Below, one piece after another: positions 1 through 64,000 of a stretch of DNA of 64,000 nt. The first letter of the stretch is position 1; each line of letters starts with the position of its first letter. This stretch comes from an uncultured Paracoccaceae bacterium (GTDB lineage: Bacteria > Pseudomonadota > Alphaproteobacteria > Rhodobacterales > Rhodobacteraceae): contig CANLNT010000001.1 in the NCBI GenBank assembly GCA_947492825.1, positions 682,001 through 746,000 of the forward strand. The letters are read 5' to 3'. A program made the translations under genes and the position numbers. The notes beneath the pieces are model-generated. The model did no database searches. It saw only the letters and a list, made by a program, of their open reading frames with translations, and had not been told where the DNA came from.

Positions 1-1
1 C

Positions 2-409
2 GATGACTGTTATACCGATTGTTACATGACTGATGCGCAGGCCCCGGATCTGGCGACCTGCATCCGCGCGTTTTATACCACGCCGCTGTTTCGCGCCGAA
101 CGGCTGATCCTTGGCGTGGTCGGGATGTCCAGCACCGATGCCGATGTGGATGACTTGGCCGACGGTACCGCCGATACCTTTGCCGCCTGGCGGGTCGAGG
201 ATCGCGCAGATCATCAGATCTTGCTGTCCGACAAACGCGGCTACACACGCTCATGGCTTTATCATCAGCCCGGTTGCCTGTTCTTTGGCTCGGCGGTGAC
301 ACCACCGGAACCGGACGCGCCGCTGGGCGTCATGGTCAACGCGCTGATGCCGTTTCACAAGGTCTATAGCCGGGGTCTTTTGGGCAGCGCCGCCCGCCGC
401 CTCGCCTGA
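2..409 (+). CDS. Uncharacterised protein, 5' end cut by window
   Basis: The reading frame is open from the first bases of the window to a TGA at 407-409, so the true start is probably outside; about 135 residues are visible, and an ATG at 26 is only an internal candidate. The visible part is rich in Trp, Tyr and Arg, with no signal peptide or membrane segment. A stretch of the type FYTTPLFRAERLIL and a C-terminal FHKVYSRGLL recall an uncharacterised proteobacterial family, but I cannot name it with certainty. A REP-like hairpin lies about 30 bases downstream, followed by a convergent gene. Function unknown. Confidence 0.6.
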   Translation, partial: DDCYTDCYMTDAQAPDLATCIRAFYTTPLFRAERLILGVVGMSSTDADVDDLADGTADTFAAWRVEDRADHQILLSDKRGYTRSWLYHQPGCLFFGSAVTPPEPDAPLGVMVNALMPFHKVYSRGLLGSAARRLA

Positions 410-441
410 CGGCCATCCATCACGACACCAGCAACACATCC

Positions 442-463
442 GTAGGCCGGGGTTTACCCCGGC
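442..463 (+). repeat. REP-like palindrome with GTAGG head
   Basis: GTAGG is followed by a 7-bp stem (GCCGGGG/CCCCGGC) with loop TTTA. The same head and stem occur at 14752 and 15041. It lies between two convergent genes and ends 7 bases before the DUF2461 stop codon. It could act as a transcript-end hairpin. Confidence 0.75.
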
Positions 464-470
464 GCCGCGC

Positions 471-1118
471 TCAGGCTTCAGCGATCCCGATCAACATCTC
501 ATTAAGCGGCCAAAGCGTCGTGAAGGCCTTGGTCAGTTGCGCCTCCAACGGTCCCGACTCTGGCAGGTCCAGATGGCCGACCACGCCCTTCATCCGCAAC
601 AGCCGCGCGCCCGCGTGGTCCTTGTCAAAGGGCGGGGGGATGCGCTTCAGTTCAGGATCGCGAAAATGCACGCCCTTGCGCTCCAGCCCTGTCACAACCC
701 CCGCAATCCGATCCGTATCCAGATCGACAAACTTGCGCCAATCCGCCAGCACTGCCTTGTCGAACCCCATCATGCCAGCGCCCGCGGTGATGTAATCCAG
801 CCCGACACCGAAAAAGAACACCGCATCCTGCCGCGCGCCTGTGTCCAGCCGCCACAGCATGTGCAGATGCGTGGTGTAGGGCGTCTTGTCCTTGGAAAAC
901 CGCACATCCCGGTGCGGGCGAAAAAGCTTGGGCACGGCCTCCAGCCCGCTCAGCGCTTTCAGCTCCGGTTGCATCTGGTCCAGTAGCGCCAAAGCGGGCG
1001 TTTTCAACTTTGCGTCATAGGTCGCCTTGTTGTCCTGCCACCAGTCGCGGCGGTTGTTCTGGGCCAATTGCCCCAGAAAGCCTCGTGCATCCCCAATCAG
1101 ACTATTCAGTTCCGACAT
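471..1118 (-). CDS. DUF2461 (TIGR02453) family protein
   Basis: The protein has 215 residues. It matches the DUF2461 pattern: an N-terminal segment with NNRRDWWQDNK, the central FRPHRDVRFSKDKTPY motif typical of the family, and a C-terminal part ending in a short helix. The biochemical function of the family is not established. The ATG at 1118 is preferred over an in-frame extension to 1322 because AAAGGGA lies just upstream of it and because the extension would run over the divergently oriented DUF1007 gene. No signal peptide is seen, so it is probably cytoplasmic. Confidence 0.85.
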   Translation of the reverse strand: MSELNSLIGDARGFLGQLAQNNRRDWWQDNKATYDAKLKTPALALLDQMQPELKALSGLEAVPKLFRPHRDVRFSKDKTPYTTHLHMLWRLDTGARQDAVFFFGVGLDYITAGAGMMGFDKAVLADWRKFVDLDTDRIAGVVTGLERKGVHFRDPELKRIPPPFDKDHAGARLLRMKGVVGHLDLPESGPLEAQLTKAFTTLWPLNEMLIGIAEA

Positions 1119-1206
1119 CACATTCCCTTTCGTTCCGCGGAATGTTGCCGCAGCACGCTGCGACTGTCCATTGCCAGTGCCGTCCGGCTGGCCTATCTGC
1201 TGACAT

Positions 1207-1857
1207 ATGCGCACACCGCTTTGCATCGCCGCCTTGGCCCTGACATTGACCCCGCCGCCGGCGCTGGCGCACCCGCATATCTTTGTGGGGGCCGAAGTCA
1301 CTGTGGATTTCTCCGGCAGCACGCCGGTGGTGCGTCTGGCCTGGGTCTATGACGACTATTTTTCGCTTTTGATCACCGCTGATCTGGGCCTTGATCTGGA
1401 CGGTGACATGCGCCTGACCCCGGCAGAGGTGCAGACGCTCGCGGCCAGCGTCACCGCTTGGCCGCCCGATTTCCAAGGCGATCTTGAGGTCATGCAGGGC
1501 GATACCTTGCTGGGACTGGCGCCCAAGCAAGACCATACCATGACGTTCGAGGATGGCCTTGTGCGCGAAGTCCACAGCCGCGCCGTCACGATCGCTGACC
1601 CTGCCGCACCGCTGACCATCCGCGTCTATGACCCGTTCTACTACGTGGCCTATCAACTGGCGGCCCCGGTGCAGATCACCGGGCGCGATGATTGCACCGC
1701 TGCGATCACTCCGCCCAATCTCGACCGCGCCTATTCGCTGGTCGAAGAACTGCTTTATGGCCGCCCCGCTGGTGATGTCGGCCCGGACGAAGAGTTTCCC
1801 GAAGTCGGCGTTGAATTTGCTGAGACGATTACCGTGACATGCGCCGCGCCGCTCTGA
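1207..1857 (+). CDS. DUF1007 periplasmic protein, partner of NicO exporter
   Basis: The protein has 216 residues with a cleavable signal peptide (about residues 1-21, ending ALA). The predicted mature N terminus begins with a His-Pro-His sequence. Residues 63-74 read DLDGDMRLTPAE, which resembles a 12-residue EF-hand loop with Asp at 1, 3 and 5 and Glu at 12. DUF1007 proteins are commonly encoded next to NicO/RcnA-type nickel-cobalt exporters, as here, where the exporter start codon lies 19 bases inside this gene. A periplasmic metal-handling role is inferred from the His motif, the EF-hand-like loop and the neighbour; it is not demonstrated. Confidence 0.85.
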   Translation: MRTPLCIAALALTLTPPPALAHPHIFVGAEVTVDFSGSTPVVRLAWVYDDYFSLLITADLGLDLDGDMRLTPAEVQTLAASVTAWPPDFQGDLEVMQGDTLLGLAPKQDHTMTFEDGLVREVHSRAVTIADPAAPLTIRVYDPFYYVAYQLAAPVQITGRDDCTAAITPPNLDRAYSLVEELLYGRPAGDVGPDEEFPEVGVEFAETITVTCAAPL

Positions 1858-2834
1858 TCCTTCTGGTCGTGCTGGTCGCGTTTGCGATCTGGCTTTGGGG
1901 CATGGGCGGGGCCGATCAGGTCAGCCGCTGGGCGGCTGCGACCCAGCGCGAGGTGCAGAATGCCATGGCCGGTGCCCTGCGCGCCTTGCAAGCAGGCCAA
2001 CCCGGTGCGGTGTTCACGCTTTGGGGCCTGTGTTTCACCTACGGCTTTGTGCATGCGGCGGGGCCGGGGCACGGCAAGCTGTTGATCGGCGGCTACGGCC
2101 TTGGCGCACGGGTGCCTGCCGCGCGTCTGGCCGGGCTGGCGGTGGTCTCTTCTCTGGCGCAGGCGGTCACGGCGGTGCTGCTGGTCTATGCCAGCGTCTG
2201 GGTGCTGGGCTGGGGGCGCGCGCAGATGACCGGTGTCGCCGATCAGGTGATGGCCCCGCTCAGCTATGCGCTGATCGCAGGCGTTGGGGTCTGGCTGATG
2301 CTGCGCGGGCTGCGCAAGGTGCGGCGGTACTGGGCCGCGCCGCAAGCCGCCGCGCACCACACCCACGCCCACGATCACGCTCACGCGCATGCCCACGATC
2401 ACCACGCTCCGGCGCACGATCATCACGACCACGCGCGCGATCACCACCACCACCACACCGACGGCATCTGCGACACATGCGGCCACGCCCACGGCCCAAC
2501 CCCAGACCAGGCCGCATCCGTGCGGTCGCTCCGCGATGCGGTTGTGCTGATCGGCAGCATTGCCGTGCGCCCCTGCACTGGGGCGCTCTTTCTGCTGATC
2601 CTCACTTGGCGGCTGGGCATCGACTGGGCGGGCATTATCGGCGCGCTGGTGATGGGCCTTGGCACGGCTTCGGTCACTGTCGTGGTGGCCCTTGCCGCCG
2701 TTGGTATGCGCGAAAGCGCACTGGCGCAGGCCGCATCGTCGCGCAGCACCGCGCGGCTTTTGGCGGGGGTCGAGGTGCTGGCAGGTCTGCTTGTTGCGAT
2801 CCTCGCGCTGCAATTGCTGGCCCGCACAGTCTAG
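1839..2834 (+). CDS. NicO/RcnA-type nickel-cobalt exporter with His-rich loop
   Basis: This is a 331-residue membrane protein. After an N-terminal hydrophobic segment, the first transmembrane block carries FVHAAGPGHGKLL, the His/Gly motif of the NicO family. A cytoplasmic-type loop at about residues 165-220 holds about 20 histidines in HD/HA repeats followed by CDTCGHAH, a likely metal sensor or buffer. Three more hydrophobic segments follow (SIAVRPCTGALFLLILTW and others). NicO proteins export Ni(II)/Co(II). It overlaps the DUF1007 gene, so the two are probably translated from one mRNA. Confidence 0.9.
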   Translation: MRRAALILLVVLVAFAIWLWGMGGADQVSRWAAATQREVQNAMAGALRALQAGQPGAVFTLWGLCFTYGFVHAAGPGHGKLLIGGYGLGARVPAARLAGLAVVSSLAQAVTAVLLVYASVWVLGWGRAQMTGVADQVMAPLSYALIAGVGVWLMLRGLRKVRRYWAAPQAAAHHTHAHDHAHAHAHDHHAPAHDHHDHARDHHHHHTDGICDTCGHAHGPTPDQAASVRSLRDAVVLIGSIAVRPCTGALFLLILTWRLGIDWAGIIGALVMGLGTASVTVVVALAAVGMRESALAQAASSRSTARLLAGVEVLAGLLVAILALQLLARTV

Positions 2835-2871
2835 GCTTTACCCGCCTCAAAACCGGGCATAGGGGTAGGGG

Positions 2872-4233
2872 ATGCAAACCACCGCCCAGACATATCCGCA
2901 GCACTTCTCTGCCGTCCTGAAACTGGGCCTGCCGCTGATTGCGTCCAATCTGGCGCAATTTGCGATCCACATGACCGACACGATCATGCTGGGCTGGTAC
3001 GATGTGACAGCTCTTGCCGCTGTGACCATCGCAGCGACCATGTTCTTCGTGCTTTTTATCGTCGGCGCAGGCTTTGGTGTGGGCGTCACAGCGCTCGCCG
3101 CCGCCGCGGCCGAGGTGGATGACACTCAGGCCGCGCGGCGCGCCACCCGCATGGCGATCTGGCTGTCGGTCTTTTACGGCGTCGCGGTCTCTATTCCCTT
3201 CATCTTTTCCGAAGCCATCATGCTCGCCATCGGGCAAGACCCTGTGGTGGCCGCCGCGGCGCAAGACTATCTGCATATCGCCGTGCTGGGCATGATCCCG
3301 GCGCTGCTGGTCATGGTGCTGAAATCCTTTCTGGCGGGGGTCGAACACACCGCGATCATTCTGTGGTCCACAATCATGGCCGCGGTGCTGAACGCTTGCG
3401 TGAACTACGTGCTGATCTTCGGCAACTTCGGTGCGCCAGAGCTGGGCATCCGAGGGGCGGCCATCGCCTCTGTCTTGTTGCAGATCGTGACGGTTGTGGT
3501 GCTGGTGCTCTACGTCCAACGCCGCCTGCCGCAGTTTGAGCTTTTCCGCAACGCGCTCCGCCCCGACCCCGAGGTGATGGCCCGCGTCTTCCGTCTGGGC
3601 GTGCCGATTGGCCTGACCTCTCTGGCCGAAGGTGGGCTGTTTGCCGCCTCTGCGGTGATGATGGGCTGGATTGGCGCGCTGGAACTGGCCGCTCATGGCA
3701 TCGCGATCCAATGGGCCAGCATCATGTTCATGGTCCATATCGGCCTGTCCCAAGCGGCGACCGTGCGCGCAGGCCGCGCACTGGGCCGCCGCGATGAACC
3801 TGGCCTGCGCCAGGGCGGGATTGCCGCGATTGTGCTGTCGGGCGGCTTTGTTGTGTTGACCATCACGCTCTTTCTGGCAGTCCCGGATGTTCTGGTCAGC
3901 GCCTTCATCGACCCTGATGAACCAGCGCGTGATGCGCTTTTGTCCGTGGGCGTGTCGCTGATCATCGTGGCCGCACTCTTTCAGGCGGTCGATGCACTGC
4001 AAGTTATGGCGCTGGGCCTGTTACGCGGCGTGCAGGACACAGCCGTGCCGATGGTGATTGCTGTCATCAGCTATTGGATCATCGGGCTGCCTGCCAGCTA
4101 TGTCTTGGCCTTCACGCTTGGTTATGGGCCGGTCGGGCTTTGGCTGGGGCTTGTGATCGGGTTGAGCGTTGCCGGTGTGCTTTTGTCCTGGCGGTTCTGG
4201 CGCGGCACCAGCCGGATTGCGCAGGCGGCCTAG
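2872..4233 (+). CDS. MATE family multidrug efflux transporter
   Basis: The protein has 453 residues and about 12 hydrophobic segments in two homologous halves, the normal MATE/NorM length and layout. The first segment contains LIASNLAQFAIHMTDTIMLG, the family's N-terminal signature. MATE proteins expel cationic drugs in exchange for H+ or Na+. A good ribosome site (GGGGTAGGGG) precedes the ATG, 37 bases after the NicO gene. Its stop overlaps by four bases the stop of the convergent gene on the other strand. The substrate cannot be read from sequence. Confidence 0.92.
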   Translation: MQTTAQTYPQHFSAVLKLGLPLIASNLAQFAIHMTDTIMLGWYDVTALAAVTIAATMFFVLFIVGAGFGVGVTALAAAAAEVDDTQAARRATRMAIWLSVFYGVAVSIPFIFSEAIMLAIGQDPVVAAAAQDYLHIAVLGMIPALLVMVLKSFLAGVEHTAIILWSTIMAAVLNACVNYVLIFGNFGAPELGIRGAAIASVLLQIVTVVVLVLYVQRRLPQFELFRNALRPDPEVMARVFRLGVPIGLTSLAEGGLFAASAVMMGWIGALELAAHGIAIQWASIMFMVHIGLSQAATVRAGRALGRRDEPGLRQGGIAAIVLSGGFVVLTITLFLAVPDVLVSAFIDPDEPARDALLSVGVSLIIVAALFQAVDALQVMALGLLRGVQDTAVPMVIAVISYWIIGLPASYVLAFTLGYGPVGLWLGLVIGLSVAGVLLSWRFWRGTSRIAQAA

Positions 4234-4646
4234 TCGGCGCCGTTCTCCTTGCCCAGCAGACGCTCTGATTTCTTGCGGACCAGCAAGGTGCGCAGATCAT
4301 GCATCGCCAGCAACAGCCGGTCTGTCACCTCTTCCAGCTGCGCGTCTTCGGCCTTGGACTGGACCCATTGCGTTGTCAGGTTCAGATAATCGACCGCCCG
4401 GTGAATATCATCCATGTCCCGCTGTGCGAGAAGGGCGACACGCTGGTTCAGCCAGTCCTGAATGGCGGCAATGTCATCGTCTGACAGGGTGTGATCGCCA
4501 TGCGGCTTGACCTCTCCATTCTTGACGTTGACGACCGCCACCTGGTTTAGCTCGATCCGCCGCTGCCGGTTCTCGGTATCCACGCGGAACACCGCCGCGC
4601 CGTTTTCGCGGATCCGGAAGTAGTAGTCTGGCAGGTCTTTTGTCAT
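4230..4646 (-). CDS. Uncharacterised cytoplasmic protein
   Basis: The protein has 138 residues. The first 50 have a strand-rich pattern (DYYFRIRENGAAVFRVD and following) with alternating charged residues. The C-terminal half is helical and highly charged, with heptad-like spacing that suggests a coiled coil. No signal peptide or membrane segment is present. The ATG at 4646 is chosen because the in-frame extension to 4775 would translate the hairpin array at 4697-4766. The gene is convergent with the MATE gene. I do not recognise the family. Confidence 0.7.
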   Translation of the reverse strand: MTKDLPDYYFRIRENGAAVFRVDTENRQRRIELNQVAVVNVKNGEVKPHGDHTLSDDDIAAIQDWLNQRVALLAQRDMDDIHRAVDYLNLTTQWVQSKAEDAQLEEVTDRLLLAMHDLRTLLVRKKSERLLGKENGAD

Positions 4647-4696
4647 GCGCGCCTCAGGCTTTTGTGAGAGGTTAACAGTGCGGTGCCAACGGCGAA

Positions 4697-4766
4697 ACAG
4701 ACTTTTGCAAAAGTCTGTCAGCAAATCCTCAAAGAGGATTTGCCGCCAATTTCTTTGAAGAAATTG
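4697..4766. repeat. Array of three tandem hairpins
   Basis: Three different inverted repeats follow each other: a perfect 22-bp palindrome (4697-4718), a 10-bp stem with loop AAA (4721-4743), and a 9-bp stem with a 2-base loop (4747-4766). They lie about 70 bases beyond the 3' end of the FkbM-type gene. A second triple array is at 5825-5893. They may end or stabilise minus-strand transcripts, but no clear T-run follows. Confidence 0.8.
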
Positions 4767-4835
4767 CCACGCCACTTCGGGCCATAATCTTTGCGGTCAC
4801 AGACACGGCCCTTGCGTCATCACGCGCGGCATGGC

Positions 4836-5744
4836 TCAGGCGGAAGTGCGGTCATTCACATACAGCACGACCCGCCGTTCATTGCCGCAACGGGCCACCG
4901 AAAAGCCGTTGCGCAACAGCAGGTTGGTCACCTGCGGTAACGTGCTTTCCTGTTTGAGACCGCGTTCGAACCCTACATCAGCAGTGATGTAGTCAAAGCA
5001 ATCCAGAACCCCCATCGCGCCGTCCAAGATTTCCGGCTCTGCGCCCTCGGCCTCGAGTTTGAGCAGCTTGTAGCGCTGACGCGGCAGCACCTCGTCTAGG
5101 CGTTTGGTCCTGACCTTAACAACCTCGCTCGATCCATCAATCGGATGGATAGACGAATCCGCTGTCCCGGATTTCACATAGAATTCAAGCTCCTGGTCGC
5201 TTTGATGCCAAAGTGCCACGTCGTGGGCCCGGGCCTGTTCATAGATCCCCAGACTGGCAATATTGGCCGACAGCGTTTGAAATTCGCGCGGCGAAGGTTC
5301 AAAGGTATCCAGCGAAAAACGTTTGCCAAACTGACGCAAAGCAAGCGAGAAATCCCCGTCGTTGCCGCCGGATTCAACGATATGATCACCGTCTTCAAAG
5401 GCAATGTCATCGAGCAGGTACTCATGCGCCAGTACTTTGCCGCGATGGGCCAATCCTTGGGTAAAATACCGAAGGCGCGCAGGCGCGGTAAAGCGATAGA
5501 CCGGATCCTGCGATGCAATGTAGTCGTCGCGCACCTCGTCGTAGCCAATCGCGATTTCAGGGTCAAAGTAGGTCTGAACATAATTTGTCGCGGCCTGTGC
5601 AAAGTCGTCGCCGCTCAGCGCGATGGTTTGCGCAAATTCATATCCGCGGACCCCGTCCTTGCGGGCATCCGTGATGCGCTCAAAGCGGGCCTTCCAGATT
5701 GCAAGTGAAAAATGACGTGAAAATGGTAGTGCCGTCCTACGCAT
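4836..5744 (-). CDS. FkbM-type SAM-dependent methyltransferase
   Basis: The protein has 302 residues. A glycine-rich SAM-binding motif (VESGGNDGDFS) starts near residue 123, followed by the acidic strand FEPSPREF. A later LLKLEAEGAEPEILDGA segment fits the FkbM family pattern, in which LKIDVEGxE-like motifs are typical. These enzymes usually O-methylate sugars or lipids. The ATG at 5744 was chosen because upstream in-frame residues are low-complexity and run into the hairpin array. It stands alone, with hairpin arrays on both sides. The substrate is unknown. Confidence 0.82.
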   Translation of the reverse strand: MRRTALPFSRHFSLAIWKARFERITDARKDGVRGYEFAQTIALSGDDFAQAATNYVQTYFDPEIAIGYDEVRDDYIASQDPVYRFTAPARLRYFTQGLAHRGKVLAHEYLLDDIAFEDGDHIVESGGNDGDFSLALRQFGKRFSLDTFEPSPREFQTLSANIASLGIYEQARAHDVALWHQSDQELEFYVKSGTADSSIHPIDGSSEVVKVRTKRLDEVLPRQRYKLLKLEAEGAEPEILDGAMGVLDCFDYITADVGFERGLKQESTLPQVTNLLLRNGFSVARCGNERRVVLYVNDRTSA

Positions 5745-5824
5745 GAAAAAAACCCCACTGCCGAACCAAAGGATGCTTATTGATCTAAGGCAGCATGAGA
5801 GATTACGTTTCACCTGGCAATACG

Positions 5825-5893
5825 GCAGGGTGCCCTGCGGCACTGTCGCCAAAGCCTTTCAAAGGCTTTGGAGAAAACCCTTCAAAGGGTTTT
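5825..5893. repeat. Second array of three tandem hairpins
   Basis: Three inverted repeats lie just after the aspC stop codon on the minus strand: a 9-bp stem AAAACCCTT/AAGGGTTTT (5874-5893), an 11-bp stem CCAAAGCCTTT with a one-base loop (5849-5871), and GCAGGG/CCCTGC (5825-5838). The layout is like that at 4697-4766, but the stem sequences differ. A multi-hairpin terminator or mRNA-stabilising element is likely. Confidence 0.8.
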
Positions 5894-5898
5894 GCGCT

Positions 5899-7580
<1,682 letters not shown>

Positions 7581-7584
<4 letters not shown>

Positions 7585-7859
7585 CCGAACCGCGCGAGGT
7601 GATGGTCAAGCGGCTGGCGATGCGGTCCATGCGGCGCGGGATCAAGGAAATGGACCTGATCCTGATGGATTTTGCGGACCGGCATCTGGCGGGCATGTCA
7701 GCGGAGGAGCTGGCGCTATATGACCGACTGTTGGCTGAAAATGACCATGATATCCTTGCCTGGATCATGGGCAAGGCGCCGGTGCCGGATGATTATTCAG
7801 GGCTGATTGCGCGGATTGCCGCAGGTGCGGCGGGTGTTGCAAAGCCGGGGTCCGCTTAA
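7581..7859 (+). CDS. sdhE: FAD assembly factor SdhE
   Basis: The protein has 92 residues, the usual SdhE/Sdh5 size. It carries the family's RGxxE motif (RRGIKEMD, residues 18-25) and the following LILMDFADRHLAGM helix. SdhE helps attach FAD covalently to the flavoprotein subunit of succinate dehydrogenase in the cytoplasm. The start overlaps the stop of the XRE gene. The C-terminal Ala/Gly-rich tail is probably disordered. Confidence 0.92.
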
Positions 7860-7914
7860 CGTTTCCTTGGGCTTTTTCGTTCATTCCGGTCTTGCGGTGG
7901 ATTCGGAGAACAAG

Positions 7915-8436
7915 ATGACCTTGCATACGAACCTGAAACAAGTCCCGGCCGAGGCAGAACTTTCGGCAGCCAATACAGCCTTTATGGCCAGCTATCTGGA
8001 CAGTTTGACCTTGGTCGAGCGTCTGCACCGATTGTTGCTGGACGTCATCAAGGATGAATTTGAACGGGTCGGGGTGCTGGAAATCAACGCTGTACAGGCC
8101 CTGCTGCTATTCAACATCGGCGATAACGAGGTGACAGCGGGCGAGCTGAAAACCCGTGGCTATTATCAAGGCAGCAATGTCAGTTACAACCTCAAGAAGT
8201 TGGTGGACAACGGCTATATGCACCACCAGCGCAGTGAGGTGGACCGCCGCTCTGTCCGGGTCAGCCTGACCGCCAAGGGCCGCGAAATTCGCCTGATCGT
8301 GGGAAAGCTGTTTGCCACCCATGCCGATGGGCTGGTGACTCGTGGTGTGATGGACCAGCAGGGAATTGATGACATCATCACCTCCCTGCGGCGGATGGAA
8401 CGCTATTGGACCGAACAAATCCGCTATATCTACTGA
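7915..8436 (+). CDS. MarR-like winged-helix regulator (LdtR-like)
   Basis: The protein has 173 residues. An N-terminal helix region (LVERLHRLLLDVIKDEF) is followed by a winged-helix domain in which ELKTRGYYQGSNVSYNLKKL is the likely recognition element and DRRSVRVSLTAKG the wing. This layout fits the MarR-type LdtR regulators of alphaproteobacteria, which control L,D-transpeptidase genes; the assignment to LdtR is from memory of the family. GGAGAACAAG precedes the ATG at 7915. The start is 55 bases after sdhE. Confidence 0.75.
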   Translation: MTLHTNLKQVPAEAELSAANTAFMASYLDSLTLVERLHRLLLDVIKDEFERVGVLEINAVQALLLFNIGDNEVTAGELKTRGYYQGSNVSYNLKKLVDNGYMHHQRSEVDRRSVRVSLTAKGREIRLIVGKLFATHADGLVTRGVMDQQGIDDIITSLRRMERYWTEQIRYIY

Positions 8437-8534
8437 TCCGCGCATCCTATTAGATTGCGCGGCTGCGCCGCACGACATTCTGCCGTTGGTGGCCCTGTTG
8501 CAAAGGGCCCCGGCGGTTTTGCGTTTGGATGGGT

Positions 8535-8577
8535 GGGAGCCTCCGGCGGGGATTATTTTGGCCAGAAGAAGTGAAAG
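8535..8577 (+). repeat. Rhodobacteraceae-type dispersed intergenic motif
   Basis: The segment contains GGGAGCCTCCGGCGGGGATT followed by ATTTTGGCCAGAAGAAG. I recall very similar strings (CCTCCGGCGGGnnTATTT then an AAGAtGAAG-like end) scattered between genes in many Rhodobacteraceae genomes. It sits in the 199-base gap between two convergent genes. Function unknown; only this copy was noticed in the window. Confidence 0.55.
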
Positions 8578-8635
8578 ACCTGCGCATCGTATCTGTCGGC
8601 GGTCTGGATGTGGGCGTGCAGCGCCTAGGGTGGTG

Positions 8636-9358
8636 TTAGGGGGCTTGTGATGTGGCGGGTGCGGATTGCGAGGTGGCGAGCGTTTCCAATTCCCGCAAGA
8701 GCTTGCGTTCCATTGCCGCGGCGTAGTCACCATAGCCCAGTGCCACTTCGACAAAGGCATCCGGGCCGCGCAGCACGTAAGCCTCAAAATAGGCGGTCAG
8801 TTCCTGGATGCCCGCACCCCAGTTTCCGCCCGGGCGTTCGGCAATGCCGACAACAAGCCCGTTGACCGTGACATCGCCCATCCCATCGGGAAGAATGATG
8901 CTTTGGGGCAGGGGACCGGTGTTGGCCTTGCCATCACCCGACAAGTCCAGCGTGCGTTTCCAGCAATCCGGCTGCGCTGCCAAAAGATCAAGCCCGGTCT
9001 GGAGTGCGGCACCAATTGCCGTCGTGGGGCTTTGTGCCGGGCGCGGTCGGCTTTGCAGCACACCCAGTACCGCGGCCAATGCGGCAGGATCGGTCAGGTC
9101 GGTCCAGGGCACGATTACAACCTGCTCTGCTGGGCCTGACCATTCAAAGACCGCTATCCGCACCGGTGCGCTGCCCGGTTGAAACAGGATGTCCTGCACC
9201 GCCGGGCTGCTCAGCGCTTGCGCCAGCCCGCCTCGCTGCAGCTGATATTCATGTGCATCGACCGAGCCTGAGATATCCAGCCCCAGGGCCAGTGCCTGCC
9301 GGCAAGCCGCCTGTGCCGGGGCCGCCACCAGCGCCAGTAAGAGCGCCAATGCCTTCAT
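8636..9358 (-). CDS. DUF1194 secreted VWA-like protein (second copy)
   Basis: The protein has 240 residues with a signal peptide (residues 1-17, APAQA). DUF1194 proteins have a von Willebrand A-like fold. The sequence LGLDISGSVD gives the DxSxS metal-site motif, and LDLSGDGKANTGP supplies the later Asp. A C-terminal AMERKLLRELETLA helix is shared with its neighbour. The start overlaps the upstream paralogue's stop (ATGA), so this is the last gene of a three-gene operon (VOC, DUF1194, DUF1194). The family has no established function. Confidence 0.88.
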   Translation of the reverse strand: MKALALLLALVAAPAQAACRQALALGLDISGSVDAHEYQLQRGGLAQALSSPAVQDILFQPGSAPVRIAVFEWSGPAEQVVIVPWTDLTDPAALAAVLGVLQSRPRPAQSPTTAIGAALQTGLDLLAAQPDCWKRTLDLSGDGKANTGPLPQSIILPDGMGDVTVNGLVVGIAERPGGNWGAGIQELTAYFEAYVLRGPDAFVEVALGYGDYAAAMERKLLRELETLATSQSAPATSQAP

Positions 9359-10053
9359 CCGCCGCTGCCAACCCTGGGCGCACCACCCAGCACCATCGCT
9401 GACAGCTCTCGGATCAGCTTGCGTTCCATCGCGCTGGCGTAGTTTTCAAACCCATTGGCGATTTCCAGAAAAGCGCCGGGGCCGCGCAGCACCTGCGCGC
9501 GGAAGTAGGCGATCAGGTTCACCTCGGCCTCGTATTCGCCGGCGTTGACCACCAGCCCGTTGACCGTGACGCCATCGAAATCAAAGGCGGCATAGGCCTC
9601 TGCCGGACCAAAGCCATCGTTGTTTTCGCCGTCCCCCGCCAGATCAACCGTGCGCGACTGGCAACCATCAGGGGCCGCATCCAACCGGACGGCGGCATGT
9701 CCCAGCGCATGGCCCATGGCCGTGGGAAAGTCGTTGTGACTGCGGCTTGACCCTGCGATCCGGGCCGCTGCGGCCGCCAGATCTTCGGGCGTTTCGATCA
9801 AAGTCCAGCCCAGCAGATCCTCTTGATTGTATCGCCCCGACCATTCAAACACTGCCAGCGCCACCGGATCAGCGCTGGCGAAAAACGCCGCCTGCACATC
9901 GGGGGCCACCAGTGCCGCCGCCAATCCGCCGCGCTGCAACGCATCCTCTTTGGCGTTCACCGAAGAGGACACATCCATCGCCAGGATCAGCGCCAGCCGA
10001 CACGCCTCTGCCCCGCCGGGCCAAAGCGCCAGAAGGGCCGCAGCCCTTACCAA
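9355..10053 (-). CDS. DUF1194 secreted VWA-like protein (first copy)
   Basis: No ATG is available near the expected N terminus. A TTG at 10053 gives MVRAAALLALWPGGAEA, a good signal peptide, and a 232-residue product. This start lies inside the end of the upstream VOC gene (TTGGTAA), which implies translational coupling. The body carries LAMDVSSSVN (DxSxS) and VDLAGDGENNDG, with a C-terminal AMERKLIRELSAM helix. It is clearly a paralogue of the downstream gene. A longer in-frame start at 10215 would run through the VOC gene and is unlikely. Confidence 0.75.
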   Translation of the reverse strand: MVRAAALLALWPGGAEACRLALILAMDVSSSVNAKEDALQRGGLAAALVAPDVQAAFFASADPVALAVFEWSGRYNQEDLLGWTLIETPEDLAAAAARIAGSSRSHNDFPTAMGHALGHAAVRLDAAPDGCQSRTVDLAGDGENNDGFGPAEAYAAFDFDGVTVNGLVVNAGEYEAEVNLIAYFRAQVLRGPGAFLEIANGFENYASAMERKLIRELSAMVLGGAPRVGSGG

Positions 10054-10475
10054 TGGCCGGTGTTTTCCATGCTGGCCCAGGGTTCTTGCGCGGTCAGGCT
10101 TTCGCCCTTCTGCAGCAATTCGATTGAGACATTGTCGGGCGACCGCACAAAGGCCATATGCCCATCGCGCGGTGGCCGATTGATCACCACGCCATTGTCC
10201 ATCAGATGCTGGCACAGCGCGTAGATATCATCGCAGGCATAAGCCAGATGCCCGAAATGGCGGCTGTCAGAGGGCAGGCCGTCGTCGCCATCCCAGTTAT
10301 ATGTCAGCTCAACCGGGCAATCCTCGTCGCCGGGGGCGGCCATGAAGATCAGCGAAAAACGCCCGCCTTCATTGTCGTGACGGCGGATTTCTTCCATGCC
10401 GAGAAGACGGAAAAAGGCTTGCGTGGCCTCCAGATCCTTCACCCGGATCATGGTGTGCAGATATTTTAATGACAT
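10047..10475 (-). CDS. gloA: VOC-family lactoylglutathione lyase (glyoxalase I)
   Basis: The protein has 142 residues, the length of bacterial glyoxalase I. It opens with LHTMIRVKDLEATQAFFRLLG and contains two VOC beta-alpha-beta-beta-beta modules. His8 of LHTMIRV, Glu56-type VELTYNW, His of GHLAYACDD and a C-terminal IELLQKGE Glu match the expected metal ligands. It converts methylglyoxal-glutathione hemithioacetal to S-lactoylglutathione. AAAGGAA precedes the ATG. It heads an operon with two DUF1194 genes, an unexplained association. Confidence 0.85.
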   Translation of the reverse strand: MSLKYLHTMIRVKDLEATQAFFRLLGMEEIRRHDNEGGRFSLIFMAAPGDEDCPVELTYNWDGDDGLPSDSRHFGHLAYACDDIYALCQHLMDNGVVINRPPRDGHMAFVRSPDNVSIELLQKGESLTAQEPWASMENTGHW

Positions 10476-10534
10476 GCTTGGTTCCTTTGCTGGTTGCGCC
10501 AGAAACTAGCACAGACGTGGCGAAGGCCAAGCGG

Positions 10535-12010
10535 TCAGAACGAGGAAACGAAATTCAACCCGATGTTATTGGTGTCGCGCGTAAACCGGCTGATATTGCT
10601 GGTCGACTTTTCGGCCGACAGGCTGACAACCGGGCTGAACCCGGCGTATTGGATGTCGGGGAAAGTGATATCAAGCCCCAGCGACCGCACCTTGTCTTCG
10701 CGCCCGCCCAGCACCGGGATCAGCCCGACGTTGTAGGCCGGAAACTCTTGCTTGCTCAGCCCGGCAGAGACGGAAAACTGTGCAGGCCCAAGGCGATAGC
10801 GCGGGCTATATCGCCCCTGAAACGACCATTGGGTCGAGGTTTGGTTGACCCGGTCACTGTCGCTTTGGGTCAGTCCCAGCGTCCCAGATAGCTGGCTGCC
10901 GTCCGAAAACTGATGCACCACCGTCGCCCGTGCGCCCTTGCGATCCACATCCGCCGTGGGCCCGTCTGCACTGTCCTGCCGCTCTGCGAAACCAGACAAG
11001 ATCAGGCGTTGCCGGTCGTTGAGCGTGCGCACATAGCTTAACGAAACGCGGCCAAAATCATAGTAGGGGTCACCGGCATAGCGGACTTGCCCAAGGGTCA
11101 GCTCGACCGTGCCAAGCGAGGCCCCGAAAATGCGGTCATACCGCAGGCCGATTTGTGCGATATCTGACGAAAAATCGCGATTGCCATTCAGTGGTTCGGG
11201 CGGCAAACCCTCGCCCCTGTCTGCGGCCTCAACACTTGCCTGGAACTCCGCGGCGCGGGCGTCGCGCGCTTCTTTTGAAAGCCGCACGCGCGTCGCATCA
11301 TAGGAAAACGACAATTGCACCCGGCTTGTTGCGGTCTCGTAGGCGCGGTACTGTGTCGTGATCCCGTACCGTAGAATGATGCCTGACAGCGCCTGCGCGT
11401 CTACGGAATTCGCCCCGCCAAATTCGGCGATTTCAGCCAAAACCGTGTTTTCGTCGAGCGGAGTCAGCCGCAAGTAGTCAAACGTCAGTTGCGCGTCCTG
11501 CGTCCCGCCATTCACATTCCCAGATGGTGTGACCGAAAAGTTTAACTGTGTTGACCACGGATTAACCCGCGCCACCTGCTGTGCATCCGCGATTGTCCGC
11601 TTGGTCTCGGCTTCGTTCGGCGCATGGATTAGCGCCCGGCGCAGCCAGAGCGACGACAGGGTAAAACGCCCCTCGTTTGCAGCGGCAAGTGCTGTCTGGC
11701 GCGCAGCACCATACCGTTGCACCTGCGAGGTCGACAGGGCAAAGGCGCGCTGACCTGCCTTGCGTCCGTCTTCCGCCCGTCCGACCTGAGGCAGCGCATT
11801 TGCCAATATCAGATAGGCGTCGCGGTCGTTCGGATTTGCCTGCAGCAGGGCCATCGCAATGTCGATCGCCAGCTGCGGATTGCCCTCGAGCGTCGCCCGC
11901 GCCGCAATTTGCCGGGCCTCATCAAAGGGGATATCAACTGTGGTTTGTGCGGTCGGCGCCGTCGCCCAAAAGACCGCGCAGATCAGTGCTGCGGCCTTAC
12001 GGATTGACAT
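10535..12010 (-). CDS. Slam-like outer-membrane surface lipoprotein assembly modulator (DUF560)
   Basis: The protein has about 491 residues. After a signal peptide (ends TAPTAQ) come TPR-like helices (about 25-140: LEGNPQLAIDIAMALLQANPNDRDAYLILANALPQ shows the pattern in part). A NPWSTQLNFSVTPSGNVNGG boundary precedes a C-terminal domain of alternating strands ending NIGLNFVSSF, typical of a DUF560 barrel. Slam proteins move lipoproteins to the outer surface. The adjacent upstream gene encodes a candidate substrate lipoprotein whose stop overlaps this gene. An alternative ATG lies at 12028. Confidence 0.78.
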   Translation of the reverse strand: MSIRKAAALICAVFWATAPTAQTTVDIPFDEARQIAARATLEGNPQLAIDIAMALLQANPNDRDAYLILANALPQVGRAEDGRKAGQRAFALSTSQVQRYGAARQTALAAANEGRFTLSSLWLRRALIHAPNEAETKRTIADAQQVARVNPWSTQLNFSVTPSGNVNGGTQDAQLTFDYLRLTPLDENTVLAEIAEFGGANSVDAQALSGIILRYGITTQYRAYETATSRVQLSFSYDATRVRLSKEARDARAAEFQASVEAADRGEGLPPEPLNGNRDFSSDIAQIGLRYDRIFGASLGTVELTLGQVRYAGDPYYDFGRVSLSYVRTLNDRQRLILSGFAERQDSADGPTADVDRKGARATVVHQFSDGSQLSGTLGLTQSDSDRVNQTSTQWSFQGRYSPRYRLGPAQFSVSAGLSKQEFPAYNVGLIPVLGGREDKVRSLGLDITFPDIQYAGFSPVVSLSAEKSTSNISRFTRDTNNIGLNFVSSF

Positions 12011-12935
12011 TGTCGCAGATCGCCGCATCTCCGCTGTTGCCGCATTTGGTCAGCACAAACAGGCCTTGCTCGGCTTCATTCTCAACCGTCGGAATGAATT
12101 CCTCGATAAAGATGCCGCCCGCAATGCCAGAGGCCTGAACACCACCAAACGTACCCGCCCAGCTGCCAATCTCGGTCTGACCCGGATCTTCGACCGTGCC
12201 AAGGAATTGTCCGTTCTCGTCAAACTCCGTAACAATCAGCACCACGTTGTCCAGCGGTGCATTGCCGAAATCAACAACCTCGCGGTTGTAGATCAATCCG
12301 TTCACGGTGTTGTCCGAAAAGTCCGCGTTGATAAAGATGTCGCCCGTCACCCGTGACGCCTGTCCGGGGGCCAAGGCCGGATCAACACCAGCCGGGAAAG
12401 GCAGCGCCTCGTTTGGGCGAGGTGCATCAAGGTTCAGCATGCCCACATAGTCCCCGGCATAGGACACAAGCCCATTGTTGGGCTGCGATGGCGTATGCGC
12501 AGAATAGGCCCCGTTCTGTTCAAAGTAGGTGCCAGAGAAGAACTTGTTGAACTGCCCGCCATCCATCACCAGCACGCCGGTTACACCACTTTTGGTCTGG
12601 GCCATGCCGATGAAAATCCGGTCAAGCGGGTCTTCTTGCTGACTGAACGCGCGGTAGCCGGGCACATCCAATGCCGCATTGCGCTCATAAATCGCGTCCG
12701 TCGGCGTGGAATCAAGTGAGGTAATCTGCACCGACAGGAAATTCCCGCCCGCCCGATACGTCGCCGTTTCCAGATTGCGACCAACGGCCTCGGGAATACC
12801 CGCCGCTGAAACCGGCTCTGCATCCTCGTCCTCGACAGGGACCTCATCGCCAATCGGTGCAAACGTAAATGGCTGCGCATTGTCACAAGCGGCAAGCAAC
12901 GCCAGCAGCGCGGCAGTGGTCAAAAGACGGTTCAT
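11997..12935 (-). CDS. Lipoprotein, likely Slam substrate (TbpB-like barrel)
   Basis: The protein has 312 residues. The signal peptide ends in LLALLAAC, a lipobox with Cys17, followed by an acidic linker (VPVEDEDAEP). The body is strand-rich, with a repeated glycine/hydrophobic pattern (GDIFINADFSDNTVNG, GSWAGTFGGVQASGIAGG) resembling the eight-stranded barrels of transferrin-binding-like surface lipoproteins. Two C-terminal Cys residues (TKCGNSGDAAICDN) may form a disulfide. It is immediately upstream of and overlapping the Slam-like gene, the usual substrate-translocator arrangement. No ligand can be predicted. Confidence 0.72.
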   Translation of the reverse strand: MNRLLTTAALLALLAACDNAQPFTFAPIGDEVPVEDEDAEPVSAAGIPEAVGRNLETATYRAGGNFLSVQITSLDSTPTDAIYERNAALDVPGYRAFSQQEDPLDRIFIGMAQTKSGVTGVLVMDGGQFNKFFSGTYFEQNGAYSAHTPSQPNNGLVSYAGDYVGMLNLDAPRPNEALPFPAGVDPALAPGQASRVTGDIFINADFSDNTVNGLIYNREVVDFGNAPLDNVVLIVTEFDENGQFLGTVEDPGQTEIGSWAGTFGGVQASGIAGGIFIEEFIPTVENEAEQGLFVLTKCGNSGDAAICDNVNP

Positions 12936-13109
12936 CGGTCGGATACCTGTCGTGTGTTCAAAAAATCAACATCATCATCCGTGCCCCACCGGGGCAAGTC
13001 AATCGCCAACACAGAACCCCATCGGTTTTCTTTTCCGCATATGGAGGTTTTGCCGCGCCCTGCGTCTAGATATAGTGTCCGACGACTCAGCACCCCACAG
13101 GAGTAGCCC

Positions 13110-14012
13110 ATGCCCGTCACCGACACGCAACAGGCCGAAATTGATCTTTTGCGCCAGCAGTCCAAACCGACCCTGCGCGCCGTGTCCGAGGGCATGGAAA
13201 AGCACCTCTATCTGGCCCACGATGTGCTCGACCACGGATTCGTCCGGGTCATCGACTACATGGGCGACGATGCCGCCATCTGTCAGGCCGCGCGCGTCAG
13301 CTACGGCAAAGGCACCAAGTCCGTCTCAAATGACACCGGCCTGATCCGCTACCTGATGCGGCACTGGCACTCGACCCCGTTCGAGATGTGCGAGGTCAAA
13401 CTCCACGTCAAACTCCCCGTCTTTGTCGCGCGCCAATGGATCCGCCACCGCACCGCCAACGTCAACGAATACTCTGCCCGCTACTCGATCCTCGACCGCG
13501 AATTCTACATCCCTGCGCCCGAACACCTCGCCGCGCAATCGGTCGTCAACAATCAGGGCCGGGGCGAAGCCCTCTCAGGCGAAGAAGCCGCCCGCGTGCT
13601 GCGCTACCTCAAGGATGATTCAGCGACCGCCTATGACCACTACGAGGAAATGATCTCGGACGAAGGCCAACAAGGCCTCGCCCGGGAACTCGCCCGCATG
13701 AACCTGCCCGCCAATATCTACACCCAATGGTATTGGAAGGTGGACCTGCACAACCTCTTCCACTTCCTGCGCCTGCGCGCCGACGCCCACGCCCAATACG
13801 AAATCCGCGTCTACGCCGAAGCCATGTGCAAAATCGTCGCCGACTGGGTCCCCGCCGCCTATTCCGCCTTTGAGGACTACCGCCTCGGCGGCGCCGTCCT
13901 GTCTGAAAAGGGCTTGCAGTGCTTGCGGCGGATGCTCGCCGGAGAGACGGTCACGCAAGAGACGTCTGGGATGAGTAAGGGCGAATGGCGGGAGTTTGAG
14001 GCACTTCTTTAG
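13110..14012 (+). CDS. thyX: FAD-dependent thymidylate synthase ThyX
   Basis: The protein has 300 residues. The ThyX motif RHRx7S is present as [11 protein letters not shown] (residues 112-122). The N terminus ([19 protein letters not shown]) and the [19 protein letters not shown] segment are typical of the alphaproteobacterial form. It makes dTMP from dUMP with methylene-tetrahydrofolate and NADPH, using FAD. ACAGGAG precedes the ATG. It is divergent from the lipoprotein gene, with a 174-base intergenic region. No thyA is visible in the window. Confidence 0.96.
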
Positions 14013-14050
14013 CACCTCAATTCGTCAGAAATGAAATTGATGAGGACACT

Positions 14051-14554
14051 ATGCAAAGGTTGTTGCCTGTTTTGACATTTCTGGCACTCGCGAGTGTCGC
14101 CTCTGCCCAGGACACCACCAAATCCTTTGGCGAGGTGATCGGCCATCCCGCTCGAATTATTGTTTATCAAACAATTCGTGATTTTGATCAGCAGCTTGCA
14201 GCGCTGGATACCAATCACACTTGGATCGAAGGAAGCGAAGACTGGAACCCACATTCTCAAAGTGACGTGGTCGTTTCCTTCCTCGAAAATGTCGGGGCAA
14301 CTGACTCACTGCCAGATATCGTAAAGCGGGTCTTGGCGACGCAGGAGGTTTCAGATACCGCTGCAAATCTTCGCGTTGATGTCAGTATTGGCGGTCGGGA
14401 TCAGATGTTTTTCTACGTCTTTATGGACCGATTTGGCGATCGATCTTTCAGAACCGTTTCTTGTCTGATGGCGGCGGAAGTCTTCGGTGACTTGTCCGGT
14501 GCGACACGCGACGCAACCAAGCTGCGAAGGCAGGCCTGTGATTCACCGAGCTAG
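14051..14554 (+). CDS. Orphan secreted protein of lower GC
   Basis: The protein has 167 residues with a clear signal peptide (residues 1-19, ASVASA). The mature part has a pair of cysteines (Cys148-type SCLMAA and the C-terminal QACDSPS) that could form a disulfide. No domain is recognised. Its third codon positions are visibly less GC-rich than those of thyX next door, and it contains an internal AATTATTGTTT/AAACAATTC hairpin. This suggests recent acquisition or weak codon selection. It is 38 bases after thyX, next to the RAYT/REP region. Confidence 0.65.
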   Translation: MQRLLPVLTFLALASVASAQDTTKSFGEVIGHPARIIVYQTIRDFDQQLAALDTNHTWIEGSEDWNPHSQSDVVVSFLENVGATDSLPDIVKRVLATQEVSDTAANLRVDVSIGGRDQMFFYVFMDRFGDRSFRTVSCLMAAEVFGDLSGATRDATKLRRQACDSPS

Positions 14555-14858
14555 CAAGCGCTAAGGCGGGCCTTCATCGTACAGTTCCCCCGCCAAGACG
14601 AACTCATCTGTTTCCTGGCCGGTCTGTTTCCCGGCCGCTGCAACACAGCTACCTATTGGCGCGCATTGTTCAACCAGTCACCAATCTGGCTCAGGTTGGT
14701 GGACACGCCGAAACCAACCGTCATGGTTTCTCCAAATGCATCTACCAGACTGTAGGCCGGGGTTCACCCCGCCAAACACCATCTCAACCCAACACAACCA
14801 GCAGGGTCAAACCCGCCCTTCGGACTCCGCCCGTTCGGCCCTGAATTGATCCCGCAGA
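14555..14858. other. Non-coding stretch with REP remnants
   Basis: No credible gene lies in this 304-base gap. It holds a complete REP at 14752-14773 and a degraded inverted partner at 14801-14820, together a decayed REPIN. The remaining sequence shows nothing I can assign. Confidence 0.6.
14752..14820. repeat. Degenerate REP pair (REPIN-like)
   Basis: GTAGGCCGGGGTTCACCCCG starts at 14752. About 27 bases after its palindrome, GCAGGGTCAAACCCGCCCTT (14801-14820) is a decayed inverted copy of the same element. The arrangement is that of the intact REPIN at 15035-15136, about 215 bases further on. Confidence 0.6.
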
Positions 14859-15395
14859 TCAATTCCGAGACGGGCCGAAATCCCGCCACCACGACGAAAA
14901 CGGCCAATCGCGCACATCCTCCACCAACCCATGCTTCACCGGATTGTGCCAACAATACGCCACATGGTTCCGAAAGTCCGCCTCATCCCGGATGTGATGC
15001 TCCCAAAACCGTTTCTGCCACACCGACGTTTCATCCTTGGGTAGGTCGGGGTTTACCCCGACTCTCCGACGTCCGCCAACCGCACCAAACACCTGCTTTT
15101 GACGTGGCGGCGGGGTAAACCCCGCCCTACCCAAGGCTGTAGAAAACCGCGCCTTGATCGCACCGACCCGCTGCCCATAGGCTTTGTCACCGGCAGGCAA
15201 GGACCAAACGCAATGCATGTGATCGGGCAGAACCACCCACGCCGCCACCTCAAACGGACGCTCCGCCTTGGTCCGTGCGACCGCGTCGCGCAACAGATCA
15301 ATATGGCGCACCAATATATCCGTCCCGCGCGCGGCCAAGTTGACGGTCAGAAAGACGCAGGCTCCGGTGACATCTGGGCGGCGATACCTCGACAT
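14859..15395 (-). CDS. REP-associated tyrosine transposase (RAYT)
   Basis: The protein has 178 residues. The HuH motif is HMH at 59-61 in VVLPDHMHCVW. The catalytic Tyr is probably Y147 in HVAYCWHNPVKHGLV, and WQKRFWEHHIRDEADF is the usual preceding block. RAYTs are single-copy Y1 HuH transposases that mobilise REP hairpins. Here the stretch encoding about residues 87-120 is itself an intact REPIN (15035-15136) carried in frame, giving a Pro/Gly/Arg-rich insert between the two catalytic blocks. REPs also flank the gene. Whether the enzyme is still active is unknown. Confidence 0.88.
   Translation of the reverse strand: MSRYRRPDVTGACVFLTVNLAARGTDILVRHIDLLRDAVARTKAERPFEVAAWVVLPDHMHCVWSLPAGDKAYGQRVGAIKARFSTALGRAGFTPPPRQKQVFGAVGGRRRVGVNPDLPKDETSVWQKRFWEHHIRDEADFRNHVAYCWHNPVKHGLVEDVRDWPFSSWWRDFGPSRN
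15035..15136. repeat. REPIN: two inverted REPs with 26-bp arms inside RAYT gene
   Basis: The arm at 15035-15060 (CCTTGGGTAGGTCGGGG and following) and the reverse complement of 15111-15136 agree at 25 of 26 positions. Each arm contains its own REP palindrome (GGGGTTTACCCC / GGGGTAAACCCC). The spacer is 50 bases. The whole unit lies within the RAYT reading frame without a stop. Confidence 0.85.
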
Positions 15396-15669
15396 CGCCG
15401 TACCCTGCCAAATCAGGGTTAATGATCTCTGAAACGCGATGCCGCCCCGCTTGCGCTTCGCGTCTTAACAAAGTCTGAAAATCGTGGGGATGCGGATTAC
15501 TGGAGTGTTAACGCCGGACACCAGCCGAGCCGGCGTTTTCGCAACAAAATCAAGCGAGGCGCACCCGCGCGCCGCGCAGCTTAATCGTGCGTTCATACTT
15601 GCGCATGCCCGTGATGTGTATGCGATGTTTACGGGGTGTGCATCCCACCGCAGCGGCGTTGCGTTAACC

Positions 15670-15879
15670 CTAATCGACCGCTGAAAGGTTACCGGCCATT
15701 TTGCGGCCATCGCGCCCTTCGACCAGTTCATAGGCGATCTTCTGGTCGTCAGCGAGGCCGGTCATCCCCGCCTGTTCCACGGCCGAGATGTGCACGAACA
15801 CATCCGATCCGCCTTCGTCTGGGGCGATAAAACCAAAGCCCTTGGTGGTGTTAAACCATTTGACTGTGCCCGTCGGCAT
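15670..15879 (-). CDS. Cold-shock domain protein (CspA family)
   Basis: The protein has 69 residues, a single cold-shock OB-fold domain. RNP1-like KGFGFIAP and RNP2-like VFVHISAV motifs are present. It binds single-stranded RNA/DNA and acts as an RNA chaperone. It is divergent from the ArsC-like gene. The 274-base region downstream (15396-15669) has no convincing gene; small open frames there overlap this gene or lack ribosome sites. Confidence 0.95.
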   Translation of the reverse strand: MPTGTVKWFNTTKGFGFIAPDEGGSDVFVHISAVEQAGMTGLADDQKIAYELVEGRDGRKMAGNLSAVD

Positions 15880-16003
15880 CTTGAATTCTCCTTGTCACAA
15901 CCGAATTGCGGTCCCATCAACATTAGGGCATTTTTACAAAAGGCAAATGACAACGGCGTGGGCCTGTGCAAATTTGCGCCAACTGCTGAAAAAGGGGGCG
16001 AAA

Positions 16004-16330
16004 GTGCGATTTTTTGGGCTGAAATCCTGCGACACCTGCCGCAAGGCGTTGAAATCGCTGCGCGCCGCCGGGATTGACCCCAAGGTGATCGACGTGCGGG
16101 CCGACGGGTTAACAGATGATGACATCACCGCAATCGTTAACGCCTTCGGTGCGGCAGTTATTAACAAAGCTTCGACCACGTGGCGAAATCTTAACGAAGA
16201 CGAGAAATCTAATGATCCCAGTGACTTGCTGCGCGATCATCCGACCCTGATGAAACGCCCCGTGATCGAAAATGACGGCTGGACGATGGGCTGGAAAGCT
16301 GACGTTCAGGCAACGCACCTTGGAACCTAA
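16004..16330 (+). CDS. ArsC/Spx-family thioredoxin-fold protein
   Basis: The protein has 108 residues from a GTG at 16004. A strong ribosome site (AAGGGGGC) precedes this GTG, and it begins the fold exactly at the first strand (RFFGLKSCDTCRKAL). An upstream ATG at 15947 would add an unlikely leader. A CxxC (CDTC, residues 9-12) stands where arsenate reductases have a single Cys. The C-terminal LMKRPVIENDGWTMGW matches the ArsC/YffB pattern. Such proteins may be glutathione-linked reductases; arsenate as substrate is not supported by context. Confidence 0.8.
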   Translation: MRFFGLKSCDTCRKALKSLRAAGIDPKVIDVRADGLTDDDITAIVNAFGAAVINKASTTWRNLNEDEKSNDPSDLLRDHPTLMKRPVIENDGWTMGWKADVQATHLGT

Positions 16331-16354
16331 CCCTTTGGCACCTATGTATAAAAT

Positions 16355-16720
16355 ATGAGAAACGCAGCTTCTGTCCTGGGCCTGATTGCGGGCCTGATCG
16401 GGATCATCGTGGGCATGTTTGGCTATGGTGCAACCGAACTCGCCGCGCGCGCGCCCGAAGTGGCCGATGCGCTTGATCTCTTTGAGAATCCAGCATTTAT
16501 TCGCTTTGCCAGCTTCGTCGCGCCGCTTCTTGCCATCGCCGGTGGCGCGATGGCCAAGGATCGCGCTTTGTGGGGCGGGATCGCGATGTTGTTGTCCTGT
16601 GCGGCCTTCTACAGCGCCTTCGGTTTCAACGTCGGAACGATGTTTCCCATTGGTTTCGCGGGCTTAGGCGGCGTTCTTGCAATCGTCTCTAGACAACCGG
16701 ATCAGCCCCGCGCCCATTGA
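16355..16720 (+). CDS. Small integral membrane protein
   Basis: The protein has 121 residues and about four hydrophobic segments (about 5-25, 48-65, 71-88 and 93-112). A short amphipathic loop (AARAPEVADALDLFENPAF) separates the first two. I recognise no family with certainty. It is 24 bases after the ArsC-like gene and probably shares its transcript. Its 3' end overlaps the convergent doxX-type gene by about 30 bases. No clear ribosome site is visible before the ATG. Confidence 0.65.
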   Translation: MRNAASVLGLIAGLIGIIVGMFGYGATELAARAPEVADALDLFENPAFIRFASFVAPLLAIAGGAMAKDRALWGGIAMLLSCAAFYSAFGFNVGTMFPIGFAGLGGVLAIVSRQPDQPRAH

Positions 16721-17231
16721 TCAACCGGTCAAGCGACAGCCAGCCGGCACCTTTGAAGACCAGGATCAGCAACAGCAGCACCCAAAGGCTGCGTTGATCC
16801 ATAATTAACGAATCTGAGCTACCATCGAACCACGCGCCAGCTTCGGCGCCGTGACCAATGATGTCGGTCAGGCTTTGCACGACCACAAATCCGATCATCC
16901 CCAGTGCCGCGGGCCGCGTCAGCAGGCCGACAATGATCAGAACCGGCAGAATGAACTCTGCCCATGTTCCCGCCAGCACGATGATGGTGCTGTAACCGGG
17001 CAATTGGCTGACGTCATAGCCAACAGCTTCCATCTGTTTGGGGAAGATCTGCGCGTAGGCCCCCAGTGATGGCGTCCACAGGCCCGCAATCCCGTCGCCC
17101 AGCTTGGTCAGGCCGGAGTTGATGTAATACATAAACAGCACACCGGCAAATGTCAGCCGCGCCAAAAGCGGCAAAAGACTGTCACCAAGCCGGTTCAGTG
17201 ACCCATAGGTGCGGTCAATTAATGCAAACAT
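16689..17231 (-). CDS. DoxX-family membrane protein (BufD-type)
   Basis: The protein has 180 residues with four hydrophobic segments, the DoxX size and topology. It opens LLPLLARLTFAGVLFMYYINSG, a typical DoxX first helix. It is the last gene of a DUF2282-DUF692-DUF2063-DoxX operon, the order of the bufferin bufABCD genes, where BufD is the DoxX member. Its precise role in that system is not settled; a membrane redox or maturation role is possible. Confidence 0.85.
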   Translation of the reverse strand: MFALIDRTYGSLNRLGDSLLPLLARLTFAGVLFMYYINSGLTKLGDGIAGLWTPSLGAYAQIFPKQMEAVGYDVSQLPGYSTIIVLAGTWAEFILPVLIIVGLLTRPAALGMIGFVVVQSLTDIIGHGAEAGAWFDGSSDSLIMDQRSLWVLLLLILVFKGAGWLSLDRLINGRGADPVV

Positions 17232-17242
17232 ATCAAGGCCTT

Positions 17243-17980
17243 TCAGGATATTTCGGTCAGCGCGCCCTGGCGCAGCAACAGACCCAGCATAGCGCCCAGG
17301 TCAAATTCCGGCCCCGCCTTGGACATGGCCACGCCAAGCGCGTGACCAGCCTGCAACGCGGCCAGAAATTCGGCGTCAGCATCGCTGATCAGATGTTGCG
17401 TGGGGTCAAATGCAGGGCGGGTAATCAGCACGTTTTCACCCTGTTTGACCGGTTTTGGCGCATCAGCGATCATGTTGGCCTGCCACAGACCGTAGATCGG
17501 ATGGCTGGACCGGATCACCCGGATCGCGGGCGACAGGGTCAACTTGGTCCCCATCAGCGCATCGGGCGCAATGGCGGACAAAGCGTCGGCTGACACAGGT
17601 GCTGCGTCTGCTGCGTGATAGCTTTCGCGCATCGCGATTTCCAATCGCGCCACATCGGGCAGATAGGGCAGGGATTGTGCCGGGCCAAACCGTTTGAGAA
17701 ACTGCGGCATCTTATCGCCATAGTACATCATCAATGCGGTGTCAGGCAGGTGGGTGCGTAGATAAACGCCTGACATTGCACGAAAAAACGCATCACCGAC
17801 CAGTTTGTAGATCACCGGAAAGGCGCTGATCAGCGCATCGGTCAGGCTGACGGCAACATTGTTGCGGTAGACATCAAACCGCTTGGACGTGGGCGCACCA
17901 GTGCCATCTTGCAGGCCTTCGGGTGCGGGCAAGCTGGGGTCCAGTATCCCCGCCGTAAACTCCGTTTGCGTGACGATCAT
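17243..17980 (-). CDS. bufC: DUF2063 protein, HvfC/BufC-type partner of MNIO enzyme
   Basis: The protein has 245 residues. The N-terminal half (about 1-100, with [20 protein letters not shown] and [16 protein letters not shown]) is the conserved HvfC/BufC N-terminal domain. The C-terminal half is more variable. In bufferin biosynthesis BufC presents the precursor peptide to the DUF692 enzyme BufB. The start codon overlaps the bufB stop (ATGA), indicating coupled production of the two partners. Confidence 0.85.
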
Positions 17981-18828
17981 GCGGGCACCAGGTCCAATGC
18001 GGCAGCGGCGCGGTCAACCTCAGCGGCCAGCACCGGCCATTCAGGCACATCGGTGTCCCATTCGATCAGCAAGGGCCGGGGGCCGGTCTTGGCGAGCGTA
18101 TAGTCCAGCAGCGCCCAAACCGGATCTGCCACTTCGCGTCCATGGCTGTCGATCAGCAGCGGCGCGCCGTGATCGTCGTGGTCTTCATCATGGCCGCCCA
18201 GATGGATTTCACCCACCTTATCAAGGGGAAAGCTGTCGATATAGCCCTGCGGGGTGAAGCCCAGATTGGTGGCGCTGACGAAGACATTGTTGACGTCGAG
18301 CAACAGGCCACAGCCGGTGCGGGCCACAACCTCGCGCAGGAAATCGGTCTCGGACATCTCGCTTTCCGCAAAGGCGAGGTAGCTGGACGGGTTTTCCAGC
18401 AGCATCTGACGGCCCAGCACATTCTGCACCTCATCAATGTGGTCCGCGACGCGGGCCACGGTGGCGGGCGTATAGGGCAGGGGCAGCAGGTCGTTCAGGA
18501 AATGGCTGTCGTGGGTGGACCACGCCAAATGTTCCGAAAAGCTGGCCGGGTTCAGCCAGCCCACCAGATGTTTCAGACGGGCAAGGTGGTCCGGATCAAG
18601 GCGGCCTTCGCCGCCGATCGACAGGCCAACACCATGCACAGAGATCGGGAATTGTTCGGAAAGGTGGCGCAGTTGCGCAATCGGGCGGCCACCGTCACCC
18701 ATATAGTTTTCGGCGTGGACCTCAAGCCAGCCCAAGGGGCCGGGTGACGTGGTAATATCGCTGTAATGCTGGGGTTTGTAGCCGACACCGGGTTTGGCTG
18801 GCAGAGTGTTTTGCGGCGCATCAAACAT
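17977..18828 (-). CDS. bufB: DUF692 multinuclear iron oxidase (MNIO), BufB-type
   Basis: The protein has 283 residues. It is a TIM-barrel MNIO enzyme with iron ligand motifs: [30 protein letters not shown] and [15 protein letters not shown] enzymes of buf clusters oxidise Cys residues of the BufA peptide to thiooxazole groups that bind copper. The ATG at 18828 starts immediately at the conserved [13 protein letters not shown] block. An upstream start at 18885 would read through the REP-like hairpin at 18853. It is the second gene of the buf operon. Confidence 0.9.
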
Positions 18829-18852
18829 CGGTTCGGACCTTTGGACGTCAGG

Positions 18853-18877
18853 GTAGGGTGGGCATTTTGCCCACCCT
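18853..18877 (-). repeat. REP-like hairpin between bufA and bufB
   Basis: A GTAGG head is followed by a 10-bp stem (AGGGTGGGCA/TGCCCACCCT) with loop TTT. It lies 10 bases after the bufA stop and 25 before the bufB start. A hairpin here could lower expression of bufBCD relative to the peptide gene. The head resembles the REPs at 442, 14752 and 15041 but the stem differs. Confidence 0.6.
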
Positions 18878-18887
18878 GTTAGCATAC

Positions 18888-19190
18888 TTATGCAGGCAGG
18901 TCGCGGTCTTGTGCTTCCAGCGAACCCATGCGTGCAGAACCGTCAGCCTGTGCAGGCAGTTCCATGTCAGCACATGTGCCAGCAGGCACCAGGGTCCAGG
19001 CGTTGCCCTGATAGTCAACAGTGGATGTACCGGCGCAAGTTGTGCCGGGGCCAGCAGCACAGTCGTTTTCGCCAGCCAGCGAGACACCGTAGCACTTTTC
19101 GTTTTCTTGTGCGGTTGCGTTTGTGGCGACACCGGCAACAGCGGTAGCAACAGCAGAAGCAACGAGCAGAGTGTTGGTCATCTTAGACAT
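18888..19190 (-). CDS. bufA1: DUF2282 peptide precursor (BufA1, bufferin)
   Basis: The precursor has 100 residues with a Sec signal peptide (about 1-27, ending NATA). The core has four cysteines at 33, 44, 52 and 73 in [17 protein letters not shown] and GTCAD, the pattern of DUF2282 bufferins. Established knowledge: bufferin cysteines are modified by the DUF692 enzyme and the exported peptide sequesters copper in the periplasm. The last 20 residues are charged and probably not part of the metal site. It is the first gene of the operon. The ATG at 19190 has GAGGAG upstream. Confidence 0.9.
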
Positions 19191-19229
19191 GAGGAGTTTT
19201 CCTTTTGGACTTTGGTTCAGTTCAGGTCG

Positions 19230-19246
19230 TATCCCATCAGGGGATG
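19230..19246. promoter_or_regulatory. Inverted repeat upstream of buf operon
   Basis: TATCCCATCAGGGGATG contains ATCCC and GGGAT arms spaced by five bases, 40-56 bases upstream of the bufA start. It is a possible regulator site or part of an extracytoplasmic sigma-factor promoter. I cannot tell which. Confidence 0.35.
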
Positions 19247-19372
19247 ACCAAACACTAAACGTGGCAGCCCTGCGCAATCCACTCACAGAGGCGTGGGTCA
19301 CGCGTCGGTGAGGTCAAGTGAGCCGAATTTGGCCTGCGACAGGCGGTCACAGGCGAAAAAGGGCCGAAAATG

Positions 19373-19403
19373 ACAAACCCGCCGTGCTGGACGGCGGGTT
19401 TGT
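19373..19403 (-). terminator. Terminator hairpin downstream of thrS
   Basis: A perfect 13-bp stem (ACAAACCCGCCGT/ACGGCGGGTTTGT) has a 5-base loop. On the minus strand it is followed by a T-rich run (CATTTTCGG, then CTTTTT). It lies about 75 bases after the thrS stop and upstream of the buf promoter. Confidence 0.8.
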
Positions 19404-19478
19404 TTCAATTTCGGGCTTTGGTTTGTAACACTCTGGCGGGTCGCGAAAATGGCGCTCACGGATTGTTACAGCCCGGCC

Positions 19479-21473
19479 CTAGCGCAGATCAGGTGGCGTT
19501 GCTTCCAGCTTCAGCGCCGCCGTGACGGCCTCAATCCCATCGACGCTGGATTGCTTTTCGCCCAGCCGGCGCATGGACACGGTCCGCTCTTCCACTTCGC
19601 GCGCACCAATGGCCAGGATCACCGGCACCTTGCCGACGGAATGTTCGCGGACCTTGTAATTGATCTTCTCGTTGCGCAGATCAGCCTCGGCCCTAACGCC
19701 AGCGGCTTTAAGCATCTCGACCACTTCCAAAGCATAATCGTCGGCGTCGGACACAATCGTCGACACAACCACCTGACGCGGGGCCAACCAGAACGGCAGT
19801 TTACCGGCGTGTTCTTCGATCAGGATGCCGATGAAACGCTCAAATGACCCCAGCGTCGCGCGGTGCAGCATGACGGGGCGGTGCTTGTTACCGTCCTCAC
19901 CGATGTAATCCGCGTCCAGCCGTTCGGGCAGCACGAAATCCACCTGATGGGTGCCGCACTGCCAGTCCCGGCCAATGGCATCGGTCAGCACGAACTCCAG
20001 CTTCGGCCCGTAGAATGCCCCTTCGCCGGGGTTCAACTCAGGCTCAATGCCTGCCGCGCGGGTCGCGGACAGCAACGCCTGTTCGGCCTTGTCCCACGTC
20101 TCGTCCGTGCCAGCCCGTTTTTCAGGGCGGTCGCTGAATTTGACCTTGAATTCAGTAAACCCAAGGTCGCGGTACATGGACGACAGAAAGTCGATGTAGA
20201 CGGCTGTCTCAGATTCTATCTGGTCTTCGCGGCAAAAGATGTGCCCATCGTCCTGGGTGAATCCCCGCACCCGCATGATGCCATGTAACGCGCCGGATGG
20301 TTCATAGCGTGCGCATGATCCGAACTCGGCCATGCGCAAGGGCAGGTCGCGATATGATTTCAGGCCTTGATTGAAAATCTGCACGTGACAGGGGCAGTTC
20401 ATCGGTTTCAGCGCATTGACCCGCGTGTGTTTGGGGTCGTTGACGCGTTCGTCAAAGTTCTGGGCGTTTTCACCGTCTTCTGTCCGGCTCTCGTCCACCT
20501 CAACGATGAACATGCTTTCCTGAAACTTCTCCCAATGGCCGGATTGCTCCCACAGCTTGCGGTCCACGACCTGCGGTGTGTTCACCTCCACATAGCCGCC
20601 AGCGCGTTGCTTGCGGCGCACAAAGTCCTGCAACTCGGTATAGATCGTCCAGCCGTTGGGGTGCCAGAACACCTGACCGGGGGCTTCTTCCTGCATGTGG
20701 AACAGACCCATTTCGCGGCCCAGCTTGCGGTGGTCGCGTTTGGCGGCCTCTTCCAGCCGGTGCATATGCTGCTTGAGACCTTCCTTGTTGGTGAAGGCCG
20801 CGCCGTAGATGCGTTGCAGCATCGGGCGGTTGCTGTCGCCGCGCCAATAGGCACCGGCAATCGACATCAGCTTAAAGCAGTCACCGGGCACCTGACCGGT
20901 GTTCTGCAAGTGCGGACCACGGCAGAGGTCTTGCCAGTCGCCGTGCCAATACATGCGCAGCGGCTCGTCGCCGGGAATGGCGTCGATCAGTTCGACCTTA
21001 TAAGGCTCGCCCGCGTCCTGATAATGCTTGATCGCACGGTCGCGGTCCCAAACCTCTGTCCGGACCTCATCGCGCTTGTTGATGATCTCTTTCATCTTCT
21101 TTTCGATCGCGGCAAGGTCTTCGGGCACAAACGGCTCTTTGCGGTCAAAGTCATAGTACCAGCCGTCCTTGATCACCGGGCCGATGGTGACCTGCACGTC
21201 GGGCCAGATTTCTTGCACAGCGCGGGCCATGATGTGCGCAAGGTCATGGCGCACCAGTTCCAGCGCTTGATCTTCGTCCTTCATCGTGTGCAGGGCGATG
21301 TCGGCATCCGCCTCAATCGGCCACTGCAAATCCCAGTGCTGACCGTTCACGGTCGCACTGATCGCTTTCTTGCGCAGGCTGGATGAAATATCGGCCGCCA
21401 CATCCGCAGGGGTAATGCCTGCGTCATAGTCACGTTTATTGCCGTCAGGAAATGTCAAAGAGATTTGGGCCAT
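19479..21473 (-). CDS. thrS: Threonyl-tRNA synthetase
   Basis: The protein has 664 residues, near the usual length. The order is N-terminal TGS domain (about 1-60), the threonyl/alanyl SAD editing domain with [13 protein letters not shown], the class II catalytic core ([13 protein letters not shown], motif 2 [19 protein letters not shown], motif 3 [13 protein letters not shown]), and the anticodon-binding C terminus ([18 protein letters not shown]). The editing His/Cys and zinc-binding Cys/His residues appear conserved. The ATG at 21473 is chosen because it begins directly at the TGS strand [11 protein letters not shown]. It ends at a strong terminator. Confidence 0.97.
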
Positions 21474-21667
21474 ATCGGCTCTCCTCGTCAGTTTGGCGCC
21501 CACGGAACGCCCGGTTGCGGGTTATGTCGTGCCGCGCTTTTTTCGCAACTGGGCAAGCGTGTCAACAGCAGAGGCTGCGTGGCCCGCGATGCAAATCGAC
21601 GTCACGTCTTACTGGTGGCAAAGCGACCCCCGCCCTAGGGTGCTCAAAATCCTTGGGGGAGGGGACA

Positions 21668-23017
21668 ATGGCGCTAACACTGGGGCAGAAGGCAGGCTGG
21701 GGCCTGGCCGACATGGGCATCAACGTCTTTGTGGTGGTCAAGCAACTGCTGGTCTTTACCTATCTGACCACATTTCTGGGCGTGCCTGCGGATGTGGCGG
21801 GTCTGGTGACCTTTGCGGTGCTGGCCTTTGACGTGGTGACGGACCCGTTGGTCGGGTTCTTTTCGGATCGCACCAACAGCCGCTGGGGCCGCCGGGTACC
21901 ATGGATATTCATCGGCGCACTGGTGCTGGCAGGCGGAATTGTGGGCCTTTTTGCCGTGCCTGAAGGCATGTCGTGGCAATCAAACGCCCTTTGGGTCATT
22001 GCCTTTTTCGGGGTCGCGACCATTGGTTTTACGTTTGTCGCCATCCCCTATGGCGCAATGGCCGGAGAGATGACGCGGGACCCGCGCGAACGATCCACGA
22101 TGATGGCCTTTCGCATGACCTTTGCCTCGCTTGGCTTGCTGACGGCGGGGGCGCTTGTGCCCGCGCTGGCGGGCGATACGCGCGCGGGCTATTTCAGCGC
22201 GGTGCTGATGGTCTCGCCGGTTGTGGTACTCACAATCTGGGGGATGCTGTGGTTTACCCGCCGCGCGCCAAAGATCGAGGCCGCTGCCCAAGGTCAGTTC
22301 ACCACTGTGCTGCGTCTGGTGCTGGGCAACCGCGCCTTTGTTATTCTGGTGCTGCTCTACGGCCTTCTGACGCTGGCCGTGGCGATGATTGCGGCGGGGC
22401 TGCAACTGGCCGCCCTTTACCTGATGGCTGACGATGGCAGCAGCCCTTTGTCGGGGTTGGCATCGGCGCTTGGCATCTTTTCCACCCTCTTTGCGATGTT
22501 CATCGTGGGATCTGTGCTGTCGCAATATATCTGGGTCAAAACCTCTGCCGGGTTGGGCAAGACATGGGCGCTGATTGTGGGGGTTGTGCTTTATATCGGG
22601 GTGCTGGTCGTGATCTGGCTGTCGCTCCCAGCGACAGGGGTGACCGTCATGGCGCTCTTGTTCCTGTGCGCGGGGTTTACCAACGGGGCCTACCAGCAAA
22701 TTCCCTGGGCGATGTATCCAGACTTGATGGATGTCACCCGGTCCGAGACGGGCGAGGCGATCGAAGGCGCGTTTTCCGCGGTCTGGCTTTTTGGTCAAAA
22801 GGTCGCCAATGCGGTGGCACCTCTGGTGCTGGGCCTGATCCTGTCAGCTTCTGGCTGGGTGTCGTCCACATCGGGCGTTGTGGATCAGACGCCCGAGGCG
22901 CTGGGCGCGCTGAAACTGGCACTGACGCTGGTGCCTGCGGGCATCTTTGTGCTGTCCATTCTGGGCCTTCTGGCGATCTACCGACCGGCATCGCGACACG
23001 TATCCTCGCACGGCTGA
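21668..23017 (+). CDS. MFS transporter of the GPH (MelB-like) sugar:cation type
   Basis: The protein has 449 residues and 12 hydrophobic segments. The DPLVGFFSDRTNSRWGRRVPW block after the second helix is the GPH-family loop motif (DxxxGxxxDRTxxRWGRxRP). GPH carriers import sugars or similar small molecules with Na+ or H+. A strong ribosome site (GGGGGAGGGG) precedes the ATG at 21668. The alpha/beta hydrolase gene follows after 68 bases in the same direction. The substrate is unknown. Confidence 0.87.
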   Translation: MALTLGQKAGWGLADMGINVFVVVKQLLVFTYLTTFLGVPADVAGLVTFAVLAFDVVTDPLVGFFSDRTNSRWGRRVPWIFIGALVLAGGIVGLFAVPEGMSWQSNALWVIAFFGVATIGFTFVAIPYGAMAGEMTRDPRERSTMMAFRMTFASLGLLTAGALVPALAGDTRAGYFSAVLMVSPVVVLTIWGMLWFTRRAPKIEAAAQGQFTTVLRLVLGNRAFVILVLLYGLLTLAVAMIAAGLQLAALYLMADDGSSPLSGLASALGIFSTLFAMFIVGSVLSQYIWVKTSAGLGKTWALIVGVVLYIGVLVVIWLSLPATGVTVMALLFLCAGFTNGAYQQIPWAMYPDLMDVTRSETGEAIEGAFSAVWLFGQKVANAVAPLVLGLILSASGWVSSTSGVVDQTPEALGALKLALTLVPAGIFVLSILGLLAIYRPASRHVSSHG

Positions 23018-23085
23018 CCCTTTGCCCTTGCCGCCCGCGCGCCCGCGCGGCACAGTGCGGCAAAAGAACGGGATACAGGGCAGTC

Positions 23086-23799
23086 ATGACACGCGAACCA
23101 CTGGTGCTGGTGCCACCGATGCTGTGCGATGCGCGGGTGTTTTCCCCGCAGATTGACGGGCTGTCCCGTGACTATCCCATCATGTTCGCACCAACCCACT
23201 TTGGCGAGCGAACAGAAGAAATCGCCAGCCAGATTCTCGATTGGGCCCCGCCAAAATTCGCACTGGCAGGCATGGGCATGGGGGGCGCTGTGGCGCTTGA
23301 GGTGCTGCGCCGCGCGCCCGAGCGGGTCAACCGCATCGCGCTGATCAGCACTACCGCCCAGGCCGACACGCCAGAGGCCGCCTCGGCGCGCGAGCCGCTG
23401 ATCGTCGCAGCACGATCCGGGCGATTCGCAGATGTCATCGCCACCGAAATGAGCCCTGATTACCTGTCTCCTGGACCGTTGCGCATGGCGATCAACCAGA
23501 TGGTCACTGATATGGCCCATTCCAACGGGGCAGAGGCCTACGTCAAACAGGCCCGCGCCATGCAACGCAGGCGCGATCAGCAGACCACGCTGCGCAAGAT
23601 CAAACAGCCTGCCGTTGTGATCTGCGGGCAGGATGACACCTTGCTGCCGGTGCGGCGGCACGAATTCATGTCAGAACTGATCCCCTACGGTAAGCTTGAG
23701 GTGATCGCAGGCGCCGGGCACTTGCCCACGCTCGAAGAACCGGTGGCAACCAACATCATCCTGCGCGACTGGATGAGCGCCCCACTGATCCTGCGCTAG
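23086..23799 (+). CDS. Alpha/beta hydrolase-fold protein lacking the nucleophile Ser
   Basis: The protein has 237 residues of the alpha/beta hydrolase fold. The nucleophile elbow, normally GxSxG, reads G62-M63-G64-M65-G66, so the catalytic Ser is replaced by Gly. The acid (CGQDDTLLP) and His (AGAGHLPTLEEP) positions are retained. It is therefore either a non-hydrolytic member of the fold or a recently inactivated enzyme; a single-base AGC to GGC change would be enough. It follows the MFS gene, and its 3' end overlaps the convergent oxyR by 44 bases. Confidence 0.82.
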   Translation: MTREPLVLVPPMLCDARVFSPQIDGLSRDYPIMFAPTHFGERTEEIASQILDWAPPKFALAGMGMGGAVALEVLRRAPERVNRIALISTTAQADTPEAASAREPLIVAARSGRFADVIATEMSPDYLSPGPLRMAINQMVTDMAHSNGAEAYVKQARAMQRRRDQQTTLRKIKQPAVVICGQDDTLLPVRRHEFMSELIPYGKLEVIAGAGHLPTLEEPVATNIILRDWMSAPLILR

Positions 23800-24679
23800 C
23801 GGCGGCCTTAACCACCCGCGAAATCTCGGTCAGCTGTTCGGTCAGCGGGCTGGTCTTGCGCCAGATCATCCCGATGGTGCGGGTTGGTTGCGGCGCGGGA
23901 AACCGCGCGACAGCCACATCTGCGGACCGGGTTTCGACACTGACCGCCATGTCGGGCAATAGCGTTACACCCAGGCCTGCGCCGACCATCTGAACCAATG
24001 TCGACAGCGAACTGCCGTCCAACCCTTCGTGCGGGCGCACGGTCGGCAGGCTGCAAAACGACAGGGCCTGATCGCGAAAGCAATGGCCCTCTTCCAGCAG
24101 CAACAGGCGCATTTCGCGCAGGGCATCTGCGTTGGGCACCGGGCGGTCGGTCTCGGCGGCCGGGCGGATCAGGACAAAGTTTTCCTCAAACAAGGCCACT
24201 TCTTCAAAGGCAGGTTCTGACACGGGCAAGGCCACAATGGCGGTATCAATCCGGCCATCGGTCAACTCTTCAATCAGGCGCGGGGTCAGGGTTTCGCGGA
24301 TGTGAATGTCCAGCCCACTGTGCTGGTCCTGCAACTGTCCGATCAGACGCGGCAGCAGATAGGGGGCAATCGTGGGGATCACGCCAATCCGGATGCGGCC
24401 GACCATGCCATCCTGACTGGCGCGCGCCAGATCGCCCAGCTCGTCCACCGCGCGCAGGATGTCACGGGTGCGGCTGCGCAGTGATTCCCCGAACTGCGAC
24501 AATTGCACCTGCCGGGGGCCACGCTCAAACAGCACCGCCCCCAGCGATGTCTCCAGCTCTTTGATCTGCATCGACAGGGCCGGCTGGCTGATGCCGCAGA
24601 TATCCGCCGCCCGCCCAAAGTGGCCGGTCTGGGCCAAAGCCTCAAAATAACGGAACTGCTTGAGAGTGAGGTTTTTCAT
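23756..24679 (-). CDS. oxyR: Hydrogen peroxide-sensing LysR regulator OxyR
   Basis: The protein has 307 residues. It is a LysR type with an N-terminal HTH (GHFGRAADICGISQPALSMQ) and a periplasmic-binding-like sensor. The sensor contains EGHCFRDQALSFC, with Cys200 and Cys209 in the positions of the redox pair of OxyR. It is divergent from katG across 96 bases, the classic arrangement in which OxyR controls katG. The C-terminal 15 residues are Ser/Gly-rich. Confidence 0.93.
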   Translation of the reverse strand: MKNLTLKQFRYFEALAQTGHFGRAADICGISQPALSMQIKELETSLGAVLFERGPRQVQLSQFGESLRSRTRDILRAVDELGDLARASQDGMVGRIRIGVIPTIAPYLLPRLIGQLQDQHSGLDIHIRETLTPRLIEELTDGRIDTAIVALPVSEPAFEEVALFEENFVLIRPAAETDRPVPNADALREMRLLLLEEGHCFRDQALSFCSLPTVRPHEGLDGSSLSTLVQMVGAGLGVTLLPDMAVSVETRSADVAVARFPAPQPTRTIGMIWRKTSPLTEQLTEISRVVKAAASAGSVGRSSSRAG

Positions 24680-24751
24680 AAGGTGAACTTATCGTTTCAA
24701 TCAGGAGATTCAACTTAAACCAATCGCGACGCTCTGTTAAAACGATTCTAA

Positions 24752-26968
<2,217 letters not shown>

Positions 26969-26977
26969 TGAAATGGG

Positions 26978-27001
26978 CGCGGGGCCGGAAACGGCCTCGC
27001 G
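26978..27001. terminator. Hairpin between convergent katG and DUF6151 genes
   Basis: A 10-bp GC-rich stem (CGCGGGGCCG/CGGCCTCGCG, one G-T pair) with a GAAA loop fills the 33-base gap between two convergent genes. There is no strong T-run, so it may work in both directions as a weak or factor-aided terminator. Confidence 0.6.
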
Positions 27002-27577
27002 TCAGTCTTTCAGCGGCAATTGATGCTTTTCAATATCGCTGAGCACATGCACCTTCTTGATCGGCTTGCCTGACTTGCCGAAAAAGGGGCTCTTCTTCCA
27101 TTTTCCGGTCAACCGCATTCGCGCCGCGCGCTTGGTTCCGCCTGCAATGACATGGCGCAAACCACTATGCGATTGCTTGCCCTTTTCATCACGCTGATAC
27201 AGCATCGCGCGGATGCGCCCCAACGGGCTGGTGTCGGCCAACCGGTCCACGATCACCCCGACAAAGCCACTTTTGGGTTCGGCCATCGTGTTGAAAAGCG
27301 GGACTTTACAGCAACTTGCATACCAGCGGATCAGCTTGCCCTCTTCAAAGCTGAAGGCATACATCTTGTCGGCACCGGTATGAAAGGTGACGTGATCACA
27401 GGTGGTTTGAAAGATCGCAACGCCGTCGTCTTCGGGATCGGGTTGATCCAGATAAACCTCTGCCGCGCGGCATTGGGAACAATGGCAGACGATACCCGTG
27501 CCGGTCTTTTCGGACACATCCGTCAGGACACCGTGGATTGTGCCACAAGCGCAGGAAAACGTGGTGCTGTCGGTCAT
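27002..27577 (-). CDS. DUF6151-like Cys-rich protein
   Basis: The protein has 191 residues. CACGTIHG and GIVCHCSQCRAAEVYL resemble the zinc-binding Cys motifs of the GFA/Mss4-like fold, and WYASCCKVPLFNTM gives a further Cys pair. The C-terminal 50 residues are strongly basic. This composition fits the DUF6151 family, which has no known reaction. The ATG at 27577 has GAGGGA upstream. It is convergent with katG; there is no clear functional link to the pha genes that follow. Confidence 0.75.
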   Translation of the reverse strand: MTDSTTFSCACGTIHGVLTDVSEKTGTGIVCHCSQCRAAEVYLDQPDPEDDGVAIFQTTCDHVTFHTGADKMYAFSFEEGKLIRWYASCCKVPLFNTMAEPKSGFVGVIVDRLADTSPLGRIRAMLYQRDEKGKQSHSGLRHVIAGGTKRAARMRLTGKWKKSPFFGKSGKPIKKVHVLSDIEKHQLPLKD

Positions 27578-27689
27578 GGTCCCTCTGATCGTCGCACGCC
27601 TTTGCAGCATCTTATCACGGGATGCGGCGGCGCGGTCCACTTTTCGAAGGGGCCCGATTTACGCGCGGGTCAACTGTGCCCGCAGAGAC

Positions 27690-28976
27690 TCACTTGAGGT
27701 TGACGACCTTGCCGCCCGTCTTGGCGCGTTTGCGCGTGGCGGGTGCCTTGGCATTCGCGTCAATAAAGTCCAGCACAAGGGGGCGAATGTTGCGCCGCCA
27801 TTTGCCACCGGCAAAAATACCGTAGTGACCTGCGCCCGGTTCCAGATGTGCGGCTTTCTTGCTGTCAGGCAGGCCGGTCAGCAGATCAAGGGCTGCAAGG
27901 CACTGACCAGGGGCCGAAATGTCATCATCTTCCCCCTCGACAATCTTGACCGCCACGGTGGTGATCTTTCCAATGTCGACCGTGCGGCCCGCAACCTCAA
28001 AATCATTGCGCGCAATATCGCGGTTCTTGAAGATGCGCTGCACCGTGGACAGGTAGAATTCAGCCGTCATATCCATCACGGCCAGATATTCGTCATAAAA
28101 CGCGTTGTGCTTGTCGTGTTCAGAGGCTTCGCCCGACGCCACCTTCATGATCTGGTCGCGAAAGGCGGTGCTGTGCATCTCACCATTCATCGAGATGAAA
28201 GAGGCGAGTTGCAAAAGCCCCGGATAGACCATGCGGCCCACGCCTGCATATTTGAACCCGACGCGTTGGATCATGGTTTCTTCCAACTGACCCATTGTGA
28301 CTGACCGTCCGAAATCGGTGACTTCGGTATGGTTCGCCTCTGGATCAATCGGCCCGCCGATCAGGGTCAGACTGCGCGGCTGCGCCCTGGGGTCTTCCTC
28401 GGCCAGATAGGCGGTGGCGGCAAGCGCCAGCGGGGCAGGCTGACAAACCGCGATGATATGCAGATCGCTGCCCAGCTCTTTCATGAAGTCGACAAGGTAA
28501 AGCGTGTAATCCTCGACATCGAACTTTCCCGCGCTGACAGGAATGTCGCGGGCGTTGTGCCAGTCGGTGACATAAACCTCGCAATCGGGGAGCAGGCTGA
28601 TCACCGTTTTGCGCAGCAGCGTTGCATAGTGGCCCGACATCGGGGCCACAAGCAGGACGCGGCGGGACAGCGGTTTGCGCCCGACAACGTTAAAGTGGAT
28701 CAGATCACCAAAGGGACGGCTGACAACAGTTTGCACATCAACCACGTGATCCTGCCCGTCTTCCATCGAAATGGTGGGGATATTCCAGTCCGGCTTGACG
28801 ACCATGCGGGCGAATGTGCGTTCTGTCACCTCGCCCCAAGCGCCCAGCCAATCCATGAACGGATTGGCCGTCATGGCCATGGCCGGATAGCTTGCAAATG
28901 CGCGCGCGGTCGCCCCTAACCACTGGTTCGTGTTGCGCGTGGCTTCCATCAGGTCATAGGTCATCATATACTTCAT
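27690..28976 (-). CDS. phaZ: Intracellular polyhydroxyalkanoate depolymerase
   Basis: The protein has 428 residues, the size of intracellular PhaZ. The nucleophile is probably Cys178 in IIAVCQPAPLA, since this family uses Cys in place of Ser. The active-site His is likely in LEPGAGHYGIFAG near the C terminus. It breaks down stored PHB granules to hydroxybutyrate units. The C-terminal tail is basic. AGGAGCG precedes the ATG. It is divergent from phaC, with TGC-rich boxes between them. Confidence 0.92.
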   Translation of the reverse strand: MKYMMTYDLMEATRNTNQWLGATARAFASYPAMAMTANPFMDWLGAWGEVTERTFARMVVKPDWNIPTISMEDGQDHVVDVQTVVSRPFGDLIHFNVVGRKPLSRRVLLVAPMSGHYATLLRKTVISLLPDCEVYVTDWHNARDIPVSAGKFDVEDYTLYLVDFMKELGSDLHIIAVCQPAPLALAATAYLAEEDPRAQPRSLTLIGGPIDPEANHTEVTDFGRSVTMGQLEETMIQRVGFKYAGVGRMVYPGLLQLASFISMNGEMHSTAFRDQIMKVASGEASEHDKHNAFYDEYLAVMDMTAEFYLSTVQRIFKNRDIARNDFEVAGRTVDIGKITTVAVKIVEGEDDDISAPGQCLAALDLLTGLPDSKKAAHLEPGAGHYGIFAGGKWRRNIRPLVLDFIDANAKAPATRKRAKTGGKVVNLK

Positions 28977-28994
28977 TACGGAACGCTCCTGATG

Positions 28995-29025
28995 TTGCAC
29001 TGCACTTGCAATGCTGCACCTGCAA
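28995..29025. promoter_or_regulatory. TGCA-rich operator between phaZ and phaC
   Basis: Within 31 bases there are TTGCACTGCA, TTGCAATGCTGCA and CCTGCAA, a cluster of TGCA elements in the divergent promoter. PhaR of related bacteria binds TGC-rich sites, and a phaR gene is present at 33537. It would control both depolymerase and synthase. Confidence 0.65.
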
Positions 29026-29045
29026 AGTAGTCACGGGAATACAAT

Positions 29046-30854
29046 ATGACAACTAAAGATGTCACAGACGACGCAACATCTGGTAAAAATCTTGAAAAAC
29101 TAGAGGCAAATCTTGCGCGGGTCGAGGCGTTGACGCAGCGTCTTTTGGGTGCGATCGGTCAGTCGCGGGCGGTGCCACCGGCGCTGCAAGGGCCAAGTCA
29201 GGACCTCTATTTGAAGGCCGCCGGGGCCTATTGGACCGAAATGATGCAGAATCCGGCCAAGCTGATCGAGCATCAGATGGGCTATTGGTCGCAATCGGTA
29301 AAGCACTTTGTCGAGGCGCAGCATGTGCTGGCCCAAGGCAAGATCGCGGCGCCCGAAGATCCCGGCCCCAAAGACCGTCGTTTCAAGAATGAATTGTGGG
29401 ACACCAACCCCTATTTCAACTTTATCAAGCAGCAATACCTGATCAACGCTGCGGCCGTGCAGCAGGCGGTGCAGGACGTGACCGACCTTGATGCGGGCGA
29501 AAAGAAGCGGCTTGAATACTTCAGCCAGCAGATCGTGGATCTGTTCAGCCCCACCAATTTCCTAGCCACCAACCCCGAGGCTTTGTCGCTGGCGGTCGAA
29601 ACCGAAGGCGAAAGCCTTGTGAAAGGGCTGGAAAATCTTGTCCGCGATCTGGAAGCAAACGACGGTGATCTGGTTGTCACGCTGGCGGACAAGGATGCCT
29701 TTAATGTGGGCGAAAACCTCGCCACGACCGAAGGGTCAGTGGTCTATCGCAACCACATGTTCGAGCTGATCCAATATGCGCCGACCACCGAAAAAGTGCA
29801 TGCCACGCCTTTGCTGATCTTCCCGCCGTGGATCAACAAATTCTACATCCTCGACCTCAAACCGCAGAACTCGCTGATCAAATGGATCGTCGATCAGGGC
29901 TACACGCTGTTTGTTGTGTCTTGGGTGAACCCCGATGCCAGCTATCGCGACACCTCGATGAGTGACTACATCGAAGAGGGCTATCTGAAGGCCATGGCAG
30001 AGGTCAAAGACATCTGCGGCGTCAAGAAGATCAACACAATCGGCTATTGCATCGCAGGCACCACGCTGTCGCTGACGCTGGCCCTTATGAAGCATCGCGG
30101 CGACAAGACTGTGAATTCTGCAACGTTCTTCACCACGCTCACAGATTTTTCTGATCAGGGCGAGGTCGGTGTCTTTCTGGATGAGGATTTCGTGCAGGGG
30201 ATCGAGGCAGAAGTCGATCAGGCCGGGGTGCTTGACAGTTTCTACATGTCGCGCACTTTCAGCTATCTGCGGTCCAATGACCTGATTTATGGCCCCGCGA
30301 TCAAAAGCTACATGATGGGGCAGGCGCCACCTGCGTTTGATCTGCTGTATTGGAACGGCGACGGTACCAATCTGCCCGCGACGATGGCCAAGGAATATCT
30401 GCGCGGCCTGTGTCAGGGCGATGAATTTGCCACCACCGGGTTCGAGGTGGCAGGCGACCGCGCCCATATCGCGGACGTGGATGTGCCGCTTTGCGCGATT
30501 GCCTGCGAAACGGACCATATCGCGGCGTGGAAAAGCAGCTATCGTGGCATTCAGAAGATGGGATCAAAGGACAAGACCTTTATCCTTGCAGGCTCTGGCC
30601 ATATCGCGGGGATCGTCAATCCGCCCGCCAAGAACAAATATGGCCATTGGACCAACCCCGACCTGAACCTAACCCCGGAAGACTGGCAAGCAGATGCCGA
30701 TCAGCACGAGGGGTCGTGGTGGCCGCTTTGGGACAAGTGGTTGTCGAAACGGTCCGGCAAAAAGGTCGCGGCACGGGTGCCCGGCGACGCGAAACATCCG
30801 GTGCTTGAGGCGGCTCCGGGGTCTTACGTCAAGGCGCAAAGTTCCAAATCCTGA
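29046..30854 (+). CDS. phaC: Class I polyhydroxyalkanoate synthase
   Basis: The protein has 602 residues. The catalytic Cys335 lies in the lipase-like box GYCIAG. The Asp is in ACETDHIAAW and the His in AGSGHIAGIVNPP. The N-terminal domain (PNPYFNFIKQQYLI-like segment near 121-132) is typical of class I enzymes that act without a second subunit. It polymerises 3-hydroxyacyl-CoA, mainly 3-hydroxybutyryl-CoA, at the granule surface. It is divergent from phaZ and followed by phaP. Confidence 0.96.
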   Translation: MTTKDVTDDATSGKNLEKLEANLARVEALTQRLLGAIGQSRAVPPALQGPSQDLYLKAAGAYWTEMMQNPAKLIEHQMGYWSQSVKHFVEAQHVLAQGKIAAPEDPGPKDRRFKNELWDTNPYFNFIKQQYLINAAAVQQAVQDVTDLDAGEKKRLEYFSQQIVDLFSPTNFLATNPEALSLAVETEGESLVKGLENLVRDLEANDGDLVVTLADKDAFNVGENLATTEGSVVYRNHMFELIQYAPTTEKVHATPLLIFPPWINKFYILDLKPQNSLIKWIVDQGYTLFVVSWVNPDASYRDTSMSDYIEEGYLKAMAEVKDICGVKKINTIGYCIAGTTLSLTLALMKHRGDKTVNSATFFTTLTDFSDQGEVGVFLDEDFVQGIEAEVDQAGVLDSFYMSRTFSYLRSNDLIYGPAIKSYMMGQAPPAFDLLYWNGDGTNLPATMAKEYLRGLCQGDEFATTGFEVAGDRAHIADVDVPLCAIACETDHIAAWKSSYRGIQKMGSKDKTFILAGSGHIAGIVNPPAKNKYGHWTNPDLNLTPEDWQADADQHEGSWWPLWDKWLSKRSGKKVAARVPGDAKHPVLEAAPGSYVKAQSSKS

Positions 30855-30980
30855 CAACCCTGGGATGAAACTCTGGGGCCTTTTTGCCACAATCCCTTGC
30901 CTTAGACTCCCTATTTTTATGGGTGTGCGCTGAAAAACGCTGTCTTTTCAGGCGATTGCGCGCGCGCAGAAAAAATTATG

Positions 30981-31018
30981 CTGCGGTGCAGAAAAATGCT
31001 TGAAATGCTGCGGTGCAG
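30981..31018. promoter_or_regulatory. Two identical PhaR-type boxes upstream of phaP
   Basis: CTGCGGTGCAG occurs at 30981-30991 and again at 31008-31018, 27 bases apart. The form CTGC-N3-GCAG agrees with the PhaR binding pattern I recall from Paracoccus. They lie 70-107 bases upstream of the phaP start. The rest of the 233-base gap holds no gene. Confidence 0.75.
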
Positions 31019-31087
31019 CACGTATCTCTGTGTCACGAGATTAACGCGGTTTCTCCCACCGCACCGAAAACCCGAAAGGTAAAGACA

Positions 31088-31531
31088 ATGGCTAAGCAAC
31101 AAGACTTCACCGCTGTGTTCAAAGACATGATGGGCGCATTCCCCGTCGACACCAAAGCAATGGAAGATGCCTTCAAGTCGCAGACAACCCTGGCTGAAAA
31201 ACTGTCGGCTGTGAACATCGACGCGGCTTCCAAGTCGACTGAACTGTCCGCAAAGTGGGCTGCCGACACCCTGTCCAAGATGCAGGACCTGACCAAAGCC
31301 AAGAAAGAGCCAGCCGACTACGCCAAGTCGATGACTGACTTCGCATCTGCTTCTGCCGAAGCCGCTGCAGAGCACATGGCTGCTTTCGCTGAGATCGCTA
31401 AATCGGTTCAGACCAAGACAATGGAACTGATGATGGCCGCTGGCAAAGACGCCTCTGAGGACCTGACTGCTGCTGCAAAGAAGGCCACTGACGAGATGAC
31501 TGCCGCTGCCAAGAAGGCGACTGCAAAGTAA
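31088..31531 (+). CDS. phaP: Phasin, PHA granule-associated protein
   Basis: The protein has 147 residues and is almost entirely helical. It is rich in Ala, Lys and Met, with a C-terminal Lys/Ala repeat (TAAAKKATDEMTAAAKKAT). This matches the phasin_2-type proteins that coat PHB granules. Codon use is strongly biased, as for a highly expressed gene. PhaR-type boxes lie upstream and a strong terminator downstream, so it is a single-gene unit. Confidence 0.9.
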   Translation: MAKQQDFTAVFKDMMGAFPVDTKAMEDAFKSQTTLAEKLSAVNIDAASKSTELSAKWAADTLSKMQDLTKAKKEPADYAKSMTDFASASAEAAAEHMAAFAEIAKSVQTKTMELMMAAGKDASEDLTAAAKKATDEMTAAAKKATAK

Positions 31532-31573
31532 GCTCCCTGTCGGGCCCGACCTCCCTGCGGCCATGACAAAACT

Positions 31574-31608
31574 TAGGCGCATCCGATCCCGGATGCGCCT
31601 ATTTTCTT
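31574..31608 (+). terminator. Rho-independent terminator of phaP
   Basis: A perfect 11-bp stem (AGGCGCATCCG/CGGATGCGCCT) with loop ATCC is followed by ATTTTCTT. It lies about 40 bases after the phaP stop. Confidence 0.9.
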
Positions 31609-31630
31609 GGCTGACATACTGTTTGGCGGC

Positions 31631-32347
31631 TTAGTCCTTGCGGCGTTGCCGGATCAGCAGCAGGCCAAGCCCGGCCAGCAGCAGCGCGCCAGAGGCGGGC
31701 AGGGGCACCGCGGCGATGGTGTTGACGTTGATTGCAACGCTGCCTTGGGTCGAGAATAGCTCAAAACTGTATTCGCCCACGGCGTTGGGGTCGAACGGGT
31801 TTGACGGCGCGCGCACGCCGATCCCATCAACGCCCAGATATCCGAACAGCAGGTTTTGCGACCCTTCCAGCTTTTGGGGATCACCCTGCAACAGCGCGTT
31901 CAAGCCCGACACATTCAGCGTGCCAAGATCACCCTTGTCTGTCGCGGCACCAGCATCGGTGTCGTAAAACAGAACAATGCCAAGATCGGCGAGCGTCTGG
32001 GTGCCGGTGGTTTCGGCAAAGAAGCTAAAGTTCCAAAGCGCGCCATCAGTGGCATTTGGCCCGCGCAGTTCCGACCCGGTCGGCGCGGTGTAGGTGCCTG
32101 CGCCATCATTGCTCAGCGCAGGGTCCAGAACGTAGCGTGGCGTCGCAGCCAGCCCCAGTGTCAGGACGCCGCCCGCCACATCAAAGGTCGAAATCGCAAC
32201 CTGATCGTTGGGGATCCCTGATCCGCCAAAGGTTGCGCCCGGCAATGCGCCAAAGTTTGTGAAGGTCGGCGTGACTGGTGCAGCCATCGCAGGTGCGGCC
32301 AAAACCGCCAGTGCAGCCGCAGCTGCATATTTACGCAAAAATGTCAT
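31631..32347 (-). CDS. Secreted protein with VPLPA-CTERM sorting signal
   Basis: The protein has 238 residues. An N-terminal signal peptide (about 1-22, APAMA) is followed by a strand-rich domain and, at the C terminus, VPLPASGALLLAGLGLLL then the basic RQRRKD. This is the VPLPA-CTERM tripartite signal (motif, hydrophobic helix, Arg cluster), recognised by exosortase-type enzymes in Rhodobacterales. The protein is therefore probably processed and displayed or released with exopolysaccharide. GGGATGGG precedes the ATG at 32347. The body shows no known domain. Confidence 0.87.
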   Translation of the reverse strand: MTFLRKYAAAAALAVLAAPAMAAPVTPTFTNFGALPGATFGGSGIPNDQVAISTFDVAGGVLTLGLAATPRYVLDPALSNDGAGTYTAPTGSELRGPNATDGALWNFSFFAETTGTQTLADLGIVLFYDTDAGAATDKGDLGTLNVSGLNALLQGDPQKLEGSQNLLFGYLGVDGIGVRAPSNPFDPNAVGEYSFELFSTQGSVAINVNTIAAVPLPASGALLLAGLGLLLIRQRRKD

Positions 32348-32471
32348 GTCCCATCCCCAAGTTAACCCGTGGAAACATAGCCCCTTGGTCGAAAGGGGCA
32401 AGGGATCGCACGGGGTTGCATTGGCATTTTCAGGACTTTGGCGCACCCCATTCCCGGATGCACCTTTCTTT

Positions 32472-32849
32472 TCATGCGCCGCCGGTCAAATCCTGCGCCA
32501 GCATCATCGCGTTGCCGTCGGGGTCATAGAAGGTGGCGGTGCTGACCATGCCTTCGACAACATCATTCGGGCCGTCAAATTTCACGCCTTCCGCCTCAAG
32601 CCCCGCGCGTGCTTTGTCGATGTCGGCCACTCCAAAGACGGGCACCGAATTGCCAGGCGTCGGCTCTGCCTGTTCGCCAAGGCCAAGCGTGACACCGGCG
32701 GTTTTGGTGCTGACCTCGCTCCAACCGGCCTCGTCCGCGTGGTAGACAAGTGCAAACCCCAGCATCTTTTCGTACCAGGCCGCGCTCGCGTGGCGGTCCC
32801 GAACAGAGAGGGCGATTGTGATTGTTTCATCAAGTTCTGCGACGGCCAT
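32472..32849 (-). CDS. VOC-family (glyoxalase/bleomycin-resistance fold) protein
   Basis: The protein has 125 residues with two VOC half-domains: ETITIALSVRDRHASAAWY at the start and FYDPDGNAMMLAQDL at the end, the usual VOC closing motif. The metal positions are not clearly conserved, so the reaction is unknown. It is divergent from an HxlR-like regulator, with only 40 bases between the start codons and a palindrome in that gap. It is probably a target of that regulator. Confidence 0.85.
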   Translation of the reverse strand: MAVAELDETITIALSVRDRHASAAWYEKMLGFALVYHADEAGWSEVSTKTAGVTLGLGEQAEPTPGNSVPVFGVADIDKARAGLEAEGVKFDGPNDVVEGMVSTATFYDPDGNAMMLAQDLTGGA

Positions 32850-32872
32850 GGCACTTTCCTTTGGTCAAAAAA

Positions 32873-32885
32873 TATAGTAACTATA
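32873..32885. promoter_or_regulatory. Operator-like palindrome TATAGTAACTATA
   Basis: A perfect 13-base palindrome with 6-base arms lies 4 bases before the ATG of the HxlR-like gene and 23 bases from the VOC start. Binding here would block both divergent promoters. Autoregulation by the adjacent regulator is the simplest reading. Confidence 0.6.
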
Positions 32886-32889
32886 CTTT

Positions 32890-33426
32890 ATGAACATTGA
32901 CCAACTTGTCAAGCTTACTGCGCGCGCTTGGAGCCTGGATATTCTGGCGGCCATGTCGGACGGCACACCGGGGCGGCAGGCGCAGCTGCTCACGGCGACC
33001 GGTGCCAACCGGAATGCCTTTGCCCAAAGCATGGCGCATCTGGTCTCGCTGGGTCTGGTCGAACGCAATCCAGGCCACGGGCATCCGCTGCGGCCAGAGT
33101 TTCGGCTGACGCCCGCAGGGCAAGTGGCGGGGCAGGCGGCATCACGGGTCAAATCGCTATTGCCTGATCCGACGGACGCGCGGTTGATCCGCCGGGTCTG
33201 GTCACTGCCTATTCTGGCAGTCAGCAAGACGCCCCGGCATTTCGCGAGCTTGCGCCGGCATTTGCATCCGATCACCGATCGTGCCCTGTCACAGTCCCTG
33301 CATCATCTGCAGGCCCGCGATTGGATTGTCCGCGATATTGATCCCGATCAGACGCCGCTACGCCCGCTTTATTGTGCCTCCAGCACCGGGCGCGCGATGG
33401 CAGAGGCCTTGGAAATCGCTGTCTGA
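32890..33426 (+). CDS. Tandem winged-helix regulator (HxlR-like)
   Basis: The protein has 178 residues and appears to contain two winged-helix units. The first (about 8-85) has RAWSLDILAAMSDG and FAQSMAHLVSLGLVERN. The second (about 98-175) has RRVWSLPILAVSKTPRHF and LSQSLHHLQARDWIVRD. Both show the W-S/I-L-AM and two-helix spacing of HxlR domains, so the gene looks like an internal duplication. HxlR proteins are normally a single domain acting as dimers. It is divergent from the VOC gene across a palindrome. The ligand is unknown. Confidence 0.75.
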   Translation: MNIDQLVKLTARAWSLDILAAMSDGTPGRQAQLLTATGANRNAFAQSMAHLVSLGLVERNPGHGHPLRPEFRLTPAGQVAGQAASRVKSLLPDPTDARLIRRVWSLPILAVSKTPRHFASLRRHLHPITDRALSQSLHHLQARDWIVRDIDPDQTPLRPLYCASSTGRAMAEALEIAV

Positions 33427-33536
33427 CGGGCCTGCGGACGCAAGGTTGTGCGCGCAATTGGTCACGCGACACTTTCATTTTGCTGCAACGCCGCTTAGGC
33501 TTCTCTGCACTGCAACACGTCTTGGGAGGGACGCCC

Positions 33537-34082
33537 GTGGCTTCGACCGATAAACCCCTGCTGATTAAGCGCTATGCCAGTCGGCGGCTCTATAACACCG
33601 AAACCAGTGACTATGTCACACTGGAAGACATCGCCGCGTTTATCCGCGATGGCCGTGAGGTGCAGATTGTCGATCTCAAATCAGGCGATGACCTGACCCG
33701 CCAGTATTTGCTGCAAATCATCGCTGAACACGAAAGCCGCGGCGAAAGCGTACTGGGCACCGATATCCTGACCGATCTGGTCCGCAGCTACACTACGCAG
33801 GCCGCCTCTGTCGTGCCGTCGTTCCTGCAAGCCAGCTTCGAGATGCTGCGCGAGGGGCAGTCAAAGGCGATGGAAAACATGACCAAGGCCAGCCCGATGT
33901 CCGCGATGCCGGGTTTTGACGCCATGCGCGCGCAGCAAGAGGCGTTCTTCAAGGCCATGACCGGCGGCATGATCCCCGGCTCCTCTGGCCCCGCCAAGGA
34001 AGAGCCCGAGGATGACGGCGATCTGGATGACATCAAGGCGCAGTTGAAGGCGATGCAGGACAAGCTGAACAAGATGGGGTAG
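33537..34082 (+). CDS. phaR: Polyhydroxyalkanoate synthesis repressor PhaR
   Basis: The protein has 181 residues from a GTG at 33537, preceded by GGGAGGG. The N-terminal DNA-binding domain is the classic PhaR/PHB_acc_N form: LIKRYASRRLYNTETSDYVT and DIAAFIRDGREVQIVD. The C-terminal half is helical and contacts PHB in the known mechanism: PhaR leaves DNA when polymer granules form. TGC-rich elements (TGCTGCAAC at 33481 and CTGCACTGCAA at 33505) just upstream suggest autoregulation. Confidence 0.93.
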   Translation: MASTDKPLLIKRYASRRLYNTETSDYVTLEDIAAFIRDGREVQIVDLKSGDDLTRQYLLQIIAEHESRGESVLGTDILTDLVRSYTTQAASVVPSFLQASFEMLREGQSKAMENMTKASPMSAMPGFDAMRAQQEAFFKAMTGGMIPGSSGPAKEEPEDDGDLDDIKAQLKAMQDKLNKMG

Positions 34083-34125
34083 GGCGCCATCGCTCTCAAT
34101 TGCCGCAGGCAGGCCCGATACCGCT

Positions 34126-35601
34126 TTAGCGTGCGCGCAGGCCGCGGCTGAACGCAAATGCCTGCCGCGCAAGAATGACGCAAATCACGACAAAGAGGAA
34201 TCCGGCGATCGGGCGATTGATAAAGTCCAGCGGAGTCTCGACCCGCCCCATCGCGATGCGCAGCTTGGATTCCATGATGCCGCCCAGAACAATGCCAAGG
34301 ATGATCGGCACAACGGGAAGGTTGAGACGCTTGAGCACCAACCCAAACACACCAAACCCGGCAGCGATGGCACAATCCGTGATGGAATTGCGCAGTGAAT
34401 AAACACCGACAAACCCCAGGATCAGAATGACAATACCAAGCGGGCGCGTCGGTATCTGAATGATCTTGGTCAGCAGGTTTGTGGACACCAGCAAAAAGCC
34501 GATCACCAGAACATTCAGGATCAGCATCGCCAGATAAATGGCCATCACAAAGTCCATGTCGTTCTGGAACAATTGTGGGCCGGGCACGACGTTGTGGACG
34601 TAGAACACTGACAGCATCATCGCGGTCAGCGCCTCGCCCGGAATGCCCAAGGCCAAGAGCGGGATCATCGCCGCAGCAGGGACGGCGTTGTTTGCCGCTT
34701 CGGACGCGATCAATCCGTCCGGTGCCCCTTTGCCGAACAGCTCAGGCGCGGCCGATTTCTTTTGCGCATAAGTGTAGGACATGAACTGCGCCGTAAACTC
34801 ACCGACGCCCGGAATCATGCCCATCAGGACACCAAATGACGATGACACGGACGCAAGGCGTTTGTGTCCCATCAGCTCTTTCAGACCCGCGGTCAGCTGG
34901 CCTTTCACAGGCTGCGGATGCGGCGTTACGTTGTCTTCGACCAACAACAAGAATGCCTGAGAGAAGGCAAAAAGCCCCAGAACAACCACGATCAGGTCAA
35001 GGCCAGAGGCCAGCCATGTTTGGTCAAAGGTATATCGGGTGGAATATTTGACCGGCTCCAGCCCGATTGTCTGTAAGAAGATCCCGAAACACGCCAACAT
35101 CCCTGCGGCAAAGACCTGACCGCGGTGGGCGATAATAACAAGGATGATACCCAAAAGCGCCGCAAGGAATATCTCCCGCGCGCCGAAATGGGGCGCGATC
35201 AATGCCAGCAAGGGCGACAGGATCATCAGACACAACACAGAGAAAATGCCGCCAAAGAAAGAGGCGGAATAGGCCAGTGACAGCGCCCGCGGTGCCTCGC
35301 CCCGTTTGGTCATCGGATAGCCGTCATAAGTGGTCAGCGCGTTCACGGCTGTGCCGGGTGTGTTGATCAGGATCGCGGGAATGGCCCCGCCATACATGGA
35401 TGACCCATAAATCCCGAGCAGCGCGGTCAGGCCCACAATTGGGTCAAAGGCAAACGTCGCGGGCAGCAAAATGGCAATCGCAACAGCGGCACCAACACCG
35501 GGGATCGCGCCGATGATGACGCCCCCAATCGACCCGACAAGCAGGGCGGCCACGACATCCCATCGCGCCAGAATTCCAAAACCTGAAAGCAGGATGTCCA
35601 C
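34126..35601 (-). CDS. tctA: Tripartite tricarboxylate transporter permease, TctA
   Basis: The protein has 491 residues, the usual TctA length. It has about 11 hydrophobic segments with the family's glycine-rich motifs GAIPGVGAAVAIAILLP and YGGAIPAILINTPGTA, and a second copy of the motif as GMIPGVGEFTAQFM. It is the large membrane subunit of a TTT transporter working with TctB and the binding protein TctC. It is the last gene of a nine-gene operon whose first gene is tctC. Confidence 0.94.
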   Translation of the reverse strand: MDILLSGFGILARWDVVAALLVGSIGGVIIGAIPGVGAAVAIAILLPATFAFDPIVGLTALLGIYGSSMYGGAIPAILINTPGTAVNALTTYDGYPMTKRGEAPRALSLAYSASFFGGIFSVLCLMILSPLLALIAPHFGAREIFLAALLGIILVIIAHRGQVFAAGMLACFGIFLQTIGLEPVKYSTRYTFDQTWLASGLDLIVVVLGLFAFSQAFLLLVEDNVTPHPQPVKGQLTAGLKELMGHKRLASVSSSFGVLMGMIPGVGEFTAQFMSYTYAQKKSAAPELFGKGAPDGLIASEAANNAVPAAAMIPLLALGIPGEALTAMMLSVFYVHNVVPGPQLFQNDMDFVMAIYLAMLILNVLVIGFLLVSTNLLTKIIQIPTRPLGIVILILGFVGVYSLRNSITDCAIAAGFGVFGLVLKRLNLPVVPIILGIVLGGIMESKLRIAMGRVETPLDFINRPIAGFLFVVICVILARQAFAFSRGLRAR

Positions 35602-35613
35602 GAATGAGGTTCC

Positions 35614-36159
35614 TTAGAAGTAGGTCAGCATAAAGCTGCGCCATGCGGTGGGAAGATATTCGTAGATGGCGCCACCGGGCAGATTGACCTTCAGGGTTGA
35701 TTTGAAAGTCAGGACGATGATGAAATTCGTCAGGATCATGCCGCCAATGGCCGCAAAACTGCGGTAGCCAACTCTGATCATCAGGGCTGCACCAGCCAAC
35801 AGCGTGGCGATCAGGTAGCCCAAAAAGGGAACCAAAAGGACATACCCCAGAAACCACGCCGCGTACTCGACCGAACGCGCCCATAGCCAGATTTCCTGCC
35901 ACCGGCCAGGCAGGCGCGGCGATAATGCGGACCCGATCCAGTGGAGCGTCGCGAAGAAGGTCATGCCAGCCAGTGAAACTGCTGGCCAGAACCTTGGCTG
36001 CGCATAAAGGGCCGTTCCTTCAGCCCATATTGTCTGCGATCCCATGGATGCGAACATGAACGCAGAGAAGACAAGGAAGACGACGGCAAAAACCAAATCT
36101 CCTCGGCGGCGTTCGCGGTGAAACAGGCGGACAAACTGGGTGGTGCGTGACGATGCCAT
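35614..36159 (-). CDS. tctB: Tripartite tricarboxylate transporter small subunit, TctB
   Basis: The protein has 181 residues with four hydrophobic segments, the TctB topology, and a basic N terminus. Segments such as DLVFAVVFLVFSAFMFASMG fit the first helix. It lies 12 bases before tctA and 4 bases after the amidotransferase gene, so it is in the same operon. The ATG at 36159 is chosen because an earlier start would overlap the amidotransferase. Confidence 0.88.
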   Translation of the reverse strand: MASSRTTQFVRLFHRERRRGDLVFAVVFLVFSAFMFASMGSQTIWAEGTALYAQPRFWPAVSLAGMTFFATLHWIGSALSPRLPGRWQEIWLWARSVEYAAWFLGYVLLVPFLGYLIATLLAGAALMIRVGYRSFAAIGGMILTNFIIVLTFKSTLKVNLPGGAIYEYLPTAWRSFMLTYF

Positions 36160-36163
36160 GACG

Positions 36164-36901
36164 TTAGGCTGCCTCTGACCGAGACATGGCTTGAAGCACC
36201 TTTTGCTGCAGTTGGTCAGGCGCACGCACCTTGGACCGCAGAAACGTATCGATCATCGCGACCAAAGCATCGCGTGCAACGGGTTCATGCGCTGTGGCGC
36301 GCGCAGCTTGGGAAAGATCTGCAGGTAAGATGTCGCCATAGGCGTCAAGAGCTATGCGCATGATTGCCGCGTCAAATTCCGGATGCGGTTGGATGCCAAG
36401 GACATGGCCACCCACCATCATCATCGCGTTTTCGCAGCTGTCAGAGCTGGCAAGCCGAACAGCACCGGGTGGAAGCGCCAGCACCTGATCCTGATGCCAG
36501 GCAATTGCGTGCAGTGTCGTGCCCTGACGCAGGCAGTACCGGGTCCGTCCAACCGTCCAGCCGCCGTCGAATTTTGCGACCCTTCCGCCCAGAACATCTG
36601 CAAGGATTTGATGGCCGAAACAGATACCCACAACCGGCCGGTCCGATTTCAGGATATCGGATAGGCAGGTTTTCAGGGCCTTGATCCAAGGCTCATCCTC
36701 ATAAACCCCGTTTTTGGACCCTGTGATTAGCCAGGCATCGGCTTCATCCGCTGCTGCCGGAAAATCGCCGTTACGGACATCGTAATGGCGAAACGTGTAA
36801 CCCAACCCACCCAACAACGCGGCATACATCTCGCCATAGCCCGCGAACCGCTGCGACAGTTTTTCAGGCAAGACGCCTGCGACAAGAACGCCAATCTTCA
36901 T
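36164..36901 (-). CDS. Class I glutamine amidotransferase-like protein
   Basis: The protein has 245 residues. The nucleophile is Cys94 in VVGICFGHQIL, with His173 and Glu175 in GIQPHPEFD, so the triad is intact. A KFDGGW and WHQDQVLALPP pattern is shared with the second amidotransferase at 62700. Members of this group act on gamma-glutamyl or related amides. Here it is in an operon with a GS-like ligase, a pairing seen in aniline (TdnQ/TdnT-type) and putrescine (PuuA/PuuD) catabolism. Its start overlaps the flavin reductase stop. Confidence 0.87.
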   Translation of the reverse strand: MKIGVLVAGVLPEKLSQRFAGYGEMYAALLGGLGYTFRHYDVRNGDFPAAADEADAWLITGSKNGVYEDEPWIKALKTCLSDILKSDRPVVGICFGHQILADVLGGRVAKFDGGWTVGRTRYCLRQGTTLHAIAWHQDQVLALPPGAVRLASSDSCENAMMMVGGHVLGIQPHPEFDAAIMRIALDAYGDILPADLSQAARATAHEPVARDALVAMIDTFLRSKVRAPDQLQQKVLQAMSRSEAA

Positions 36902-37401
36902 ATAAGATCATCAAGTGGTTGGGCGTTGTTATAGCCGCGATTGGCGTAGATCAGGGCCTTTTCGCCAGATGACATCTTCACCTGCTGGACTTCGCCCACA
37001 AAAATATGGTGGCTGCCGCACATGATGTCATGCTGCACCACACAATCGAATGCGGTCAGCGCCCCATCCAGCATAGGGCTGCCTGTCTCACCTTTGGTCC
37101 ACGTGGCACAGTCGAATTTTGCTTCATCCTTGGCCTCCGTGCGCCCGGCAAACGCGTTTGAGATGGTCGTCATATCATCGCGCAACAGGTTGACGCAGAA
37201 CGTGCGGTTGGTGCGGATGGCTGCGGCGGCAGGCGACAGGTGGTGGACACAGGTCAACAACGTCGGCTTCGGCGTGTCAGCAGAGACAGAGGATACGGCG
37301 CTGACCGTCACACCGCGGCGGCCCGCAATCCCGTCCGTTGTTACGACATAGACAGAACAGGCTGCATTGGCCATTCCGTCGATAAATTGCGCGCGCAGCA
37401 T
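36898..37401 (-). CDS. Flavin reductase (FMN-binding, HpaC-like)
   Basis: The protein has 167 residues of the flavin-reductase-like split-barrel fold. VYVVTTDGIAGRRGVTVSAVSSVSADTP in part, FCVNLLRDD and HHIFVGEVQQV are the family's three blocks. These enzymes supply reduced FMN or FAD to a separate monooxygenase. The likely partner in the same operon is the acyl-CoA-dehydrogenase-fold protein at 40712. It lies 3 bases after the GS-like gene and overlaps the amidotransferase start. Confidence 0.87.
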   Translation of the reverse strand: MLRAQFIDGMANAACSVYVVTTDGIAGRRGVTVSAVSSVSADTPKPTLLTCVHHLSPAAAAIRTNRTFCVNLLRDDMTTISNAFAGRTEAKDEAKFDCATWTKGETGSPMLDGALTAFDCVVQHDIMCGSHHIFVGEVQQVKMSSGEKALIYANRGYNNAQPLDDLI

Positions 37402-37404
37402 GAT

Positions 37405-38745
37405 CTATCCTAACTCGAAAAAGCGACGCAGCTCTGTGTCCGGGACCATACCCATAAAGGCATTGTCCTGACTTTCACGGGTCGCAGTGAAGGCATCAAC
37501 AAAGACATCCCCCAGCCATTCGCGTGCAAATGCACTGGCGCGAAGGGCTGCAATGGCGTCGCGCATGTTGCGCGGGTAATCCCGCGGTTCGGTATCGGAC
37601 GGCACATAGCCATTGCCCACGACGGCGGCGTCCGGCTCGATCTTTTCGGCGATCCCGGCCAACCCGGCGGCCAGCGTTGCCGCAACGGTCAGGTAAGGAT
37701 TTGCATCCGATCCGGGCAAGCGGTTTTCAACCCGCAAGGACCCCGCGTCATGGCCAACAACCCGCAAGCATGTGGTGCGGTTCTCGATCCCCCAGGTCAG
37801 GGCAGGCGGCGCAAAGGTACCCGGCGCAAAACGACGGTACGAATTCACGGTTGGTGCAAACAGCAACATCATCTCGCCAAGGTAGGTCTGCATCCCCCCA
37901 AGAAAGTGGCGAAACGTGTCTGACATGTTGTCGGGCTTGCTTTCGTCCCAGAACAGCGGTGTGCCATCGGCCCCTATCAGCGACAGATGAACATGGGCCG
38001 ATTGACTGTCAGCCTCTTCCGACCAGCGCGCCATATAAGTGATGGTCTTGCCCTGCCGCGTGGCCAGCGCCCGCATGAAATTCTTCAGCAAGACGGTCTG
38101 GTCGGCTGGCGCAAGCCCGGTGCCGGCACCGGTGCAGGCCTCCATGAAGCCCGCGCCGATTTCCTCATGCATCTTGGCCAGATCAATCTTGAGCGCCTCG
38201 CACATGTCGGCCACGTCCGAATACCATTGTGATTGGGTGGTTTGATAGATCAACAGGTCGTGGCTGGCGTGCGTGGTGGCGGGGGTGAGGTTGCGAAACC
38301 CCTTTTCCCGCAGGGTTTCGGCCGTTTCATTGAACAGCATGTACTCCAGCTCTAGCCCGTATTTCAGGTTCAGCCCCGCGTTCGCCCCTTTGTCCAGAAC
38401 CGACGCCAGCAAGGACCGTGGGCACATGCCCGCCGTCTCACCGGTGTAGTTCGACAAGACCAACAGGTCATCGCCGTCCTTTTCCCACGGGATCGCGCGG
38501 ACCGTGCTTGGATCAACCGTTAGCGGACTGTCATGGAAATCGGCGCTTTCATCGGTCACGCCCGGAATGTCCAGAAATTCGTCCGTCGGGTCGAGCGCAA
38601 ACGTCACCGGCGCCATCCCCATACCGGCCTTCAAAATACCTTCAAACGACTTGCGTGACACTTTCTGCCCGCGCAACAGGCCATTGGTGTCCGTCATCGC
38701 AACCGTGATAAAGCGCGTTTTGTTGGCGTCCAGTATGTCTTTCAT
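37405..38745 (-). CDS. Glutamine-synthetase-like gamma-glutamyl ligase
   Basis: The protein has 446 residues. The C-terminal catalytic GS domain has LELEYMLFNETAE (metal-binding Glu), SAHVHLSLIG and GIENRTTCLRVVG, plus VENRLPGSDANPYL. The beta-grasp N-terminal domain (about 1-90) is present. It has the size of PuuA-type ligases rather than of ammonia-assimilating GlnA. Such enzymes join glutamate to an amine. Context with a ring-cleavage-type dioxygenase suggests an aromatic or heterocyclic amine. Its start overlaps the fusion-protein stop (ATGA). Confidence 0.87.
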   Translation of the reverse strand: MKDILDANKTRFITVAMTDTNGLLRGQKVSRKSFEGILKAGMGMAPVTFALDPTDEFLDIPGVTDESADFHDSPLTVDPSTVRAIPWEKDGDDLLVLSNYTGETAGMCPRSLLASVLDKGANAGLNLKYGLELEYMLFNETAETLREKGFRNLTPATTHASHDLLIYQTTQSQWYSDVADMCEALKIDLAKMHEEIGAGFMEACTGAGTGLAPADQTVLLKNFMRALATRQGKTITYMARWSEEADSQSAHVHLSLIGADGTPLFWDESKPDNMSDTFRHFLGGMQTYLGEMMLLFAPTVNSYRRFAPGTFAPPALTWGIENRTTCLRVVGHDAGSLRVENRLPGSDANPYLTVAATLAAGLAGIAEKIEPDAAVVGNGYVPSDTEPRDYPRNMRDAIAALRASAFAREWLGDVFVDAFTATRESQDNAFMGMVPDTELRRFFELG

Positions 38746-40703
38746 GTCGTTCTCCGTGGGGGGCTGTCTTGGCCAAGATCGGCCAAAGCAGCCAGGTCAG
38801 TCTCGGGATCGGTGGAATAGGCGCGCAGGAACACCTGCAATCCGCTGATGATTGTCTCTGAAATCGTCGCGTGATCCGGCAAATCATGCGGAAAATGAAG
38901 CGCGTGGTTACGTGGTCCCGACAGGATCAAGGACCAAAGGTGTTCTGCCGCGATGCCGGGGCGCTCAAACGACAGTTTCTTGTTTGTGCGTTGCGTTTCA
39001 AGATAGTCACAGATCCCCGCGTGCGCACGTGCGGGACCGGCGTCATGGAACTGACGTGCAATGTCCGGCACGCGCTCGGCCTCGCCAATGATCAGACGGG
39101 CAATCGACAGGTTGTCGGGGTGCAAAACATAGCGGGCATAACCCCAAGCAAAGTTCCAAAGGGTTGTGACCATCGGCGTATCACCGGACCCGGCCAAGGG
39201 TGCCAGGATCTTGGCGCGCCCCTGATCAAGAACCGCGCGAAAGATGTCTTCCTTACGGCCAATGTATTGATAAAGCGTCGGTTTTGAGACTTCGGCACGC
39301 TCCGCAATCGCCTGCATGGATGCACCGGAATAGCCGTTCTTTGAAAACTCGCGCAGGGCGGCGTCCAGAATGCGGGCGTGTTTGGTGCTCTTTCGCGCGG
39401 TCTTGGGCGACGCGCCGGCAGGGGGGCAAACAACCTTCAGGAATTTTGCCAATTGGGCGTTCACAGCATCGGGCTGCTCAAGGTTACAGACATGGCCCGC
39501 ATCAGCAATGACCTCAAACATCACCAGTGGCGCGTTCGCATCCGCAAAGCGGTGACTGACAGTGCGGATTTCTGCGGGCGGTGCCAATCTGTCGTGCTCC
39601 CCCGTCATCAGAAGAACGGGAAAACTGGCATTGGCAAAGTCGAGCTTTTCCAACGGGTTGCAAAAGCAGTTCAACGCATCGCGATACGTCGCGGCAGGAA
39701 TACTTGCCATTGATGCGTGCAGCTTCGCGCGTATCTCTGGCGATGCAGACGGACCGGCGATGATGTCGACCACTCCTGACGCAAAATCTGCGGGGGTCTG
39801 ACCGGCATCCAGCGGCACTTCCCTTGAGACGCGGAACGACTCGCGTTCATCGGGGTCCGCCTCGGACATGCCCGTGCAGCCGCCGCACAACACCAAACCG
39901 GACATCTTGTCGGGGTTGGCCAATGCAAAGCTTGCCGCGATCCATGACCCGTAGCTTAACCCGCACAGCACGACCTTTTTTGCGCCGAACTTGGCCATAA
40001 CGGTCTGAATATCATCGAAATAGCTGTCCAATTGGGACGGCGAAAACCCCAGCGTGCTTTCCCCATATCCACGCAGATCAAGGGCAACGGTCGGCATGAT
40101 ATGCGCCAAAGCGGCGACCTGATCGGCCCAGTTCCTGCGGTTGCCCCCGATCCCGTGCAGGAATAGGCAGATTGTCTCGGCGGCCTCCAGCCCCTCGGGT
40201 GCGACGCTCAGGCCAAGACAAGGCGTTTTCCCTAATGTCAGGTGCCGAGCCGAGCTTTGAGGCAATGTTTCATGTCCTTGGGCCTCTGATCTTTGGGGCG
40301 AGACAAGTGTTTCCAGGCCAGCTTCAAAAATGGCGCGCGTGCCGTCCGCAATATCCTTTGCGCGGGCCGCGCTTGCGTTGATCTCTGCGTTCCACGTCAC
40401 GGTCGAACCCGTCCCGTTTTCCGAGATTTTCAACCGTGCCTTGTAAGATTTCGCATCCGCGATCCCCTCGACCATATCATAGGACATCGTATGATCGCTC
40501 GCGCTGTAATAGGTCAGCCGTTCGCGCATGATCGCATCGTTGTCACCGGTTGCAAAACGGCGGATGATCTGGGCGTTTGCGGGCGGTTCGATCTTCGACC
40601 AGGCCACCATCGGGTGCCAGTCGACATTGAAATCAGCGACCGTCGCCCAGACATCGTCTGGGGGGGCTGTCGACTGAGAAATGCAGTGAACCGTCTCGCG
40701 CAT
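38742..40703 (-). CDS. Three-domain fusion: SRPBCC - alpha/beta hydrolase - TetR regulator
   Basis: The protein has 653 residues. Residues about 1-135 are an SRPBCC/START-like ligand-binding domain (TAPPDDVWATVADFNVDWHP, VTWNAEINA). Residues about 160-425 are an alpha/beta hydrolase with an intact triad: Ser250 in CGLSYGSW, Asp371 in TGEHDRLAPP, His404 in ADAGHVCNLEQP. Residues about 437-640 are a TetR regulator with the HTH ASMQAIAERAEVSKPTLYQY. There is no stop or frameshift between domains. It lies in the middle of the operon, 8 bases after the preceding gene. I know of no described protein with this architecture. Confidence 0.88.
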   Translation of the reverse strand: MRETVHCISQSTAPPDDVWATVADFNVDWHPMVAWSKIEPPANAQIIRRFATGDNDAIMRERLTYYSASDHTMSYDMVEGIADAKSYKARLKISENGTGSTVTWNAEINASAARAKDIADGTRAIFEAGLETLVSPQRSEAQGHETLPQSSARHLTLGKTPCLGLSVAPEGLEAAETICLFLHGIGGNRRNWADQVAALAHIMPTVALDLRGYGESTLGFSPSQLDSYFDDIQTVMAKFGAKKVVLCGLSYGSWIAASFALANPDKMSGLVLCGGCTGMSEADPDERESFRVSREVPLDAGQTPADFASGVVDIIAGPSASPEIRAKLHASMASIPAATYRDALNCFCNPLEKLDFANASFPVLLMTGEHDRLAPPAEIRTVSHRFADANAPLVMFEVIADAGHVCNLEQPDAVNAQLAKFLKVVCPPAGASPKTARKSTKHARILDAALREFSKNGYSGASMQAIAERAEVSKPTLYQYIGRKEDIFRAVLDQGRAKILAPLAGSGDTPMVTTLWNFAWGYARYVLHPDNLSIARLIIGEAERVPDIARQFHDAGPARAHAGICDYLETQRTNKKLSFERPGIAAEHLWSLILSGPRNHALHFPHDLPDHATISETIISGLQVFLRAYSTDPETDLAALADLGQDSPPRRTT

Positions 40704-40711
40704 GCTTGATC

Positions 40712-42022
40712 CTAGGCCTTTGGTGCTTCGGGTGATGCTGGCCGCCACATGGACACACGCGCGCGCACAGCTTCCGGGTCTGCGCCAACGGTGTCGATTT
40801 CGTCCATGTCATAAAGCGTCATCATAGACAGGTAGTCTTCCATGATTTCAGTGGTGTAGGGAAGCATCAGCGCGCCGCAACGGCTATCGCGATACATGCG
40901 TTCCAGCGGCAGGGACTTCAGCATGGATTGACCACCACAGGTCCGGATCGCCAGCGCGGTCATCTCTTGAACGCCTTCCATCACCGCATATTGCGCCGCA
41001 TAAAGCCGCATGACCTGTCCCTTGGTCGGGAAGCCGCGCGCTTCCATAAAGGCCGTGTGCCACAATGTGCGCATTTCGATCAGCTTTTGATACATCTTCG
41101 CGACGGTGGCACGTTTGGTCGGATAAACCCGGCGGTCAATCGGCGGCAACCCGTCAACTTTACCGCTCAGATACTTGACGGTGTAATCATATGCGCCCTG
41201 CGCCACGCCCATATAGGCTGGCGTCAGCGTGGCCATCATATGCGGCCAATGGGGCAATGTGCGCACGAACAGACCCTGCGGCATCATCATCTCTTCTTCC
41301 GTGACGAACACGTCCTTAAGGATCAGGTCTTTGGAATGTGTGCCGCGCATACCGATCGGATCCCACTCGCCAACAACCTGCAAGCCGGGTGAATCCTTGT
41401 GAACAGCAAAGTTCATCGCATCTTCGTGGCGCGGCTCGACCCCCTCAAAATGTTCGGTGCAGACGATAGAGTAATAGTCACAATACCCCGCAAGTGAGGC
41501 GAATTTCTTGAACCCGTTAATCAGGTATCCGCCATCAACTTTCTTGCAGTTGGTCTGGATCGGTTTCGATGTCCAATTGGTGCCACCTTCAGAAATGGGC
41601 TGCGAATAGATCGCGTTGTTTTCGACAACATTGCGGAACTGACGTTCGCGCAGCGGGGCAAAGGCCGCCCGGTCAGCATCGGTCAGGTTGGGAAGCTCGT
41701 ACATGAAACGCGACCACATCATGGATGAGGTGTGCATGTTGAATGTCAGCGCGGTCGCACCGCAGTATTTGCCGATCTCAGCGCCGATCATTGCATATTG
41801 ACCAAGTGAGAACCCGAAACCGCCAAACTCTTTCGGGATCACAAGGCGCAAAAAGCCGTGCTTGGCGAAGTCTTCGTAGTTTTCGGTGGGGAAGGACGCG
41901 TCCTTGTCGACCTGCACCGCGCGTTCCGCGATTGTCGGGCCAAGCTCATTGGCGAGCTCCATCATCCGCAAGAACTCTGGCGCGAACCCGTCGGTGTCGT
42001 AGTAGTCGTGGAACGTGGTCAT
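40712..42022 (-). CDS. Acyl-CoA-dehydrogenase-fold flavoprotein without catalytic Glu (monooxygenase candidate)
   Basis: The protein has 436 residues with the N-terminal, middle and C-terminal domains of the acyl-CoA dehydrogenase fold. Where dehydrogenases have YEGT(S/T)EIQ after the RMYRD motif, this protein has MLPYTTEIM after RMYRDSRCG, so the catalytic base Glu is replaced by Pro. A flavin reductase is encoded in the same operon. Together these suggest a two-component flavin monooxygenase of the DszC/HpaB-like kind. The start overlaps the NicX-like stop. The hydroxylated substrate is unknown. Confidence 0.82.
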   Translation of the reverse strand: MTTFHDYYDTDGFAPEFLRMMELANELGPTIAERAVQVDKDASFPTENYEDFAKHGFLRLVIPKEFGGFGFSLGQYAMIGAEIGKYCGATALTFNMHTSSMMWSRFMYELPNLTDADRAAFAPLRERQFRNVVENNAIYSQPISEGGTNWTSKPIQTNCKKVDGGYLINGFKKFASLAGYCDYYSIVCTEHFEGVEPRHEDAMNFAVHKDSPGLQVVGEWDPIGMRGTHSKDLILKDVFVTEEEMMMPQGLFVRTLPHWPHMMATLTPAYMGVAQGAYDYTVKYLSGKVDGLPPIDRRVYPTKRATVAKMYQKLIEMRTLWHTAFMEARGFPTKGQVMRLYAAQYAVMEGVQEMTALAIRTCGGQSMLKSLPLERMYRDSRCGALMLPYTTEIMEDYLSMMTLYDMDEIDTVGADPEAVRARVSMWRPASPEAPKA

Positions 42023-43065
42023 GCCAGATCTCCTTGAAGTTTGCCTTTGATGACAACCGGCGTGCCATCAAGTGAAATGGTGCAGCCGCGCATCGGCAGG
42101 TCAAAATGCCCCAGCGTGAAACGGCCAGCGTATTGATTTGAACCCGTGGACCACAGGAAATTGCCCGCCCAAGCGCGGAATTCGGTCGCCTGAATGTCGC
42201 CTTTGTCATAAAGCGCAAGGCTCTCCCAACGGGCGGCGGGGTTCATGCCCCAGCCAACATGAGAAAAGCCGTAGGCCTTGGGGTCGTCCCATGCCGCAAG
42301 GTATTCGCGGAACAATTCAGCGTCGAGGTTGTCGCCCCGAATGTCCGTGACGTAGTCATTTTCGACCGTCATCGCGACTTGATTACGCAAATAGTCTTTG
42401 AACGTCAGGTTCATGTCGCCCACGTCCATGACAACCGTGCCATTCACAGCGTTTTCACCGGGAAAACACAGGCACAAGCCACCGGGCCAATGGTCAACCG
42501 CGCCGGGGCGTGTGGAAAAACCGGGCGTGCCGCCGCAAGGTGCGTCCTTGATGTTGATCGTCAGATCGGTGCCCGCATCCGAGGTCACGCGCATCTCCGA
42601 GGCGTCGTTCAGCATCTGAATACCAAGCGCGACCTTGGGGCCAAGCTCTGCGCGCGGCTCGGTGCGTTCAAGAATTTCGGGGTGTTCATTGCAGATCACA
42701 AGCAGCCGCGTGCCCGCCTGTTCGATCTCTGCCATTTCTTCGGCATGGATCAGGCCCTCGACGGTGACATCGACAATGATTTCAACGTGTTTCAGCGCCT
42801 CGATCACGTGGCGCTTGTGCTGGATCGCGTCACTGGTCCCGGTCGATTTCACAGGCACAGGTGCGGTTTGCGCCGCGGTTGGCAGAACAATCGTCGAATA
42901 CTCTGCGCCCAGATCATGCAGGGCAAGGCCAGCCAATTGCCCCAGCACGGGGCGCGACTGTGTCTCCGCGACAATCGCGACCTGAGTGCCGGGCCCTATG
43001 CCGTTTAGCGTGAACACGCGCTTGAACGAAGAGACCCACTTTCCCTCTGGGATTTCTTGCATCAT
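42019..43065 (-). CDS. NicX-like 2,5-dihydroxypyridine 5,6-dioxygenase homologue
   Basis: The protein has 348 residues, equal to NicX in length. Segments DHWPGGLCLCFPGEN, VVMDVGDMNLTFKDY and YGFSHVGWGMNPAARW align with my memory of Pseudomonas NicX. The Fe(II) ligands His, His and Asp are conserved as His269 (FSHVGWG), His320 and Asp322 (LGHFDLPMRGC). NicX opens the ring of 2,5-dihydroxypyridine to N-formylmaleamate. Related M29 aminopeptidases are the alternative, but the ligand pattern favours NicX. It is the second gene of the operon, after tctC. Confidence 0.8.
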   Translation of the reverse strand: MMQEIPEGKWVSSFKRVFTLNGIGPGTQVAIVAETQSRPVLGQLAGLALHDLGAEYSTIVLPTAAQTAPVPVKSTGTSDAIQHKRHVIEALKHVEIIVDVTVEGLIHAEEMAEIEQAGTRLLVICNEHPEILERTEPRAELGPKVALGIQMLNDASEMRVTSDAGTDLTINIKDAPCGGTPGFSTRPGAVDHWPGGLCLCFPGENAVNGTVVMDVGDMNLTFKDYLRNQVAMTVENDYVTDIRGDNLDAELFREYLAAWDDPKAYGFSHVGWGMNPAARWESLALYDKGDIQATEFRAWAGNFLWSTGSNQYAGRFTLGHFDLPMRGCTISLDGTPVVIKGKLQGDLA

Positions 43066-43127
43066 CTGCCGAGCTTTCTGATTGGGACAAGGTGCGCGCG
43101 CATCGGCGCGCGCACGCCGTTTTTCGA

Positions 43128-44072
43128 TTATTGACCGAGGATTTCAGCCATCGTGCCCATAACGACCATGTCGGCCTCGATCTGAGCAGCAGCTTCTTCG
43201 GCGTTTTGCCAATAGACAACAGCACCTGTTTGCGCCGCGAACTCCTTGGCGCGATCTGACGCCATTGTCTTGGCTGCGACGGCTGCGATCTTTTCGCGCA
43301 CGTCGGCTGGTGTGTCCGCATGGACGAACAGACCGTTCCACATTCCCAGATTAAGCTCGGGCCGGATTTCGCCAACCGTCGGGCTGTCTGGCGTCATCGG
43401 AAGACGATCAGTTGTCAAAGTTGCAAGGATCGTCATGTCGTCCAGACAGGGCAGCAACAATTGGATGGACGTGTTGCCGACATCCGCATCGCCAGATGCG
43501 AAGGTATTGCAATCAATGGCATCAAACGCAGCCTCGGCACCATATTCAAAGCCCATCTGCGACGCCATGGCAAAGGTCACCTGCGTTGGTGTCAGATCTG
43601 GTCCAAAATGTGCCAGAACGACAGAATTGTCGGTCGCATAAGCCGCCAGTTCTTCCATGGTCTGATAAGGTGCGTCATTCGTTGTCGCGATGACCATTGG
43701 GTAGGCTACGAAAATGCCAACAGGCTCGAACGGGTTCGGGTTCAAAGGTGGAATACCGATCAGCGGCCCGACAAGCGGCACGTCCATAACAAAAGACCCG
43801 ACAGTGTAGCCATCTGCAGGTGCGCCCGCGACTTCGATTGCGCCGGGGAAGGGGCCGCCGCCGCCACCTGGCTTGTTCACAACAGCTGCGGGGATTCCAT
43901 AGGCCGCCTCGAAGTCTTCGGCGATCATCCGTGTCAGCACGTCTTCAACATCGCCGGGCGGAAAGGGAACCACAAAGGACACGGGCTTTTCGGGATATTC
44001 GGCCAAGGCAGGGCTTGCAGACGCAAGCACCGTTGCCGCGATCAGATAGGCGGTGGATGTCATCGTTTTCAT
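43128..44072 (-). CDS. tctC: TTT solute-binding protein, TctC/Bug family
   Basis: The protein has 314 residues with a signal peptide (about 1-24, SPALA). The mature part begins EYPEKPVSFVVPFPPGD and contains VNKPGGGGGPF, the Bug-family ligand loops, although a GD pair replaces the usual GG. It captures a carboxylate-type solute in the periplasm for TctAB. GGGAGA precedes the ATG at 44072. It is the first gene of the nine-gene operon, directly behind the TetR-type palindrome. Confidence 0.92.
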   Translation of the reverse strand: MKTMTSTAYLIAATVLASASPALAEYPEKPVSFVVPFPPGDVEDVLTRMIAEDFEAAYGIPAAVVNKPGGGGGPFPGAIEVAGAPADGYTVGSFVMDVPLVGPLIGIPPLNPNPFEPVGIFVAYPMVIATTNDAPYQTMEELAAYATDNSVVLAHFGPDLTPTQVTFAMASQMGFEYGAEAAFDAIDCNTFASGDADVGNTSIQLLLPCLDDMTILATLTTDRLPMTPDSPTVGEIRPELNLGMWNGLFVHADTPADVREKIAAVAAKTMASDRAKEFAAQTGAVVYWQNAEEAAAQIEADMVVMGTMAEILGQ

Positions 44073-44091
44073 TCTTATCTCCCTGTTTATT

Positions 44092-44110
44092 TTACTATAC
44101 GGTTTAGTAA
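44092..44110 (-). promoter_or_regulatory. TetR-type operator in front of tctC operon
   Basis: TTACTATACGGTTTAGTAA is a 19-bp palindrome about a central G, with 8 of 9 arm positions matching. It ends 20 bases before the tctC start, so it covers the promoter core. Its form (ACTnnACnGTnnAGT) is like known TetR-family operators. The obvious candidate binder is the TetR domain encoded at 38742-40703. Confidence 0.7.
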
Positions 44111-44129
44111 GTTCGATGGTGTGACATCA

Positions 44130-44135
44130 TGTCAA
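44130..44135 (-). promoter_or_regulatory. Candidate -35 element of tctC operon
   Basis: A consensus TTGACA reads on the minus strand. The matching -10 is not clear, but would fall within the palindrome at 44092-44110. Confidence 0.4.
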
Positions 44136-44211
44136 TCTTTTTTGCTTTTGACATGGCTTTCGTGAACGGGGTGCCGAAGAATGCGGCGTAAAGTGTTGTT
44201 TTTGGGCGGTT

Positions 44212-46164
44212 TTAGCTGGCCACTTCTTGACCCATGAACAGCGGTCCACCCCGCCAGCGGGGGAAGCCGTAGCCGTTAACCATAACAACATCGATGTCGT
44301 CTGCGGATTTGGCAATTCCCTCTTCGAGAATCGCTTTGGCTTCGGCGCGCATGGTCGCCAGAATTTGCGCCATAATGTCGTCCTCCGTCATGCGCTTTCG
44401 CTGAATGCCTTTGGCCTTCGATGTCTCTAGAATAAGGGCCGTGACGGTCGGATCGATTGTCGCTTTGCCGTCGACGTATCGGTACCATCCTGCCCCGGTC
44501 TTGTGCCCGAAACGGCCCATTTCGCACAGCCGATCAGCGATTGCGACATAGCGTTCGTGCGGGTCGCGCGTCGCCGCGCGTCGCTTGCGCATGGCCCATG
44601 AAATGTCGAGGCCCGCGAGGTCCTGCATCTGGTAAATCCCCATCGGAAAACCAAACGCCCGCATCGCCGCATCAACCTCTTCGGGCATGGCTCCATCTTC
44701 GATCATGTGGTCACAGGCGCGCCGATAGGCAGACATGATCCGGTTGCCGATGAACCCGTCACACACGCCCGCAGGCACGGTGATCTTGCGAAGGCGCCTG
44801 CCAAAAGCGACGCCCGTTGCCACCGCAACAGGTGACGCGTCTTTCGGGATCACCAGTTCCAGCAGCTTCATGATATGCGCGGGCGAAAAGAAATGCAGCC
44901 CGATGACGCGGCTTGGATCAGCCGTGCCGCGCGCGATGTCATGGATATCCAGATAAGAGGTATTGGATGCAAAAAGCGCATTTGGCTTGCAGGCCTTATC
45001 AAGGGCTTCAAACACGGATGTCTTGACGTTCATGTCCTCGAACACGGCTTCAATTACCAGATCGGCGTTGGCGACAGCGGCAAATGCGCTGGCCCCAGAG
45101 AACGCCAAAACCATGTCGTCGTGTTTGGCCTGCGTGATTATTCCGCGTGACAGACTGTCGGCCAACACATCTTTCGTGCGGCGCATGCCAAGCGTCAGGG
45201 CCGCGTCGTCGCGTTCAATCATCACCACATCAAACCTTGCCAAGAGGCAAGCCGCTGCGATACCCGCGCCCATCGTGCCACCACCAATCACGCCAATTTG
45301 GTGAAGCGGGGCAGGGGTGACCCCCTCAATCGCGGGAATTTTTGCCGTGGCCCGTTCCGCAAAGAAGATATGCCGCAAGGCGCGCGATTGCGGATCGCAT
45401 TTCAGGGTCAGAAACAGGGCGCGTTCCGCCTCCAAAGCGTCTTGCGCCGACATTGCCACCGCATTGCGAACGGCCTGACACACTGCCACAGGGCTGTTCT
45501 GCCCGCGGGCCTTTGCAGTGATCGCCGTGATCTTCTTGTCCAGTGCGGCAGGATCGTGATCCGCCATTCGGGTCAGGATGGGGGCCGGGCGCGGCAGGCT
45601 TGCGATACGTTTGGCAAATGCAACGGCATCCTCCAGCAGTTCACACGCGCTGATCTCGTCGATTAGGCCCAGACTTCGGGCGCGGGCGGTCAAGATCGGC
45701 TTGCCACTGGCCATCATGTCCAACGCGGCTTCTGCCCCGATCAGGCGCGTCAGGCGCACGGTGCCGCCAGCGCCGGGGATCAGCCCAAGTTTGACCTCTG
45801 GCAGACCCATTTTCGCCGCAGGTACAGCGATGCGATAGTCACACCCCAGCGCAACCTCCAATCCGCCGCCCAGTGCTGTGCCGTGAAGTGCTGCAACCCA
45901 GGGTTTGGTGCCACCTTCCAACACCATAACCACGTCCGGCAGGTGCGGCAATTTTGCAGGTGCACCAAATTCCCTGATGTCCGCGCCCGCGATGAACGTT
46001 CGGCCCGCGCAGTAAAGGACCGCCGCCTTGATCGTTGCATCGCCTTCGATCTGGCGTTTTGCATCGACCAATCCCTGACGAACAGCCTGCGAGGTCGCGT
46101 TCACGGGGGGATTGTCGATGGTGACCACCGCCACACCGTCTTGGGATGTAACGGTGACAGTCAT
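44212..46164 (-). CDS. Fused enoyl-CoA hydratase / 3-hydroxyacyl-CoA dehydrogenase
   Basis: The protein has 650 residues. An N-terminal crotonase domain (about 1-180: GRTFIAGADIREFG and AALHGTALGGGLEVALGCDYR, with the oxyanion-hole glycines) is followed by the NAD-binding domain (IGVIGGGTMGAGIAAACLL near 293) and the C-terminal dehydrogenase domains (GLHFFSPAHIMKLLELV; DLAGLDISW). It performs two beta-oxidation steps. It lies one base after the GcdH-like gene on the same strand. Together they would process ring-cleaved CoA thioesters from the divergent aromatic operon. Confidence 0.92.
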   Translation of the reverse strand: MTVTVTSQDGVAVVTIDNPPVNATSQAVRQGLVDAKRQIEGDATIKAAVLYCAGRTFIAGADIREFGAPAKLPHLPDVVMVLEGGTKPWVAALHGTALGGGLEVALGCDYRIAVPAAKMGLPEVKLGLIPGAGGTVRLTRLIGAEAALDMMASGKPILTARARSLGLIDEISACELLEDAVAFAKRIASLPRPAPILTRMADHDPAALDKKITAITAKARGQNSPVAVCQAVRNAVAMSAQDALEAERALFLTLKCDPQSRALRHIFFAERATAKIPAIEGVTPAPLHQIGVIGGGTMGAGIAAACLLARFDVVMIERDDAALTLGMRRTKDVLADSLSRGIITQAKHDDMVLAFSGASAFAAVANADLVIEAVFEDMNVKTSVFEALDKACKPNALFASNTSYLDIHDIARGTADPSRVIGLHFFSPAHIMKLLELVIPKDASPVAVATGVAFGRRLRKITVPAGVCDGFIGNRIMSAYRRACDHMIEDGAMPEEVDAAMRAFGFPMGIYQMQDLAGLDISWAMRKRRAATRDPHERYVAIADRLCEMGRFGHKTGAGWYRYVDGKATIDPTVTALILETSKAKGIQRKRMTEDDIMAQILATMRAEAKAILEEGIAKSADDIDVVMVNGYGFPRWRGGPLFMGQEVAS

Positions 46165-47400
46165 TCAGGAAAACGCCTGCAGGCCAGTGATGCCGCGCCC
46201 CAGGATCAAGGCGTGCACATCATGGGTGCCTTCATAAGTGTTGACCGCTTCAAGGTTCATCACGTGGCGGATCACCCCGTATTCATCACTCACACCGTTG
46301 CCGCCGTGCATGTCACGGGCTTCACGCGCAATCGCAATCGCCTTGCCGCAATTGTTGCGTTTCATCAGGCTGATCGCTTCGGCAGAGGCCACGTGATCGT
46401 CGAACATGCGGCCCAGTTGCAGCGCCCCTTGCAGGCCAAGCGCGATTTCGGTTTGCATATCGGCCAGCTTTTTCTGGATCAGTTGGGTTTGGGCCAGGGG
46501 CTTGCCGAACTGTTTGCGATCCATCGTATAGCTGCGCGCTGCATGAAAGCAGGCCTCCGCCGCCCCCATCGCGCCCCACGCGATGCCAAACCGGGCGCGG
46601 TTCAGACACCCGAATGGCCCCGCTAACCCACTGACATGCGGCAGCAGGTTTTCGTCGGGCACGAATACATCCGCCATCTGGATCATGCCGGTAACTGACG
46701 CCCGCAATGAAAATTTGCCTTCGATCTTCGGCGCATGCAGGCCCTTCATACCTTTTTCAAGGATGAACCCTTTGATCTTGCCATCATGGTCATCTGACTT
46801 GGCCCAAACGATGAACACATCCGCAATTGGCGCGTTGGTGATCCAGTTTTTCGCACCAGAGATCATGTAGCCGCCGTCGACCTTTTTGGCTCGTGTCAGC
46901 ATCGCGGCGGGGTCAGACCCTGCGTCCGGTTCGGTCAGGCCAAAACACCCCACAAGTGCGCCACTGGCAAGTTTGGGAAGGTACGTGTTGCGCTGCGCAT
47001 CCGTACCATATGCAAAGATCGGATGCATCACGAGGCTGCTTTGCACGGACATCGCCGAACGATATCCGCTGTCCACACGCTCAACTTCGCGCGCAACAAG
47101 GCCGTAGGACACATAGTTCGCGCCGACGCCGCCAAAGGCCTCTGGGATGGTCGCGCCAAGCAGCCCAAGTTCACCCATCTCGGACATGATATCGCGATCA
47201 AACACCTCGTTGCGGTTGGCCATCATCACCCGACTGGCAAGGCGATCCTGACAATAAGTATGTGCCGCATCCCGAATCATCCGCTCTTCTTCTGACAGCT
47301 GATTTTCGATCAGAAAGGGGTCATCCCAAACCAGTTTGGCAGGTTTTTTACGGGCTTGCGCCAGATCTGTTGTCACAATGGGGTTCGTATCTTGGTTCAT
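46165..47400 (-). CDS. gcdH: Glutaryl-CoA dehydrogenase-like acyl-CoA dehydrogenase
   Basis: The protein has 411 residues. FAD and substrate motifs [17 protein letters not shown] and [17 protein letters not shown] are present, and the catalytic Glu is in [11 protein letters not shown], a sequence very close to known glutaryl-CoA dehydrogenases. These oxidise and decarboxylate glutaryl-CoA to crotonyl-CoA, which the downstream hydratase/dehydrogenase could take on. The ATG at 47400 is preferred to a TTG at 47433. It shares a divergent promoter with the aromatic operon. Confidence 0.88.
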
Positions 47401-47455
47401 GTCCGGCGCACCATTCAGCGATGTTTCAGACAACGCTACCGCGTTCGAAATTTAC

Positions 47456-47482
47456 TTCAAGCCTAAAATATTTGAGCTTGAA
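47456..47482. promoter_or_regulatory. 27-bp operator-like palindrome in divergent promoter
   Basis: TTCAAGCnnAAAnnnTTTnnGCTTGAA reads the same on both strands, with centre at 47469. It lies between the GcdH-like gene and the divergent 2-aminobenzoyl-CoA-type operon. The MarR regulator at 50564 is the likely binder. Confidence 0.65.
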
Positions 47483-47538
47483 ATTTAACAGCGATGTTCA
47501 TAGCGTGAAAAAGCAACAACTTGATCCAGGGGTGTCAA

Positions 47539-49833
47539 ATGCGCATTGCATGTCTCGGAGGAGGGCCAGCTGGCCTCTATCTCGCGATTTCGGTCAAGCT
47601 GCGCAGACCCGCCGCAGAGGTTGTCGTGTTCGAGCGGAACAGGCCCGATGATACCTTCGGCTGGGGCGTGGTCCTGTCCGACGAAACCCTTTCAAACCTC
47701 GAAGCGAACGACCCTGTCAGCGCCAAGGAAATCCGCGCGCATTTTGCCTATTGGGATGATGTCGCTCTTCACCATCTGGGCCAGAAACTCGTGTCCTCCG
47801 GTCACGGGTTCTGCGGCATCGGGCGCAAAAAGCTGTTGCAGGTCCTGCATGCCCGCGCCGCCGACCTTGGCGTCGATCTGAGGTTTGAATCCGGTGACAT
47901 TGCGGCCTCTGACCTAATGGCGGATTACGACGTTGTCGTCGCTGCAGACGGGCTGAATTCCAGAACCCGGACAGAGTTCGAAGACGTGTTCAAACCGGAC
48001 ATCGACACGCGGCTTTGTCAATTCGTGTGGCTGGGCACGCATCAGAAGTTCGACGATGCTTTCACATTCATCTTTGAGGACACAGACAAAGGCTGGGTCT
48101 GGGCGCACGCCTACCAGTTTGACGACGACACCGCGACATTCATCGTCGAATGCGCGCAAGAGACATTTGACGCATACGGCTTTGGTGATCTGGATCAGAA
48201 AGCCAGCATCGCGATCTGCGAAGAGATTTTCAAAGATCACCTTGGCGGTCATCCTTTGATGACCAACGCCAACCACATTCGCGGCTCCGCCTGGATCAGG
48301 TTCCCGCGCGTTCTGTGCGAAAACTGGAGTCACAAGAACGTGGTTCTGCTGGGCGACGCCTCTGCCACGGCGCATTTCTCAATCGGGTCCGGCACAAAGC
48401 TTGCCCTTGAAAGCGCGATTGGGCTGGCCGCTGAAATCACCGCGACACCAGATTTGGTAACCGCCTTTGAAACATACGAAGAAAGTCGCCGGCTCGAGGT
48501 GTTGCGGCTGCAATCTGCCGCGCGCAATTCGGTTGAATGGTTCGAGGATGTGGAACGCTATCTGCATCTTGATCCGGTGCAACTGAATTACTCCATGTTG
48601 ACGCGGTCGCAGCGGATCAGCCACGAAAACCTGCGCGAACGCGATCCGGTGTGGCTGGGTGCCGCTGAAGAATGGTTCATGGCGCAGGCGGGTGTTCAGG
48701 TGAACGGACCCGCGCGCGCACCCATGTTCGCGCCTTTCAGCCTGCGCGACATGACGCTCAAGAACCGCATCGTGGTGTCACCAATGGCGCAATACAAGGC
48801 CGTGGATGGCGCGCCGACGGACTGGCACCTGATCCACTACGGCGAACGTGCCAAGGGCGGCGCGGGATTGGTCTATACCGAAATGACCTGCGTCTCTGCT
48901 GATGGCCGGATCACGCCCGGCTGTCCGGGGCTTTACGCGCCTGAACATCAGGCCCAGTGGACACGATTGAACGACTTCATCCATGCCGAAACGCAGGCGA
49001 AAACCTGTTGCCAGATCGGCCACGCAGGCCGCAAGGGGTCAACCCGCCTCGGGTGGGAGGGCATGGACCAGCCTATGACGTCCGGCAACTGGCCGCTTCT
49101 GTCGGCCTCTGCGATGGCCTGGTCTGACAACAACGCTGTGCCCAAGGCGATGGACAGCGCAGATATGGCGCGGGTGAAGGCAGAATTTGTCGCGGCCACA
49201 AAAATGGCTGCAGCCAGCGGCTTTGACATGATCGAACTGCACGCAGCGCACGGCTATCTGATCTCCTCCTTCATCTCGCCTTTGTCCAATGTCCGGACAG
49301 ACGATTATGGCGGCAGCTTGGAAAACCGGATGCGCTATCCGCTTGAGGTGTTCAGCGCCATGCGCGCAGTATGGCCCGCGGAAAAGCCGATGTCGGTCCG
49401 CATATCCGCCAGCGATTGGGCCGGTGATGATGGCGTCACCGCCGAAGATGCGGTGCAGATCGCGCAGATGTTCGAAGCCGTGGGCGCGGACATCATTGAC
49501 GTGTCAGCGGGGCAAACCTCGACCCTCAGCCAGCCCGTTTATGGCCGCATGTTCCAGACGCCATTCTCGGACCGCATCCGCAACGTGGCGGGCATCAAGA
49601 CGATGGCGGTCGGCAATATCTACGAGGCCGACCACGTCAATTCGATCCTGATGGCGGGCCGCGCTGATCTGGTCTGCCTTGCGCGGCCACATCTGAACGA
49701 TCCCTATTGGACATTGCACGCAGCCACCGGACTTGGGGATCGTCAGGAAATCTGGCCGCAACCTTACGAGGCTGGCCGCGACCAGGCATGGCGGCTGGCA
49801 GATCGCGAGGCAGAAATGGTGGGCAAAGTATGA
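47539..49833 (+). CDS. Bifunctional aromatic acyl-CoA monooxygenase/reductase (2-aminobenzoyl-CoA type)
   Basis: The protein has 764 residues. Residues about 1-385 are an FAD monooxygenase of the hydroxylase type ([17 protein letters not shown], and [18 protein letters not shown] for the second FAD motif). Residues about 395-764 are an Old Yellow Enzyme domain ([51 protein letters not shown]). The fusion is typical of 2-aminobenzoyl-CoA monooxygenase/reductase and of enzymes annotated salicylyl-CoA 5-hydroxylase. The ATG at 47539 has a GGGG site and starts at the first strand. It is the first gene of the operon. Confidence 0.92.
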
Positions 49834-50564
49834 CCGGACACGTTGTTATCTCCGGCGGCGGCAGCGGCGTTGGCGCCGAAACCGCGCGTCATTTTGCCCG
49901 CGCTGGGTATCGCGTGACGATCATGGGGCGGACCGACGACACGCTCAAGGCACAGAATTTGCCCTATCGGGTCTGTGATGTGACGGACGCGGCTCAGGTC
50001 GCGGCGGCGTTTGACGCGGCCCGCGACACACAGGGCGCAATTGACGTCGTAGTCGCCAATGCTGGTGCGGCGAACAGCGTTCCGTTTGCCAAAATGACCG
50101 CCGCCGATCTGACGGCGATGATGGACGTCAACGTGGCGGGCGTGTTCAACGTCTGGCAGGCGGCCTTGCCAGACATGAAAGCGGCCCAAAACGGGCGCAT
50201 GATTGCAATCGCGTCGACCGCTGGCCTCAAGGGTTATCCCTATGTGGCAGGCTATTGCGCGGCCAAGCACGGCGTTATCGGGTTGACCCGCGCGCTGGCC
50301 CTTGAACTTGCATCCACGGGGATCACCGTGAACGCCATCTGCCCCGGTTTCATCGAAACCCCGATGACCGAACGATCCATCGCCAATATCGTCGACAAGA
50401 CCGGGATGAGCGCGCAAGACGCGGCAAAATCCCTGACCAAAGGCAATCCGCAACGGCGGTTCATTCAGACCGATGAAGTCGCAGGAACGGCCCTTTGGCT
50501 CTGCTCTGACGCGGCGCGGTCGGTCAATGGCCACACGCTCAGCCTTTCGGGGGGCGAAATCTGA
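49830..50564 (+). CDS. Short-chain dehydrogenase/reductase
   Basis: The protein has 244 residues. The NAD(P) motif GGGSGVGAE is at residues 9-17, NAGAAN follows, and the catalytic Ser and YxxxK are in [22 protein letters not shown]. It ends in the typical LSLSGGEI. It is translationally coupled to the monooxygenase/reductase (ATGA). In this operon it would oxidise or reduce a 3-hydroxyacyl- or ring-alcohol CoA intermediate; the exact step is inferred. Confidence 0.87.
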
Positions 50565-51037
50565 TGTCGGAACAGTCACCAGTGACCCACAATTCTGCGT
50601 CCAAGGAACGGCTACGCCTTTGGCTGCGTCTGTTGAAAGCAAGCCGGTCAATCGAATCCAATTTGCGTGAAAACCTGCGGGACGAGTTTGCGACGACCTT
50701 GCCCCGCTTTGACGTCATGGCCGCCTTATCGCGGTACGAAGACGGCCTGAAGATGAGCGCCCTGTCCGGTGTGCTGCGTGTGTCCAACGGAAATGTCACC
50801 GGCATCGTGGACCGCCTGACCGATGACGGTTTGTTGCTGCGGGTGGCCGTGCCAGGGGATCGGCGGGCGTCATTGGTGCGGCTGACACAACGCGGCCGCG
50901 AAGAATTTGCCCGACAAGCGCAAGCCCATGAGGCTTGGATCAATGACATGCTCGCGGATTTTTCCGCCGCCGAAGCCGTTGATATCGGGGTGCGTTTAGA
51001 AAGCCTCGAAGCGGCACTTGCAGAAAAGGACACGTGA
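50564..51037 (+). CDS. MarR-family regulator
   Basis: The protein has 157 residues. The winged-helix core includes [26 protein letters not shown], and the wing is [16 protein letters not shown]. MarR proteins inside aromatic-CoA operons usually sense the CoA thioester and relieve repression. The palindrome at 47456 is the probable target. Its start overlaps the SDR stop, and its stop overlaps the next start (TGATG). Confidence 0.88.
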
Positions 51038-51837
51038 TGCGCACGGACGTTAAACACTTCAAATGTGAGATCACGGATGGGATTGCGACCGTGGCCCTGG
51101 ATCGGCCAGACCGCAAGAACCCGCTGACATTCGAAAGCTATGCCGAGTTGCGCGATTGGTTTCGTGATCTGGTCTATGCGGACGATGTGAACGCAGTTGT
51201 GTTTGCATCCAATGGTGGGAATTTCAGCTCTGGCGGGGATGTGCATGACATCATCGGGCCGCTCACGAAAATGTCCATGAAAGAGCTGTTGGCGTTCACC
51301 CGCATGACCGGTGATCTGGTCAAGGCAATTGTGAACTGCGGCAAACCCGTGATCGCCGCGATTGACGGGGTCTGCGTCGGTGCCGGGGCGATCATCGCAA
51401 TGGCCTCTGATTTGCGGATTGCAACGCCAGAGGCAAAGACGGCCTTTTTGTTCACGCGGGTCGGCCTTGCGGGGTGTGACATGGGGGCCTGCGCAATCCT
51501 GCCCCGGATCATCGGCCAAGGTCGCGCGGCGGAGTTGCTGTACACGGGCCGCGCCATGTCCGCAGAGGAGGGTGCCGCATGGGGGTTCCTCAACAAGGTG
51601 GTCCCGGCGGATGACCTGCCACGCGAAGCGCACAAGATGGCCACGCGCATCGCGGCGGGTCCGAACTTTGGGCACATGATGACCAAAACAATGCTGGCGC
51701 AGGAATGGTCGATGTCGATCGAACAGGCCATCGAAGCAGAAGCGCAGGCGCAGGCGATCTGCATGCAAACGGCGGATTTCGAACGCGCGTTCAACGCCTT
51801 CGTCGCCAAAGAAACACCCGTGTTCAAAGGTGACTGA
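51037..51837 (+). CDS. Enoyl-CoA hydratase/isomerase family protein
   Basis: The protein has 266 residues of the crotonase fold. The oxyanion-hole segments are [11 protein letters not shown] and [21 protein letters not shown]. The Glu residues of canonical hydratases are not both evident: [15 protein letters not shown] stands at the second position. This suggests an isomerase or ring-opening hydrolase activity. The ATG at 51037 overlaps the MarR stop. It may act on the alicyclic CoA product of the first enzyme. Confidence 0.87.
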
Positions 51838-52997
51838 TGGCTGATACCACGTTCCTGAACTGGCCCTTCTTTGACAATCACCACCGTGATCTTGCCGCCG
51901 CCGTGGACATCTGGGCCAAGGACAACCTGACCCAGATCGACCACAGCGATACTGATGCGGCCTGCCGCGCGATTGTGTCAGCGCTGGGCAAAGCCGGCTG
52001 GTTGTCCTACGCGGCTGTCGATCCAGACGGGGATGCCCCGCTTGACGTCCGCAGCTTGTGTTTGATCCGCGAAACCCTTGCGCGGCATGATGGGCTGGCC
52101 GATTTTGCCTTTGCGATGCAGGGCCTTGGCACCGGTGCTTTGTCCTTGTTTGGGACAGATGCGCAGAAACGCGCTTGGCTACCGAAGGTGCGCAGCGGTG
52201 CGGCGATCTCCGGCTTTGCATTGACCGAACCGCAATCAGGCTCGGACGTGGCAAACGCGACGATGACAGCGACCCTGGACGGCAATCACTACGTCCTGAA
52301 TGGCGACAAGACCTGGATCAGCAACGGCGGGATCGCGGATGTTTACACAGTCTTTGCCCGCACCGGCGATGGGGCGGGGGCAAAGGGGCTGTCGGCCTTT
52401 GTGGTGCCCGCCGATACGCCCGGCCTGACGGTGGTTGAGCGGCTTGAGACCATCGCGCCGCACCCATTGGCAACCTTACGCTTTGCGGATTGCCGTCTGC
52501 CCAAGGACGCGCTGATCGGCCAAAGCGGCTGGGGTTTCAAAATCGCGATGTCGGTTCTGGATGTCTTCCGGTCCACCGTTGCCGCTGCCGCCCTTGGCTT
52601 TGCGCGCCGCGCCCTGGATGAGGCATTGACCCGCGTCACCGCCCGCCACGTTCAGGGTGCGCCCTTGTTTGATCTGCAAATGGTGCAGGGCCATATTGCG
52701 GATATGGCCGTCGATATCGACGCCAGCGCCTTGCTGATCTACCGCGCCGCCTGGACCAAGGACAGCGGCGCGCCGCGCATCACGCGCGAGGCGGCAATGG
52801 CAAAACTGTTTTCCACCGATCAGGCGCAAAAAGTCATCGACAAAGCCGTGCAACTGCATGGTGGCGACGGTGTGCGCTTGGGCGAAACGGTCGAGGCTTT
52901 ATACCGCGAAATCAGGGCATTGCGCATCTATGAAGGCGCGTCAGACGTTCAGCGTGTGGTCATCGCCCGTCAAACACTCGGCCAAATGCCAGCTTAG
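51837..52997 (+). CDS. Acyl-CoA dehydrogenase
   Basis: The protein has 386 residues. [18 protein letters not shown] and [15 protein letters not shown] are the flavin and substrate segments, and the catalytic Glu is present in [14 protein letters not shown]. It overlaps the enoyl-CoA hydratase stop by one base. It would introduce a double bond next to the CoA ester in the alicyclic or dicarboxyl intermediate of the pathway. Confidence 0.9.
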
Positions 52998-53009
52998 GGG
53001 GATCCAATC

Positions 53010-54620
53010 ATGCTTAGCGCCAGCGCCCATACCGATACATTCGCCCGCGACAATCTTCCGCCCCAAGACCAGCAACCCGACTTTCTGTTGGACGGGTTCC
53101 AGTATCCAGAGCAGTTGAACGCCGGGGTCGAACTGACAGATGTCCTGGTTGCAAAGGGCCTTGGCGACAATACTGCGCTGATTGGCAATGGCCGCCGCCG
53201 GACGTTCAAGGAACTCAGCGATTGGACAAATCGCCTCGCGCATGTGCTGGTGGATGATCTGGGCGTGAAGCCCGGCAATCGCGTGTTGATCCGGTCTGCC
53301 AACAACCCTGCGATGGTGGCCTGCTGGCTTGCCTGCACCAAGGTGGGCGCGGTGGTTGTGAACACCATGCCGATGCTGCGGGCGATGGAACTGGGCCAGA
53401 TCGTTGACAAGGCTGAAATCGAATTTGCCCTCTGCGATACCCGCCTGATGGAAGAAATGGAAAGCTGTGCGGCGACCAGCGACTTCCTGAAAAGGGTCGT
53501 TGCGTTTGATGGGACATCCAACCACGACGCCGAACTGGACCAACTGGCCCTTGAAAAACCGGTCAGATTTGACGCGGTCAAGACGGGCCGCGATGATGTC
53601 GCGCTGCTGGGGTTTACATCCGGCACAACCGGATCGCCCAAGGCGACGATGCATTTTCACCGTGACCTGATGATCATTGCGGATGGCTATGCCAAAGAGG
53701 TTCTGGGCGTGACGCCCGATGACGTCTTTGTCGGCTCACCCCCTTTGGCGTTTACATTTGGCCTTGGCGGATTGGCGATCTTCCCACTTCGGTTTGGTGC
53801 CACCGCGACCTTGCTCGAGACTGCGTCGCCGCCAAACATGATCGAGATCATTCAAAAGTATAATGCAACGGTCTGTTTCACCGCACCCACCGCCTATCGC
53901 GCAATGCTGGCCGCGATGGAGGATGGCGCGGACCTCTCCAGTTTGCGGGCCGCCGTATCGGCAGGCGAAACGCTTGCGGCACCAATCTACAAGGATTGGA
54001 TGGAAAAGACAGGCAAACCGATGCTCGATGGCATTGGGGCGACAGAGATGCTCCATATCTTTATCTCCAACCGGTTTGATGATCATAAACCGGCCTGTAC
54101 CGGGCGGCCTGTTACCGGATACGAAGCCAAGGTGGTTGATGCCGACGGGCAGGAACTGCCGCGCGGCGAGGTCGGGCGTTTGGTCGTGCGCGGGCCAACC
54201 GGCTGCCGGTATCTGAACGATGATCGCCAATCCAAATACGTGCAGGACGGGTGGAACATCACAGGCGATGCCTTCTCAATGGACGAAGACGGCTATTTGT
54301 ACTTTGCGGCACGCAATGACGACATGATCGTCAGCGCGGGCTACAACATCGCTGGGCCAGAGGTTGAAGCCGCCCTGATGTCCCACCCGCATGTGGCCGA
54401 ATGTGCGGTCATTGGGGTGCCGAACGACGAACGCGGCATGATCGTCGAAGCGCATGTGGTGCTTGCCAAGGGCACCCCGGACTCACAGACGGCTAGCCTC
54501 TTGCAAGACCATGTCAAAGCAACAATTGCCCCCTATAAGTATCCGCGCAGCATCAAGTTCTGCGATGCATTGCCCAAAACGCAAACGGGCAAAATTCAGC
54601 GATTTTTGTTGAAGGCATAG
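53010..54620 (+). CDS. Benzoate/2-aminobenzoate-CoA ligase family protein
   Basis: The protein has 536 residues of the ANL superfamily. The AMP-binding loop is LLGFTSGTTGSPKATMHFH. GIGATEMLHIF is the A5-type motif and YNIAGPEVEAAL the hinge region, and the catalytic Lys is in LPKTQTGKIQRF. The overall pattern (EQLNAGVELTDV near the start) matches benzoate-CoA ligases. It activates an aromatic acid with ATP and CoA; anthranilate is the likely substrate because of the linked fused monooxygenase/reductase. Confidence 0.9.
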   Translation: MLSASAHTDTFARDNLPPQDQQPDFLLDGFQYPEQLNAGVELTDVLVAKGLGDNTALIGNGRRRTFKELSDWTNRLAHVLVDDLGVKPGNRVLIRSANNPAMVACWLACTKVGAVVVNTMPMLRAMELGQIVDKAEIEFALCDTRLMEEMESCAATSDFLKRVVAFDGTSNHDAELDQLALEKPVRFDAVKTGRDDVALLGFTSGTTGSPKATMHFHRDLMIIADGYAKEVLGVTPDDVFVGSPPLAFTFGLGGLAIFPLRFGATATLLETASPPNMIEIIQKYNATVCFTAPTAYRAMLAAMEDGADLSSLRAAVSAGETLAAPIYKDWMEKTGKPMLDGIGATEMLHIFISNRFDDHKPACTGRPVTGYEAKVVDADGQELPRGEVGRLVVRGPTGCRYLNDDRQSKYVQDGWNITGDAFSMDEDGYLYFAARNDDMIVSAGYNIAGPEVEAALMSHPHVAECAVIGVPNDERGMIVEAHVVLAKGTPDSQTASLLQDHVKATIAPYKYPRSIKFCDALPKTQTGKIQRFLLKA

Positions 54621-54632
54621 GGCTGCTTCGTG

Positions 54633-55037
54633 ATGGTCTTTACCTTCCCTCAAAAGGTGCTGTTCCGGCACTGCGACCCTGCGGGCATCGTTTTCTATCC
54701 GCGATACTTCGAGATGATCAACGATTGCGTCGAGGCGTTCTTTGCAAAGCTCGGTTTCCCGTTTGAGGACATCCACAAGCAGTCCGGCGTGCCGACCGCG
54801 CAGATCGAAACCCGCTTTTCCGCACCCAGCCGACATGGCGATGAATTGCTTTTGACGCTTGCGGTGGCGCGCGTCGGACGCTCCAGCCTTGGGCTGGAAA
54901 TCGAGGCCTCCGCAGGCCGTGAGCATCGCTTTTCCTGCTCCTTGACCCTTGTCTATATCAACGAAACAGGCCGCGCGGCACCGTGGCCCGCCGACCTGAA
55001 AACAGCTTTCACCCCGTACCATCGGAGCACGACATGA
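54633..55037 (+). CDS. 4-hydroxybenzoyl-CoA thioesterase-like hotdog protein
   Basis: The protein has 134 residues. FRHCDPAGIVFYPRYFEMIND is the 4HBT signature in part, with the catalytic Asp in HCDPAG. It hydrolyses aryl- or acyl-CoA esters. In this operon it may free CoA from dead-end aromatic thioesters. An in-frame GTG at 54630 is an alternative start. The stop overlaps the start of the Rid gene. Confidence 0.87.
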   Translation: MVFTFPQKVLFRHCDPAGIVFYPRYFEMINDCVEAFFAKLGFPFEDIHKQSGVPTAQIETRFSAPSRHGDELLLTLAVARVGRSSLGLEIEASAGREHRFSCSLTLVYINETGRAAPWPADLKTAFTPYHRSTT

Positions 55038-55438
55038 CATCGAAAATCATCCAACCGATCGGCTGGGCGCCGGCAAAGGGCTATGCCAATGGTGTGCATG
55101 CGCCTGATGGCACCTTGTATGTCGGTGGGCAGATCGGCTGGACGGCGCGCCAGGTTTTTGAAAGCCACGATTTCATCGGGCAGATGGAACAGGCGCTGCG
55201 CAACATTCTGGATATTGTCGAGGCGGCAGGCGGCACAGCAGAAAGCATCACGCGCCTGACGTGGTTCGTGATCGACAAAAAGGAATATCTGGCGCGCCAA
55301 CGCGAGGTCGGAGAGATCTACCGCCGTGTGCTTGGCCGCCATTTCCCGGCGATGTCCATGTTGATCGTGGCTGGGCTGGTCGAAGATGACGCCCTGCTTG
55401 AAATTGAGGCGACAGCCTTCATTGGACCCGATCAGTAA
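55034..55438 (+). CDS. Rid (YjgF/YER057c/UK114) family protein
   Basis: The protein has 134 residues of the trimeric Rid fold (GTLYVGGQIGW, LRNILDIVEAAGGTAESITRLTWFV). RidA deaminases have an Arg about 30 residues from the end that holds the substrate carboxylate. Here the matching stretch reads PAMSMLIVAG, with no Arg, so it belongs to another Rid subgroup or binds a substrate without a free carboxylate, such as a CoA ester. Hydrolysis of an enamine formed from the 2-amino ring is an attractive role. Confidence 0.87.
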   Translation: MTSKIIQPIGWAPAKGYANGVHAPDGTLYVGGQIGWTARQVFESHDFIGQMEQALRNILDIVEAAGGTAESITRLTWFVIDKKEYLARQREVGEIYRRVLGRHFPAMSMLIVAGLVEDDALLEIEATAFIGPDQ

Positions 55439-56637
55439 TGTCAGAGGCTTTCATCTGCGATTTTCAACGGACCCCGATTGGACGCTATGGCGGGGCCTTG
55501 TCTGCGGTACGACCCGACGATCTTGCCGCTCATGTGCTGCGGTCCTTGATCGCGCGCAGCCCGCAGCTTGATCCGGCAAACGTTGACGAGGTTTACATGG
55601 GCTGCGCCAATCAGGCTGGCGAAGACAATCGCAATGTCGCCCGCATGGCCACGCTTCTGGCCGGGCTGCCGGTCAGCGTTCCGGCCATCACTCTCAACCG
55701 TTTGTGCGGGTCGGGCATGGATGCCGTGATCGCTGGTGCGCGGGCTATCAGGGCCGGTGAGGCGGACCTGATCATCGCCGGCGGCGTCGAAAGCATGAGC
55801 CGCGCGCCAATGGTCATGCCCAAGGCCGATGCCGCCTATTCGCGACGTGCCGAAATCCATGACACAACAATCGGTTGGCGGTTCGTGAACAAGACCATCG
55901 AAGCCCAATATGGCATCGACTCCATGCCCGAAACCGCCGAAAACGTTGCTGCTGAATACGGCATTGACCGCGCCTCACAGGACGCCTTTGCGCTTGCGAG
56001 CCAGCAAAAGGCGCTGGCTGCAATTGCCGCAGGTCACTTTGTGGACGAAATCACGCCGGTCGAAATCCCTCAGCGAAAGGGCGATCCCATTGTCGTGCGC
56101 GCGGATGAACATCCACGCGACACCACCTTGGAACGTCTGGCAAATCTGCCCGCGCCGTTTCGTGAAAATGGCGTCGTGACTGCCGGAAACGCATCTGGAA
56201 TCAACGATGGTGCCGCCGCCTTGTTGATCGCCTCGGCGCAGGCTGTGCGGGACTACAACCTAACGCCAATGGCGCGGATCACGGGCGCGGCCTCTGCCGG
56301 TGTTGCGCCGCGCGTCATGGGGATTGGCCCTGTTCCTGCGACACAGAAACTCTGCGCGCGGCTCGGCCTGAAGCCGACGGATTTTGACGTCGTCGAGCTC
56401 AACGAAGCTTTTGCAGCTCAGGTTCTGGCGGTCCTCGCCGCATTGGAAATCCCCGATGATGGCCGTGTCAATCCATACGGTGGCGGCATCGCGGTTGGGC
56501 ATCCACTTGGCATGAGCGGCGCGCGGATCATCGGATCAGCCGCACGCCACATGCACGCCAAAGCCCTTAGCACCGGGCTTTGCACGATGTGTGTCGGCGT
56601 TGGGCAAGGTGTCTCTGTGGCGTTGGCGCGTATCTAG
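55438..56637 (+). CDS. Thiolase (3-oxoadipyl-CoA/acetyl-CoA acyltransferase type)
   Basis: The protein has 399 residues. The nucleophile is Cys90 in [22 protein letters not shown] and [16 protein letters not shown] hold the catalytic Asn/His region, and the second Cys is in [11 protein letters not shown]. The sequence is close to PcaF/PaaJ thiolases, which cut 3-oxoadipyl-CoA into succinyl-CoA and acetyl-CoA. It is the last gene of the operon, with its ATG overlapping the Rid stop (TAATG). Confidence 0.92.
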
Positions 56638-56715
56638 GCAGCCATTATCCCTCAAAGCCAAGGGGCGCTGAACACTTCACCCCGAGCTTCGGCCAATCGG
56701 GGCCTCAATCGCAGG

Positions 56716-58083
56716 TCATCCGACCTGAGCAAAAACCCCGTCCAATGCGCGGTTCAACTTGTCGAACATCTCGTCCATCTGCCCCTCGGTCATGATGAAC
56801 GCGGGGCACAACACGACCGCCTGACCCAGCGGCCGGCAGATCAACCCCTGATCGGTGCAGGCATTGGCGATCCGTTCGCTCACCGACAGCGATCCATCAA
56901 AGGGCGTCTTGCTGTCCTTGTCCTTCACAGCCTCCACCGCGCCCATCAAACCCTTGCCGCGCCATTCGCCGATGTTAGCTTTTTCTGCGATTTCGGCCAA
57001 TCCGGCTTCAAATAATGGGGTCAATGCTTGCACATTTTCAATCAGCCCTTCGTTCATCACCACATCAATGGCCTTCAACGCAATGGCGCAGCCGACCGGG
57101 TGACCAGAAGCTGTGAACCCGTGCGGAAACTCTTCAATCGCTTCGGATGCGGCCTGCAAACGGTCCGCAAGTTCAGGGCCAAGAATTACCGCTCCCATCG
57201 GGAAAAACCCGGCGGTGAGGTTCTTGGACGAGATGATCGCATCGGGCATGAAGCCATAGGTTTCGCAGCCCCAGGTCCTGCCGGTGCGGCCAAAGCCGGT
57301 GATGACTTCGTCGGCGATCAGGGGAATGCCGTGTTTGCGTAAGATCGGTTGGATCGCCTGAAAATACCCCTCCGAAGGCGGGATCACGCCGCCTGCGCCC
57401 ATCACCGGCTCTGCAAAGAACCCCGCAATCGTGTCGGCCCCTTCGGCGGCGATGGTGTCTTCCAGCTCTTGCGCCATGCGGGCGGTAAACTCGGCTTCGG
57501 TCTCACCATCGCGCCCCTCACGCCAGTAGTGCGGACAGGTCAAATGAACGAACCCATCCAGCGGCAAGCCAAACACACTGTTGTAAGGCTTGCCGGTCAT
57601 CGAGGCGCTGACCGCCGTGACGCCGTGATAGCCGTTCTTGCGGGTCAGGATCTTGCGCCGCTCAGGCTTGCCCTCGGCCCCGCCCAAAAACCACAGCATC
57701 TTAACCATGGTGTCATTCGCCTCAGAGCCAGAGTTGGTGTAGAACACCTTGGCCCGCTCAAACGGCGACACTTCGGTCAGCTTTTCGGACAGCATCACCG
57801 TCTGATCCGACATGCGGCCAAAGAAAGCGTGGTAACCCGGAAAGGTGTCGTATTGCGCCTTGGCGGCGGCAATCAGCCCCGGATGGTCGAAGCCCGCAAC
57901 CATGTTCCACAGGCCGGAATTGCCGTCCAGATAGGACCGCCCATGCACGTCATAGACATAAGGCCCCTTGCCGTGGGTCAGGACAATCGTGCCCCTTTCG
58001 GCCACCGTGGGCAGGTCGGTAAAGCCATAGAATGAATGCGCGTCAGCGCGGGCTTCCCAGGAGTTAGCGGCGTATTTTGTCAT
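56716..58083 (-). CDS. Class III (omega-amino acid/polyamine:pyruvate) aminotransferase
   Basis: The protein has 455 residues. The class III PLP motif LIADEVITGFGRTG precedes the lysine segment DAIISSKNLTAGFFPMGA, with the PLP Lys in SSKNL. Its size and sequence fit the aspartate-aminotransferase-family/putrescine:pyruvate group (SpuC-like). It transfers a terminal amino group from a diamine or omega-amino acid to pyruvate. Nearby PuuB-, PuuA- and PuuD-like genes support polyamine use. The ATG at 58083 is chosen over an in-frame upstream start for lack of conserved leader. Confidence 0.88.
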   Translation of the reverse strand: MTKYAANSWEARADAHSFYGFTDLPTVAERGTIVLTHGKGPYVYDVHGRSYLDGNSGLWNMVAGFDHPGLIAAAKAQYDTFPGYHAFFGRMSDQTVMLSEKLTEVSPFERAKVFYTNSGSEANDTMVKMLWFLGGAEGKPERRKILTRKNGYHGVTAVSASMTGKPYNSVFGLPLDGFVHLTCPHYWREGRDGETEAEFTARMAQELEDTIAAEGADTIAGFFAEPVMGAGGVIPPSEGYFQAIQPILRKHGIPLIADEVITGFGRTGRTWGCETYGFMPDAIISSKNLTAGFFPMGAVILGPELADRLQAASEAIEEFPHGFTASGHPVGCAIALKAIDVVMNEGLIENVQALTPLFEAGLAEIAEKANIGEWRGKGLMGAVEAVKDKDSKTPFDGSLSVSERIANACTDQGLICRPLGQAVVLCPAFIMTEGQMDEMFDKLNRALDGVFAQVG

Positions 58084-58152
58084 GGCTGCACCTTTGATCT
58101 TTGCAGCCACGTTAGGCGCGCGCAGATGCGCGAGCAATGGGTCTTTCGCGGC

Positions 58153-59100
58153 TTAGATCGGGCGGTGACGGAAGGCCGGGCTGCGCCGTGCGGGGTTCAC
58201 CACCCAGCGGGACACGACCATCGCGGCCGCAAACATCGCCACGCCTCCGGCCATGTCAATCATGTGATGACCGCCGTGGATCAGGATCGCGGGCACCATC
58301 GGGATGTTGATCAGCGCCACAGGCCAGAAGAACGGCGTCTTGCGCACAAACCAGACCGTCAGGCACATCATCAGCGTGTGATAGGACGGGAATGCGATTG
58401 ATCCGATGATCGTCTCGGGCGTGATGATGCCCACACCATTGCGCGCCAGGTCCATCAGACGTGCGCCATAGGCCTCGTTGACCACAAGACTGGCAGCCGC
58501 CTCGACCTCTGCGCCGACCGTGAAAAACGCCGCAGGACCAAAGCTGGGCGCTGCGACCCAGATGCCCAAGGTGCCCAGCAAGGCCAGCGCGCCGGTCAGG
58601 ATGAACCGGTGCATATCCGCCTCGCGCCGCAGCAATGCCAGCAGGCCAATCACGGCCAGAAGCTGCCAAAGCGAAGAGTTGTAGACAAAGGCCAGTGCTT
58701 TGCCCAGCAACGGATATTGCGCCAGCCAGCGCACCGCATCGGGCCAAGAATAGCCGACCGTGGCGTCAATTTGCATCAACACCGGGTCAATCGGGACGCC
58801 GGTGATCGGGAAGAACATAAAGATGAAAATGGCGACAAAGGCGCCAAATGTCAGATAGATCGAGACACCAATCAGCAAAAGCGCCAGCCGCTCCATCCCG
58901 CGCGCTTGCCGCACAAAGGCCCCGACGACCACCAACAGCATCCCGCCGATCATCGGCGGCGCAAAGCCCAGCCAGTCAACGGGTTGTCCGCCAATCACGC
59001 TCGACAATATGGCCGCTGCTGCAATCAGCGCGGTCAGCACCAGCAAAATGATCTCTCCGGGCAGGAATGCCGGGCGATAAAGGGGGTCGAGCCTGCTCAT
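58153..59100 (-). CDS. PAP2-superfamily membrane phosphatase or phosphotransferase
   Basis: The protein has 315 residues with about six to eight hydrophobic segments. The PAP2 active-site motifs are FPSYHTLMMCL and GGHHMIDMAGG, containing the catalytic His pair and Asp. The form is close to inositol-phosphoryl-ceramide-synthase-like PAP2 proteins. It is likely a lipid phosphate phosphatase or headgroup transferase in the inner membrane. The ATG at 59100 has AGAGG upstream; a TTG two codons earlier is less likely. It has no clear link to the neighbouring amine genes. Confidence 0.85.
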   Translation of the reverse strand: MSRLDPLYRPAFLPGEIILLVLTALIAAAAILSSVIGGQPVDWLGFAPPMIGGMLLVVVGAFVRQARGMERLALLLIGVSIYLTFGAFVAIFIFMFFPITGVPIDPVLMQIDATVGYSWPDAVRWLAQYPLLGKALAFVYNSSLWQLLAVIGLLALLRREADMHRFILTGALALLGTLGIWVAAPSFGPAAFFTVGAEVEAAASLVVNEAYGARLMDLARNGVGIITPETIIGSIAFPSYHTLMMCLTVWFVRKTPFFWPVALINIPMVPAILIHGGHHMIDMAGGVAMFAAAMVVSRWVVNPARRSPAFRHRPI

Positions 59101-59186
59101 CTTCAAAACCTCTATTGGGTCCGTTTGAGCGACAATTTGACGGGGTTTTGTGGTCGGAATGGGGCGCGGGTGGGAAAATTTGGCGG

Positions 59187-60491
59187 TCAGATGCCCAGCC
59201 GGTCGCGCAGGGCGTACCAGCTCATTGCTAGCGTCAGTAGCGGTGCGCGGGCGATTGCGCCGCCGGGAAATTTTGGCACGGGCAGGGTGGTCAGGGTGTC
59301 AAACCTTTCGGATTGACCCGCGATAGCCTCGGCCATGACACGGCCCGCAAAGCCTGACAAGGCGACCCCATGGCCGGAAAAACCGGCCCCGGACAAGACG
59401 TTAGGTGCCACACGCTGCAAGGCGGGCAGGCGGGTCATGGTGATCCCCAGCGTGCCGCCCCAGACATAATCAATGCCCACACCTTTGATCTGCGGGAACA
59501 TGTTTTCCATCCGCGCGATCAGTGCGGTCGCGATATCCTTGGGGAACCCGATCGAATAGCTTTCGCGCCCGCCGAACAAAAGGCGCTTGTCCTCGGACAG
59601 GCGGTAGTAATTCACCACGAACTTGCTGTCGGCCACGGCAATGTCGCGCGTCAGAACCTCTGTCGCGCGATCCCCCAAGGGGGCCGTCGCACAGATGAAA
59701 GAGTTTATCGGCATCACCTTGGCGGCAACCTGCCGCGCGATCCCCGGCAAATAGCCGTTGCCGGCAAGGATCACATGGTCGGCCAGCACATGGCCGCGCC
59801 CGGTTTGCACCTTGGCCGGGGTGCCGTGGGCCAAATGATGCACCTCTGAACCCTCAAAGATCGTGGCCCCCACCGTCTCTGCGGCCTGTGCCAAGGCCAC
59901 GGCATAGCGCAACGGGTGGATATGTCCGGCCCCCAGATCCAACTGCCCGCCAACATAATGCGGCGACCTGACCAGATCATGAAACCCCGCCTTGTCCAGC
60001 GGCGTGATCTGATCATAACCGTAGTTTTTGGCCAGAAAATCAGCCTCTTGCCGCAGCTTCTTGATGTCACCGCTGGCATAAGTGCCATAAGCCACGCCAG
60101 GTTTGTAAGAGGCCTCTGGCGCATGAGCTGCAACAAAATCCCGTAGGTCTGCCTTTGCCGCCTCTGCGATGTCCCACACAGCGCGCGCCGGGCGGTCACC
60201 CATCTTGGCCGCGAGGTCCTTTTGCGACCAGTTGAACCCGCTGCCCACTTGCCCGCCATTGCGCCCCGATGCGCCAAACCCCGCGCGATGCGCCTCCAGC
60301 ACCACCACTTTCATCCCGCGCTCTGCCAAATGCCGCGCCGCCGTCAGCCCGGTATAGCCCGCCCCAACAATGCAGACATCCGCACGTACCTCGCCCCTCA
60401 GCTCTGGCCGCTGGGCGGGCAGATAGGTGGTGGCGGCATACCAGCTTTCGGGGAAAGTGCCGGGGCTGTCATTGCGATAGAGTGGGTTCAT
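59187..60491 (-). CDS. FAD-dependent amine oxidase, PuuB-like (DAO family)
   Basis: The protein has 434 residues. The N-terminal FAD motif is ADVCIVGAGYTGLTAARHLAE, followed by GFGASGRNGGQVGSGFN. A C-terminal GAGFSGHGVALSGFAGR closes the flavin site. This is the pattern of PuuB gamma-glutamylputrescine oxidases, which oxidise the free amine end and release H2O2. It lies upstream of the aminotransferase and downstream of two PuuA-like ligases, all on the same strand. Confidence 0.9.
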   Translation of the reverse strand: MNPLYRNDSPGTFPESWYAATTYLPAQRPELRGEVRADVCIVGAGYTGLTAARHLAERGMKVVVLEAHRAGFGASGRNGGQVGSGFNWSQKDLAAKMGDRPARAVWDIAEAAKADLRDFVAAHAPEASYKPGVAYGTYASGDIKKLRQEADFLAKNYGYDQITPLDKAGFHDLVRSPHYVGGQLDLGAGHIHPLRYAVALAQAAETVGATIFEGSEVHHLAHGTPAKVQTGRGHVLADHVILAGNGYLPGIARQVAAKVMPINSFICATAPLGDRATEVLTRDIAVADSKFVVNYYRLSEDKRLLFGGRESYSIGFPKDIATALIARMENMFPQIKGVGIDYVWGGTLGITMTRLPALQRVAPNVLSGAGFSGHGVALSGFAGRVMAEAIAGQSERFDTLTTLPVPKFPGGAIARAPLLTLAMSWYALRDRLGI

Positions 60492-60537
60492 GGGGGCAAT
60501 CTGTCGTCGAACGCGACGGTTGACCAGTGAAAACCCG

Positions 60538-61143
60538 CTATTTGTAGTTCATATCGACCTCGACCTGGGTGATCGCCGCATCCTGGTAGCGGATATAAAC
60601 GACAAAACTATGCGCCACCAAAGCTTCGAAAAAGAGCTTCTTGTTCATATGAAAATACCGTGTTTTGCGTGGTGTGACCCCATATACTCGGACACCGTTC
60701 CATCGGTGCTCTTCATCATCATAAAGGCCACGCATGAAGGTTCGATCCATCCCGACCGATTTGAGCCAATGGATCATCTCCTGCGGCCCGTCGAGGTAGG
60801 TGGCAACCTGGTAGAGGCAGACTTCGATTTCGTTTACGGACGCAAAGCCCGGCCAATCGAACGACGTCAGTGAGACCGACCCATCAGGAAATGGAATCAG
60901 GCACGACAGCAGGTCCGGGCGGGTCACTTCGGCCACGCGATACCTGTCGGTTCGCCACTGCCCTTGCGCACCAACCTCCTGTGAAACGACAGCAGAAAAG
61001 GCTTGTGGCTGATGCGCGGCCAGATTGGCGCGGTCGACCATCATGGGCTCAGAGAGTGGCACACCAAAAAGCAGCAGAAACAGTGCCCGTGCTCCGGTGC
61101 GGACCGCATCGAGCAGGAACAGAAATTCGGTCAGATGAAACAT
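60538..61143 (-). CDS. Uncharacterised protein with N-terminal membrane segment
   Basis: The protein has 201 residues. One hydrophobic stretch (about 5-30, FLFLLDAVRTGARALFLLLF) is followed by a soluble domain rich in aromatic and acidic residues, ending QVEVDMNYK. No family is recognised. It stands between the GS/small-protein pair and the PuuB-like gene, on the same strand. Whether it belongs to the amine pathway is unknown. Confidence 0.65.
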   Translation of the reverse strand: MFHLTEFLFLLDAVRTGARALFLLLFGVPLSEPMMVDRANLAAHQPQAFSAVVSQEVGAQGQWRTDRYRVAEVTRPDLLSCLIPFPDGSVSLTSFDWPGFASVNEIEVCLYQVATYLDGPQEMIHWLKSVGMDRTFMRGLYDDEEHRWNGVRVYGVTPRKTRYFHMNKKLFFEALVAHSFVVYIRYQDAAITQVEVDMNYK

Positions 61144-61237
61144 AGCGACCTTTGCGCGGGCCAGCCAAAACTGGCGTTGCGCCCCCGCGTCACCATCGCG
61201 GGTTAGGCCCTCGCCCGAAAGTCAGGAAACCCCGACT

Positions 61238-61351
61238 TTAGGACCCATTAGTCACGGCATCCGCCATCGACCCAGCAAACTGCGCGGCCAAATACCAGCA
61301 TAGGATCGCGGCGACCAGCATCACCAGCCAGAATGTCGTTTGGTTCCTCAT
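61238..61351 (-). CDS. 37-residue single-span membrane protein coupled to GS-like gene
   Basis: The product has 37 residues: a short polar start (MRNQTTF), one transmembrane helix (WLVMLVAAILCWYLAAQFAG) and a polar tail. Its ATG overlaps the stop of the GS-like ligase (TGATG), the usual sign of coupled translation. Nothing else occupies this gap. It might anchor or modulate the ligase or a transporter at the membrane. No family is known to me. Confidence 0.6.
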   Translation of the reverse strand: MRNQTTFWLVMLVAAILCWYLAAQFAGSMADAVTNGS

Positions 61352-62703
61352 CAGACGTTCAATAGCAGATGTTCGCGCTCCCAGGGAGAGATCACTTGCA
61401 GGAATTCCGCGTATTCGGCGCGCTTGACGATCGAATAAACGCGCGAGAAATCCTTGCCCAGAACCTTATGCAGGGGGGCGCAGGCGTCAAAAAGCTCCAG
61501 CGCTTCCCACAGGGATCCTGCGATCTCAGCCTCCGAGTCGTAGGCTTCACCACGCCAGCGTTTGTCGGGGCGGACCTCGTTCTTCATCCCCAGATAGCCG
61601 CAGGCCAAGGAGGCCGCGATGCACAGGTAGGGGTTGCAATCCATGCCCGGCAGGCGGTTTTCAATACGCCGCGCGGCGGGGTCAGAGATCGGGATGCGAA
61701 TGCCGGTGGTGCGGTTGTCGCGGCCCCATTCCAGGTTCACCGGGGCCGCCGAATCCGGCACATAGCGGCGATAGCTGTTCACGTATGGCGCAATCAGCGC
61801 AATCGCGGCGGGCATGTATTCCTGCAAGCCGCCGATAAAGTGGAAAAAGGCGTCCGTCTCGCCGCCCTGTGGCCCGGTAAAGATATTGCGGCCATCCTTA
61901 TCCAAGACCGAATGATGCACATGCATCGCCGATCCAGGCTCGCCCTCAATCGGTTTCGCCATGAAGGTGGCAAAACAATCGTGCTTGAGCGCCGCCTCGC
62001 GGATCAGACGTTTGAAGAAAAACACCTCGTCGGCCAGCTTGATCGGATCGCCGTGACGCAGATTGATTTCCAGCTGACCAGCGCCGCCTTCCTGGGTGAT
62101 GCCGTCAATCTCAAATCCCTGGATTTCGGCGTATTCATAGATGTCGTCGATCACCGGGCCATAATCGTCCACCGCGGTCATCGAATAGGCCTGTCGCCCG
62201 GCGGCGGCGCGGCCGGTGCGGCCCATCATCGGCTCAATCGGTTTGGCTGGGTCGACGTTGCGGGCGACCAGATAGAACTCCATCTCGGGCGCCACGACGG
62301 GTTTCCAGCCCTCTTTGCGATAAAGCTCGCAGACCCGGTGCAATACGTTGCGGGGCGAGGGGCCGACACGTTTGCCTTTTTGGTCAAAGGCGTCGTGGAT
62401 CACCTGCAGCGTACCATCTGTGGCCCAAGGCGCGGCGGTCGCGGTCGACAAATCCGGCTTAAGGATCATGTCGGGTTCCAGAAATCCATCCGGCCCTGCG
62501 GCCTCGCCCCAGTCACCGGTGATCGTCTGGAAGAAGATCGAATTAGGCAGGTGGAAATGGCTTTGCTTTTCCCATTTGCCCGCAGGCACCGCCTTGCCGC
62601 GCGCAATGCCGGGCAGGTCGGGGATCAGGCATTCCACCTCATCCAGACGGGTGCTGTCCAGATAGGCGCGCGCTGCATCGGGGATTTTGTTGATCCAGCT
62701 CAT
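61351..62703 (-). CDS. GS-like gamma-glutamylpolyamine ligase (PuuA-like)
   Basis: The protein has 450 residues. The N-terminal domain (about 1-110) precedes the catalytic GS domain with VVAPEMEFYLVARN, GAGQLEINLRHGD, GSAMHVHHSVLD, NLEWGRDNRTTGIRIP and IENRLPGMDCNPYL. It resembles PuuA, which joins glutamate to putrescine with ATP. Its start overlaps the stop of the PuuD-like amidotransferase, and its stop overlaps a small membrane-protein gene. It is the second of three GS-like genes in the window. Confidence 0.9.
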   Translation of the reverse strand: MSWINKIPDAARAYLDSTRLDEVECLIPDLPGIARGKAVPAGKWEKQSHFHLPNSIFFQTITGDWGEAAGPDGFLEPDMILKPDLSTATAAPWATDGTLQVIHDAFDQKGKRVGPSPRNVLHRVCELYRKEGWKPVVAPEMEFYLVARNVDPAKPIEPMMGRTGRAAAGRQAYSMTAVDDYGPVIDDIYEYAEIQGFEIDGITQEGGAGQLEINLRHGDPIKLADEVFFFKRLIREAALKHDCFATFMAKPIEGEPGSAMHVHHSVLDKDGRNIFTGPQGGETDAFFHFIGGLQEYMPAAIALIAPYVNSYRRYVPDSAAPVNLEWGRDNRTTGIRIPISDPAARRIENRLPGMDCNPYLCIAASLACGYLGMKNEVRPDKRWRGEAYDSEAEIAGSLWEALELFDACAPLHKVLGKDFSRVYSIVKRAEYAEFLQVISPWEREHLLLNV

Positions 62704-63383
62704 GCGGCAACCCGTTCCTTGAAGAACCGCGCAATCATTGCGGCCATGCGGGTATTATCATTGGGCAGTGGCAGCTTGGCGCGCGCCTCGGCCAACTGGT
62801 CTGGCGGCAGCTTGCCGTCACCTACATGCGTGGCCAATCCCGCGATAAAGTTGCTTTGGAATTCGGGGTGCGGCTGCACGCTGAACGCCTTTTTGCCATA
62901 GACCAATGCTGCGTTCTTGCAAAAGTCGTTTGAGGCGACAACCTCCGCGTCTGGCGGCAGGGTCACAACCTGATCCTGATGCCAAGCATTCAGCGCCAGC
63001 GTTTCGCCGCCAAAATCATAACTCTGCCGCCCGATGCACCACCCGCCATCAAACTTGACCACGTCACCGCCAAGGGCCTTGGCGATGATCTGATGCCCAA
63101 AGCAGACGCCAACCAGCGGCACATCAGCGGCATAGGCGGCGCGGATGAAATCCATCAGCGGCGGAATGAAGGCGTGATCCTCGTAAGCCCCATGTTTGGA
63201 GCCTGAGACAAGCCAGCCATCGGCCTGGTGCATGTCATCGGGAAACGCCATATCGACCACGCTGAAGGTCTCGAAGGTAAAGCCGTGCCCGTCCAGCATG
63301 GCGGGATAAAGCTGCCCATAGCCACCCAGCACCGGACGGATCGCGTCAGGCGTGTGGCCGCATTGCAGGATGCCGATTTTCAT
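62700..63383 (-). CDS. Class I glutamine amidotransferase (PuuD-like)
   Basis: The protein has 227 residues. The triad is intact: Cys94 (VGVCFGHQII), His172 and Glu174 (VQPHPEFQ). The KFDGGWCIGR and AWHQDQVVTLPP segments are shared with the amidotransferase at 36164, so the two are paralogues. In the Puu route such an enzyme releases gamma-aminobutyrate from its glutamyl adduct. It lies between two GS-like genes and overlaps the downstream one. Confidence 0.87.
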   Translation of the reverse strand: MKIGILQCGHTPDAIRPVLGGYGQLYPAMLDGHGFTFETFSVVDMAFPDDMHQADGWLVSGSKHGAYEDHAFIPPLMDFIRAAYAADVPLVGVCFGHQIIAKALGGDVVKFDGGWCIGRQSYDFGGETLALNAWHQDQVVTLPPDAEVVASNDFCKNAALVYGKKAFSVQPHPEFQSNFIAGLATHVGDGKLPPDQLAEARAKLPLPNDNTRMAAMIARFFKERVAA

Positions 63384-63441
63384 AAGTCACCAGAATGATT
63401 TGCCGTAATCTATGGCGCTGCATTGTCCCGCGCAAGCGTCC

Positions 63442-64000
63442 TCAAACCGTGTCGAGGTATAGTTCTAGCTGCTGCTCAGGGGTCAGTTCGCGCAAGTATT
63501 GCAACTCTTGCCGTTTGGTCATCACCAGATTGTCGATCAGCATCTGCGGAAAGATGCGCCGCGCGATGGTGCTGGCCTCAAATGCGTCAATCGACCCTTC
63601 CCAAGTGCTGGGGATCTGCGGCAGCTTTTGATCATAGGCGTTGCCGGTGATCGGCGGCGGCGGGGTCAGCGCATCCTCGATGCCCACAAGGGCAGAGCCA
63701 AGGACAGCGGCCAGAAACAGATAGGGGTTCACATCACCCCCCGCCACGCGGTGCTCAACCCGGCGCGCGGCCAGATTGCCCCCCGGTACGCGGACGCTGG
63801 CAGTGCGGTTTTCATAGGCCCAGCAAATGCCAGTGGGCGCATGGCTGTCTGGCACCAGCCGGTCATAGCTATTGCCGTGGGGGGCAAAGATCAGCGCCAA
63901 ATCGGGAATGCCCGCAAGGCAACCGCCAATGGCGTTATGCAGCATCGCGCTGCCTTCATGGGTGCCATTGGCCAGCAGATTGTTGCCTTCTGCATCGACC
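63442..64000 (-). CDS. GS-like ligase, 5' end cut by window
   Basis: The reading frame is open to the right edge of the window, so only the C-terminal 185 or so residues are visible. They include APHGNSYDRLVP, WAYENRTASVRVPGG and VEHRVAGGDVNPYLFLAAV, the ATP and glutamate sites of the GS fold. It is a third GS-like gene, divergent in detail from the one at 61351. It is probably the first gene of this amine-use cluster or close to it. Confidence 0.88.
   Translation of the reverse strand, partial: VDAEGNNLLANGTHEGSAMLHNAIGGCLAGIPDLALIFAPHGNSYDRLVPDSHAPTGICWAYENRTASVRVPGGNLAARRVEHRVAGGDVNPYLFLAAVLGSALVGIEDALTPPPPITGNAYDQKLPQIPSTWEGSIDAFEASTIARRIFPQMLIDNLVMTKRQELQYLRELTPEQQLELYLDTV

Follow-up and report, generated by a model that had tools for sequence, protein, structure and literature searches.

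Organization of the operon

The window, a stretch of 64,000 nucleotides from an uncultured Paracoccaceae bacterium, carries a compact operon on its minus strand that encodes, in order, a TctC-type protein, a NicX-like dioxygenase, a protein of the acyl-CoA dehydrogenase fold, a fused enzyme and regulator, a glutamine synthetase (GS)-like protein, a flavin reductase, an amidotransferase, TctB, and TctA. The first gene (43128–44072) encodes the TctC-type substrate-binding protein (PF03401), and the second (42019–43065) a relative of the 2,5-dihydroxypyridine dioxygenase NicX, which matches 7cn3 with E = 7e-56. The iron ligands of NicX are His265, Ser302, His318, and Asp320, with His105 as a substrate residue (PMC7910607); these positions are aligned to identical residues in the protein of the window. 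Since all four iron ligands and His105 are kept, the NicX-like protein likely cleaves the ring of a dihydroxypyridine-like compound. The third gene (40712–42022) encodes a protein of the acyl-CoA dehydrogenase fold, a probable two-component flavin monooxygenase; its relatives include true dehydrogenases but also DszC, nitrososynthase, and oxygenases of the HsaA type.

The fused gene (38742–40703) comes next, and its stop shares 4 bp (38742–38745) with the start of the GS-like gene at 37405–38745, whose product resembles gamma-glutamyl-amide ligases (PF00120, E = 2e-83). There follow a RutF/HpaC-like flavin reductase (36898–37401, PF01613), which matches RutF with E = 2e-41 while falling under the RutF cut-off, and a class I glutamine amidotransferase-like hydrolase (36164–36901, PF00117). 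The operon ends with the TctB and TctA transporter genes (34126–36165, the TctB start being approximate), recognized from their position, their translations, and homologues in relatives. Across the relatives described below, the core of NicX-like, oxygenase-like, SRPBCC-hydrolase, and TetR components is constant, and the flanking genes vary: depending on the locus, the periphery contains a GS-like ligase, an amine oxidase, an aminotransferase with a kinase, or a P450 with a GS-like protein. That these peripheral genes handle amines in various ways suggests an amine-bearing aromatic as the substrate of the operon, which we offer as a guess.

The region at 44212–47433 encodes an acyl-CoA dehydrogenase and a fused enoyl-CoA hydratase/3-hydroxyacyl-CoA dehydrogenase, and it adjoins a divergent plus-strand gene (47521–49833) for an FAD monooxygenase/OYE fusion that scores above the cut-off for bifunctional salicylyl-CoA 5-hydroxylase. 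Together, the genes of 44212–49833 apparently make up a further aromatic pathway, CoA-linked, that lies next to the operon. At the other end, positions 27690–34082 look like a polyhydroxyalkanoate cluster, with depolymerase-/synthase-like, phasin-like, and PhaR-like products recognized from the translations only.

Architecture of the fused protein

The fused gene, on the minus strand, translates into a single protein of 653 residues without an internal stop, and its ATG at 40703 is preceded by a plausible ribosome site, AGGATCAAGC. An earlier note on this DNA, which left the strand unstated, had described such an uninterrupted frame and had divided it into three folds, SRPBCC, alpha/beta hydrolase, and TetR. 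The domain search that it proposed bears out all three, and adds a fourth module that it had missed. The N-terminal SRPBCC domain (residues ∼3–137, positions 40293–40697) is matched by Polyketide_cyc2 (PF10604, residues 12–134, E = 9e-15) and, in a phmmer search, by 2le1 with E = 1e-5; it is the domain with the lowest conservation in the homologue alignment. The alpha/beta hydrolase domain (residues ∼173–423, 39435–40187) is matched by Abhydrolase_1 and Abhydrolase_6 (PF00561/PF12697, residues 180–416, E = 1e-22). After a linker (residues ∼424–440, 39384–39434) comes the TetR helix-turn-helix (residues ∼441–491, 39231–39383), which, as the note had claimed, is intact (PF00440 at 445–491, E = 2e-15). 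The fourth module, at residues 514–630 (38814–39164), is an AefR-like C-terminal ligand and dimer domain, TetR_C_7 (PF14246, E = 6e-19). All four modules exceed the curated Pfam cut-offs, and TetR_C_7 is matched in 27 members, equal to the count for TetR_N.

The hydrolase has both the fold of its superfamily and a Ser-Asp-His triad. The GxSxG elbow reads G248-L-S250-Y-G252, and the triad of Ser250, Asp371, and His404, also named in the earlier note, is unchanged in every one of the 32 homologues that were aligned. The AlphaFold2 model of the whole chain has a mean pLDDT of 91.9 and a pTM of 0.72. In a comparison with 4uhc, the Thermogutta esterase VIA, the hydrolase gives a Z of 35.4 with an rmsd of 1.9 over 262 residues; the whole-model comparison is filled by this domain, and the SRPBCC and TetR parts were assigned by sequence. 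The sequence shows the middle of the protein to be a complete Ser-Asp-His hydrolase and the C-terminal third a complete TetR regulator. Indeed, the helix-turn-helix and the C-terminal domain both match AefR-like TetR proteins (PF14246; e.g., 3cdl), whereas the AefR-like matches in the PDB are chains of ∼200 residues and the regulator of the fusion stands behind ∼430 residues of enzyme. Because an AefR-like ligand domain is still present in the TetR part, and is conserved, the proposal that the enzyme and a START-like pocket take the place of the usual TetR sensor is rejected in the form given.

In nicotinate catabolism, NicD acts after ring cleavage by NicX. The operon resembles this NicX-NicD module in having a NicX-like dioxygenase with all iron ligands and an adjoining alpha/beta hydrolase. 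However, its NicX-like protein is only ∼35–38% identical to those annotated in plasmid nic-type clusters. These clusters contain separate hydrolase, racemase, and amidase-type genes together with a separate MarR or TetR gene, whereas the operon of the window has the GS-like, flavin reductase, and acyl-CoA-dehydrogenase-fold genes beside the NicX-like gene. When the hydrolase was compared with those of three nic-type clusters, the matches were partial (27–30% over part of the chain, E ∼0.002–0.3), and orthology with NicD, the N-formylmaleamate deformylase, was rejected. Assignment as PcaD, the 3-oxoadipate enol-lactonase, was likewise rejected, the score being 98 bits against an NCBIfam equivalog cut-off of 256. 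It is position and fold that lead us to infer a NicD-like, or deformylase, role. In the open-access literature, which was searched with some loose terms so that absence is weak evidence, we found no description of a TetR-hydrolase fusion, of GS-like/NicX-like clusters, or of an aminopyridine pathway that matches.

Fused and split forms of the operon

Among the GTDB genomes and family genomes searched, the uninterrupted fused frame is present in 14 distinct loci, the window included, at 45–77% identity. These span many genera, isolates as well as metagenome bins, and a second genome of the species of the window. A sequencing or assembly error that joins two genes might be suspected, as in relatives from the same family this place is occupied by a pair of genes, each in its own frame; with the same architecture recurring in so many genomes, such an artifact is refuted and its probability is negligible. 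The earlier note had asked for the same domain order in other genomes and had raised the prospect that homologues would always be separate genes. The order is found, and the fused frame recurs across genera. The operon, with a fused hydrolase-TetR frame at the contig end, is also carried by L016, which is filed under a gammaproteobacterial bin and is possibly mis-binned alphaproteobacterial DNA.

In 18 other loci, an SRPBCC-hydrolase and a TetR regulator are encoded by two genes at the matching operon position. These loci belong to the family of the window (12 genera) and to Rhizobiales, where the orthologues occur in Ensifer adhaerens W2-A, Aminobacter aminovorans KCTC 2477, Shinella, and Sinorhizobium, plasmids included. 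The operon core, the domains, and their order are as in the window; the difference is the gene pair, in which the start of TetR overlaps the stop of the hydrolase by exactly 4 bp (ATGA or GTGA) in 18 of 18 loci. A 19th split locus (L092), in which the frame is broken between the SRPBCC and hydrolase parts, was excluded from the alignments; the 4-bp overlap is present there too, as it is in a distant Bosea pair (∼30% identity) that has no SRPBCC domain in front. A further locus (L090, in genome G134) has the core operon with the SRPBCC-hydrolase and no recognizable TetR gene behind it, so that the enzyme need not be accompanied by the regulator.

The SRPBCC-hydrolase is a single gene in all 18 split relatives analyzed, so that the junction between these two folds is not special to this protein; what is new in the fusion is the junction with TetR. 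The observation made in the earlier note is confirmed, and its interpretation is partly supported. The linker of the fused protein falls at the site of the stop/start overlap in the split relatives; the distance from the hydrolase fold to the TetR fold is equal within a few residues in the two forms, and the linker is poorly conserved among the fused proteins (24%). An internal start with a Shine-Dalgarno sequence was sought in the linker encoded by the window and was not seen, and a separate TetR product is therefore not expected; we rejected this candidate. When the linkers were scanned for internal starts across the loci, a purine-rich match was found in L075 only.

For the history of the fusion, we used a tree of the NicX-like and monooxygenase proteins, two upstream markers chosen as independent of the fusion trait. 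One branch, with a support of 100, parts the fused from the split loci, and this separation was matched in 0 of 500 shuffles. A tree of the hydrolase and TetR domains agrees, and with the Bosea outgroup the fused clade is nested among split forms. The single, fully supported branch suggests a single fusion, at the place where the two genes of a translationally coupled pair overlapped; a small indel would have removed the stop/start junction of the 4-bp overlap, most likely once. The direction from split to fused is likely rather than proven, because the outgroup branch is long. All four modules in the fused loci are under purifying selection, with omega ≤0.31 where dS is measurable and mostly <0.17, ratios that are rough owing to the saturation of many synonymous distances.

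The junction length, the domains, and the operon all match those of the split pairs, and every split pair already looks translationally coupled. These features are what one would expect if the fusion were near-neutral, with enzyme and repressor working independently as they do in the split relatives and with fixed stoichiometry as the only regulatory meaning. We give this reading an even chance. The lack of any reversal among 14 diverged fused lineages speaks against it, though weakly, and an enzyme tethered to DNA could conceivably alter local kinetics.

A candidate operator and the regulatory reading of the fusion

Upstream of the operon is a palindrome, TTACTAAACCGTATAGTAA, at 44092–44110 on the minus strand. 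It lies across the place where the −10 box would be expected and ends 19 bp ahead of the first gene, and a TTGACA candidate −35 box lies at 44130–44135 on the same strand, a layout repeated in many relatives. The match in the window is exact, where 0.03 matches would be expected at ≤3 mismatches, and the palindrome occurs once in its own 4.0 Mb genome. Of the 14 fused loci, 13 have the palindrome with 0–1 mismatch. The exception, L010, is on a 6-kb contig that offers little sequence upstream and probably stops short of the promoter. Among the split loci, three have the palindrome within one mismatch, and most of the others show a diverged, CTTTACTnnnAAGTAAAG-like palindrome at the corresponding place; in the remainder the pattern finds no match. 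Because some of the compared loci served to derive the pattern, these local counts are not independent, whereas its genome-wide absence elsewhere is: of 395 family genomes, the exact pattern is present in 8, every one of which belongs to the 11 that have the fused gene, and in 0 of the other 384. A different pattern, TTTACT(N8)AGTAAA, has the wrong spacing and was rejected, its matches being at the level of chance.

Given this co-occurrence, and with TetR as the regulator common to the loci, we strongly infer that the palindrome is the candidate operator of the fusion. The palindrome could instead serve another regulator, the fused TetR part having lost DNA binding. A MarR-type gene, judged from its translation, is indeed nearby at 50564–51037, and binding of the palindrome by the fusion is a prediction. 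However, the helix-turn-helix is the best conserved of the domains in the fused clade, at 68% mean identity and with low omega where measurable, and the exact pattern is confined to genomes with the fused gene, in which the gene surroundings differ. We consider service to another regulator improbable.

Taken as the operator of the fusion, the palindrome fits a scheme in which one chain is both a hydrolase of the pathway and the autorepressor of its own operon, alongside a NicX-like ring-cleaving dioxygenase, and we think that this is probably correct. The TetR part would dimerize and bind the palindrome over the expected −10 box, and the bound protein would repress the whole operon from tctC to tctBA, its own synthesis included. 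Repression would be relieved when a pathway ligand enters the pocket of the TetR C-terminal domain. The hydrolase would open or deacylate the product of the NicX-like dioxygenase, by analogy with NicD, and the SRPBCC domain may be an accessory pocket for the hydrolase. The simplest benefit of the fusion would be the production of enzyme and repressor at a fixed ratio of 1:1.

Fusions of enzyme and repressor are, to our knowledge, uncommon, with PutA as the most familiar example. The DNA-binding part of PutA is a small N-terminal ribbon-helix-helix on redox enzymes. The fusion described here differs in that an entire TetR regulator, ligand domain included, is attached to the C-terminal side of a hydrolase. 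It is nevertheless a variant of known enzyme-repressor fusions such as PutA, with clean comparative evidence, and in joining an enzyme to a DNA-binding domain within one chain it has the structural hallmark of a PutA-like trigger enzyme. PutA, the trifunctional proline utilization A protein, is a single polypeptide that acts both as a catabolic enzyme and as repressor of the operon that encodes it, and it is switched by its substrate (PMC9132996). With this precedent, binding or turnover of substrate in the hydrolase or SRPBCC domain might alter the affinity of the TetR part for DNA, along the lines proposed in the earlier note. The joint is short, the last hydrolase helix (411–425) and the first TetR helix (433–456) being seven residues apart in the AlphaFold2 model, and the fusion has been retained across 14 loci. 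However, the TetR part retains its own ligand domain under purifying selection, the split relatives run the same operon without a covalent linkage, and the low conservation of the linker is contrary to a tightly tuned allosteric joint. Switching by substrate in this manner is conceivable but somewhat unlikely in our judgment. Direct allosteric reporting from the active site to DNA is possible, and we would propose only tentatively that the hydrolase joined to TetR detects the inducer, or breaks it down, right at the promoter, such that the flux of ring cleavage sets operon expression through one molecule.

The fused and split forms of one operon provide a natural control pair for the covalent linkage of enzyme and repressor. 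With an operator that can be read from the genome and both forms present in nature, the effect of linkage is directly testable, and the system lends itself to asking whether direct reporting from an enzyme to a promoter is possible. The fusion further points to a catabolic operon, centered on a NicX-like dioxygenase and present in several lineages of alphaproteobacteria, of which the literature search gave no description.

Finally, many split loci (L080, L081, L085, L096, L047, and others) have, upstream of the NicX-like gene and of the TTGACA box, a second palindrome of approximately GATTTTCGAAAATC. It is not seen in the window, and where it occurs it possibly reflects a second regulator.
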